Below are positions 1 to 38,260 of a stretch of 38,260 nt of DNA, in pieces. The notes beneath the pieces were generated by a model that ran no database searches, was not told the origin of the DNA, and saw only the letters and a program-made list of their open reading frames with translations. The number at the start of each line of letters is the position of its first letter. The first letter of the stretch is position 1. The translations under genes and the position numbers were made by a program. The stretch is from a virus: IMG/VR virus record IMGVR_UViG_3300047564_000252, positions 1 through 38,260 of that record; one strand, given 5' to 3'.

Positions 1-26
1 CATCAGAGCAAGGGGGCAGGAATGAC
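1..26. repeat. Terminal direct repeat, left copy (assembly overlap)
   Basis: These 26 bases are identical to the last 26 bases of the window (38235-38260). The genes run on across the join: the last gene stops with a TGA that overlaps the ATG of the first gene. This is the normal signature of a circular assembly with a short overlap. A biological terminal repeat this short would be unusual, so the unique genome length is most likely 38,234 bp. Confidence 0.9.
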
Positions 27-132
27 CGCTTTTGATTGGTTCCTTTTTGGCCTATGTTTAATCCTTTGGATCATCGTTTGGTTTTACGGAAGAAAAGTCG
101 TTAATGAGATCAGTCACCGAAAAAATCCTTGA
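22..132 (+). CDS. Small single-pass membrane protein (36 aa)
   Basis: A 36-residue ORF starting MTAFDWFLFGL. One hydrophobic segment (about residues 5-22) is followed by a basic, polar tail (YGRKVVNEISHRKNP), consistent with one transmembrane helix and a cytoplasmic C-terminus. The ATG overlaps the TGA of the gene that precedes it across the circular junction, and a GGCAGG purine tract lies just upstream. The last 29 bases overlap the next gene. It resembles in style the 30-residue membrane protein of the lysis cassette (31528-31620, starting MFDWLLAF). Its function is not recognised; a membrane mini-protein acting on the host envelope is possible but unproven. Confidence 0.55.
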   Translation: MTAFDWFLFGLCLILWIIVWFYGRKVVNEISHRKNP

Positions 133-499
133 TTACCTTGCAGCGCATGGACCTAGCACTGGTTCTGAGATTGCCAAAGACCTTGGCAGGACAGCCAAAG
201 ACATCAACAGTGCTTTGATTAGGCTTAACAGGTATCAGACCGTGGCCCCTAAGCGTGTACACATTTCTGGCTGGACATGGGATCAAGAAGGGCGCAGGAG
301 TTACCCGCGTCCCATCTACGCCTTGGGACTGGGCAAGGATATGGAACGCCCAAAACTGAAAGCCAAGGAAAGCAGGCGGCAGTACAGCAAAAAAGTGAAC
401 AGGATGTTTAAGCAGAACTTTGTGTTCAACCTTGGCCTGACTAGCAGGGAATCACGAGTAAAGGCATGGAATCTTAATGCGTCGAGCAGCAAAAATTGA
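104..499 (+). CDS. Winged-helix DNA-binding protein (131 aa)
   Basis: Residues 1-65 have the pattern of a winged helix-turn-helix domain: an N-terminal helix (TEKILDYLAAHG), the phrase GSEIAKDLGRTAKDINSALIRL as helix-turn-recognition helix (split here only for reading), and a wing ending IYALG. The second half (about 75-131) is basic and Lys/Arg-rich, probably contacting nucleic acid. It shares its fold style with the 69-residue protein at 37127-37336. It lies in the rightward small-gene cluster next to nucleases, so a role in regulation or replication is inferred. The start overlaps the preceding membrane mini-gene and the end overlaps the VRR-NUC gene by 23 bases, the tight packing expected of one transcript. 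Confidence 0.6.
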   Translation: MRSVTEKILDYLAAHGPSTGSEIAKDLGRTAKDINSALIRLNRYQTVAPKRVHISGWTWDQEGRRSYPRPIYALGLGKDMERPKLKAKESRRQYSKKVNRMFKQNFVFNLGLTSRESRVKAWNLNASSSKN

Positions 500-788
500 T
501 GCCACACAGGATCAGGTTGTAAGCCTTGCCAGAGTGTTTGGGGCTACCGTCCAAAGCCTTGCGACTGTAGGCAACGGATGCCCTGACCTACTTATCGGCT
601 ACAAGGGCCACACCATACTGGTCGAGGTTAAGGACGGCAGCAAGCCACCGAGTCAGAGAGCCTTGAACGAGAACCAACTGAAATGGTGGGGCAACTGGCA
701 AGGCGGCACGTTGGTCATGGTGACTGACGCGCAGGGCATGGAAAACCTACTAAGGACAATAGATGGAAGCACCGCACAAGGCAGTTGA
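477..788 (+). CDS. VRR-NUC-type PD-(D/E)XK nuclease (103 aa)
   Basis: A compact restriction-fold nuclease. The catalytic signature is visible as GNGCPDLLIG (D37), then ILVEVKDG (E50, V, K52), which is the PD-(D/E)XK pattern, followed by the NENQLKWW helix typical of VRR-NUC proteins. Stand-alone phage VRR-NUC proteins are usually about 90-120 residues and are thought to act on branched or flapped DNA during replication and recombination. The gene overlaps its upstream neighbour by 23 bases and its downstream HNH gene by 26 bases. Family assignment is strong; the substrate here is unknown. Confidence 0.85.
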   Translation: MRRAAKIDATQDQVVSLARVFGATVQSLATVGNGCPDLLIGYKGHTILVEVKDGSKPPSQRALNENQLKWWGNWQGGTLVMVTDAQGMENLLRTIDGSTAQGS

Positions 789-1284
789 GATATGGAAGCC
801 GGTTGTTGGCTATCCGCAATATGAAGTTTCTACGCACGGACGCATAAAACGTGTTGCTGCGTCATGTGGGACAAAACAAGGCAAAGTGTTGAATCCTTGG
901 CACAAAAAAAATGGTTATTTGGCTGTTGGGTTAAGCGTTGACTGCAAAGTTGTTACTAAATTGGTTCACAGATTGGTTGCAGAAGCATGGATTGGTGATG
1001 TTGCTGGTTTGGATGTGTGCCATAACAATGGTGTGCGAGATGACAACAGAGTAGAAAATCTTAGGATTGACACAAGACAAGGCAACATGAAAGACGTTGT
1101 AAAGCATGACACTCACATTCGGGGTGAACGATGCGGCACCAATAAATATGCTGAAAGCATGATTAGGGAATTAAAAAAGGAAATTGCTCAAGGCAAAGTG
1201 TTGAGGCAATTGGCAGAAAAATATGGGATGCCTGCGACAACTGTGTACGGCATTGCAGACGGACGGACGTGGGGTTGGCTATGA
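763..1284 (+). CDS. NUMOD4/HNH homing endonuclease (173 aa)
   Basis: The N-terminus matches the NUMOD4 pattern (EIWKPVVGYPQYEVSTHGRIKR, broken here as EIWKPVVGYPQYEVS then THGRIKR), a DNA-binding module found only with homing nucleases. An HNH_3 core follows (LVHRLVAEAW, then CHNNGVRDDNRVENL, with His and Asn positions intact). The C-terminal 50 residues carry a helix-turn-helix (LRQLAEKYGMPATTVYGIADG). It is a free-standing selfish element wedged between the VRR-NUC gene and a short hypothetical gene, overlapping both. Its DNA looks richer in A and T than its neighbours, consistent with separate origin. An intact active site suggests it is still functional. A slightly later start is possible. 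Confidence 0.88.
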   Translation: MEAPHKAVEIWKPVVGYPQYEVSTHGRIKRVAASCGTKQGKVLNPWHKKNGYLAVGLSVDCKVVTKLVHRLVAEAWIGDVAGLDVCHNNGVRDDNRVENLRIDTRQGNMKDVVKHDTHIRGERCGTNKYAESMIRELKKEIAQGKVLRQLAEKYGMPATTVYGIADGRTWGWL

Positions 1285-1616
1285 ATGATGCTCCTTATAG
1301 AGCCGTAGAGTTCATTCTGAAAAACGCTCCTGCATATGCAAAAGCAAAAGCAGAACGAGTACAACTTGAGGAATTCAGAAAATCCAAGAAAGCGTTATTG
1401 ATGAAAGACGCTATGACTCGGGGGCACGAAGCAGCAAATGCTCAAGAACGAGAGGCTTACGCGCACCATGAGTACCAAGAGTTGCTACACGGGCTTGCTG
1501 GTGCCATAGAAAAAGAAGAAACCTTGAAATGGCAACTAGAAGCAGCGCGGATGAAGTGTGATATTTGGCGCACTGAGCAAGCCAACGCCCGAATGGAAGT
1601 GAAAGCCACAGAATGA
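1281..1616 (+). CDS. Conserved phage coiled-coil protein (111 aa), function unknown
   Basis: The ATG at 1281 forms a four-base ATGA overlap with the stop of the homing endonuclease gene, so it is preferred over the GTG at 1269. The protein is highly charged, almost wholly helical, and rich in Ala/Glu/Lys/Arg, with a coiled-coil-like second half. The phrases FRKSKKALLM and YAHHEYQELLHGL resemble a family of short phage proteins often found beside recombination and nuclease genes, but I cannot name a function. Its stop overlaps the ATG of the YbcO-like nuclease gene, implying coupled translation. Confidence 0.7.
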   Translation: MNDAPYRAVEFILKNAPAYAKAKAERVQLEEFRKSKKALLMKDAMTRGHEAANAQEREAYAHHEYQELLHGLAGAIEKEETLKWQLEAARMKCDIWRTEQANARMEVKATE

Positions 1617-1942
1617 AGTTCCCTAAGCACTCCTATGTCCGCAGCCCTGCCCTGCTCAGGGCGGCAAGGGAGATTCCCTGCCAAAACTGCGGTGCCCAAG
1701 ACGGCACGGTTTGTGCAGCGCACACAAACTGGCAAGGCGGGAAGGGAAAAGGGATCAAGGCAGACGATAACCTGATCGCTAGTCTTTGCTACAGGTGTCA
1801 TTCGGCTATAGATCAGGGCGCAAACCTAACCAAAACCGACCGTCAAAAGATTTGGTTTGGGGCGCATAATAAGACGGTGGCACTATTGCAGGCTCGGGAA
1901 CTATGGCCTACGGATGTGCCGGTCCCTGACTTCAAGGAATGA
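1613..1942 (+). CDS. YbcO-like zinc nuclease (DUF1364 family, 109 aa)
   Basis: The sequence shows PCQNCG near residues 23-28, then AAHTNWQGGKGKGIKADD, and later SLCYRCHSAIDQG. Paired CxxC motifs around an AHxN core are the hallmark of the YbcO/DUF1364 lambdoid nucleases, which have a zinc-bound beta-beta-alpha-metal fold and sit among ninB/ninG-type recombination genes. The length is close to the family norm of about 95-110. It probably cleaves single-stranded or branched DNA in recombination; that is family knowledge, not shown here. The start overlaps the upstream stop (ATGA) and the end overlaps the Dps-like gene by four bases. Confidence 0.8.
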   Translation: MKFPKHSYVRSPALLRAAREIPCQNCGAQDGTVCAAHTNWQGGKGKGIKADDNLIASLCYRCHSAIDQGANLTKTDRQKIWFGAHNKTVALLQARELWPTDVPVPDFKE

Positions 1943-2361
1943 CCATGCGATTTAAAGCCAGCATTCACCAAGAGCAAGTAGAGCAAAACGACCCGTTGAT
2001 GGCGTTTACGATGCACATGCTCCATGCCGCCACTAATGCGCATATCCTGCATTGGACGCGCAAAGGACCGGGCGCATATGCTGCACATCAAGCCCTTGGA
2101 TCGTTTTACGGCACATTGCCCGACTTGCTGGATATGTTTATTGAGTCATTCCAAGGCAAATACGGGTTGCTTACGGACTTTGTAGCCGACTACAAACTGC
2201 CCCCGACCAACCCGCTTGACTACATGAAGATGCTGCAAACCGAGGTGGCTACCCTGCGCCGCGCCCCCGGTTTCCCGCAAGACAGCGAACTACAGAACGA
2301 GGTGGACACCATTGCCAACCTCATCAACAACACGGTTTACAAACTAGAGAACCTACAGTAA
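1939..2361 (+). CDS. Dps/ferritin-like protein with intact ferroxidase ligands (140 aa)
   Basis: Residues 20-75 align by eye with the core of Dps proteins: HILHWTRKGPGAYAAHQ matches the Dps pattern HxxHWxxKGPxxxxxH. The four ferroxidase-site ligands are present as H38, H50, D65 and E69. Their spacings of 12, 15 and 4 residues are the same as H31/H43/D58/E62 of Listeria Dps. The rest is helical, ending in a long helix rich in Asn, Glu and Leu, and the length is a little under classic Dps (about 155-165). It may belong to the DUF5856-type phage proteins. Dps proteins oxidise iron with peroxide and protect DNA; here that role is inferred. It sits between two nuclease genes just ahead of the packaging module, with ATGA coupling to the gene before. 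Confidence 0.72.
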   Translation: MTMRFKASIHQEQVEQNDPLMAFTMHMLHAATNAHILHWTRKGPGAYAAHQALGSFYGTLPDLLDMFIESFQGKYGLLTDFVADYKLPPTNPLDYMKMLQTEVATLRRAPGFPQDSELQNEVDTIANLINNTVYKLENLQ

Positions 2362-2781
2362 TTGCCCACGTTCCCGTACAACAAAAAGTGTTCCCACCTC
2401 GGATGCAAAAATCCAAGAAGCAGGCTTAATTCTTTCTGTCTGGAACACGGCGGGAAGCAAACAAGCGAACGGGACTACGACAGCATCTATCAGACCCCTG
2501 CATGGCGCACCATGCGGACAGCCCACATCACCAAGCAGCCGCTATGCCAAGCCTGCTTAAGTGAAGGCAGAGTACAAAGCGGAGAGCATGTAGATCACCT
2601 GTTTCCGTGGAGAAAGATAGGTAGGCAAGCCTTCTTCCAAAACACGCTGCAAACCCTTTGTGCAGGACACCACTCCCACAAGACAAGCCTAGAGCAACAG
2701 GGCATCTGTAGGCACTATCTTCCCGAAGGACACGAGGACTACCAAGTGTCCGATTGGTCCCAAAACGGGGAAAAGTTTTGA
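2362..2781 (+). CDS. HNH endonuclease of the packaging module (139 aa)
   Basis: Residues 1-40 hold a small zinc-ribbon-like region (CSHLGC, then FCLEHGG). The HNH core follows: WRTMRTAHI, PLCQACLSEGRV, EHVDHLFPWRKIG, and LCAGHHSHKT, giving the metal-binding histidines and the Asn-equivalent helix. In HK97-type cos phages an HNH protein beside the terminase is required for cutting at cos, and here the gene lies directly upstream of terS. The first possible codon is a TTG immediately after the previous stop (2361); internal starts are much later and would delete the first zinc pair, so TTG is chosen. The purine signal before it is weak, suggesting translational coupling. Confidence 0.85.
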   Translation: MPTFPYNKKCSHLGCKNPRSRLNSFCLEHGGKQTSERDYDSIYQTPAWRTMRTAHITKQPLCQACLSEGRVQSGEHVDHLFPWRKIGRQAFFQNTLQTLCAGHHSHKTSLEQQGICRHYLPEGHEDYQVSDWSQNGEKF

Positions 2782-2902
2782 AACTTTTTAGTTTTTGATT
2801 TATTCCGAAGCAAGCGCGGTTGTAATTTCGTAGCGGTCTTAAGTTAGTAGGGGGTGTTAGCCAACTTATGCTACATTCGCGCCTATCTTAAGGAGGCTTT
2901 AC
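2782..2902 (+). promoter_or_regulatory. Leader of the packaging/head operon; candidate promoter and cos region
   Basis: This 121-base gap is the longest before the structural genes. It ends with an ideal Shine-Dalgarno sequence, AAGGAGG at 2890-2896, six bases before the terS ATG. A TATGCT hexamer at 2867-2872 could be a -10 element, but no good -35 lies at the right distance. The site between HNH and terS is where cos lies in several HK97-like phages, so cohesive ends may be here; I see no decisive motif. Confidence 0.4.
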
Positions 2903-3271
2903 ATGAAAAAGTCCAGATTCATTATTGGTTATCTGAACGACCCGACCACTTGGGACAAGGCTGCGTTTGAAACGGCTATTCGGGGAGAGGTTGAAGCGTC
3001 TACGGGAACGCTTACGCCTAGCGATGAACTGCTTATTGGTTCGCTAGTTTTGACTGTGGATAGTCTTTTGGTTGCGGAAATGAACATTCGTCAAATGGGC
3101 CTAACCACGCAATACAACTCGGGCGAGGCAACTAGCCCTTGGTACAGGATCAGAACCGAGATGGCAGATAAGGCCATCAAGATTCTTGCTGAATTGGGAT
3201 TGGTGGCTCGGGGTCGCCCGAAACTGAAAAATAAAGCCACGGAAGTAGATGAACTATTCGCCAACGCTTGA
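2903..3271 (+). CDS. terS: Terminase small subunit, P27 family (122 aa)
   Basis: The C-terminal half (SPWYRIRTEMADKAIKIL followed by AELGLVARGRPKL) has the layout of P27-like small terminases: a proline-led helix, then a Leu-rich helix, then a G-L-x-P/A-x-x-R-like end. The position directly before terL, with a 23-base overlap, supports the call. TerS recognises the packaging site and loads the large subunit on DNA. Length is slightly below the usual 130-170. The start is fixed by the excellent AAGGAGG upstream. Confidence 0.8.
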   Translation: MKKSRFIIGYLNDPTTWDKAAFETAIRGEVEASTGTLTPSDELLIGSLVLTVDSLLVAEMNIRQMGLTTQYNSGEATSPWYRIRTEMADKAIKILAELGLVARGRPKLKNKATEVDELFANA

Positions 3272-4928
3272 GAGTGCGTTTAAGTACGCTATTAGCGTAG
3301 TCCGGGGCGACATCCCGGCGTGTGAGGATGTCCAGTTAGCCTGCCAGCGATTCTTGGATGGGGTCGAACGTAAAGATGCGCCTTACGAGTTCGTCCCCGC
3401 CAAGGTCGAGCATGTGCTTAAGTTCGTTAAGTTTTGCCGCCACGTTAAAGGCCCGGAGGCAGGAAAGCCGATTGAACTGCAACCGTTTCAGGTTCTGTTC
3501 TTGGCTGGCATCTACGGATTCAGGGATAAGCGAGATCACTCAAGACGTTGGGTGACTGATGTCATTTTGTTCGTTCCGCGTAAGAGCGGGAAAACTACTC
3601 TTGCCTCTATCATCGCCCTATACGAACTTGTATTGGGAGATGCCGGTGCGGAAGTCTTTACCCTTGCCACGAATAGAGATCAGGCTTCCATCTGCTTTGA
3701 TTCGTCTAAGGGCATTGTCGAGGGCATGGACCCTCAACTTGCAGCCAAATTCCTTGTATACCGCAGCGAAATCAAAAAAGCAGGCGATTCGACATCGACG
3801 TATCGTGCACTAAGCCGAGAGAACCGCAAAACCGGCGACGGCAAGAACCCGTCATGCGCCTTGATTGATGAGGCCGCTCAGATCACCGAGCGATCCTCTA
3901 TTGAGGTGCTGCACTCCGGTATGGGTGCCCGCAAAAACCCCTTGCGGCTGTACCTGACTACTGCGTCCTTTACCCGCGAAACCAAGTTCTTTGAGGACTT
4001 GCAACACTATAAAGCGGTCTTAAGGGGCAGCGCAGAAGATACCTACAAGTGGTTTGGCCTGCTGTACTCCATTGATCCGGGCGATGAGTGGAGCAACCCG
4101 GCGGTCTGGGGCAAGGCTAACCCCATGCTCGGGGTGTCGGTCACTGCCGAGCACATTCAGCACATGGCAGACGAGGCGCAGAGCAAGCCTGCATCGCTTA
4201 ACGAGTTCCTGTGCAAGCAACTGAACATTTATGTCTCGGCTAACACGGCATGGCTAGATCGGCGTTTCTGGGATGACTCTATCCAAGATATGCCGTCTGA
4301 CCCGCCAGAGTCCACGTTTATTGCGTTTGACTTGGCGCAAAGCCGGGACTTGAATGCCGTCTGTACGCTGCACCGATACGGGGAAGAAAACTTCTTTGCT
4401 GAGTTCCAGTTCTTCTTGCCAGAGGAATCTTTGGACTTTGTGCCCAACCATTACAAGCCGATTTATGCGGAAGCAGCCCGTAGCGGCATTCTCAAGTTGA
4501 CTCAGGGCAACGTAACCGATTTAACCGAGGTTCAGTCGTACATTGAGAACCAGTGCAAGAAGTACGAGGTCAAAGAAATCGGTTTTGACCCGTATAACGC
4601 CGCTGCATTAGTCGCAAACCTGTATGGCAATGGGTTGCCAGTCAAAAAGGTCGGTCAGGGCATGGCGGTGCTATCAAACCCGTCCAAGACTACCGAGCAA
4701 CTGATTTTGAAGAAAGCAGTTCACCACAACGGCAATCCTTTTATCGGCTGGCAATTGGGCAACTGCGAGGTTTACACGGATGTGAACGGAAACGTCAAAG
4801 TTCGCAAGAACGAGGCTGACCCTGCCGCAAAGGTAGACGGCATCATTGCGCTGATTATGGCTATGCATTGCCATTTAGACAATGCCTACGTCGGAGAATC
4901 GTTTGGATTTAGGAGTTTTGAGTTATAG
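3249..4928 (+). CDS. terL: Terminase large subunit, HK97-like (559 aa)
   Basis: The packaging motor ATPase and nuclease. The Walker A motif is VPRKSGKTT (residues 109-117) and the Walker B is CALIDEAAQ with D207/E208, followed by the coupling motif LYLTTAS (about 234-240). The RNase H-like nuclease domain begins at FIAFDLAQSRDLNAV with D361 and D367, and a further acidic residue lies in AKVDGIIAL near the C-terminus. The length and layout fit the Terminase_1 group of cos-packaging phages. The ATG lies inside terS, 23 bases before its stop, a common coupling. Confidence 0.97.
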   Translation: MNYSPTLESAFKYAISVVRGDIPACEDVQLACQRFLDGVERKDAPYEFVPAKVEHVLKFVKFCRHVKGPEAGKPIELQPFQVLFLAGIYGFRDKRDHSRRWVTDVILFVPRKSGKTTLASIIALYELVLGDAGAEVFTLATNRDQASICFDSSKGIVEGMDPQLAAKFLVYRSEIKKAGDSTSTYRALSRENRKTGDGKNPSCALIDEAAQITERSSIEVLHSGMGARKNPLRLYLTTASFTRETKFFEDLQHYKAVLRGSAEDTYKWFGLLYSIDPGDEWSNPAVWGKANPMLGVSVTAEHIQHMADEAQSKPASLNEFLCKQLNIYVSANTAWLDRRFWDDSIQDMPSDPPESTFIAFDLAQSRDLNAVCTLHRYGEENFFAEFQFFLPEESLDFVPNHYKPIYAEAARSGILKLTQGNVTDLTEVQSYIENQCKKYEVKEIGFDPYNAAALVANLYGNGLPVKKVGQGMAVLSNPSKTTEQLILKKAVHHNGNPFIGWQLGNCEVYTDVNGNVKVRKNEADPAAKVDGIIALIMAMHCHLDNAYVGESFGFRSFEL

Positions 4929-4952
4929 TTTGTGAGCAAATAGGAGCGTGAC

Positions 4953-6350
4953 ATGGCACTTTTTGACATCTTTCGTGCGAAAAAGCCCGAGCAAAACGAG
5001 GCAAACACGCTCTTTGGACAGACCGCACTAGGCAATAACGTCCTATATCAAGCCGGTCAAAAAACTCCTACAGCCTCTACTCAGATTCTGTATGTCACCA
5101 CGGCAAGCACTACGAGTGCAGGCCGTCCGGTGGATATGTCGGTACTGACGCGGAACAGTACCGTTATGGCGTGTATTGGGGCTAAGGCTCGGGCTATTTC
5201 TCAGTTGCCCATCCGCGTGATGGCAGAAACTGAGTCAGGCGTTTATGTAGACGCACTGCGTAGCGATAAGGTCGGTGCCCGGGACAAGGCAAAGGCTAAG
5301 TCGGTACATAACCTTCTATCCAGCCCAAACAACTTTCAGTCCACTTATGAGTTCTGGTATCAGTGGCTGATGTGGCATGAGTTGTCAGGCGAGGCGTTTA
5401 CCTTGTGGTGGCGCAAAGACCAAGACGTTCAGCAGCAGACCCCGCTAGAGATGTATGTGATGGATTCCACGCTGATTGCGGCGACCATCACCCCGACCCG
5501 TTACCCGTCCTACCGGCTGTCCACGCCCGCCTATGGGTTTAACAAGGACCAGCAACTAGCCTACTACCAGATCATGCACGTTAAAGACGCCGCATGGCAG
5601 GGTTCTGCGGGCTTTAACAAAGGCATCTTGGCGACCGAACTTGTTGCACTAGATCAGGATATTGATCTGTACGCAAACTACATCATGCAAAACGGCGCAA
5701 AGCCTTCTGGCCTGTTTGTGACCGAGGCGACCATCCCTGACGCCAAATACAAAGAAATTGCCGCCCGGATTAAGGAAACGTGGAACCAGATGACGGGTTC
5801 ACGGACTTCTGACCAGAGCAAAGCGGGTCAGGGAATGTTGTTGGATGCAGGCATGAAATACATGCCGATTGACATGCTGACCCTTCAGGACACTGACGCT
5901 GCCAAACTCAAAGAACAGACCATGAAGCGGATTTGCGGCCTGTTTGGGGTGCCGTATTCAATGATCGGCGTTGGCGAGGGCAAGTACAACAATACCCAAA
6001 CCATGCTGGACGAGTTCTATAAGTCCACGATGTACCCGCTGTTGGTTAACGTCCAGCAGAAACTGAAGCAACACCTTTTTTCTGGCTACCCGTCGCTTTC
6101 CATTCGGTTTGATACCCGCGATTTCCTTAAAGGCGCTCCGCTGGACCAAATGAACTTTGTGGTGGCGGCGGTTAGCAACGGGATCATGACGCCAAATGAG
6201 GCTCGGGAGTATCTGGCTATGCCAGAAATGCCCGGAGCGGATTCCCTAAATGCGGGCAAGTCTGCCGATCCGATTCCCGGCAGTAGCCCTCAAGACACAG
6301 GCGGCGGGGGTGGAAATCAAACCCGCAAAATGAATATCGGTCAGACCTAA
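4953..6350 (+). CDS. Portal protein, HK97-like (465 aa)
   Basis: The protein begins MALFDIFRAKK, a typical HK97 portal start, and contains AKARAISQLP-like early helix text, a WHELSGEAFTLWW-type core, and the phrase RICGLFGVPYSMIGVGEG followed by NTQTMLDEFYKSTMYP, which is diagnostic of the Phage_portal family. The end is Gly/Ser/Pro rich and disordered. Twelve copies form the portal vertex through which DNA enters. The start has TAGGAG eight bases upstream. It follows terL and precedes the protease, the canonical order. Confidence 0.95.
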   Translation: MALFDIFRAKKPEQNEANTLFGQTALGNNVLYQAGQKTPTASTQILYVTTASTTSAGRPVDMSVLTRNSTVMACIGAKARAISQLPIRVMAETESGVYVDALRSDKVGARDKAKAKSVHNLLSSPNNFQSTYEFWYQWLMWHELSGEAFTLWWRKDQDVQQQTPLEMYVMDSTLIAATITPTRYPSYRLSTPAYGFNKDQQLAYYQIMHVKDAAWQGSAGFNKGILATELVALDQDIDLYANYIMQNGAKPSGLFVTEATIPDAKYKEIAARIKETWNQMTGSRTSDQSKAGQGMLLDAGMKYMPIDMLTLQDTDAAKLKEQTMKRICGLFGVPYSMIGVGEGKYNNTQTMLDEFYKSTMYPLLVNVQQKLKQHLFSGYPSLSIRFDTRDFLKGAPLDQMNFVVAAVSNGIMTPNEAREYLAMPEMPGADSLNAGKSADPIPGSSPQDTGGGGGNQTRKMNIGQT

Positions 6351-6390
6351 AAAAATTGTGTCGCTGATTTTTCGGTTAGTGGTAGCATCT

Positions 6391-6570
6391 TTGGCAACAT
6401 ATAAGCCACATGAGCAGCCAAAGCCCAAAAGGGGCAGGCCGCCGAAAATAAAAGACATTGACCAATCAAAAGTCGATGGAGTGATACATGACCAAACAGA
6501 TGATGATGCTTTGCGAGGCCAAACTGGTCGTAGAAAAGCAAGGCGACCAAGAGCCTACGGGCAAGATTGA
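6391..6570 (+). CDS. Possible AT-hook mini-protein (59 aa)
   Basis: The 137-base gap between portal and protease holds the first part of an open frame that could start at GTG 6358 or TTG 6391. Its translation includes KPKRGRPPKIK, a strong match to the AT-hook minor-groove-binding motif, with an acidic middle (QTDDDAL) and a basic end (GRRKARRPRAYG). It overlaps the protease start by 83 bases, and its start codon and ribosome site are weak, so it may be chance. If real it could bind DNA in the filling head. Nothing else supports this. Confidence 0.3.
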   Translation: MATYKPHEQPKPKRGRPPKIKDIDQSKVDGVIHDQTDDDALRGQTGRRKARRPRAYGQD

Positions 6571-7285
6571 GGCGCGAGTCACCACTTGGGGACCGCGAGA
6601 AGGCGCTGATGGTCGGCGCTTTTTTTATAAGCCCGAAGGATTCATGGATTGGGCAAAAGAGTTTTCTGCCCAAGGTCGCCCGCTTCCCATGTTTGTTAAC
6701 CACGCAGCGGACGCTATTCCCGTTGGTGAATGGACCTCTTTTGAGTTTGACGATCAGGGCATGACCGCAGAAGGGCGTCTTTATCTAAATACCACGCAAG
6801 GCTCTGATCTTTACCAAGTTATGAACGAATCGCCTGCCATGTTTGGCGGCGTTTCTGTTGGCGCATACGCCGATGAGTATTCTTGGGTTAAAGAAGATGG
6901 TTCGTTGTACAAAATTGACAACGATGACGATGATGAGGATGAAGGCTACTTCCAAATCACCAAAGGCGGCTTGCGTGAAGTGTCTGTGGTGATGTACCCG
7001 AATAACCCCAAAGCAGAAGTCAGCAAACTGGAGTTCTTCCGTGCTGATGGCACTGCGGATCTGAAGGTTTTGGAGAAAGCGTTGCGTGAAGCAGGGCTAT
7101 CCAAGAAAGATGCGGTCGCAGCCGCGTCTATCTTCAAGCGTGTGATGGAGCAGCGTGAGGTTGCCCCGGAGCAACTTGAAAATGCGCCGACTCAGCGTGA
7201 TGCCGATGCGGATGCGACCAAAGAAATCCTGCTTGCTCTTGAGCAGCGGGAACTTGTCAAACTTCTTTCTAAGAGGATCAAATGA
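6488..7285 (+). CDS. Prohead maturation protease (265 aa)
   Basis: This matches the HK97/U35 family of capsid proteases. The catalytic His lies in MFVNHAADAIPVGEW (H72), and the catalytic Ser in MFGGVSVGAYADEYSW (S123). The third member is not certain; a strongly acidic loop (DNDDDDEDEG) follows. The C-terminal 80 residues are helical and charged, the usual scaffold-like tail. It trims the delta domain of the capsid protein encoded next. The start has GGAG ten bases upstream (6477-6480). The stop and the next ATG share ATGA, coupling protease and capsid translation. Confidence 0.9.
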   Translation: MTKQMMMLCEAKLVVEKQGDQEPTGKIEARVTTWGPREGADGRRFFYKPEGFMDWAKEFSAQGRPLPMFVNHAADAIPVGEWTSFEFDDQGMTAEGRLYLNTTQGSDLYQVMNESPAMFGGVSVGAYADEYSWVKEDGSLYKIDNDDDDEDEGYFQITKGGLREVSVVMYPNNPKAEVSKLEFFRADGTADLKVLEKALREAGLSKKDAVAAASIFKRVMEQREVAPEQLENAPTQRDADADATKEILLALEQRELVKLLSKRIK

Positions 7286-8628
7286 AAGAAATCATCGAAA
7301 AACTGGACGCAATCGAAGCGTCTAACGTCGCTGCTGTTGAGGCTGTCAAAGCCGAGGCCGTGGCTGCTGTCGAGGCCGCTAAGGCTGAAATGAGTGAGAA
7401 GGTTGCTGCTCTGGAAGCCAAAGTGGCGACCGTGCAGGCTCCCGCCATCATTCGTCCTATTGCCAAGACCGTTCGCACCGATGTGAACCGCGCAGTGCGT
7501 GAACAACTGTCTGGTTTCTACAAGTCGGGCAAGCAACTTGAGAAAGAAATCAAGATGTTTGCGGACGAGAGCCAGTATCAGGCTTACCTGACGGAAGCCT
7601 CTGCCCTTACCGCTGGCGGTGATGGCAAGGGTGGTCGTACTGCGTATGACCCGGTGTTCGTCGCTCTGCGTCTGCGTAACCCGCTGCGCGGCGTGTCGCG
7701 TACCGTGGCTACCGATGGTTCGTCGTATCAGTTCCGCGTCAAGACCGGCAACGCTGGCGCACAATGGGGCTATGCGATCCAGAACAACGGCGCAGGCACG
7801 ACTGAAGATACGTCGATTTGGCAACTGGTGCTGAAAGACATCAACGTGCAATTCCCGATCCGTACTGCGGCTCTGGACGATATTGATGGCCTTGAGGCTA
7901 ACGTCGTTGATGACATGCTGGCTGAGTTCTCTCAGGCAGAAGGTCTGTCGATGATTGTTAACAACGACCAGTCGGGCACTGGCACCTCGGTTTCTACCGG
8001 TGGCGCTGATGGCCTGCGCGGTCTGGATCAGTACGCTGGCGCAAACGCTACCTACACGGGTGGTACTTGCTCTACTGCGTCGTTTGGTTCGTCGGGCACT
8101 GGTTCTTCCAGCGGTCTGCACAACCTTGCGACCTACGACCAGTTGACCACGAACGCCAACACCGTTGGTGCCAACAACATCACCTACAAGGACGTTGTTA
8201 ACTTCGTGTACAGCCTGCCTCAGCAGTACTGGACCCCGGACGCTCGCTTCATGATCTCCCCGATCCTGCTGCAAGCAATCCGTGGCCTGACCGACACCAA
8301 CGGCGCTCCGATCTTCAACCGTAATGAAGGTCTGTCTGTCGAGGGTATCGTTGGTCAACTGATGGGCTTTGATGTGGTGGTGAACAAGTACCTTGACACC
8401 CCCTCGCAGACCTCGACTGGCGCTGCTGGCACCACTAGCCTGTACCCGATGTACTTCGCTGACTGGTCGCGCTTCCACACCATCGTTGATCGCCTCAACA
8501 TGGTGGTGCGTCGCTACGACCAGACGCTGCCCGGTTTCATCACTTTCTACGGTGAAAAGCGACTGGCAACGTCGGTTCGTGACCCGAACGCTGGTGTGCG
8601 CTACCGCAGCACAGGAACCGCTACCTGA
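7282..8628 (+). CDS. Major capsid protein 1, HK97 fold with delta domain (448 aa)
   Basis: Residues 1-50 are an Ala/Glu/Lys/Val coiled coil (delta domain) and about 1-110 are probably removed by the neighbouring protease. The HK97 core starts near LTAGGDGKGGRTAYDPV and contains DTSIWQLV, FPIRTAALDDI, MLAEFSQAEG, NNDQSGTG, the A-domain text FMISPILLQAIRGL, and the end GFITFYGEKRLAT. A Gly/Ser/Thr-rich insertion (about residues 254-275) may be a surface loop. Codon use is strongly biased to C/G-ending codons, typical of a highly expressed gene. The next gene is a homologous capsid protein, so the shell may be built from two related proteins. Confidence 0.95.
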   Translation: MKEIIEKLDAIEASNVAAVEAVKAEAVAAVEAAKAEMSEKVAALEAKVATVQAPAIIRPIAKTVRTDVNRAVREQLSGFYKSGKQLEKEIKMFADESQYQAYLTEASALTAGGDGKGGRTAYDPVFVALRLRNPLRGVSRTVATDGSSYQFRVKTGNAGAQWGYAIQNNGAGTTEDTSIWQLVLKDINVQFPIRTAALDDIDGLEANVVDDMLAEFSQAEGLSMIVNNDQSGTGTSVSTGGADGLRGLDQYAGANATYTGGTCSTASFGSSGTGSSSGLHNLATYDQLTTNANTVGANNITYKDVVNFVYSLPQQYWTPDARFMISPILLQAIRGLTDTNGAPIFNRNEGLSVEGIVGQLMGFDVVVNKYLDTPSQTSTGAAGTTSLYPMYFADWSRFHTIVDRLNMVVRRYDQTLPGFITFYGEKRLATSVRDPNAGVRYRSTGTAT

Positions 8629-8634
8629 TGAAAC

Positions 8635-8660
8635 GGGGGGACTACGGTCCCCCCTTTCTC
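8635..8660 (+). terminator. Stem-loop between the two capsid genes (terminator or attenuator)
   Basis: GGGGGGAC (8635-8642), loop TACG, then GTCCCCCC (8647-8654) forms an uninterrupted 8-bp stem followed by TTTCTC. A wider stem, GAAACGG (8630-8636) with CCGTTTC (8661-8667), could form instead or around it. The U-tract is short, so termination is probably partial. Placed seven bases after the first capsid stop, it could set the ratio of the two capsid proteins or protect the upstream message from decay. Confidence 0.7.
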
Positions 8661-8680
8661 CGTTTCACTTAGGAATTGAC

Positions 8681-9697
8681 ATGAGCATCACCGAAAAAAT
8701 CCTTGACGGCATCAAGCGGGCCATTCACGAAGGCAACAAACAGACGATTGATCTGCGTGAAGCCTCTGCGATCACCGGCTCGGGTTCTGGTGTCGGTGGT
8801 AATGTTGTTTTTGACGATGCGTTTTCTGTCCTGCGATACTCCAACCCGTTCCGTATGGGTTCGCGGCAGATTACTGTCTCTGGCTCTGACGCTCAGTTCG
8901 TCGCCAAGACGGGTAACGCAGCAAACTCTACGAATCCTTGGGGCTACACCTTCACCCCAAACACTGGCTCCCCCAACGTCGATACGTCGATTTGGCAGTT
9001 GCCGGTGCGTGTCATCGTTGCCCAACTCCCGATCCGCACTGCGGTGCTGTCAGATGTGAACAATCTGCCGGTTGAGTTGGTCGAGGACATGATGATGGAA
9101 TTCAGCCAACTTGAAGCCGCGTCGATGGCGGGCAACAACGATCAGGCTGGAAGCACGACCACTTCTACAGGCGCAACTAGCGGTCTGCGCGGTCTGGACT
9201 ACTACGCTAGTGGCGCAACGTCCGCTTTTGGCACCTCGGGCACCGCAATTACCAACGGCATCCATACGATTGCCACGGTGTCCCTTGGCGGCTCTGCGGT
9301 GACGTACAACAAGATTGTGGACGCGGCTAAAGCCCTGCCTGCACAGTATTGGGCGCTGCCGGGTACTGCTTGGCATATGTCGCCTGACATGATTCTTGCC
9401 CTGCGTCAGTTGAAGGACACGCAAGGTCTGCCGCTGTTCCTTGAGATCGGCGATAAGGATGGCGCGGCTATCGGCAACGTGTTTGGCTTCCCGGTGATTC
9501 CGAACCCGTACCTGTCGGCGGCTTTCCCGATCTATCTGGCTAACTGGCCCCGCTTCTTGACCATCGGTGACACCGAGCAGTTCAACGTGCAGATGTACGA
9601 ACAAACCGCTCCGGGCTTTGTGACCATGTTTGCTGAGAAGCGTATGGTTAGCACGGTCCTGAACCCGTTTGCCGGTGTGCGAGTGAGCGCAGCGTAA
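8681..9697 (+). CDS. Major capsid protein 2, HK97-fold paralogue without delta domain (338 aa)
   Basis: A clear paralogue of the preceding capsid protein. Shared landmarks in the same order are RYSNPFRMGSR (for LRNPLRGVSR), AKTGNA, DTSIWQLP, QLPIRTAVLSDV, MMEFSQLEA, NNDQAGST, GLRGLDYYA, AQYWALPG, MSPDMILALRQL, and GFVTMFAEKRMVS. Only about 30 residues precede the core, so the long coiled-coil delta domain is missing, as in a mature HK97 subunit. The start is ATG 8681 with AGGAA six bases upstream; an open frame extending to 8393 is an overlap artefact. Both copies look intact. It may occupy special positions in the shell, but that is inference. Confidence 0.93.
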   Translation: MSITEKILDGIKRAIHEGNKQTIDLREASAITGSGSGVGGNVVFDDAFSVLRYSNPFRMGSRQITVSGSDAQFVAKTGNAANSTNPWGYTFTPNTGSPNVDTSIWQLPVRVIVAQLPIRTAVLSDVNNLPVELVEDMMMEFSQLEAASMAGNNDQAGSTTTSTGATSGLRGLDYYASGATSAFGTSGTAITNGIHTIATVSLGGSAVTYNKIVDAAKALPAQYWALPGTAWHMSPDMILALRQLKDTQGLPLFLEIGDKDGAAIGNVFGFPVIPNPYLSAAFPIYLANWPRFLTIGDTEQFNVQMYEQTAPGFVTMFAEKRMVSTVLNPFAGVRVSAA

Positions 9698-10368
9698 TGG
9701 CAGCACAAGACTACATCATGGGCTACCCCTTTGCGGGGGTAACTCGTAATCCGTTCAACTACGTCAAGTTTGAGCAGATTGACCGCGATGTGGTCACGCC
9801 TTGGCTGACTTTGGACGAGATTTCTCAGCAGATTAATCTGTATGAAGACGAGTCTCAGGACGTTTATCTAAAGTCGCTAGAGTTAGCGGTGCGTCAGGCA
9901 GTAGAGGACTATCTTGGGCTGTCTATTTTCCCGGTGACGTACCGGGTTTGGTACGGGCCTGAGAGTCTGACTGCCACGCCTTGCGCCCTTGATTTGCCCG
10001 AAGTTAGCCAAAACCAATACCCGAATCAGTCGGGTGTCACGATTGAGGCTGTTAAATACTACAACTCAAACGTGCCGGCAACGATTACCACGGTTGCAAC
10101 AAATCAGTACCAGTACGATCCGACCGGCAATAAGGTAATTGTTCAATCCCTGCCGAGCGACATCAACAGCAACATGACTGCGCCGATCATTGTGGAATAC
10201 ACAACTGCGCCGAACCCGTTGCAGACGTACCCGGTCATCAAGCAGGCGGCTCTGTTGCTGTACACGCACTTGTACAACAATCGTTCTAACAGCACCGAGG
10301 CCAACCTGAAAGACATTCCGTTTGGCTTTACTGCCTTGCTGAAACCTTACAAACCACTAATCATGTGA
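9697..10368 (+). CDS. Head-tail connector / adaptor protein, HK97 gp6-like (223 aa)
   Basis: The phrase PWLTLDEISQQINLY followed by LKSLELAVRQAVEDYLG is the usual opening of HK97 gp6/SPP1 gp15-type adaptors (LDEAKxHLR...LLxxAxxxIExYLG). The end, YPVIKQAALLLYTHLYNNR and IPFGFTALLKPYK, also fits this family. A beta-rich insertion (about 90-165) makes it longer than the classic 100-residue form. It would form the ring beneath the portal. It shares one base with the capsid stop. A homing endonuclease gene follows it and separates it from the next connector gene. Confidence 0.8.
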   Translation: MAAQDYIMGYPFAGVTRNPFNYVKFEQIDRDVVTPWLTLDEISQQINLYEDESQDVYLKSLELAVRQAVEDYLGLSIFPVTYRVWYGPESLTATPCALDLPEVSQNQYPNQSGVTIEAVKYYNSNVPATITTVATNQYQYDPTGNKVIVQSLPSDINSNMTAPIIVEYTTAPNPLQTYPVIKQAALLLYTHLYNNRSNSTEANLKDIPFGFTALLKPYKPLIM

Positions 10369-10370
10369 CT

Positions 10371-10910
10371 ATGTATTACACATACGTTCATGTTACCGCT
10401 GATACTGGCAACATTTTTTATGTTGGCAAAGGTACTGGTCGTCGCATGAATCGACGCGATGCCAGAAATCAGCACTGGTGGAATGTGGTCAACAAGCACG
10501 GATATAAAGTACAAAAACTCGCTGATTGGTCTAGTGAAGCAGAAGCGTTTGAGCATGAAAAAGTATTGATTTCGTGCTTCAAGGACATGGGCTTCAAGTT
10601 GGTCAATCAAAGTAGCGGCGGCGATGGTAATGATGCCGCAGGCGGGTTGTCATTCAAAGGCAAAAAGCATACAGAACAAGCAAAACTGAAATGCAAAGTT
10701 GCCAACCTTGGCAAAAAAGCATCAGAAGAAGCCAAGCAAAAAAACAGACAAAAGCATCAAAAACAAATAAAAATCAATGGCATCATCTATCCTAGTTGGC
10801 ACGATGCAAGTGTCGCAACAGGTATCCCTGTCGGAAGTTTGTCGTGGTTGATGAAACCAACAAAGAGAACAAAGAAGTGGGTTGGCTTTGTTGTTGAAGC
10901 GGTCATGTAA
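10371..10910 (+). CDS. GIY-YIG homing endonuclease with NUMOD modules (179 aa)
   Basis: The nuclease domain shows the GIY equivalent YTYVHV, the YIG equivalent FYVGKG, the catalytic Arg in GRRMNRR, the Glu in FEHEKVLI, and the Asn in KLVNQSSGG. A NUMOD3-like segment follows (FKGKKHTEQAKLK, then GKKASEEAKQ) and a NUMOD1-like helix-turn-helix ends it (INGIIYPSWHDASVATGI). The gene interrupts the connector genes: its start overlaps the gp6-like stop and its stop overlaps the next ATG. GTG 10365 is an alternative start. Its DNA is rich in A, unlike the head genes, as expected of an inserted selfish gene. Confidence 0.9.
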   Translation: MYYTYVHVTADTGNIFYVGKGTGRRMNRRDARNQHWWNVVNKHGYKVQKLADWSSEAEAFEHEKVLISCFKDMGFKLVNQSSGGDGNDAAGGLSFKGKKHTEQAKLKCKVANLGKKASEEAKQKNRQKHQKQIKINGIIYPSWHDASVATGIPVGSLSWLMKPTKRTKKWVGFVVEAVM

Positions 10911-11254
10911 TGTCGATCAAGCGATACGAAAACATCCGCATCAATTCGCTGACTTTTGACAAATCGGCGTTTGGTGAGCAAACCACAACTATTACAAAGT
11001 GGTTTGACACCCGTGCGCTGGTGTCGGATGTGGCTAATAGCCTGCGTATTTCGGAGAGATATCGTGTCTACCAAGACATGACCAACTTTATGATTAACTA
11101 TACGCTAAACGCCAAAACGATTGTGAACAGGCAAGACCTGTACTCAATCACATGGCGCGGGCATGATTGGCGTATTACTGACGTTCGTGAAACCAACGAC
11201 CGGCAACACGTTATTTTGATGTGCTACCGGACTGACCCGGTGACGGCGGTGTAA
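10910..11254 (+). CDS. Head closure / head-tail joining protein (114 aa)
   Basis: A small beta-rich protein in the position of SPP1 gp16/HK97 gp7-type stoppers, after the gp6-like adaptor and before the tail terminator. The phrase LYSITWRGHDWRITDVRETNDR matches the joining-protein pattern of a beta strand ending in W/I-x-I-x-x-V-x-x-x, and the end ILMCYRTDP is typical. About 110 residues is the family norm. It is set apart from its partner gene only by the homing endonuclease gene. The call rests on order and pattern and is moderately sure. Confidence 0.7.
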   Translation: MSIKRYENIRINSLTFDKSAFGEQTTTITKWFDTRALVSDVANSLRISERYRVYQDMTNFMINYTLNAKTIVNRQDLYSITWRGHDWRITDVRETNDRQHVILMCYRTDPVTAV

Positions 11255-11673
11255 TGGCGGCGCAACTTAACCCGGTCAATTACGGTCAGGCTATTCAGTA
11301 CCAACTGAGCCAGATCGTCACGCCCGTGCCCGTGTACGCGGCGTTTAACCGAAACTTTGCCACGCAACCTAAGTTCATCACTTGGACGCTGAGGAACGTG
11401 CACCAGCCGGTCTATACAGGTCCGGTGCAATCCGTAAAAGGCATTGACCGTCCTGTTTTTCAGATCAGTATTTACACCCAAGTGATTGAGGATGGTTTCA
11501 CTATTTCCAATCAAATACTACAATCTTTGCACGGTTATAGCGGGTTGTTTGGCGGGCCTACTTATGGGTTCAACATCAGCAAAGCAGATGTGATGTGGCT
11601 TTACAACTCGTATGACAACGAAGAAAAATTGGCGCAAATCTTCTTAGATTGCATCTTGGACATTCCAGCATAA
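11254..11673 (+). CDS. Tail terminator / tail completion protein (139 aa)
   Basis: Located just before the tail-tube genes, as expected for the HK97 gp10-lambda gpU-type terminator. The pattern VPVYAAFNRNF, then FITWTLRNVHQPVYTG, then PVFQISIYTQ resembles the DUF3168-type fold (beta strand with PRVTWQxxxxxxxxx...xxxQIDVWA). The rest is a helix and strands ending LDCILDIPA. It would cap the tail tube and bind the head stopper. The stop of the upstream gene overlaps its ATG by one base. Confidence 0.65.
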   Translation: MAAQLNPVNYGQAIQYQLSQIVTPVPVYAAFNRNFATQPKFITWTLRNVHQPVYTGPVQSVKGIDRPVFQISIYTQVIEDGFTISNQILQSLHGYSGLFGGPTYGFNISKADVMWLYNSYDNEEKLAQIFLDCILDIPA

Positions 11674-11703
11674 GACACTTGTTTAACTTACTGGAGAATT
11701 GAA

Positions 11704-12198
11704 ATGGCGATTCCAAACAAAGTGTTGCCCGGTTTTAGTGCGGCGCTTTATGCTCAGTCCGGTGCAACTCCGACTGTGCTGACTAATACGCAATTGGCTA
11801 CTTGGGCTAACGTGTCGGCAATTGCTATCACGGCAAACCTGTTGCCTGTGGAAGCAGTGCCTGCCTTTGGCATGGACGATGCAATGGCGAACTACTCCGT
11901 TGCAGGGTCGCGTCAGTCTGACAAGATTCCCACGCAGTCCGCACCTACTTCCATGTCGATTACTGCTGCATGGAACCCGGCAGACACGCAACTGTTGGCA
12001 ATGCGGGCAGACGCAGAAAACGGCACGATTGACCGCACGTTTGTGGTGACTGCAAGTGATGGCACCAACATCGTTGCATATGCCTTTAACGGTCGAGTTG
12101 GCAACTTCCAGATTGATGCCCAACCCGGCGCAGAAGCCAAATGCAATTTCACTGTTCACCCGCGTGGAAACCAGTACGGCTGGTCCAACAACACCTAA
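11704..12198 (+). CDS. Major tail tube protein, copy 1 (164 aa)
   Basis: The protein is Ala/Thr/Gly/Asn rich with tube-protein features: an N-terminal KVLPGFSAALYAQ, the loop VEAVPAFGMDDAMANYSVAG, and the end QPGAEAKCNFTVHPRGNQYGWSN, a beta-rich fold of the size of siphophage tube subunits. It sits between the tail terminator and the chaperone genes, the normal place for the tube. The start has GGAG eight bases upstream. Copy 2 follows after ten bases. Over the last 116 residues the two copies differ at only 11 positions, but their first 47-55 residues diverge. Confidence 0.85.
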   Translation: MAIPNKVLPGFSAALYAQSGATPTVLTNTQLATWANVSAIAITANLLPVEAVPAFGMDDAMANYSVAGSRQSDKIPTQSAPTSMSITAAWNPADTQLLAMRADAENGTIDRTFVVTASDGTNIVAYAFNGRVGNFQIDAQPGAEAKCNFTVHPRGNQYGWSNNT

Positions 12199-12208
12199 GA
12201 GGTAAATC

Positions 12209-12727
12209 ATGGCACTTCCGAATAAAGTCCTTCCCGGTTTTAGTGCAGCCCTCTGGATGCAGAGTGCTGCTACTCCCACGCCTCTTAGCACTGCCAACCT
12301 GTCTGTCTGGTCGGCACAAGTGGCTACGATTGTCGGCACTGCTGCTGGTGGCACTGGTGCTGCTGGTGTGCAACTGCCTGTTGAGGCTGTTCCTGCTTTC
12401 GGCATGGATGACGCGATGGCGAACTACTCTGTCGCTGGTTCGCGTCAGTCGGACAAAATCCCGACCCAATCCGCTCCGACCAGCATGAGCATTACGGCAG
12501 CGTGGAATCCCAACGATTCGGCACTGCTGCAAATCCGCTCAGACGCCTATAACGGCACCGTAGACCGCACGTTTGTGGTGTCGGCATATGACGGCACCAA
12601 CACCGTCGCTTATGCGTTTAACGGGCGCGTAGGCAACTTCCAGATCGACGCGCAGCCGGGTGCCGAGGCGAAGTGCAACTTTACGGTGCATCCGCGTGGC
12701 AACCAGTACGGTTGGAGCAACTCGTGA
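12209..12727 (+). CDS. Major tail tube protein, copy 2 (172 aa)
   Basis: A tandem paralogue of copy 1, with the same start (ALPNKVLPGFSAALWMQS) and an identical 46-residue block (codons at 12374-12511). Thirty of those 46 codons differ synonymously from copy 1. This marks an old duplication with both copies under strong purifying selection, rather than a recent repeat. A Gly/Ala-rich stretch (GTAAGGTGAAGV) replaces the variable part of copy 1 and adds eight residues. AGAGGT lies just upstream of the ATG. The tube may be a hetero-polymer, or one copy may form a special ring; neither can be told from sequence. Confidence 0.85.
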   Translation: MALPNKVLPGFSAALWMQSAATPTPLSTANLSVWSAQVATIVGTAAGGTGAAGVQLPVEAVPAFGMDDAMANYSVAGSRQSDKIPTQSAPTSMSITAAWNPNDSALLQIRSDAYNGTVDRTFVVSAYDGTNTVAYAFNGRVGNFQIDAQPGAEAKCNFTVHPRGNQYGWSNS

Positions 12728-12918
12728 AACTTGCTGACGCTGTAAAAATGCTGACCGCAGTGGAGGGCGATCTCGCCCTTGCTGCGCGAGGCATTGAAGT
12801 CGATCAGAAAGAACTTGCTGCTGCCTTGGCTAAGGCTAACGCCGACAGTGCCGAGGCAGTAGTAATGCGTATGCTTGTGAAAGCGGCGCAACCTGAACCG
12901 GCACCGCCTGAAGAATAG
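12724..12918 (+). CDS. Small helical protein after the tail tubes (64 aa)
   Basis: The GTG at 12724 overlaps the stop of tube copy 2 in a GTGA, so translation is probably coupled; an in-frame extension to 12673 would run inside the tube gene and is rejected. The protein is one Ala/Lys/Glu-rich helical stretch (KLADAVKMLTAVEGDLALAA) ending in an acidic proline tail (AAQPEPAPPEE). No family is recognised. By position it may help tail assembly. Confidence 0.6.
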   Translation: MKLADAVKMLTAVEGDLALAARGIEVDQKELAAALAKANADSAEAVVMRMLVKAAQPEPAPPEE

Positions 12919-12923
12919 ATAAG

Positions 12924-13145
12924 ATGACGACAATACAAAACACGAATGATCTGCTGACATTCCTAGAGCGTCAAGCAGAACAAAGGCCAGATTGGTTTGG
13001 TTGGAAGCAGCAAAAACTGACCGCAATCAGTCTGATCCACGACATTGCGGCGCGTCATGCAAGTACCATGAGTCCACAGCAAATTGTGGACTATGTGGTG
13101 TTGCTTAATCAAACGATCTACGAAAAGATCATCAAGGTCAAATAA
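12924..13145 (+). CDS. Small hypothetical tail-module protein (73 aa)
   Basis: An all-helical protein with several aromatic residues (ERQAEQRPDWFGWKQQK) and a mainly hydrophobic end (IVDYVVLLNQTIYEKIIK). There is no signal peptide and no convincing membrane segment. It starts six bases after the preceding stop and ends in a one-base overlap with the gp10-like gene. I do not recognise it. Its place between tube and chaperone genes suggests an accessory role in tail building. Confidence 0.6.
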   Translation: MTTIQNTNDLLTFLERQAEQRPDWFGWKQQKLTAISLIHDIAARHASTMSPQQIVDYVVLLNQTIYEKIIKVK

Positions 13146-13714
13146 TGGGCGGCGTATCCATCAAACTTGAGGGTTTGGGGGATGTGACCGCAGCGTTTGA
13201 CTCCCTAGCCGCTGAGATTGGCGACAAAAAAGCCAACAGCAAAGTTTTGGTTCCTGCTGCACGGGAGGCAATGAAACCAGTTCTTACTGCGGCGCAACAA
13301 AATGCTCCCGTTGACAGCGGTGCTTTGCGGATGATGCTTCAGGTTGAGGCCCGCAGGCCCACCCGCAGAGATAGACGCAGCAAATACATCACCGAATCCG
13401 ATAACGTCATTGCGTTAGTTACTACTGCTTCAGGCAAAAAGATGAAGCAATGGAACGAGGCAATGGGAACGGAAAAAGGCCGCGCAAGGATTCAGCGCAG
13501 GCTCAAAAAAGCCGGGATGACTTCCGAACAAATCCGGGAGTTCAAAGGGTTCAAGAGTGACGCACGGGCTGTAGCGCAAGAGTTTGGCACGGCGCGTAAC
13601 CCTGAGCAGCCGTATCTGCGTCCTGCCTTAGAGGCGAACGCGCAGACTACTGTAAACAGACTAGCGGCAATCTTGAAGCGCCGCATTGAACAATACAAGG
13701 CAAAACAGAAATGA
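13145..13714 (+). CDS. HK97 gp10-like tail component (189 aa)
   Basis: Fits the HK97-gp10 family: an N-terminal KLEGLGDVTAAFDSLAAEIG, the diagnostic NAPVDSGALRMML, and the terminal VAQEFGTARNPEQPYLRPAL then EANAQTTVNRL. The middle (about 65-130) is Lys/Arg rich and longer than in HK97 itself. In HK97 the gp10 gene precedes the tail tube; here it follows both tube genes, a local reordering. The family acts at the head-tail or tail-terminator interface, although its exact role differs between phages. Confidence 0.8.
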   Translation: MGGVSIKLEGLGDVTAAFDSLAAEIGDKKANSKVLVPAAREAMKPVLTAAQQNAPVDSGALRMMLQVEARRPTRRDRRSKYITESDNVIALVTTASGKKMKQWNEAMGTEKGRARIQRRLKKAGMTSEQIREFKGFKSDARAVAQEFGTARNPEQPYLRPALEANAQTTVNRLAAILKRRIEQYKAKQK

Positions 13715-14193
13715 GCAAACTCTCTAGCGCACTTGGCGCAAACTACGAACAGAAACGCCGCGATTTCCTGACCCGCAAGTTTGAACTTGGCGGGCATACG
13801 TTTAAGGTACGGATTCCCTTGGTATCGGAATCGGATGCCATTTACAAGCGCATTACAGAACCCAACGAGGCGCGTGTAGAAGAACTGTACAAACAGATGG
13901 CAGAGCCGCTGATGCAATATAAAGATGTTGCTGGCGAGGAATTTGAGTTCAAGGATGGCGACATTCTTGTACAGGGCAAAAGTCTACGGGAAGCAGCCAA
14001 GATCAAAGCGCAAACCGAGACACGGATTGTCGAGTACATCAAGTTGTTGGTTCCAGAAATGGAAGGCGCAAGCCTAGAAAACCTAACTTACGAGGATGTG
14101 GAGTCCGAGTGGCCCCTAAGTGTGCAGTTGACTTTGTGCGAAAAGATTGGGGAAGTGATTAGTCCCGGATACAAGGAAACGCGGGGAAACTAA
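13711..14193 (+). CDS. Tail assembly chaperone, gpG-like (160 aa)
   Basis: In size and position it corresponds to lambda gpG (140 aa), just before a gpT-like frame and the tape measure. The beta-rich start (GGHTFKVRIPLVSESDAIYK) and helical acidic remainder fit this role. The reading frame ends RGN-stop, with the slippery heptamer GGGAAAC (14184-14190) placed as G-GGA-AAC directly before the TAA. A minus-one slip there joins it to the next frame, giving a fusion of about 281 residues. gpG and gpGT coat the tape measure during tail polymerisation. Its ATG shares four bases with the upstream stop. Confidence 0.8.
   Translation: MSKLSSALGANYEQKRRDFLTRKFELGGHTFKVRIPLVSESDAIYKRITEPNEARVEELYKQMAEPLMQYKDVAGEEFEFKDGDILVQGKSLREAAKIKAQTETRIVEYIKLLVPEMEGASLENLTYEDVESEWPLSVQLTLCEKIGEVISPGYKETRGN
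14184..14190 (+). other. Programmed -1 ribosomal frameshift site (GGGAAAC)
   Basis: The heptamer has the form X-XXY-YYZ in the reading frame of the gpG-like gene (codons GGA AAC, then TAA). It differs from the lambda G/GT site GGGAAAG only in the last base. The minus-one frame is open from 14163 to 14555, with the previous stop in that frame at 14160-14162, so slippage is possible only in the short window where the heptamer lies. The stop codon directly after it may add to pausing. Confidence 0.85.
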
Positions 14194-14555
14194 TTGGCTC
14201 GTTAAGGTCGCAAGTTGAAGCGGCAATGATCTTTAACGGGCATACGCACGACTCCATAGCCGCATTAGATGACTTAACTATGCTGCAAATTCAGACCATG
14301 TATGCAGATGGGGTCATCGGAACTCATAAAACCATTGAACTTTTAGGCACTCTAATTAACGGGGTGTTTAACTACATGCGCCCTGCTGGAGCGCCAGCAT
14401 ATCAACTAGCCAAGATTATTAGTTCCGCTTACGATTATCTTTACCCGCCACTGTCTCCTGAGCAGCAGAAAAAAGCCGCAAGTGATGGGTTGCTGGCGTT
14501 CATGATGCAAGCGCCGGGATTTAACGCAGACATGATGAAGGCAAAAAATGGCTAA
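14190..14555 (+). CDS. gpT-like extension of the tail chaperone, made by -1 frameshift (121 aa in fusion)
   Basis: After the slip the fusion continues L-I-G-S-L-R-S-Q-V-E-A-A-M-I-F and runs to 14555, adding 121 residues. An ATG at 14226 exists but has no convincing ribosome site, and the first 12 codons of the open frame lie before it, as expected for a frameshift product. The segment is helical, with a hydrophobic core (IELLGTLINGVFNYM) and the end GFNADMMKAKNG. Total fusion length (about 281) is close to lambda gpGT (279). The stop overlaps the tape-measure start by eight bases. Confidence 0.8.
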   Translation, partial: LIGSLRSQVEAAMIFNGHTHDSIAALDDLTMLQIQTMYADGVIGTHKTIELLGTLINGVFNYMRPAGAPAYQLAKIISSAYDYLYPPLSPEQQKKAASDGLLAFMMQAPGFNADMMKAKNG

Positions 14556-16584
14556 CATGATTGCCCGTTTGGGCGTGGTCTTGGGCCTTGACAGCGCAGA
14601 GTTTGTCAGGGGCATTGAGTCTGCGTCCAGAAAACTTGAGCAGTTTGAACAAGCCGTTGGAAAATACGGGGCTGCTGCTGCAGCCGCCTTAACTGCTGCG
14701 TCTTTTGCTGCGCTGCGGTATGCCGATGAAATGGTAGACGTTGCCAAGGCAAACGACGTAGCCGTAGATTCGGTTGTCAAACTGTCAAACGCTTTGGCTT
14801 TGTCGGGCGGCAAGGCTGAAGATGTCAGCAAAATCTTTGCCAGTTTCAGCAACTTTGTGGATAAGGCTTCTGACGGTTCGTTAGAGGCTCAAAAGTCGTT
14901 CGCCAAGATTGGCGTGTCGCTTAAGGATTTGGGTCAACTGTCTAGCACTGAGTTGTTTGATAAAACGGTGCGGGCGCTGGCGGCGATTGAGGACCCGATT
15001 ACCCGCAACGCTAAAGCAATGGAAATGCTTGGCAAAGCGGCTAAAGGCGTAGACATCCGCGAATTGCTGACCCAAATGGAAGAAGGCAAAACGCTTGCAG
15101 ATGAGCAAGCCAAAGCCCTTGAGAAAGCCGCAGAGGTTTATGACCTGATTACTAAGTCCGGTCGCCAGTTTATGTTGATGCTGGCTACAGAACTTGGCAC
15201 TCCCCTGAAGGCGACTATTGATTACTTTAGGGAGATGACCGGCGAAGTGTTCTCGTTTGGCAACGGATTTAAGACCGTATTCCAAACAGTTGCTGTATTG
15301 GCGGCAAACACCGGATTTGTCATCAAGCAAATTGTTGGTGACATGGTGGCGTTGGGGCGCGTCATTGTTGCGTTTCAGACGTTTAACTACAAAGACGTTC
15401 CTAAGATTTTGAGCGAGGCGATGGATCGCGCACAAAGCGACCGCGCCCGGTTAGATCAGTTTGAACGCACGGTTATGGGCACCGGCGACTTGCGGCGTGG
15501 GCTGGATGACCCGCGTATTGTGGGTCGTAGCGGCGCAGTAGGTAGGGCAGTAACGCCTGCAAAAGATCCAGAAGCAGAAAAACGCGCAAGAGAAGCAGAA
15601 AGATTGCGCGAAAAAATGGAAAAGTATGTTTTGCAGAAACAGCAAGATGCACTAAAAGTACAAGAGCAAATCAATGTTGAGGCAATTCAATACAGCGATC
15701 AATTGCAAAAAAATGGCTTGGCGTTGTATGACATGCAAAAAGCCGAAATGCAAAGACTTGGGTTAGAAAAACAATTACTAGAGATTGAAATGAATCGCGG
15801 CAAATTGTTGCCCGAGCAAGTGCAATATCAAAAAGATATGGCAATGCTTTACAAAGAGCATCAAAACAATTTGCAAAAGATTTACAACGCTGAAATTTCC
15901 CGAGAAGAACGAGAGCGTGCAAACCGACAGGAAACCGAAAACTATTATCGTCGCCTTGAACTTGCTCAGCAGAAACTAGATCAAGCGATGGAAAAGCGGC
16001 GCGGTTCGTTTGAAGAAGGCTTCATGGGGAAAATGCAAGAATTCTTCCGCGACGTGCCGACTCAAATGGAAATTGGCGCGCAGGCTTTTGATTCGGTCAT
16101 GGGCAACATGACTCGCGCTATTGATAACTTTACTCGCACAGGCAAGTTGTCATTTAAGGAACTTACTCGCAGCATCATCCAAGACCTTATTCGAATTCAA
16201 CTGCAATCGCAGATGACTTCAATTTTTAAGACGTTTATTGGATCAATTTTTGGTGGTGGCATTCGTGGAACCGGGCTAAATTCGGTTGGTGCTACTGGTG
16301 GTTATAACTCGCTTGCTGCATTTGCGGATGGCGGGTCTATTGGACAAGGACAGCCCGCTTTGGTTGGTGAGCGTGGCCCGGAATTGTTTGTTCCCCGTTC
16401 CGCTGGAACTATTGTTCCTAACCATGTATTAGGTGGCGGCGGCACAACCAACGTCACCAACAACTACATTCAGGCAATTGATGTGCAATCGTTTGAGCAG
16501 CGTCTGCTTGGCTCAAGCAACACCATCTGGGCGGCTAACCAGTACGCACAGAAATCTCTGGCGACCGGCAGGGGTAGGACATGA
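14548..16584 (+). CDS. Tail tape measure protein (678 aa)
   Basis: Begins ARLGVVLGLDSAEFVRGIES, the usual opening of lambda-type tape measures, with Ala-rich helices up to about residue 60. A long charged coiled coil runs from about 345 to 500. The C-terminal third holds the lambda-H type domain (GNMTRAIDNFTRTGKLSFKE, then LIRIQLQSQM) and the common end ADGGSIGQGQPALVGERGPE. At about 0.15 nm per residue it predicts a tail near 100 nm, fairly short for a siphovirus. A hydrophobic stretch at about 236-275 could be the membrane-active part. It starts inside the chaperone frame. Confidence 0.93.
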   Translation: MANMIARLGVVLGLDSAEFVRGIESASRKLEQFEQAVGKYGAAAAAALTAASFAALRYADEMVDVAKANDVAVDSVVKLSNALALSGGKAEDVSKIFASFSNFVDKASDGSLEAQKSFAKIGVSLKDLGQLSSTELFDKTVRALAAIEDPITRNAKAMEMLGKAAKGVDIRELLTQMEEGKTLADEQAKALEKAAEVYDLITKSGRQFMLMLATELGTPLKATIDYFREMTGEVFSFGNGFKTVFQTVAVLAANTGFVIKQIVGDMVALGRVIVAFQTFNYKDVPKILSEAMDRAQSDRARLDQFERTVMGTGDLRRGLDDPRIVGRSGAVGRAVTPAKDPEAEKRAREAERLREKMEKYVLQKQQDALKVQEQINVEAIQYSDQLQKNGLALYDMQKAEMQRLGLEKQLLEIEMNRGKLLPEQVQYQKDMAMLYKEHQNNLQKIYNAEISREERERANRQETENYYRRLELAQQKLDQAMEKRRGSFEEGFMGKMQEFFRDVPTQMEIGAQAFDSVMGNMTRAIDNFTRTGKLSFKELTRSIIQDLIRIQLQSQMTSIFKTFIGSIFGGGIRGTGLNSVGATGGYNSLAAFADGGSIGQGQPALVGERGPELFVPRSAGTIVPNHVLGGGGTTNVTNNYIQAIDVQSFEQRLLGSSNTIWAANQYAQKSLATGRGRT

Positions 16585-17225
16585 GTTTCCAAACAATCTT
16601 CAATATCCAACAGTCCATGACGGTGAACAACCGCAGGACCATTGGACAGATGTACTCCCGCAGCGGTCAGATGACGGTCGCTCAGTACCTCACGACTGTG
16701 CCGTGGGTGTTTACAGTAGTTCCGCACAACTACCTGTACTACCCACAAGTCAGGGATGTGATTCAGACCATCGACAACCTCGATCGTCAGAACACCGAAA
16801 CGATCACGTTTAACAACGCCAATCTGTCTTGGTTCACTGAGTATCGTGGAGATGCAAGTTCTACTCCGACAGGTATCCAGATCAACACGCAGCCTGCCGC
16901 AAACGCAACCACCTTGGTTCTAAAAACCCTGCCTACGATGTCCTCTAGTGCGTATCTGTTCCGCGCTGGTGATTTCATTATGGTTAGTGGATACACCTAC
17001 AAGATCACGGCAGATGTCCTGCGTGGGGCTGGAAGCACGGTATCTGTAGGCATTCACAGGCCGGTCATTGGCACTCCTGCGGTCAATACAGCAGTTTCTT
17101 GTGGTGCCAACTGTACGTTTACCGTCATTGCAGAACAATGCCCAACGTACACGCTTACGCCTATGACCAATGGCGCGTTTGTGAATTGGGACAATTCGTT
17201 TGTCTTTAGAGAATACATCGTATGA
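16581..17225 (+). CDS. Distal tail / minor tail protein (214 aa)
   Basis: A beta-rich protein directly after the tape measure, where the distal tail (Dit-like, lambda gpM-like) gene is expected. Visible text includes TIFNIQQSMTVNNRRTIGQM near the start, a middle beta region with SSAYLFRAGDFIMVSGYTYK that looks like an OB- or LysM-type barrel, and a C-terminal NWDNSFVFREYIV. Four cysteines are scattered in the last third. I do not recognise a named family. The gene is coupled to both neighbours by four-base overlaps. Confidence 0.6.
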   Translation: MSFQTIFNIQQSMTVNNRRTIGQMYSRSGQMTVAQYLTTVPWVFTVVPHNYLYYPQVRDVIQTIDNLDRQNTETITFNNANLSWFTEYRGDASSTPTGIQINTQPAANATTLVLKTLPTMSSSAYLFRAGDFIMVSGYTYKITADVLRGAGSTVSVGIHRPVIGTPAVNTAVSCGANCTFTVIAEQCPTYTLTPMTNGAFVNWDNSFVFREYIV

Positions 17226-17863
17226 GCACGACAATAAACGCAGTAACCTCACCGAGCATTCGGCATGGTGAGTTTGTTCGCCTGACTGTAGGTACTGCCG
17301 CCACGGTCTACACGTTCTGTAATGCTGCCGCGCCTATCACGGTCAACGGCATTACCTTTACTGCGCTAAATGCTTTGCTGTCGGTCGGGGATGTCCAGCG
17401 GGACATTAAATCAACCTCGGACGATATGACCATCACCCTGACGGGTATCAATCCCACCTACGTCAGCCTGATCCTGTCCAGCGACATCAAGGGTTCCTTG
17501 GTGGAAGTGTGGCGCGGGTTCTTTGACTCCAACAACCAGATCATTACCACGCCCACTACGCAGTTCTTTAAGAGGTATCAGGGCATCATCAATAACGTCA
17601 GTATCAGCGAGAACTGGAACGAGCAAATTCGTGAGCGGGTAGCCACTTGCTCAATCTCGTCTAGTTCCATGCGACGGATTCTGGAAAACCGGATGTCCGG
17701 GATCAAGACCAATCGGGTGAACTGGCAGGCTGTATATCCAAGCGATACGTCGATGAACCGGGTGGCGCAGATCAGCAATACCTACTTTGACTTTGGACAG
17801 CCGCCCAAAACACAGACTACCTCTGTGCAACCATCAGAAAATGCGCCGATGGACTTGACATGA
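17222..17863 (+). CDS. Tail-tip / baseplate hub protein, DUF2163-like (213 aa)
   Basis: The phrase NEQIRERVATCSISSSSMRR then ILENRMSGIKTNRVNWQAVY, with SDTSMNRVAQISNTYFDFG, is close to the DUF2163/lambda gpL-like pattern (ENRxxGxxTN...GDxSMxRV...FxFG). The first 100 residues are beta strands typical of hub barrels. It would sit at the tail tip between the distal tail ring and the J-like protein. Four-base overlaps join it to the genes on each side. Confidence 0.65.
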   Translation: MSTTINAVTSPSIRHGEFVRLTVGTAATVYTFCNAAAPITVNGITFTALNALLSVGDVQRDIKSTSDDMTITLTGINPTYVSLILSSDIKGSLVEVWRGFFDSNNQIITTPTTQFFKRYQGIINNVSISENWNEQIRERVATCSISSSSMRRILENRMSGIKTNRVNWQAVYPSDTSMNRVAQISNTYFDFGQPPKTQTTSVQPSENAPMDLT

Positions 17864-18306
17864 TAAGACGGGCGACAAGATACGACATTCCAAGACTGCT
17901 GGAGTTTGTGGAGGCATATGCATATGCCAATCCAGTCAAGACGCTTGGCAATCCGGTTAATCACAATCCCAAGTATGTAGAGCAACTTCTGTTTGAGATC
18001 ATCATGGGCAAGGGATTTGCCTTGATAGATAAACAGATGCGCGGGACAATTATTGCTGTAAAGCAACACAATATTTGGTGTCCCAACGTGCGCGAACTTC
18101 ACGAACTTTTGTGGTGGGTCGATCCAGAGAACCGCACAGGCACTTTGGGAGGCAGGCTATGGAAAGAGTTTGACGATATAGCCCACCAAATGCTGGAAAA
18201 CAAAGAGGTAGATGTAGTGTTTACCTCAGTCTCGGCTACTGGCCCATTGATTGATTACACCAAGCGTGGCTACAAGGCTATGGGTGCATCGTTTTTCAGG
18301 GAATAA
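17860..18306 (+). CDS. GNAT-family acetyltransferase-like protein (148 aa)
   Basis: The opening IRRATRYDIPRLLEFVEAYA is a classic GNAT alpha1 start. A middle beta strand (FALIDKQMRGTIIAV) and LHELLWWVDPENRTGTLGGR supply the beta4-alpha3 region, where acetyl-CoA pyrophosphate binds; RTGTLGG stands in for the usual RxxGxG/A. The end YTKRGYKAMGASFFRE matches the GNAT beta6-beta7 motif. The likely reaction is acetyl transfer from acetyl-CoA to an amine on a small molecule or protein. It lies inside the tail operon between hub and J-like genes, so acetylation of a tail or host protein is one inference; target unknown. Confidence 0.75.
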   Translation: MIRRATRYDIPRLLEFVEAYAYANPVKTLGNPVNHNPKYVEQLLFEIIMGKGFALIDKQMRGTIIAVKQHNIWCPNVRELHELLWWVDPENRTGTLGGRLWKEFDDIAHQMLENKEVDVVFTSVSATGPLIDYTKRGYKAMGASFFRE

Positions 18307-18309
18307 ATC

Positions 18310-21300
18310 ATGGTCGGATCAATGATCGTTGCAACTATAGCGGGCACTACTGCCGCTGGTGTTGCTGCTAGTTTTGCGCTTACGGCTGCGGCATTTGCCG
18401 TGAATTTTGCCGTGTCGTACATCGTCAATAGGATGTTTGCTCCGAACCTAGACGATAAACAAACCACAAACAACCGAGAGCAAGTTCCCCCGACTACAGA
18501 CAACGCAATTCCTGTTGTCTATGGCGATGCCTACCTTGGGGGCACGTTTGTAGATGCTGCGCTTAGTAGCAACCAAAACGTCATGTACTACACGCTGGCG
18601 ATCTCCAGCATTAGTGACAACGGGCAGTTTACGTTTGACACCACAAAGTTTTACTACGGTGGGCGACTCATTACCTTTGACGGCACCGACCAGACCAAGG
18701 TTGTGAGCCTGACGGACGATGCTGGCAACGTAGATACGAAGATCAACGGCAACCTGTTTATTAGCCTGTTTACGTCTACGTCGGCTGGAACGATTACCCG
18801 CGTCAACACAGGCTACTACCCGTGGCAGATTTACGGTTCTACTAGCCCGTCCCCCGTTTATTCCGCTAACTTGGTTCCTGCGGCGCAGCAATGGGCAAGC
18901 ACAAACCGGAACATGAACGGGCTAGCGTTTGCTGTTGTGGCTTTGTTCTACAACGCAGAGGCCGGGACTACATCGCTTCAACCAATCACATTTAAGGTCA
19001 AACATGCCTTAAATGGCACGGGTGTCGCCAAACCGGGTGATGTTTGGTACGACTACATGACCAACGACATCTATGGTTGTGCCATTGATGCGGCGTATGT
19101 AGACAGCACTGCGGCGACTACCCTTAACACTTACGCTGACCAAACTATCTCCTACACGCCTTCTGGCGGCGGGTCGGCTACGCAGGCCCGGTATCGCATC
19201 AACGGGGTGTTGACCGGCAACGTGTCTTGTCTGGAAAACGTAGACAAGATTCTGAATGCTTGCGATTCTTGGATGACGTACAACGCTGCGTCAGGCAAGT
19301 GGTCAGTTGTAGTCAACAAGGCAGAAAGCGCATCATTTGCGTTTAACGACACGAACATCGTAGGTGAGATTCGTGTCAGTGCTACGGACATTACCTCAAG
19401 CGTCAACCAGATTGAGGCGCGGTTCCCATTCAAGGAAAACAAAGACCAACCTAATTTTGTATTCCTGCAAACGCCTGCTGGTTTGTTGTACCCGAACGAG
19501 CCGGTCAACAAGACATCCGTTACCTACGATCTAGTCAACGATTCGGTGCAGGCTCAATACCTTGCCAACCGGGTTCTGGAGCAAGCCCGCGAGGACTTGA
19601 TCGTCAGTTTCAACACTACTTACTACGGCATTCAGGTTGATGCTGGTGATGTGGTGAGCGTGACCAACACAGACTATGGCTGGTCTGCCAAGTTGTTCCG
19701 TGTGATGAAGGTCAACGAGGTTTCCTTGCCTGACGGCAACCTCGGGGCGCGGCTGGAAATGGCTGAGTACAGCGCGGCTGTCTACGACGATGCCACGATC
19801 ACAGAATACGCTCCGGTCGCCAACAGCGGTCTTGCTGCGCCTGAATACTTCTCTGGCCTGTCCGCGCCAACGATCCCGGCATCTCGTCCCGCAGTCCAGA
19901 TTCCATCATTTGACGTTGCTGTCACTGTGCCTACGACCGGCAGGGTGATGTGGATTGAACTGTTCTATACGACCAGTGCCGTCCCGACCACGGCAGACTG
20001 GAAGTCGTTGATGGTGGCTACGCAGTCGAATAGCCAACCGTTTACCAATTCATCGACGTACACGTTCCTAAACCAAGTCCTGCCTGCGGGGACGTACTAC
20101 TTTGGCTACAAGGTAGGAAACGAAAACGGGCAGTCGGTTATCAGCGGCGTTAGTGCTGCGCTGGTGTGGAACCCGGTAGGTATTGCTGGCACCAACAGTG
20201 CTACGGTGTACCTGTACAACAAAAACAATTCAATAACGCCGCCTACGCTGTTCTCTGGCCCGTTTCTTTATACGTTTTCAACCGGCGTGTTGTCACTTGA
20301 AACAGGTGGTGCATTTAATGGATGGTCGCAAACTATCCCTACGTTATCGACAGGCGAGTATTTGTTTGTCTCATTTGCCACGGCAACAAGTAATGCTGCA
20401 ACAGTCACACTGCAAACAGCAAACTTTAGCGCAGCGCAATTATTTTCCAACATAGCTGCTAACACAGCAATTGTTAGTATTTATCAAAAAAATACTAGTG
20501 CAACCGTTGCTCCTGCCAATCCAAGCGGCACATTTACATATACGTTTGCAACTGGTACGTTGTCGGGTGGAACTTTTAATGGATGGTCCCAAAGTTTTCC
20601 GGTGCTTGGTGTTGGTGAATATGCGTGGATAAAACAAGCAACGGCATATAGTGCAGATGCAACAGCCTCAATTCCTGCTGCTTCATTTACTACGTCAAGA
20701 GTTGTAAGCGCATTAGGTCCAACTGGTCCTACCGGTATTACTGGACCAACCGGAACAGCAGGCCCAACCGGCAATACAGGACCAACCGGAACACAAAACG
20801 CAAGACCGGTTGTGTATCAATGGGCTTTGTCAATTCCATCTGCTCCAACTGGAACAAGCACATATACATGGAGTACAGGAACATTTACGCCTACTCCTGC
20901 GGGGTGGACAACAACGCCCGGATCACCGCCCACGCTTGGATTTACGTTATGGGCTGCAACAGTTAACTTGGTTGAAACAGGAGGATCGCCTACATCAACA
21001 ATTAACTGGACGCTTGCTTCTATTACTGCATCTGGTTATGCAGGAACAAATGGGGTAACTGGCCCGACTGGTCCTAGTGTCACAGGTCCGGCAGGTACTT
21101 CTGCCCGAATTATGTTTGCTCGTATTGCAAGCAATCCAACACCTGTTAGCGGAAATGTCACCGTATCTGGAGACAACCGACCAACCGGCACGCAAGCAAG
21201 TGCCGTATGGGGTGCTGCATTTAACGTTACATGGTCTGCAACTGATCCTGATCCATCAAGCAATAACTCGTTGTATCAATCTGATGGTCTTTGGAATGGA

Positions 21301-22197
21301 ACAAATACGATTTGGTCTACGCCTTACATTTCTAGTTTGAAAGTTGGTTCTTTGTCGGCTATTACCGTAAATACGGGCGCGCTGACAGTTCAAGATACTT
21401 TGACAATCAATACGCTAGGCAAGATTCTTGGCGGTCAAACCGACTACGCTACAGGCACAGGATTTTTCCTTGGCTATAGCGGGGCGTACAAGTTTTCTAT
21501 CGGAGACAGTACAAAGTATTTGCGGTGGGATGGTTCTAACCTTAATTTCACAGGCAATTTAGACACCACAGGTCAATTGATTGGTCGAGGTGTCATTACA
21601 TCTGGTGTAGTTACGGCATCCATTTATGGCGCTGGATTGACTGCTGATAGTGCTACTGCGCGAGTAGGTGTTCTTGGTGTTTCTGATAAATCGCATGGTT
21701 TGTTTGGACAAACTAATGCTGGTTCATCATTTGCTGGTTCTTGGGCAGTAGGTAATGGCTCTGGTAGTTATGGTGTTCTGGGACAAGTTAACACTACTAA
21801 CAATCCATCTGGAACAGGCGTAAGGGGCGAAACAAGCACCGGATATGGTGTTTATGGAACAGCAATAAGTACCTCTGGCATTGCTGTATATGCCGATGGA
21901 CGTTTGGAGGCAACAAAAACAATTCGCACTACTGGTGTGCAAGTGCCTTCATCGGGAACTGGTATAGAACTAGCCTATTCATCTGGCGTTGGTTATGTTG
22001 TTTCGTATGACCGAGGCACAAGCACTGCCAAACCATTTGAAATCATTAGTAGTTCTACAACGCTAGGTGGAACAGCGGCCATCCCGGCTACATCTACGTC
22101 TACTGGAACTGTAGGCCAGATTGCTTGGGATGCTTCCCATCTGTATGTGTGCGTCGCTTCAAACTCTTGGCGGCGTGTGGCCCTATCAACATTCTGA
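18310..22197 (+). CDS. Tail tip attachment / host-specificity protein, J-like with modular fibre end (1295 aa)
   Basis: Residues 1-45 are hydrophobic and Ala-rich (IAGTTAAGVAASFALTAAAF), as in many J-like proteins. About 50-520 form the hub region (VPPTTDNAIPVVYGDAYLGG, and later YYGIQVDAGDVVSVTNTDYG). Fibronectin-like beta domains lie at about 545-620. Three related beta modules follow (about 630-720, 721-800 and 835-910, each with SGxFxYTF...NGWSQ-like text). A short collagen-like run of Gly-Pro-Thr triplets lies at about 803-832, and a second small one near 917-930. The last 250 residues are Gly/Ser/Thr-rich beta repeats (GVLGVSDKSHGLFGQ, YGVLGQVN) ending WRRVALSTF. From about 20,200 onward the DNA is richer in A/T, suggesting a swapped fibre half. 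Confidence 0.85.
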   Translation: MVGSMIVATIAGTTAAGVAASFALTAAAFAVNFAVSYIVNRMFAPNLDDKQTTNNREQVPPTTDNAIPVVYGDAYLGGTFVDAALSSNQNVMYYTLAISSISDNGQFTFDTTKFYYGGRLITFDGTDQTKVVSLTDDAGNVDTKINGNLFISLFTSTSAGTITRVNTGYYPWQIYGSTSPSPVYSANLVPAAQQWASTNRNMNGLAFAVVALFYNAEAGTTSLQPITFKVKHALNGTGVAKPGDVWYDYMTNDIYGCAIDAAYVDSTAATTLNTYADQTISYTPSGGGSATQARYRINGVLTGNVSCLENVDKILNACDSWMTYNAASGKWSVVVNKAESASFAFNDTNIVGEIRVSATDITSSVNQIEARFPFKENKDQPNFVFLQTPAGLLYPNEPVNKTSVTYDLVNDSVQAQYLANRVLEQAREDLIVSFNTTYYGIQVDAGDVVSVTNTDYGWSAKLFRVMKVNEVSLPDGNLGARLEMAEYSAAVYDDATITEYAPVANSGLAAPEYFSGLSAPTIPASRPAVQIPSFDVAVTVPTTGRVMWIELFYTTSAVPTTADWKSLMVATQSNSQPFTNSSTYTFLNQVLPAGTYYFGYKVGNENGQSVISGVSAALVWNPVGIAGTNSATVYLYNKNNSITPPTLFSGPFLYTFSTGVLSLETGGAFNGWSQTIPTLSTGEYLFVSFATATSNAATVTLQTANFSAAQLFSNIAANTAIVSIYQKNTSATVAPANPSGTFTYTFATGTLSGGTFNGWSQSFPVLGVGEYAWIKQATAYSADATASIPAASFTTSRVVSALGPTGPTGITGPTGTAGPTGNTGPTGTQNARPVVYQWALSIPSAPTGTSTYTWSTGTFTPTPAGWTTTPGSPPTLGFTLWAATVNLVETGGSPTSTINWTLASITASGYAGTNGVTGPTGPSVTGPAGTSARIMFARIASNPTPVSGNVTVSGDNRPTGTQASAVWGAAFNVTWSATDPDPSSNNSLYQSDGLWNGTNTIWSTPYISSLKVGSLSAITVNTGALTVQDTLTINTLGKILGGQTDYATGTGFFLGYSGAYKFSIGDSTKYLRWDGSNLNFTGNLDTTGQLIGRGVITSGVVTASIYGAGLTADSATARVGVLGVSDKSHGLFGQTNAGSSFAGSWAVGNGSGSYGVLGQVNTTNNPSGTGVRGETSTGYGVYGTAISTSGIAVYADGRLEATKTIRTTGVQVPSSGTGIELAYSSGVGYVVSYDRGTSTAKPFEIISSSTTLGGTAAIPATSTSTGTVGQIAWDASHLYVCVASNSWRRVALSTF

Positions 22198-22204
22198 GGT
22201 CAAT

Positions 22205-22489
22205 ATGGCAATTCAATGTAACTACACATGGCGCGGCGTGACTATTGCGGATGCCTACATTCGGGTGGAAACCATTGCGGGTGGCAAACGGGACGGGTTT
22301 ATCGTTCCCAACATTCCGTTTGACCCTAAGTGGCGGGCAGTCATCGGGGTGTACGCAAATGCCAATCAGCCTGAGCCATTCATCAAACTAGACATCAGCA
22401 TTCCGTGGGATGGGGACAATTCGCCCTATCCGGGGTTGTATGCCGCACTTAAAGCCATGCCTGAATTTAGTGGCGCAACGGATTGTTGA
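22205..22489 (+). CDS. Small fibre-associated protein (94 aa)
   Basis: The ATG at 22205 is chosen because an open frame extending to 22121 would run through the end of the J-like gene. The protein is a small beta domain (CNYTWRGVTIADAYIRVETI, then GFIVPNIPFDPKWRAVIGVY) and resembles short proteins often found after phage fibre genes. No enzyme motif is seen. A TGAGGT tract lies just upstream. It may be a fibre cap, adaptor or chaperone, which is inference from position. Confidence 0.6.
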   Translation: MAIQCNYTWRGVTIADAYIRVETIAGGKRDGFIVPNIPFDPKWRAVIGVYANANQPEPFIKLDISIPWDGDNSPYPGLYAALKAMPEFSGATDC

Positions 22490-22529
22490 CTTTTTGCTAA
22501 GTCCGTAGAATTAAGACAAGACACCGTAG

Positions 22530-22585
22530 CCCTGCGAGTACGCGGGGAGCGTAACAACCTGAGAGCAGGGAGTTGTCGTGGCAAC
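22530..22585 (+). promoter_or_regulatory. Stem-loops sequestering the start of the second GIY-YIG gene
   Basis: Two hairpins fit in the 88-base gap: CCCTGCG (22530-22536) with CGCGGGG (22541-22547) around AGTA, allowing one G-U pair; and CCTG (22558-22561) with CAGG (22566-22569) around AGAG. The second covers part of the ribosome site GGGAG. A third possible pairing, GTTG (22572-22575) with CAAC (22582-22585), encloses the GTG start. Free-standing homing endonuclease genes in T-even phages use such hairpins to limit translation; the same may apply here. Confidence 0.5.
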
Positions 22586-23057
22586 ACTATATTGGTTGCG
22601 TTTGTCAGAACATGCCGACCCTTTTTTGCAAGGGTATATTGGCGTTGCCGATGACATGACCAAGCGATTGCGTTCACACAAGCATCGCTTTAAGCACTTG
22701 TGGTCACAAATTATTGTGCAGCCGCTAGTAGTTGCCGGAAAAGACTACTGCTTTGAACTTGAAAAGCAATTGCGCCCTAAACGCAATGTTGGGTGGAATC
22801 GTGCTTGTGGCGGCAAACGCAACAATGCCATGTTTGGTGTTGAAAACCCCAATTTTGGAAAACTTGGTCAACAAGCCCCGCACTTTATTGGATGGTATGT
22901 CACGCCACTAGGTCGGTTTGATAGGCCAGAAGATGCCGCAAAGGCACATAAATGCGCTGCATCAACGATTGCTCGGAGATGTAGAGGAAGAACTGTAAAC
23001 GGTAAATTTTTGCCGCCACATGACGGCTACGCATTTGAGCAGAAAGTAGCAGGGTAA
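22578..23057 (+). CDS. GIY-YIG homing endonuclease-like protein (159 aa)
   Basis: The nuclease domain is present in a slightly divergent form: LYWLRL as the GIY strand, GYIGVADDMTKRLRSHK as the YIG strand with catalytic Arg, FELEKQL with the Glu, and NRACGGKRNN as the Asn-containing end. The second half has a helix-turn-helix of the NUMOD1 kind (GRFDRPEDAAKAHKCAAS then TIARRCRGRTVNG). The GTG start has GGGAG six bases upstream. It is wedged between a fibre-associated gene and a beta-rich gene that lacks a normal start codon, so its arrival may have disturbed that gene. Confidence 0.82.
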   Translation: MATLYWLRLSEHADPFLQGYIGVADDMTKRLRSHKHRFKHLWSQIIVQPLVVAGKDYCFELEKQLRPKRNVGWNRACGGKRNNAMFGVENPNFGKLGQQAPHFIGWYVTPLGRFDRPEDAAKAHKCAASTIARRCRGRTVNGKFLPPHDGYAFEQKVAG

Positions 23058-23058
23058 G

Positions 23059-23544
23059 ATCATCGCTATCTTCAATAAAAATACGCTGGCACAAGTCAGT
23101 GGATTCGACAATCCTATTCTTGCTGGTGAACTTGTTTGGGACCAGCAAACTTACTGGAATCTGACGTTTACCTCAAACTCAACGCCTGTTGATCTGACGG
23201 GCGCGACCATTGACGCGCAAATCGTCAGGCGAGAGGTTTCCAATATCACCGATACCCGTAATGGGTTGACGTTCGATATTGCGGACTACAACCCGACTCC
23301 AGCGGCTATCCCGCTGACCATCACCAACATCAATGCGGCTCTAGGCCAATGCACTCTCGTCATTGACGCGGGAGCGTGGTCCTTGATGAGTACCGACCCA
23401 GAACTAGAGATCAACGCCACAAACTGTGTTGGCTACTCTGGTCGAGTGAAAGTTTCCTTCCCTGCGGTGGGTTCGACCCCGGCAGATGACATGGTGATTT
23501 TCCTCTTGTTCTTGGTCCGCAGTGATGGTGTGGTGGTGCTATGA
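23059..23544 (+). CDS. Beta-rich fibre-linked protein with no canonical start codon (about 161 aa)
   Basis: The frame is open from 23050 to 23544, and its translation reads as protein from at least [20 protein letters not shown] onward. Yet no ATG or GTG occurs before 23266, where the first TTG lies about 70 codons in. The natural start would be the ATC at 23059 (giving M-IAIFNKNT), with CAGGG just upstream, two bases after the stop of the GIY-YIG gene. CTG 23086 is another option. The rest is beta-rich ([17 protein letters not shown], then [16 protein letters not shown]). It overlaps the collagen-like gene by ATGA, so it probably belongs with the fibre. Start loss through homing-gene insertion, or a rare ATC start, are both possible. 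Confidence 0.65.
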
Positions 23545-26500
23545 GAGTAACTGTTGGGACGCAGACTGATCCGTTGGTTGTCAATGTTGTAGACCAGAAC
23601 AATGTTGTCGTAGAAGTTAATCCAACTAACGACGTTTCGGTTGAGGTTATTCCGCAACCTCGGGTAGAGGCGCGGATTGATCGTGGCGTAAGCGGCAACA
23701 CTGGACCTACTGGTCCTACCGGCCCGTCTGGTCCTGCTGGTGGACCTACGGGTCCTACAGGGGCATTAGGGCCTACCGGAAATGCAGGCGCGTCTGGTCC
23801 CACCGGACCGCAAGGCGATCTAGGGCCTACTGGTCCTACCGGGGATGCGGGTGCGGCTGGCCCGACCGGTCCTACCGGAGATGCTGGAGGTGTAGGCCCG
23901 ACTGGTCCCACAGGTCAAGCCGGTACTTCAGGCCCTACTGGTCCGACGGGTGATGTTGGAAGCGTAGGCCCGACCGGCCCGACTGGTGAGCAAGGGATTG
24001 CAGGCCCTACTGGTCCGACGGGCAATACCGGTACTGTAGGCCCAACTGGGCCTACGGGTGAGCAAGGTGTGGCTGGTCCAACTGGACCGACTGGAGATCA
24101 AGGTGGCGTCGGTCCTACCGGCCCTACTGGAGATCAGGGAGCAATTGGTCCTGCCGGTAATGTTGGGCCTACGGGTCCGACTGGCGATATTGGAAGCATT
24201 GGACCTACTGGACCTACTGGTGCTGCATCTACAGTTGCTGGCCCGACTGGCCCGACAGGTGCTGTCGGTCCGACCGGCCCCGGAGGCTCTGGTTCTGGTG
24301 ATGTTTTAGGTCCGGGTGCATCGACTGATAACGCAGTAGTGCGTTGGGATGGCGCTTCTGGCACATTGATTCAAAACTCCGATGTCACTCTGTCTGACAC
24401 GGGGACATTTGCCAATGTTGAGGCAATGTCGTTTGATACCGCAGCGGCGGTGGCATCTGCGGCAGGCAAGATCACATGGAATGACGGTGACGGCACTCTT
24501 GAGTTTGGCTTAAAGGGTGGTAATGTTGTACTGCCTATCGGTCAAGAGAATGTTGTTCTTGTATATAACGGCTCAGGCTCAACCATTGCTGCTGGCAAAG
24601 TGGTTGCTGTTTCTGGCGCTCAGGGTCAGCGTCCAAGTATTGCTCTTGCTGACGCAGATAGTGAGCCTTTGTCTGCTGCTACTCTCGGCCTTACTTCTGA
24701 AAGTATTGCAAACGGCGCTGAAGGTTTTGTCACCACATTCGGAGTAATTAAAAACCTTGATACGTCAGCATTTACTGCTGGCGATGATGTCTACCTAAGC
24801 CAAACGGCAGGCGAATTCACTGCCACCAGACCGCAAGCCCCAGCGCATACGGTGTTCCTTGGTTGGGTCATCAAGATCAATGCGTCTAGTGGTGAACTGT
24901 TCCTCAATATCAATAACGGTTGGGAACTAGACGAACTCCACAACGTCTACATCAATAACCCCACCCAAGGGCAGGCGCTTACCTATGACGCTACTGCCGG
25001 GTACTGGACTAACACGACCGCAGTAGGTCCAACTGGTCCGACAGGTGCAACTGGTGCGGCTGGTCCTACCGGGCCTACGGGTGACACAGGAGCAGTTGGA
25101 CCGACGGGACCGACAGGAGAAACTGGACCTACTGGCAGCGCAGGCCCGACAGGTCCAACCGGCACGGCAGGCGTTGCTGGACCTACTGGCCCCACGGGTG
25201 CACAAGGCGATGCAGGCCCGACCGGTCCCACCGGAGATGCGGGTTCTGCTGGACCTACGGGACCAACTGGCGCACAAGGTAATGTCGGTCCTACCGGGCC
25301 TACAGGAGATGCTGGAGTCGCTGGTCCTACGGGGCCGACGGGCAATACGGGGGCGGCTGGCCCCACGGGTCCAACTGGAGATACTGGAGCAGCAGGGCCA
25401 ACTGGTCCAACTGGACAAAATGGTGCGGCAGGGCCGACCGGTCCTACGGGCGATGCGGGAGTTGCTGGTCCTACCGGGCCGACTGGAGCCGCAGGAACTG
25501 CTGGACCTACTGGACCTACAGGCGATGCAGGCGTTGCCGGTCCCACAGGTCCGACCGGGGCGCAAGGAAATGTAGGGCCAACTGGTCCGACCGGCGCACA
25601 AGGCAATGTAGGTCCGACTGGACCAACCGGCGACGCTGGTTCTGTTGGTCCTACCGGTCCCACCGGCAGCACCGGACTGACTGGCCCGACTGGTCCTACG
25701 GGAGATGCCGGGGTTGCTGGACCAACGGGTCCGACGGGTGCCCAAGGTAACACTGGACCTACCGGCCCGACAGGACCGACCGGTGATATTGGACCGACCG
25801 GTCCTACAGGTGCTGCGTCCACCGTAGCAGGACCAACTGGGCCTACGGGACCGACAGGTGCGGAATCTACCGTTGCTGGACCTACTGGACCTACCGGTCC
25901 CACGGGTGCCGCGTCTACTGTTGCTGGACCTACAGGCCCAACCGGACCTACTGGAGCAGATTCAACTGTTGCCGGCCCCACGGGTCCGACCGGCCCTATC
26001 GGCGCACAAGGTCCGACTGTTTACCCCAGTGCAGGCATTGCAGTATCTACCGGCACGGCATGGGATACGTCGTTAAGCATTCCGCTGACGATTGACAACG
26101 GCGGCACGGGAAAGACTACGGCACCGGCAGCAAATGCAAACCTGACGGGCTTTACCACTACAGCCACGGCAGGCGGTACTACAACGCTGACCAACGCTAG
26201 TTCGTATTACCAAGTCTTTACCGGTACGTCCAACCAGACAGTTGAACTGCCCTCCACCTCTACCTTGCAGCAAGGGTGGAGTTTCCACATCGTCAATAAC
26301 TCGACGGGCACTCTAACTGTTCAAACGTCCACGGCAGTGTCTTTGGGGACGGTGCCGCCCGGTGTAACTGCCATGCCAACAGCCCAAACTATTACGGGCA
26401 ACACGGCAACGGATTGGGAGTTTGGCTACACCGATTTCAGTGCCCTTACAGGTACGGGTGCTGCGGTTTTGGCTACATCGCCGACGCTTAGTGGACCAAC

Positions 26501-26816
26501 CATTAACGATGGATATACAGAAGAAGTTTTTACTGTGACGGGCACAACCCCCGCGTTGTCTCCAACTAACGGGTCCATTCAGACGTGGACGCTAACGGCA
26601 TCTTCAACCCCTACGGCTGGAACTTGGGCATCAGGACAAAGCATGACCATTATGGTTGATGATGGTACAGCCTACACCATCAACTGGACCTCGTTGCCTG
26701 TAACGTGGAAAACCAATAACGGAACTGCCCCGACGTTAAATACGACAGGGCTTACCGCAATTGTTTTGTGGAAGGTTAGTACAACCATTTATGGGGCGCG
26801 TGTGGGAGACGCTTAA
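23541..26816 (+). CDS. Giant collagen-like tail fibre protein (1091 aa)
   Basis: Residues 1-50 form a short beta head ([19 protein letters not shown]). A first collagen-like Gly-X-Y domain spans about 52-251, a globular domain about 252-490 (ending [11 protein letters not shown]-like text; [20 protein letters not shown] at its start), and a second Gly-X-Y domain about 495-826. The C-terminal 265 residues are beta-rich ([20 protein letters not shown] near the start, ending [10 protein letters not shown]). The Gly-X-Y parts are built mainly from 12-residue units GPTGPTGxxGxx. Such fibres form trimeric triple helices; Thr in the third position may substitute for hydroxyproline and may be glycosylated. 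Two glycosyltransferase genes lie downstream. Confidence 0.9.
23694..24297 (+). repeat. Collagen-like repeat tract 1 (Gly-X-Y, 36-bp higher-order unit)
   Basis: About 65 Gly-X-Y triplets, mostly in 36-base units encoding GPTGPTGxxGxx with variable third and fourth triplets (DAG, EQG, DQG, NTG). The units are near-identical in protein but use mixed codons for Gly, Pro and Thr, so the DNA copies are imperfect. The tract ends in [10 protein letters not shown]. Confidence 0.9.
25023..26018 (+). repeat. Collagen-like repeat tract 2 (Gly-X-Y with AxSTVA breaks)
   Basis: About 110 triplets. The first three quarters repeat the 12-residue unit GPTGPTGxxGxx; the last quarter switches to a 16-residue unit with a non-triplet break ([16 protein letters not shown] and its AES/ADS variants), repeated about four times. 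Breaks like this make a flexible kink or a register reset in triple helices. Confidence 0.9.
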
Positions 26817-28519
26817 TGCTGCTACCTCGTAAAGCACAAATGGGAGCCACGGTCATTGCCACGCCAAACGTGGCAACTTGGAGCCTTGTCACGCCCGCAA
26901 ATACCGTTCAGGCTATATTGGGCCTCACTTATGGGAATAGTTTGTATGTGCGGGCGGGTAGTGTAGGAACAATTGGCACTTCTACGGATGCCATTACTTG
27001 GACCGCCAGAACAAGCGGAACGACAAACGAAATAAATACGGTTTCGTACTTAAACTCGTTATATTTATATGGAGGTGCGGGGGGAGTATTAAGAAGTTCA
27101 GCAGACGGCATTACATGGACGGCTAGAACAAGCGGTACAACCTCTGCCATATATGCATTAACTTATGGCACGGTCTATGTTTATGCCGGGGCAGGTGGCG
27201 TGTTAAGGACCTCGGCAAACGTGGTTACGTGGACATCCAGAACAAGCGGTACAACCTCTGATATTTATACACTGGCTTATGGAAATGCTTTGTATGTATA
27301 TGCTGGAGCTGGAGGGGTTTTAAGGACCTCTGCAGACGGTATTACATGGACATCCAGAACAAGTGGAACAACATCAATTATCTGGAAGTTAATTTATGGC
27401 AATGGCATCTATGTATATGCAGGAAATGGAGGGGTGTTGGCCACCTCTACAAACGCCATAACGTGGACTGCTCGCACTAGCGGAACCACAGAGCCGATTG
27501 TTGAACTGGTATACAACAGCACCGCTGGACTTTATGTTTATGCAGGAGGCGGGTCTACTCCTGTAATTGCTACGTCTACGGATGCGATTACTTGGACTTC
27601 AAGAACACCTAATACAGATCGAGTTATTGAGGCGTTGGTTTACGGAACGACATATGCGTACGGCGCGGGCATCGTAGTTGGGACATCTACTGACGCTATC
27701 ACATGGTCGTTTCCCACCACTGTTCCAAAGGACTCTTTTGCGCTGGCGTATTCCGACAAAGATAGCCTGATTGTTGCATCTGGGAATTTCGGTCAATTAT
27801 CCACTTCCACAAACGCAGTAACTTGGACTCACAGAACAAGTGGAACAACCCGAGAAATAAGAAACGTAATTTATGGAGATAATTTGTATGTGTATTCCAC
27901 GGATATTGGGGGTATTTTTACCTCAACTGATGCCATAACTTGGACATCTAGAACTAGCGGCACAAGCTCTTCAATTCGGAGTCTGTTGTACGCCAGCAAC
28001 ACATACGTTTATGCAGGCCATGGTGGAGTTTTGGCAACTTCAGTGGATGCTATTACATGGACAGCAAGGAGTAGCGGTACTACCTCATCTATTCTGTCTT
28101 TAGTGTATGGCGATGGGTTGTATGTGTATGCGGGGATTGGTGGGGTATTGGCTACGTCCACCGATGCTATAACGTGGACTGCTAGGACCAGCGGTACTAC
28201 GTCGTCTATTTTGGCGCTGACATATGGCAACGGGCTGTATGTGTATGGTGGAGGTGGTGGGGTGGTAGCAACGTCCACCGATGCTATTACTTGGACAGCC
28301 CGAACTAGTGGCACAACAAGCACCATTGCTTCACTGTTTTACTACAATGGGTTGTACATGTACGGTGGCGTAGGTGGCGTACTAAGAACGTCCTCAGACG
28401 GCATAACGTGGACTTCAAGGACTAGTGGCACAACTAGCATTATTTATGACTTTACTTACGCAAAATCCGTGAATAAGATTTTGTATGGTGTCCCAATTCC
28501 TGCGTATGGGTCTACATAA
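26816..28519 (+). CDS. Tandem-repeat propeller-like fibre protein (567 aa)
   Basis: Apart from a short head and tail the protein is 14 copies of a roughly 39-residue unit with the consensus TWTxRTSGTTSxIxxLxYG, then N-GLYVYAGxGGVLxTSTDAI. The Tyr-Gly, Ala-Gly-x-Gly-Gly and Ser-x-Asp/Asn pieces recall BNR/YCF48-type beta-propeller blades. Fourteen copies would fit two seven-bladed propellers, although a beta-solenoid cannot be excluded. Units 6 and 7 (PNTDRVIEALVYG, FPTTVPKDSFALAYSD) are the most divergent and lie in the middle, which supports two halves. The ATG shares a base with the collagen fibre stop. It may be a receptor-binding or glycan-binding tip, inferred. Confidence 0.75.
   Translation: MLLPRKAQMGATVIATPNVATWSLVTPANTVQAILGLTYGNSLYVRAGSVGTIGTSTDAITWTARTSGTTNEINTVSYLNSLYLYGGAGGVLRSSADGITWTARTSGTTSAIYALTYGTVYVYAGAGGVLRTSANVVTWTSRTSGTTSDIYTLAYGNALYVYAGAGGVLRTSADGITWTSRTSGTTSIIWKLIYGNGIYVYAGNGGVLATSTNAITWTARTSGTTEPIVELVYNSTAGLYVYAGGGSTPVIATSTDAITWTSRTPNTDRVIEALVYGTTYAYGAGIVVGTSTDAITWSFPTTVPKDSFALAYSDKDSLIVASGNFGQLSTSTNAVTWTHRTSGTTREIRNVIYGDNLYVYSTDIGGIFTSTDAITWTSRTSGTSSSIRSLLYASNTYVYAGHGGVLATSVDAITWTARSSGTTSSILSLVYGDGLYVYAGIGGVLATSTDAITWTARTSGTTSSILALTYGNGLYVYGGGGGVVATSTDAITWTARTSGTTSTIASLFYYNGLYMYGGVGGVLRTSSDGITWTSRTSGTTSIIYDFTYAKSVNKILYGVPIPAYGST
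26875..28470 (+). repeat. 14 tandem repeats of about 117 bp within the propeller-like gene
   Basis: The units are marked by the recurring codons for TWTxRTSGTT and AGxGGVLxTSTDAITW. Copies at both ends are closest to each other (for example RTSGTTSxIY...YAGAGGVLRTSADGI near the front, RTSGTTSSIL...ATSTDAI near the back), while two central copies have diverged. Mixed identity suggests growth by duplication and gene conversion. Confidence 0.8.
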
Positions 28520-29215
28520 ATGTCCTCTGTTTTTATAGCAACCCCCGCATTTAACGGTCAAGTTAATGTCCAGTATGCTATTTCATTGTCCGAAACCGCA
28601 GCGTCGTTAAAGGCGTTTGGGCATGAAGTAGTCATGCGTATTAGTACTTCAGGTTCTTTGCTCGTCGCGGAAAGAAATAGACTGGTCCAACAGTTTTGGG
28701 ACTCGGGCTACGAGTACATGTTGTGTATTGATTCGGACCTTGGCTGGCCTGCGCAAGCCGTGTTAGCAATGTTGGACCAGAAAAAAGATTTTGTGTGCGG
28801 TGTCTATCCAGCTCGCGGCACTCAAGGCAAGGAGTTTTGTTTTCGCCCCGCCAAAAATCCGGACGATTCCATTATTCAGGACCGCCACCTATTAAAAATG
28901 GAGTACATCCCTTCCGGGTTTATGTTGATTCGGCGCAGCGCAATTCAAAAACTGCGGGATAAGTTTCCTGAGCTGTACTACTGCCCTAAAAACCCGGTAA
29001 ACAACCCCCCTTCTGGCTATTGCTTTTTCAACACAGAGGTTTGGGAAGGTGAGTTTTGGGGAGAGGATTATGTTTTTTGCCGCCGCCTGCGCGATGCCGG
29101 AGTAGAAATTTGGTGCGATCCCCTTATTGAGTTCGATCATGCCGGGGATAGAGGCATGCTTTTAAGAATGCTTCAATCACAGCCTGAAAATGGCGGCATG
29201 CCCGCAAAGGAGTAA
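28520..29215 (+). CDS. GT-A-type glycosyltransferase-like protein (231 aa)
   Basis: The N-terminus FIATPAFNGQVNVQYAISL is followed by the donor/metal motif MLCIDSDLGWPAQA, with DSD at residues 71-73 as the DxD, and later GEFWGEDYVFCRRLRDAGV, the conserved ED pair and helix seen in many phage and bacterial GT-A enzymes. The protein has no membrane segment, so it works in the cytoplasm. The product would be a sugar added to a protein or nucleic acid; the adjacent Thr-rich collagen-like fibre is an attractive target but this is inference. It starts one base after the propeller-like stop. Confidence 0.75.
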   Translation: MSSVFIATPAFNGQVNVQYAISLSETAASLKAFGHEVVMRISTSGSLLVAERNRLVQQFWDSGYEYMLCIDSDLGWPAQAVLAMLDQKKDFVCGVYPARGTQGKEFCFRPAKNPDDSIIQDRHLLKMEYIPSGFMLIRRSAIQKLRDKFPELYYCPKNPVNNPPSGYCFFNTEVWEGEFWGEDYVFCRRLRDAGVEIWCDPLIEFDHAGDRGMLLRMLQSQPENGGMPAKE

Positions 29216-29218
29216 GTC

Positions 29219-29761
29219 ATGTATGTGCATTTGGTAAATGGGGTGCCTGAAAAATACTCAGTTCGGCAGTTGTATGCGGACAACCCCCAAGTATCGTTTC
29301 CTGAATCGTTACCTGAAGCTACGCTAGCGGAATACAATGTTTTTCCCCTTCAGGAAAGCGCAAAGCCTTCGTATAACAAGACAACGCACAAAGTTGTTGA
29401 GGTACTTCCTGTTCAACAAAATGGTCAATGGGCGCAGGCGTGGGATGTTGTTCCTTTGGGGACTGTAGAACTTGCTGAAGCAAAGCAACAGCTTTTGAGC
29501 GAATTGGCTAACGGGACACAGCAACGGCTAGATGATTTTGCAAGAACGCGGGGATACGACAACATCACAAGCGGAACCACTTACGCTTCTAGTACCGTAC
29601 AACAGTATCAACAAGAAGGGCAGTATTGCGTCACGGCCCGAGATCAAACGTGGCAAAAACTGTATGAAATTTTGGCAGAAATTGAAGCAGGCACTCGTCC
29701 TATGCCTGTGGACTTTGCAGAAGTTGAAGCAGAACTGCCAATGCTTATTTGGCCCAACTAA
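29219..29761 (+). CDS. Phage tail fibre-linked protein, DUF4376-like (180 aa)
   Basis: The first half (MYVHLVNGVPEKYSVRQL, later PSYNKTTHKVVEVLPVQQNG then QWAQAWDVVPL) and second half (RLDDFARTRGYDNITSGTTY, then QEGQYCVTARDQTWQKLYEI, ending LPMLIWPN) match a two-part pattern common in short phage proteins encoded next to fibre genes. Many are annotated as fibre assembly or DUF4376 proteins. It probably acts as chaperone or cap for a fibre. A GGAG ribosome site lies nine bases before the ATG. The family link is by eye only. Confidence 0.65.
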   Translation: MYVHLVNGVPEKYSVRQLYADNPQVSFPESLPEATLAEYNVFPLQESAKPSYNKTTHKVVEVLPVQQNGQWAQAWDVVPLGTVELAEAKQQLLSELANGTQQRLDDFARTRGYDNITSGTTYASSTVQQYQQEGQYCVTARDQTWQKLYEILAEIEAGTRPMPVDFAEVEAELPMLIWPN

Positions 29762-29778
29762 CTTAGACAAGATAAGAC

Positions 29779-31368
29779 ATGCCATTCAGTTCTGAATCGG
29801 GAAAACAGTACATCAAGTCTCTCAACCTGACCGGCACCTATATCCTAGATGTGGGCGCTGGCTCAGGCACCTACCGCAAACAGTTCCCTGACCTTGGTAA
29901 GCATTGGACTGCCATTGAGATTTGGGAGCCGTATGTAGAGAAGTACGGACTGCAAGACTTGTACGATGAGGTCTCAGTAGGTGATGCGCGAGAGATCGAA
30001 TTAGGCGCTTACGACGTAGCGTTTGTCGGTGATGTGTTGGAGCACATGCCGCTGGAAGATGCCAAGGCACTTCTGAAGAAGGTCCGTGAGGCTTGCAAAA
30101 CCGTGGTGGTCAGTATTCCCCTTGGGCACTACCCCCAAGATGAGTACGAAGGCAACCCCCATGAGAAGCACATCACAGACAACTGGACGCACCAAGCGGT
30201 CATAGAAGCGTTTGGCAATCCGCAGGCGTATCACATCGACAAAGAGATCGGCGTCTATGTCTACCGTCCCCTCAAGATCGCTGTCTACGCAATCTCCAAG
30301 AACGAGGAGATGTTTGTCAAACGGTTCTGCAACTCTGCCAAAGAAGCAGACCTGATCCTGATTGCAGACACAGGTTCAACAGACGATACCGTGGCCTTGG
30401 GTCATGCGTGTGGTGCCAAGGTCTACAACATCTGCGTCAAGCCTTGGCGGTTTGACAAGGCCCGAGACACTGCTTTAGCCCTCATCCCCGGCGACTTTGA
30501 TGTGTGCATTTCGCTGGACCTAGATGAGATTCTGGAACCCGGCTGGCGGCAAGAGATTGAGCGGGTATGGAGTGCCGACACGACCCGGCTGCGGTACAAG
30601 TTTGATTGGGGCTGCGGCATCTCCTTTTTCTACGAGAAGATTCATCACCGGTCGGGCTACCACTGGCATCACCCGGTACATGAGTACCCTCGCCCGGATG
30701 GCAGGATCACCGAGGTTTACGCGCACACCGACATGCTTTTGGTGAGCCACCATCCTGACCCCACAAAGTCCCGTGGTCAGTACATGCCGCTGCTAGAACT
30801 GGCGGTCAAAGAGGACCCCCGGTGCCCCCGCAACGCCTTCTATCACGCACGGGAACTGACGTTCTACTACCGGTGGGATGAGGCCATCACAGCCCTGAAT
30901 AAGTACCTTGCCATGCCAGAGGCTAATTGGGCTAACGAGCGGTGCTATGCCATGCGCTTGTTGGCTAAGGCTTACGACGCTAAGGGCAATGGATGGGAGG
31001 CTCTTAAATGGGCTAGGCTGGCAGTAGCCGAGACACCCAACACCCGTGAGCCTTGGGTGGAACTGTCCATGCTTTGCTACCGGTTCCAGATGTGGGCAGA
31101 AGGCTACGCGGCGGCTAAATCTGCCTTAAATATTACCGATAAGGCTTTGGTCTACACAATGGACCCGTCCGTTTGGACTGAAAAGCCTTGGGATTTGGCA
31201 TCTATCTGTGCGTGGAACTTAGGTCTGAAGGACGAGGCTAGGCATCTTTTAGACAAGGCTCTAGAATTTGCCCCGACCGACCAACGGTTACTGTCCAACA
31301 AACGATGGATGAATGATGGAAACAGTAGTGAACCCGGTGGAGTACGGGAAACTTCTGAGCAAAGTTGA
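29779..31368 (+). CDS. Methyltransferase-GT2 glycosyltransferase-repeat fusion (529 aa)
   Basis: Three parts in one frame. Residues 1-160: a class I SAM methyltransferase with motif I DVGAGSGT (24-31), motif IV-like YDVAFVGDVLEHM, and IPLGHYPQDEYEGNPHEKH. Residues 166-340: a GT2-like domain with IAVYAISKNEEMFVKRF, ADTGSTDDTV (197-205) and the DxD motif SLDLDEIL (about 246-252). Residues 340-525: helical hairpins like TPR/SEL repeats (FYHARELTFYYRWDEAITAL, RLLAKAYDAKGNGWEALKWA). Such an enzyme could build a methylated sugar. Target and sugar are unknown; its place beside Thr-rich fibre genes suggests fibre decoration. There is no start overlap and no strong ribosome site. Confidence 0.85.
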   Translation: MPFSSESGKQYIKSLNLTGTYILDVGAGSGTYRKQFPDLGKHWTAIEIWEPYVEKYGLQDLYDEVSVGDAREIELGAYDVAFVGDVLEHMPLEDAKALLKKVREACKTVVVSIPLGHYPQDEYEGNPHEKHITDNWTHQAVIEAFGNPQAYHIDKEIGVYVYRPLKIAVYAISKNEEMFVKRFCNSAKEADLILIADTGSTDDTVALGHACGAKVYNICVKPWRFDKARDTALALIPGDFDVCISLDLDEILEPGWRQEIERVWSADTTRLRYKFDWGCGISFFYEKIHHRSGYHWHHPVHEYPRPDGRITEVYAHTDMLLVSHHPDPTKSRGQYMPLLELAVKEDPRCPRNAFYHARELTFYYRWDEAITALNKYLAMPEANWANERCYAMRLLAKAYDAKGNGWEALKWARLAVAETPNTREPWVELSMLCYRFQMWAEGYAAAKSALNITDKALVYTMDPSVWTEKPWDLASICAWNLGLKDEARHLLDKALEFAPTDQRLLSNKRWMNDGNSSEPGGVRETSEQS

Positions 31369-31525
31369 GAGCCTTGAGAAAAAGGTTAACGACTTAGAGG
31401 CCGACATTAAAGAATTGTTGGCCCTTGCTCACCAAGGCAAAGGCGGCATTTGGGCAGGCATTTACATTGCCTCTGCCCTATCAGGTGTTCTGTCTTTTAT
31501 CATCGCTTGGTGGCTTAAGAAGTAA
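31313..31525 (+). CDS. Coiled-coil membrane protein, XhlA-like (70 aa)
   Basis: A coiled coil (EYGKLLSKVESLEKKVNDLE) is followed by a C-terminal transmembrane helix (IWAGIYIASALSGVLSFIIA) and WWLKK. This is the layout of XhlA/hemolysin-type lysis accessory proteins. The ATG at 31313 (or 31316) lies inside the preceding fusion gene, overlapping by 56 bases. It opens the lysis cassette. A role as antiholin or membrane partner of the holin is inferred. Confidence 0.65.
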   Translation: MMETVVNPVEYGKLLSKVESLEKKVNDLEADIKELLALAHQGKGGIWAGIYIASALSGVLSFIIAWWLKK

Positions 31526-31527
31526 TC

Positions 31528-31620
31528 ATGTTTGACTGGTTGCTTGCTTTCCTAGCAGCAGCCTGTTTTACTGCTGCGGTGGTCTGCGTGGTGTGGCTCA
31601 CCATTTTCGTGATGAGGTGA
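31528..31620 (+). CDS. Membrane mini-protein in the lysis cassette (30 aa)
   Basis: A 30-residue ORF, MFDWLLAFLAAACFTAAVVC then VVWLTIFVMR, hydrophobic from end to end, so one transmembrane helix. It starts two bases after the preceding stop and ends three bases before the next ATG, a spacing that favours a real gene. Two cysteines lie in the helix. It could be a small holin or holin partner. It resembles the mini-protein at 22-132 in its start. Confidence 0.5.
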   Translation: MFDWLLAFLAAACFTAAVVCVVWLTIFVMR

Positions 31621-31623
31621 CGC

Positions 31624-31899
31624 ATGGCATGGTCTGACGTACTCAAAGCAGTTATCCCCATCGTTGTTGCGGCTCTCGCTTGGTTGCTTGGGCAAGTAGC
31701 GTCATTCTCTGAGCGGCTGACCAAGATTGAAGGTCAGATGCCTGCGCTGATTACCAAAGAAGGCACTCCTACTGATAGTCCTATCAGTGCAGAAAAACGT
31801 GCCGTGCTTAAAGAGCAATTGATGCAGCACATTAACGAACTTCAGGTCAAGGTCAGATTGCTTGAGGAACGTGAGCGCATTGCCAAAGGAGGCAAATAA
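31624..31899 (+). CDS. Membrane-anchored coiled-coil lysis protein, possible i-spanin-like (91 aa)
   Basis: One N-terminal transmembrane helix (VLKAVIPIVVAALAWLLGQV) precedes a charged helical stretch that includes a polar loop (TKEGTPTDSPISAEKRA) and a coiled coil ending EERERIAKGGK. That is an Rz-like topology, with a helix in the inner membrane and a periplasmic coil. No overlapping lipoprotein (Rz1) frame is seen, so the spanin assignment is weak; a holin accessory is equally possible. The stop shares one base with the holin ATG. Confidence 0.6.
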   Translation: MAWSDVLKAVIPIVVAALAWLLGQVASFSERLTKIEGQMPALITKEGTPTDSPISAEKRAVLKEQLMQHINELQVKVRLLEERERIAKGGK

Positions 31900-32402
31900 T
31901 GCTGTCTCTACTGTCTACCCTTGGTGGTCTGCTGATAAGCGGCTTGCCCAAACTGCTTGAGTTCTTCCAACAAAAGGCAGACCAGAAACACGAACTGGCC
32001 TTGATGCGGGTGCAGACCGAGCGTGAGTTGCAACTTGCCGCGGCAGGTTTTGCGGCTCAGGCTCGGATGGAAGAAATCCGCACCGAGCAAGTGGCGATGG
32101 AAACAGATGCCCGGATGACCGAGGCGGCGCTGAAGCACGACGAGAAGGTGCTGGAGAAGGCTTCCCGGTGGGTGGCTAACTATGTGGGCACTGTGCGCCC
32201 TACAGTGACCTATATCTTCGTGTTTGAACTGGTCGCCATCAACGGATTCATGGCATGGTATCTGTGGAACCATCCGGGGCTGGTGCAGAGCATTGATGAC
32301 ATCATCAAGTATTCGGACCTGATCTTCTCCAGCGACGAGATGGCGATGCTTGGCGGCATCATCGGGTTCTGGTTTGGTTCTCGTCAGTGGAATAGGAAAT
32401 GA
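31899..32402 (+). CDS. Holin, GTA_holin_3TM-like (167 aa)
   Basis: An N-terminal hydrophobic part (LLSTLGGLLISGLPKLLEFF) is followed by a long charged helix (HELALMRVQTERELQLAAAG, then KHDEKVLEKASRWVANYVG). The end has VRPTVTYIFVFELVAINGFM, another hydrophobic segment, and MLGGIIGFWFGSRQWNRK. The RPxxTY and GGIIGFWFGSR motifs match the three-TM holin family first described for gene transfer agents. Holins open the inner membrane to release or activate the endolysin. Four-base overlap with the lysozyme gene supports the lysis cassette. Confidence 0.8.
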   Translation: MLSLLSTLGGLLISGLPKLLEFFQQKADQKHELALMRVQTERELQLAAAGFAAQARMEEIRTEQVAMETDARMTEAALKHDEKVLEKASRWVANYVGTVRPTVTYIFVFELVAINGFMAWYLWNHPGLVQSIDDIIKYSDLIFSSDEMAMLGGIIGFWFGSRQWNRK

Positions 32403-32902
32403 AACTAAGTCCACAGGGCGAGGCTCTTATGCACCGCTTTGAGGGCTTTCGCAGCAAACCATACCTTTGCCCTGCCCACATCTGGACGATTGGGTACGGG
32501 CATGTGCTGTACCAAGAACAGATCAGATTGCCGGTAGTACGCAAAGAAGGCTATACAGGACTGCTAAGAAATGAGTACCCGCTTGCCGCACCCGACAGCC
32601 GCGTATGGACTAAGACGGAGATCAACGAACTATTCCGCACTGATGTCGGAACTTTTGAACGTGGTGTTCTTCGTCTTGTTCCCGGTGTATCTGGGCGGCA
32701 AGGCGCTTTTGACGCTCTGGTATCTTTTGCCTTCAATGCAGGGCTAGGCAACCTACAGCGTAGCCAGATCAGGATGCGGGCCAACCGCGGCGATTGGGAA
32801 GGCGCAGCAGAAGCGCTGATGGATTGGGTAAAAGGTGGAGGCCGCGTCCTGCCGGGGCTGGTCAAGCGCAGGGAAGCAGAACGGGCCTTGATGCTGTCTT
32901 AA
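32399..32902 (+). CDS. Endolysin, GH24 lysozyme with E-C-T catalytic set (167 aa)
   Basis: A T4-type lysozyme (GH24) that cuts the muramyl-glucosaminyl bond of peptidoglycan. The core RFEGFRSKPYLCPAHIWTIG holds E15, C24 and T30, with the same spacing as E11/D20/T26 of T4 lysozyme, so the usual Asp is a Cys. A Cys at this place occurs in other phage GH24 enzymes, and D20C T4 lysozyme remains active. There is no signal peptide or signal-arrest helix, so release depends on the holin. Other landmarks: FDALVSFAFNAGLGNLQRS and GLVKRREAERALM. The stop shares TTAA with the opposing MazG-like gene. Confidence 0.93.
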   Translation: MKLSPQGEALMHRFEGFRSKPYLCPAHIWTIGYGHVLYQEQIRLPVVRKEGYTGLLRNEYPLAAPDSRVWTKTEINELFRTDVGTFERGVLRLVPGVSGRQGAFDALVSFAFNAGLGNLQRSQIRMRANRGDWEGAAEALMDWVKGGGRVLPGLVKRREAERALMLS

Positions 32903-33219
32903 ACTGCGTGGGGCTTCTCAGTCTTTACAAAAACCCCGTCAGGACGTAGGTAGCCCGTCCTGTCTTTGATCTCGCTGTAAGCCTTCTTGTAGCACTGCGT
33001 CAGATCAATGTCGTAGATCGCGCAGAGCATGGTCAGGCACACCATGATGTCGCCTACAGCGTCCTGCACATCTGCCATATCTTGACGAGAGATGGCATCA
33101 AACAGTTCTGCCATTTCCTCAAGGGCTTTGGCGGCTTGTCCTAGAGGGGTGCCGTTCTGGACAATGCCTCTGGCTTCACCCCAACGAATAACATCAATTT
33201 CTGTGATTGCAAACGTCAT
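32899..33219 (-). CDS. MazG-like nucleotide pyrophosphohydrolase (106 aa)
   Basis: The MazG-type helical metal site is visible as AAKALEEMAELFDAI (EExxE) and, after a helix turn, DVQDAVGDIMVCLTMLCAIY (the GD/E part of ExxD). Phage MazG-like enzymes hydrolyse nucleoside triphosphates to monophosphates, or cut down the alarmone ppGpp, and so keep the host metabolically active. It is the last gene of the leftward operon and faces the endolysin, sharing the stop sequence TTAA at 32899-32902. AGGA seven bases before the ATG supports the start. A hairpin (33241-33255) lies in its 50-base leader. Confidence 0.85.
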   Translation of the reverse strand: MTFAITEIDVIRWGEARGIVQNGTPLGQAAKALEEMAELFDAISRQDMADVQDAVGDIMVCLTMLCAIYDIDLTQCYKKAYSEIKDRTGYLRPDGVFVKTEKPHAV

Positions 33220-33240
33220 GGTTTCATCCTAGAATTGGAT

Positions 33241-33255
33241 CGCTCCTTTGGAGCG
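33241..33255 (-). promoter_or_regulatory. Short hairpin in the MazG-like leader
   Basis: CGCTCC (33241-33246), loop TTT, GGAGCG (33250-33255) is a perfect 6-bp inverted repeat just upstream of the MazG-like gene's ribosome site. There is no U-run beyond it in either direction, so it is not a clear terminator. It may be a processing or regulatory hairpin of the leftward message, or an operator. Confidence 0.4.
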
Positions 33256-33269
33256 GTTGCTATGGAACT

Positions 33270-33443
33270 TTAAGAGGGCTTCGTGCCCTCTTTTTTTACG
33301 CTCTCAATAGTCCGAAATATATGGAGATTGGCGCAACGTAGACGCCGATACTTCTCATTAACTTCAGGCTTCAAGCGAGTTTCTACTACGTCTGCCCACG
33401 CTCCACAGGTTGGGCATTTGATGCTGTTCTTTCCATTTCGCAT
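33270..33443 (-). CDS. Zinc-ribbon protein (57 aa)
   Basis: The sequence has IKCPTCGAWADVVETR near the start and RRLRCANLHIF later, the CxxC...CxxxH pattern of the short phage zinc-ribbon family (consensus CPxCGxxxxVLETR...RRRYxCxxxHxFxT). It continues RTIESVKKEGTKPS. It is too short for most ORF filters but its motif set is strong. Its start overlaps the end of the next upstream gene by 58 bases in a different frame. It probably binds DNA or RNA as an early regulator; the target is unknown. Confidence 0.7.
   Translation of the reverse strand: MRNGKNSIKCPTCGAWADVVETRLKPEVNEKYRRLRCANLHIFRTIESVKKEGTKPS
33273..33297 (+). terminator. Rho-independent terminator for rightward (late) transcription
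   Basis: AGAGGGC (33273-33279), loop TTCGT, GCCCTCT (33285-33291), then a run of Ts to 33297, is a textbook intrinsic terminator in the plus direction. It stops late transcripts that pass the endolysin and read antisense through the MazG-like gene. The same bases encode the last residues (KKEGTKPS) of the minus-strand zinc-ribbon gene, where the hairpin has no T-run and should not terminate. Confidence 0.85.
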
Positions 33444-33625
33444 TTGATGACTGCTCTAAGACGTTTAATACGGGTTTGGTTGTAGGTCACAATGGCTTGT
33501 GCGTACTCTACGGCTGATTGTGCCTCTAGTAGCCTAAGTTCTGCTTCTGCTAGTTCCCGTGCCGCCATTTCTGTTGGCGTCATCTTGCGAAATAGCACTT
33601 TCCAAGTTTCAGTAATCGCGTTCAT
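33386..33625 (-). CDS. Coiled-coil early protein (79 aa), function unknown
   Basis: The ATG at 33625 gives MNAITETWKVLFRKMTPTEM, then a long Ala/Glu/Leu coiled coil (AARELAEAELRLLEAQSAVE) and a basic C-terminal half (NQTRIKRLRAVIKCEMERTA). A longer start at 33670 would run through a separate mini-gene and has no better ribosome site. The pattern matches short phage early proteins of unknown role. It overlaps genes on both sides. Confidence 0.65.
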   Translation of the reverse strand: MNAITETWKVLFRKMTPTEMAARELAEAELRLLEAQSAVEYAQAIVTYNQTRIKRLRAVIKCEMERTASNAQPVERGQT

Positions 33626-33704
33626 ATAAAGGTGGGGTACTCGCTGTATCTGCACCAATCGGGGTGTCATGGCCTGCCGCTTGCATTGCGGTCAGTTGCA
33701 GCAT
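33609..33704 (-). CDS. Conserved-looking mini-protein (31 aa)
   Basis: An ORF of 31 residues, MLQLTAMQAAGHDTPIGADT followed by ASTPPLYERDY, with a strong AGGGGG ribosome site ten bases before the ATG. It has no membrane segment. The overlap of 17 bases with the coiled-coil gene is typical of this operon. The good ribosome site and compact fit favour a real gene; otherwise unrecognised. Confidence 0.45.
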   Translation of the reverse strand: MLQLTAMQAAGHDTPIGADTASTPPLYERDY

Positions 33705-33723
33705 CCGCTTTCCCCCTAAAAAG

Positions 33724-33852
33724 TTAGCGACCGCAGCCGCAGATCATTTTGCCGTTGTAGCCCGGTACGCAGTTGTAAGGTGCGTAAGCAGGGCAGGCGG
33801 CAGAAGCGATGCCAGTCACGGCAAGAAGGGCAATAGCAATGGCTTTCTTCAT
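33724..33852 (-). CDS. Signal-peptide, cysteine-rich exported mini-protein (42 aa)
   Basis: The N-terminus MKKAIAIALLAVTGIASA is a textbook signal peptide: two lysines, a hydrophobic core, and a small-residue cleavage site near ASA. The mature part is about 24 residues with four cysteines (AACPAYAPYNCVPGYNGKMI then CGCGR), enough for two disulphides in the periplasm. The site is not a good lipobox, so a lipoprotein is less likely. Its ATG overlaps the previous stop (ATGA) and AAGGAAA lies upstream. An early exported peptide could act in superinfection exclusion or envelope modification; this is inference. Confidence 0.65.
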   Translation of the reverse strand: MKKAIAIALLAVTGIASAACPAYAPYNCVPGYNGKMICGCGR

Positions 33853-34172
33853 GATGTTTCCTTAAGTCTAAAAACCCCGATTACTCGGGCATGAGCGGAT
33901 GAGATGGTCGATTGCTTGTAGCCAATCTTCATCCAGCATTTCTCCCTGAATACCGTGCCTGTCGCATTTGGATGGATATGTGCAGGCCGAGGGCAGTGTT
34001 CAAGCACCTCATCAATAGACACCGAGCCATATTGAGTGGCAAGGTTCTTGGCAACTATCCGGGCTTGATCTACCCACTCAAAGTTGTTGCCGTAGACACG
34101 TTGCATTCCCTTGTCTTTAAGCCACAGGCCAGAGAAAAGGTCTTGCATGGTTTCTTTAAAAGGGCGTGTCAT
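33849..34172 (-). CDS. Early hypothetical protein, DNA-linked by context (107 aa)
   Basis: The ATG at 34172 gives MTRPFKETMQDLFSGLWLKD; an open frame upstream to 34370 is out-of-frame reading through the SSB-like gene and is rejected. The middle has WVDQARIVAKNLATQYGSVS then IDEVLEHCPRPAHIHPNATG, and the end has SSAHARVIGVFRLKE. The layout suggests a winged-helix-like domain. Many phages carry such a protein next to replication genes. The gene overlaps both neighbours (17 bases and ATGA). Confidence 0.65.
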   Translation of the reverse strand: MTRPFKETMQDLFSGLWLKDKGMQRVYGNNFEWVDQARIVAKNLATQYGSVSIDEVLEHCPRPAHIHPNATGTVFREKCWMKIGYKQSTISSAHARVIGVFRLKETS

Positions 34173-34410
34173 CTTCGTCTTTCGGCAAGCCCTTGTACTG
34201 AGTACGCTGGCCTTGGCGTTGATCTGTGCGCTGCTCCATCTGAGGTTTGGCACTGAGCCAACCATCCCAACCCGCAGCCGGGATAGCGTCAATCTTGATT
34301 GACATGCCGTTGCCCTTGTCGAACAAGGTGCCCACTTTGACAAAACGCTTTTTGTTCTCGCCAGCGGCATTGGTGTATTCGCCCACTACGGCGATGAGGT
34401 CCATTTTCAT
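34156..34410 (-). CDS. Single-stranded DNA-binding-like protein (84 aa)
   Basis: An OB-like beta pattern runs across residues 4-53 (DLIAVVGEYTNAAGENKKRF, then VKVGTLFDKGNGMSIKIDAI). A flexible Gln/Arg-rich linker follows, and the end is the acidic tip KDEDDTPF, which closely mimics the DDDIPF tail that bacterial SSB uses to recruit partners. It is encoded directly after the ERF recombinase with an ATGA overlap, a classic annealing pair. It is shorter than cellular SSB (about 170). Confidence 0.65.
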   Translation of the reverse strand: MKMDLIAVVGEYTNAAGENKKRFVKVGTLFDKGNGMSIKIDAIPAAGWDGWLSAKPQMEQRTDQRQGQRTQYKGLPKDEDDTPF

Positions 34411-35003
34411 TGCTTTGCTTTCTTGATCGCGCTACGCACTTTGGAGTCGAGCAGCGACCACAGCGCAATCTTTTGGTCGTTGTCGAGGGATTCGTTAGCC
34501 AGAATAGCCGGGGCATCGTCTGCTCCCGCCTGATTCAGTTTGTCGGCAAGGTCGCGGATGTATTCATGCTGGTCAGCAGGCACATCAGCAAACGGGTCAT
34601 CACCAATCGGACGATGGCGCGGCGCGTCTTTGCCTGTTGTGGCGTCTAGCGCATCATGCTCCACGATCTCCATTGCTGTCACCCACAAATAGCGCCGAGT
34701 GTACGTTTCGACTGCGCCGAGGTTCTGGATCGGGTGGCACCCCTTCAGATTAGCCTCTGCCATCGGTGACGTAATCTCAATCGAACCGCCTTTATCTACG
34801 TCGGTGATGGTCAGGGTGGCGTATTCAGTCTTGAACGAGATCACGCCGCACAGCCCTACCTCGGAAAAGATTTCCTGTACCGCCGGCAAGAAGTCGCCAA
34901 GTTCAAAGTATGTGTAGCCAGCAAACTTGTTGTGGCCTGACTTGTTGAGTTTGCGGGACTGGAGCAGCAGTCGTGCCCGCATTAGTTTGGCGTGTACTGT
35001 CAT
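34407..35003 (-). CDS. erf: ERF-family single-strand annealing recombinase (198 aa)
   Basis: Residues 5-125 contain the ERF signature: KFAGYTYFELGDFLPAVQEI, then a beta region, then IQNLGAVETYTRRYLWVTAM and EIVEHDALDA. ERF proteins anneal complementary single strands and circularise or recombine phage DNA. The C-terminal part is helical with an acidic region and ends KVRSAIKKAKQ. ATG 35003 is preferred over 35048 because it has CAGGAA six bases before it and avoids overlap with the next gene; the longer form adds 15 residues. The SSB-like gene follows in ATGA overlap. Confidence 0.88.
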   Translation of the reverse strand: MTVHAKLMRARLLLQSRKLNKSGHNKFAGYTYFELGDFLPAVQEIFSEVGLCGVISFKTEYATLTITDVDKGGSIEITSPMAEANLKGCHPIQNLGAVETYTRRYLWVTAMEIVEHDALDATTGKDAPRHRPIGDDPFADVPADQHEYIRDLADKLNQAGADDAPAILANESLDNDQKIALWSLLDSKVRSAIKKAKQ

Positions 35004-35028
35004 TTCGTATTCCTGACGTTGTGTGTGT

Positions 35029-35283
35029 TCAAACTGTGCTTGGGTCATGGCGCACCGGTTGAGGTTTGTAGAACAGGCAATGGATAAAGTCTTTCATCTT
35101 GGTCATGCACCACTCGTCATCCTCATCAAACCGTTTCATCACTTTCCATGAGCCGGTCATGTCTTTGACTTCAACGGTGTAGTACGCATCAAGGCCAGCG
35201 CCGTGTTTGACTGAGCGAATCCAATCGCCATAGCGGGTTTCAGAAAGGTGCGTCGGGAAGTTCATTGCGTTGCTGTCTTTCAT
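35029..35283 (-). CDS. Early hypothetical protein (84 aa)
   Basis: Read from ATG 35283 the protein starts MKDSNAMNFPTHLSETRYGD; ATG 35265 (MNFPTHLS) is an alternative, and a longer frame to 35322 runs through another gene. The middle is beta-rich (DAYYTVEVKDMTGSWKVMKR) and the end helical (EWCMTKMKDFIHCLFYKPQP). It has no recognisable family. Its place directly before the ERF gene suggests a recombination or replication accessory. Confidence 0.6.
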   Translation of the reverse strand: MKDSNAMNFPTHLSETRYGDWIRSVKHGAGLDAYYTVEVKDMTGSWKVMKRFDEDDEWCMTKMKDFIHCLFYKPQPVRHDPSTV

Positions 35284-35353
35284 ATTCACGTTGTTGGGCG
35301 GGTGTCCAAGGGACAGGCCCACCCGGAGGTGGGAAGGGCCAGTTACTCAGCAA
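35240..35353 (-). CDS. Proline-rich mini-protein with TTG start (37 aa)
   Basis: The frame reads MLSNWPFPPPGGPVPWTPAQ then QREYERQQRNELPDAPF from TTG 35353, with AAGG about ten bases upstream and the start overlapping the previous gene's stop. The proline-rich first half and charged second half look like protein rather than noise. An ATG far upstream (35431) would run antiphase through the previous gene and is rejected. The ending again carries an acidic F-terminal tail (LPDAPF), as in SSB-like tips. Confidence 0.4.
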   Translation of the reverse strand: MLSNWPFPPPGGPVPWTPAQQREYERQQRNELPDAPF

Positions 35354-35519
35354 GGGAAAAGCCTTCTGCCTCAAGTTGCGCGTAGAAGTCAGGCGCAGCC
35401 GACTTACGAACTTGCACAGAAACTGCGCCATTCATGCGCGACTTGGCAGCAGTCGAAACGCACACAAAAGTGATGGTGGTTTCGTTGAAGTTGGAGGGGA
35501 GAACTTGAAAGTCAGCCAT
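35343..35519 (-). CDS. First gene of the leftward early operon (58 aa)
   Basis: A 58-residue ORF (MADFQVLPSNFNETTITFVC, later KSRMNGAVSVQVRKSAAPDF, ending EGFSLAE) with a strong AGGAG ribosome site before the ATG and a good sigma70 promoter about 50 bases upstream. It is too short for most ORF filters. The small beta-then-helix layout is not a family I recognise. As the first product of the early message it may be a host-takeover or anti-repressor factor, by position only. Confidence 0.6.
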   Translation of the reverse strand: MADFQVLPSNFNETTITFVCVSTAAKSRMNGAVSVQVRKSAAPDFYAQLEAEGFSLAE

Positions 35520-35566
35520 GTTGGCTCCTAAAAAGACCGCTTGCGAATCGCTACGGCATGGGTGCT

Positions 35567-35595
35567 ACTGTAAGCCTGCTTAACCCATGTGTCAA
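35567..35595 (-). promoter_or_regulatory. Leftward early promoter (sigma70-like)
   Basis: On the minus strand the -35 is TTGACA (35595-35590), perfect, with a 17-base spacer and the -10 TACAGT (35572-35567). The start of the first leftward gene is about 48 bases downstream, with a good ribosome site. The -35 lies within one arm of an inverted repeat shared with the rightward promoter. Confidence 0.8.
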
Positions 35596-35640
35596 CAACT
35601 AAATTGCAAAAGTTTGTAAGCCCACTAAACTGTCGTTGAC
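35591..35640. promoter_or_regulatory. Symmetric operator region between divergent promoters
   Basis: GTCAACAAC (35591-35599) and GTCGTTGAC (35632-35640) form an inverted repeat (8 of 9 matching), one at each promoter's -35. Almost midway is TTGCAAAAGTTTGTAA (35604-35619), a 16-base palindrome with one mismatched pair. This is the arrangement expected of Cro/CI-type operators. The likely ligand is the Cro-like protein encoded just to the right; binding has not been shown. Confidence 0.6.
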
Positions 35641-35664
35641 GTACAACTGAAGCCCGCTTAAGAT
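35636..35664 (+). promoter_or_regulatory. Rightward promoter giving a leaderless repressor message
   Basis: The -35 is TTGACG (35636-35641), the spacer is exactly 17 bases, and the -10 is TAAGAT (35659-35664). A start seven bases on falls at 35671, the A of the ATG of the Cro-like gene, so the message is predicted to be leaderless like lambda cI from PRM. No ribosome site lies before that ATG, which agrees. Confidence 0.7.
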
Positions 35665-35670
35665 GGCGGC

Positions 35671-35847
35671 ATGACCAAAGAAGAAGCAATCAAACGTGCA
35701 GGCGGCAAAAGTGCCTTGGCCCGACTGCTTGGCATCACGCCAGCGGCGATCAGCCAGTGGGGCATGGATGTGCCGATCATGCGTATTTGGCAACTCAAGA
35801 CCATCAAGCCTGAGTGGTTTGACAAGGTGGGCGAGAAGGCCGTATAG
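35671..35847 (+). CDS. Cro/YdaS-like helix-turn-helix repressor (58 aa)
   Basis: Residues 10-30 (AGGKSALARLLGITPAAISQ) are a classic Cro/YdaS helix-turn-helix, followed by W-G-M-D-VPIMRIWQL, the usual recognition end of this family. At 58 residues it has the size of small Cro proteins (about 60-75). It faces the early operon across the divergent region and probably binds the operator there to switch transcription. No second, CI-like repressor or integrase is visible, so lysogeny is uncertain. It was below common ORF length limits but its motif is strong. Confidence 0.75.
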   Translation: MTKEEAIKRAGGKSALARLLGITPAAISQWGMDVPIMRIWQLKTIKPEWFDKVGEKAV

Positions 35848-35865
35848 TGTTGCGAAACCCGGCTA

Positions 35866-35938
35866 CCGAGGAAGTCATGAGCCTCGGGAAAAGCGATCCC
35901 GTCCCGCCTGCCGCTGGTTTCCTTTAGGACGGATTTTT
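35866..35938 (+). promoter_or_regulatory. Hairpin leader (possible attenuator) upstream of the replication gene
   Basis: CCGAGG (35866-35871) pairs with CCTCGG (35882-35887), covering the ribosome site and ATG of a short leader ORF. Farther on, CCGTCC (35899-35904) pairs with GGACGG (35927-35932) and is followed by ATTTTT (35933-35938), a terminator-like stem with a long loop whose 3-prime arm begins at the last base of the leader ORF's stop codon. This geometry could let ribosome position decide between termination and read-through into the replication gene. Confidence 0.45.
35877..35927 (+). CDS. Putative leader peptide (16 aa)
   Basis: MSLGKSDPVPPAAGFL, with GAGGAAG just before the ATG. 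The peptide has a Pro-Pro pair, at which ribosomes tend to stall without EF-P, and its coding region overlaps the loop and arm of the downstream hairpin. It is too short to judge as a protein, but strong ribosome site plus hairpin overlap makes a regulatory leader ORF plausible. Confidence 0.35.
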   Translation: MSLGKSDPVPPAAGFL

Positions 35939-35947
35939 GGACGCGGT

Positions 35948-36709
35948 ATGCACTACTACCAATTTAACATTGGGGACTATGCTTCCCACACGCGCCACCT
36001 CGATTTGCTTGAGGACTTGGCGTATCGCAGACTACTAGACCTGTACTATTTGCACGAACGCCCGTTGAGCGTCGATGCAACGACCGTTGCCAAGCAGATT
36101 GGTATGCGGGACCACGCCGCTTTGGTCCGGGATGTACTTAACGAGTTCTTTGAGTTGAACGACGAGGGCTACAAGTCTGCCCGTGCTGACCGCGAAATTG
36201 AGCATTTCAGGTCAAAAATCGAACAGGCGTCTAGGGCCGGTAAGGCGTCTGCTGAACGTCGGAGCAACGCCCGTTCAACGGATGTGCAACCAACCAATAA
36301 CCAAGAACCAATAACCAATAACCAAGTTATAGAAGGTACTAACGTACCTTCATGTCCGCCAAATGGCGAACGTAAGGCTTTGCCCGAATGTGACCATCAA
36401 GAAGTCATCAGGCTTTACCACGAAGTCTGCCCTACCTTGCCTCGGGTGGAGGTGTGGAATGACACAAGGGCTGGCTATCTGCGGCAGCGGTGGCGAGAGG
36501 TAGCCACAGACCTTGCCAAACAGGGAAAGGTGTCTAAAAACGCTTTAATTGAGTGGTGGAAGGATTTTTTTCAGTTCGTGTCCATGTCTGATTTTTTGAT
36601 GGGCAGGGTGCCAAACAGAACCGGGAAACCATTTCTTGCCGACCTTGAGTGGTTGATTAAGCCAACTAACTTTGCCAAAGTGATTGAGAACCGCTACCAC
36701 AGGAAATGA
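35948..36709 (+). CDS. Replication protein, DUF1376-type initiator (253 aa)
   Basis: Residues 1-85 match DUF1376: HYYQFNIGDYASHTRHLDLL, then EDLAYRRLLDLYYLHERPLS and EIEHFRSKIEQASRAGKASA. A low-complexity Asn/Gln/Thr linker follows (about 100-130), and the C-terminal part has a helical domain (EVIRLYHEVCPTLPRVEVWN, later GRVPNRTGKPFLADLEWLIK) like phage replication initiators. DUF1376 proteins often hold this place in the early right operon. ATG 35948 is chosen; the open frame extends to 35696 out of phase through the repressor gene. It probably recruits host DnaB/DnaC-type helicase, which is inferred. Confidence 0.78.
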   Translation: MHYYQFNIGDYASHTRHLDLLEDLAYRRLLDLYYLHERPLSVDATTVAKQIGMRDHAALVRDVLNEFFELNDEGYKSARADREIEHFRSKIEQASRAGKASAERRSNARSTDVQPTNNQEPITNNQVIEGTNVPSCPPNGERKALPECDHQEVIRLYHEVCPTLPRVEVWNDTRAGYLRQRWREVATDLAKQGKVSKNALIEWWKDFFQFVSMSDFLMGRVPNRTGKPFLADLEWLIKPTNFAKVIENRYHRK

Positions 36710-36924
36710 CCATGAAGAACCTTAAGGACAAGATTGATTCCTACAAGCAGGAAAGCGAACAGGATGCGATTCAGCGACTGATGTGTTCTGTGCCCGGTTG
36801 CCCGCGCCGGTGGTCGGTGCATCTTGATGGCTACAAGCCGATGTGCAGCCAGCACCAGTGGAACAACGCCGAGAAGGCTGACCCGGCAAAGATTCGTCAC
36901 TGGTTGGACAGCATTGATCCGTAA
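36706..36924 (+). CDS. Small zinc-finger-like protein (72 aa)
   Basis: Contains CSVPGCPRRWSVHLDGYKPM followed by CSQHQW, giving a C-x4-C...C-x2-H set for one zinc. The ATG at 36706 overlaps the replication protein's stop (ATGA); 36712 is an alternative. It ends in a short acidic part (HWLDSIDP). Such zinc proteins are common next to phage replication initiators and may help primosome loading, by context only. Confidence 0.65.
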   Translation: MTMKNLKDKIDSYKQESEQDAIQRLMCSVPGCPRRWSVHLDGYKPMCSQHQWNNAEKADPAKIRHWLDSIDP

Positions 36925-36942
36925 AGTAAAACAGAGGCAACC

Positions 36943-37161
36943 ATGACTGTGTACCTAAAAAGAGACGATGCTAGAGATTCGGTTATTGGTGATTACCGCA
37001 AACGTGGATGTTGCATCAAACAAATTGCAGATATTTTCCAAATTACAGAGCATCAAGTGAGATATATCCTCAAAAGAGAAAAAAGGAAGGAAATATTTAA
37101 GCAATATTTGGAAGAAAAAAGCACATATGACCAAGACCTACGCATTGACCAAATTGCTTGA
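36943..37161 (+). CDS. Helix-turn-helix protein (72 aa), A/T-rich gene
   Basis: The protein has GDYRKRGCCIKQIADIFQIT then EHQVRYILKREKRKE, a simple recognition-helix pattern of the resolvase or sigma-region-4 style, and a very basic surface. The DNA is strikingly A-rich compared with both neighbours, suggesting it was gained recently. It is preceded by AGAGGC. Its end overlaps the next ATG by 35 bases. Confidence 0.6.
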   Translation: MTVYLKRDDARDSVIGDYRKRGCCIKQIADIFQITEHQVRYILKREKRKEIFKQYLEEKSTYDQDLRIDQIA

Positions 37162-37336
37162 GCATGGGCCTTTGACCCGCCAAGAGATGCGCGAAATCAC
37201 GCTATGGACAGACCGGCAGATTCACTCGACCTTGCAGTACCTCAGCCGGGAGGACCGAATCCGACCTGTGGGCAAGAAGGGGATCAACAACCAGACCCCT
37301 TGGGCACTTACGAACGGATCATGCAGCACTATCTGA
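37127..37336 (+). CDS. Winged-helix DNA-binding protein (69 aa)
   Basis: A compact winged helix: ALTKLLEHGPLTRQEMREIT, then LWTDRQIHSTLQYLSREDRI and a wing of RPVGKKGINNQTPWALTNG. It resembles the N-terminal half of the 131-residue protein at 104-499, so the two may be related. It starts inside the preceding A/T-rich gene and overlaps the next small gene by 16 bases. The role is probably transcriptional. Confidence 0.65.
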   Translation: MTKTYALTKLLEHGPLTRQEMREITLWTDRQIHSTLQYLSREDRIRPVGKKGINNQTPWALTNGSCSTI

Positions 37337-37458
37337 ATTTGGCCCGTATACCGGGTTGGAAGCAGCATGTGTGGGTGAGGGTTCAGGAACTGGATCAAGA
37401 GCCTAGCGGGCTTTTTAGAGGCTTCCAAAAAGATTTTTTAGCAAGGGTAAAGACATGA
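37321..37458 (+). CDS. Conserved small phage protein (45 aa)
   Basis: ATG 37321 gives MQHYLNLARIPGWKQHVWVR then VQELDQEPSGLFRGFQKDFL, a pattern common in short phage proteins (LARxPGWKxHxWxRxxEL...SGxYxGLxxxL). A frame open back to 37204 is antiphase within the winged-helix gene and is rejected. The stop shares ATGA with the next gene. Its function is unknown. Confidence 0.6.
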   Translation: MQHYLNLARIPGWKQHVWVRVQELDQEPSGLFRGFQKDFLARVKT

Positions 37459-37772
37459 CACAAGAAGAAATCATCCGCATGGCGCGGGAGGCAAACATCA
37501 AGCAGGCGATTGAAGCGCCGCATCTGCTGATGGTGCATGAGCTTGAACGCTTCGCAGCCCTTGTTGCCGCAACCTGTAAGAGCGGCTTACAGGTTCACGA
37601 TGACACCGCTCGAAGTATCAAGGAGGCTGTCGCCGCCGAACTGCGCCGCCTTCATGGAGTCAACGCGATGATGCTGGAGGCGCTGGAAGCTGCCAGTAAC
37701 TATGTGGACAACTCGGGCGGCGTCAGTCAGCGATACCGTCAGGTGATCGCAGCCGCTAGACGAAACATCTAA
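37455..37772 (+). CDS. Mosaic early protein, MAREA-type N-terminus (105 aa)
   Basis: The N-terminus TQEEIIRMAREANIKQAI and LERFAALVAA match the first part of the gene at 38005-38259 in both protein and DNA (29 nearly identical bases at 37464-37491 and 38015-38043). The rest is a helical domain (GVNAMMLEALEAASNYVDNS) ending RYRQVIAAARRNI. Such modular proteins of unknown function are common in phages of Burkholderiales-type hosts. It belongs to the late end of the right operon. Confidence 0.65.
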   Translation: MTQEEIIRMAREANIKQAIEAPHLLMVHELERFAALVAATCKSGLQVHDDTARSIKEAVAAELRRLHGVNAMMLEALEAASNYVDNSGGVSQRYRQVIAAARRNI

Positions 37773-37780
37773 GTAATCAC

Positions 37781-38008
37781 ATGACATTTCAATGCACAAG
37801 AAGCCACCCTCACGAAGAAATGGATGAGGCGTGTTTGCTCCACACAGAGATTGCCAAACTGCGAAACGAGAACGCAAGGCTGAAGGCTGCTGTTAAGGCA
37901 GAGCGGGAGGCGTGTGCAAAGGTGGCTGAAGACACAGAGTTTGACTCAGACGCTGACTTTTATCGGCCTGTCTTTGCCGCCGCCATCCGCGCAAGGGGGC
38001 AAGCATGA
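37781..38008 (+). CDS. Mosaic early protein, EREACAKV-type C-terminus (75 aa)
   Basis: Starts with a short zinc-like Cys/His head (TFQCTRSHPHEEMDEACLLH), then a coiled coil (TEIAKLRNENARLKAAVKAE) and the shared module EREACAKV ... AIRARGQA. The EREACAKV block and the AIRARG ending recur almost letter for letter in the next gene, also in DNA. The ATG of the next gene overlaps its stop. The function is unknown. Confidence 0.65.
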   Translation: MTFQCTRSHPHEEMDEACLLHTEIAKLRNENARLKAAVKAEREACAKVAEDTEFDSDADFYRPVFAAAIRARGQA

Positions 38009-38259
38009 CCCGAGACGACATCATCCGCATGGCGCGGGAGGCGGGGCTGCTTGATAACGGAGTCTTGCGCGGAGCCACTGACGATAGTGTTCGTGTTGAA
38101 CGCTTTGCCGCCCTTGTTGCCGCTGCCGAGCGTGAGGCGTGTGCAAAGGTGTGTGACCAGAAGGTGGACGCCGAGTACGCGACGGGCAAGGTTGACCACA
38201 ACGAGATGGGGTGGACGCAAGCCTGCGCCATTGACATCAGAGCAAGGGGGCAGGAATGA
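38005..38259 (+). CDS. Chimeric mosaic protein joining both neighbours' modules (84 aa)
   Basis: The first 40 residues (TRDDIIRMAREAGLLDN, ERFAALVAA) match the gene at 37455, and the rest (EREACAKV, DIRARGQE) match the gene at 37781. The DNA agrees, so this looks like a recombinant of the two, or their source. Its TGA overlaps the ATG of the first gene of the window (position 22) once the genome is closed, confirming that transcription runs on through the junction. Confidence 0.65.
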   Translation: MTRDDIIRMAREAGLLDNGVLRGATDDSVRVERFAALVAAAEREACAKVCDQKVDAEYATGKVDHNEMGWTQACAIDIRARGQE

Positions 38260-38260
38260 C
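38235..38260. repeat. Terminal direct repeat, right copy (assembly overlap)
   Basis: Identical to positions 1-26. A similar but not identical 26-base block also occurs at 37985-38010 at the end of the upstream paralogue, so a local duplication lies next to the assembly join. Simple circular closure explains the exact copy best. Confidence 0.9.

Follow-up and report, generated by a model that had tools for sequence, protein, structure and literature searches.

A conserved tandem pair of HK97-fold capsid paralogues in small siphophages, with a delta domain on one partner

In small-genome phages of the HK97 type, a single capsid protein is assumed to make both the pentamers and the hexamers of the head. 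The DNA analysed here, a virus record of 38,260 bases examined over its entire length (hereafter the window), carries two adjacent genes that a first-pass annotation read as paralogous major capsid genes. The locus raises the question of what a second capsid protein, here called MCP2, might do beside the first, MCP1.

Two capsid paralogues in one head operon

Open reading frames, together with Pfam and PHROG scans, define a head operon of standard siphophage type (Table 1), in which MCP2, a gene of the phage itself, is flanked by MCP1 and the connector gene. The S78 (PF04586) protease gene adjoins MCP1, its stop codon overlapping the MCP1 start, and both the protease-MCP1 and the MCP2-connector junctions are overlaps of a few bases. 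The two capsid reading frames are intact and lie where they had been placed, and their description as clear paralogues is borne out by 41% identity over 342 columns (E = 6e-72) and by Pfam Phage_capsid (PF05065) scores of 95.9 bits for MCP1 and 61.8 bits for MCP2, both above the cut-off of 24.2. All of the sequence landmarks that they were said to have in common were found in both proteins.

Table 1. Head-operon features of the window and the evidence for them.
Feature	Position	Strand	Evidence or remark
Terminase large subunit	3249-4928		
Portal	4953-6350		
Prohead serine protease, peptidase family S78	6488..7285	+	PF04586 E = 2.2e-9; head maturation protease PHROGs
MCP1, HK97-family major capsid protein with delta domain, 448 aa	7282..8628	+	PF05065 E = 3.6e-27; phrog_10
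MCP1 delta (scaffold) domain, 104 residues upstream of EAS	7282..7593	+	Conserved length; modelled helices
Intrinsic-terminator-like hairpin, GGGGGGAC-TACG-GTCCCCCC then TTTCT	8632..8657	+	Fold z = -3.99
MCP2, HK97-family capsid paralogue without delta domain, 338 aa	8681..9697	+	PF05065 E = 9e-17; AlphaFold2 and Foldseek
MCP2 short N-terminal stub, 26 residues, predicted helix 3-17	8681..8758	+	162-pair median
Connector	9697-10368		Followed by tail genes

Elsewhere in the window, a free-standing homing-endonuclease-like gene with NUMOD4/HNH matches lies at 763-1284, and another homing-endonuclease-like gene (10365-10910; weak NUMOD3 and I-TevI DNA-binding matches) separates the connector from the next head-tail gene; an open reading frame at 22578-23057 has no Pfam match and resembles free-standing genes of this kind by eye. 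GPTGPT collagen-like repeats occur in the tail-region genes at 23541-26816 (very long) and 18310-22197. The late genes at 28520-31368 include a product that is glycosyltransferase-like by eye, without a Pfam match (28520-29215), and a methyltransferase plus family 2 glycosyltransferase-like protein with TPR matches (29779-31368).

For MCP2, AlphaFold2 with 43 homologues gave a model of moderate confidence (mean pLDDT 67, pTM 0.71), whose 340 Foldseek matches at E <= 0.001 are headed by the RcGTA capsid (E = 4e-16) and the HK97 prohead (E = 9e-14); the HK97 fold of this predicted model was recognised against structures 6tb9 and 8fqk. The objection, named beforehand as decisive, that MCP2 might adopt some other fold fails because Foldseek places the model with these two capsids. 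The AlphaFold2 model of MCP1 is poor, with a mean pLDDT of 49.5, and the delta domain may be what disturbs it; the top structural matches of this weak model are likewise to the RcGTA capsid, which the MCP1 sequence profile also finds (E = 1e-8).

The two proteins differ in the residues that precede a common EAS motif. Across 162 distinct homologous pairs, the median extension is 104 residues for MCP1 (minimum 100) and 26 for MCP2 (maximum 41), as in the window itself. The length of the MCP1 extension is kept at 100-112 residues in these pairs, and a delta-length extension is confined to MCP1; MCP1 has the ~100-residue N-terminal delta domain of a self-scaffolding HK97-type major capsid protein, and MCP2 does not. 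The first-pass annotation had assigned a coiled-coil scaffold domain to MCP1. The long extension stands, and it is modelled at modest confidence by AlphaFold2 as mostly helical (a long helix at 2-50, then 64-81 and 96-109); that it forms a coiled coil is plausible.

The S78 protease presumably removes the MCP1 delta domain, with cleavage likely near residue 104, although we infer the exact site. Lysine or arginine immediately precedes EAS in 102 of 160 MCP1 and 111 of 159 MCP2 sequences, the window having T in MCP1 and R in MCP2 at this position. Cleavage of the phi12 capsid protein (CP) occurs after R128, and of the SaPIbov5 protein Ccm after K87 (PMC8569155). A cut before EAS in both MCP1 and MCP2 is a reasonable guess, and the protease possibly removes the MCP2 stub as well. 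Homology between the 26-residue stub and the final part of the MCP1 delta domain is unproved: the two can be aligned, but scores as good came from 88 of 200 shuffled profiles.

Conservation and age of the pair

Relatives of the pair number in the hundreds among viral contigs: three scans gave 303, 481 and at least 580 confirmed stretches, and the best 80 from each were used. The only match in the GenBank phage collection was P19250A, a Methylophilaceae phage, and each of the four bacterial or archaeal MAGs checked contained exactly two such capsid genes. Counting all fetched loci with room to tell, which represent 190 distinct junction sequences and include some contigs fetched repeatedly, the MCP1 gene has MCP2 behind it in 261 of 262, and the MCP2 gene has MCP1 ahead of it in 256 of 256. 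A stop-to-stop open reading frame count made 37 loci appear to lack MCP2, in every case an artefact caused by reading frames that overlap. In a single locus (L191, 1-753), the end of MCP1 is present and MCP2 is absent; its contig belongs to a MAG labelled Polymorphobacter, starts within an MCP1 C-terminus and continues with a hairpin, a phrog_26742 gene and bacterial genes. This arrangement could reflect a single-capsid relative, an assembly join or the remnant of a prophage. The MCP2 frame is broken in two contigs (L143, and one fetched as both L011 and L084), probably through sequencing errors.

The first-pass annotation had proposed a phylogeny to date the duplication. In a tree of 67 proteins, comprising 31 MCP1, 31 MCP2 and single-capsid outgroups, MCP1 and MCP2 fall into separate clades, supported at 88 and 100, and the capsids of Pseudomonas D14E, Shigella SfII, Azospirillum Cd, NatCom_9287 and one genome lie outside both. 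The operons of the outgroup phages contain one capsid gene apiece. A search of 274 same-class genomes for close single-capsid relatives found none, yielding one weak match besides the known pair, and the outgroups are for this reason four distant phages and the weak-match genome. With two clades and the single-capsid proteins outside them, one duplication precedes the sampled group; because the outgroups are distant and long-branched, the position of the root is less sure than the split between MCP1 and MCP2. The capsid pair is a fixed, ancient trait and not a local duplication.

The stem of MCP2 in this tree is twice as long as that of MCP1 (0.97 and 0.47), as expected of a specialised copy. 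Median dN/dS values of 0.16 for MCP1 and 0.18 for MCP2 indicate purifying selection on both sequences, in keeping with the first-pass view that both genes look intact. Pairwise distances for the two proteins correlate (r = 0.70); their tree topologies disagree in places, so some exchange may have occurred. The window also encodes tandem tail tube proteins (11704-12198 and 12209-12727) that are 77% identical, and the tail tube reading frame is doubled in 28 of 80 related loci and single in the other 52. Duplicates in this operon thus come and go, as in the tail tube, whereas the capsid pair persists.

The intergenic hairpin and the predicted relative dose of the two proteins

The gap between MCP1 and MCP2 measures 46-82 bases, and in the window it folds into a structure of -28 kcal/mol (z-score in Table 1) whose 3' T-tract (TTTCT) is weak. 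A uniform scan found terminator-like hairpins in 111 of 119 distinct gaps, at a density of 14.2 per kb against 0.24 per kb in the surroundings (58-fold enrichment), and in 106 the gap hairpin was the strongest in the surrounding ~7 kb. Examples from relatives are the stems GGCGGGGGC-TTCG-GCTCCCGCC and AGGGCGGTGGTA-ATA-CACTGCCGCCCT, each followed by T-runs. Stem sequences vary widely between gaps, and it is therefore structure rather than sequence that is kept; RNAalifold on MAFFT-aligned gaps returned only 3 pairs, and gap sequences were scored singly because the hairpins do not align.

Among 20 window genes compared, the effective codon number Nc is lowest for MCP1 (36.8), with MCP2 next (46.3), and codon bias is stronger in MCP1 than in MCP2 in 150 of 162 distinct pairs (p = 2e-26). 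Shine-Dalgarno strength does not account for a lower MCP2 dose, MCP2 having the slightly better site. The conserved hairpin and the codon bias suggest that MCP1 is made in excess, and thus predict more MCP1 than MCP2, leaving the ratio itself unproved; to this extent they support the earlier expectation that the two amounts differ. Because the connector and tail genes are also downstream of the hairpin, it is best read as setting MCP1 above all others, with MCP2 on the low side. Such attenuation would lower all downstream genes, not MCP2 alone, and hairpins 3' of major capsid genes are a common device; for both reasons, the hairpin does not single out a penton.

A proposed division of labour and comparison with known systems

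The reading that we favour, by a modest lean, is that MCP1 builds and scaffolds the hexamer lattice and that MCP2 serves as a specialised minor subunit, with the penton as its most likely place. The head would then consist of two co-evolved HK97-fold subunits derived from one old gene duplication. MCP1 would bring its own scaffold in the delta domain, cut off later by the S78 protease, and being in large excess would form the hexamer lattice. MCP2, which would have lost or never had a scaffold, would be scarcer, as transcription would partly stop at the intergenic hairpin and its codons are less favoured; unable to form a shell alone, it would be recruited into the MCP1 procapsid and take its place within the MCP1 shell, most likely as the eleven pentons of a T=7-like head. 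Such a head would need 55 penton and 360 hexon subunits, or about 55 MCP2 to 360 MCP1. Phage JBD30 has a genome of 36.9 kb and a T=7 capsid of 415 subunits (PMC11445458), so that a T=7 head is in keeping with a genome of 38 kb. The penton position is favoured because the known two-subunit HK97-fold shells considered here, T4 gp23/gp24 and phi12 CP/SaPIbov5 Ccm, put the second subunit at the five-fold vertices. A broader proposal, to which we give slightly less than an even chance, is that independently of T4 a large and widespread group of ~38 kb aquatic siphophages has come to use a self-scaffolding major capsid protein as the source of all scaffolding for a scaffold-free paralogue, with a conserved attenuator between the genes setting the ratio.

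The evidence for unequal dose and for the HK97 fold would fit equally well a minor shell subunit located elsewhere than the penton, for instance near the portal or mixed into hexamers; since the T4 and SaPIbov5/phi12 shells use their second protein in pentamers, we regard such a placement as unlikely, if still worth weighing. MCP2 is not a low-expression gene, given that its Nc is the second lowest among the window genes compared, and this would suit two alternating major coat proteins present in similar amounts. Against such an arrangement stand the conserved terminator-like hairpin that separates the genes, the consistently weaker codon bias of MCP2 and its lack of a scaffold of its own, which together make it quite improbable.

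We see an equally slim prospect for MCP2 as a factor for assembly or size control that works on the procapsid and is absent from the virion, or that serves a second particle type. A protein without a delta domain could modulate MCP1 assembly, and Ccm does alter capsid shape (PMC8569155); yet Ccm itself remains in the capsid, and MCP2 retains a complete HK97 fold under purifying selection. The tail tube gene shows that variable, recent duplication does occur in the same operon, but a recent or decaying MCP2 without function is contradicted by the presence of the pair in essentially all relatives, by the old split and by the MCP2 dN/dS, and we consider it barely conceivable.

In the literature covered, which was mainly openly licensed, we found no published tandem or paralogous capsid genes in such phages. 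The two-subunit principle is known from T4; what appears to be new is its occurrence in a group of small self-scaffolding HK97-type siphophages, with the scaffold on one partner and a conserved intergenic hairpin. A long-kept pair of which one member is scaffolded offers a natural system for studying the need for a delta domain, the distinction between pentamers and hexamers and the setting of dose. It also corrects annotation: a second capsid gene, one that can be overlooked, is present in hundreds of contigs from aquatic phages, with consequences for how capsid genes are counted and placed in trees in viral ecology. In the isolated relative P19250A (KX815270), genes 0005 and 0006 form the pair in identical order, are 60% and 58% identical to those of the window and fall in the same clade, and only 0005 is annotated as capsid, the MCP2 gene 0006 being listed as a 'hypothetical protein'.

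The nearest solved sequence is the RcGTA major capsid protein, and the nearest folds are those of RcGTA and HK97, in both of which a single capsid protein forms pentamers and hexamers. In T4, gp23 loses 65 residues and gp24, which forms the vertices, only 10 (PMC9958956). T4 likewise has a paralogous HK97-fold pair with one long and one short N-terminal propeptide region, and its copy numbers are unequal (PMC9958956). The T4 proteins are ~20% identical (PMC9958956), against 41% for MCP1 and MCP2, and T4 has a separate scaffold core and a large prolate head, whereas the window phage has a self-scaffolding capsid protein and a ~38 kb genome. MCP1 and MCP2 show no membership of the T4 capsid family, Pfam giving PF05065 only and PHROG only HK97-type head families. 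SaPIbov5 Ccm is a homologue of phi12 CP with a shorter delta domain that forms pentamers and makes no shell alone (PMC8569155); like MCP2, it is an HK97-fold homologue with the shorter extension, the main phi12 protein making the hexamers. Ccm, however, is encoded by a satellite that redirects its helper, and it retains a delta domain of 87 residues, whereas MCP2 is the phage's own gene; its place in the phage's own head operon led us to reject MCP2 as a satellite-encoded, helper-redirecting penton homologue.
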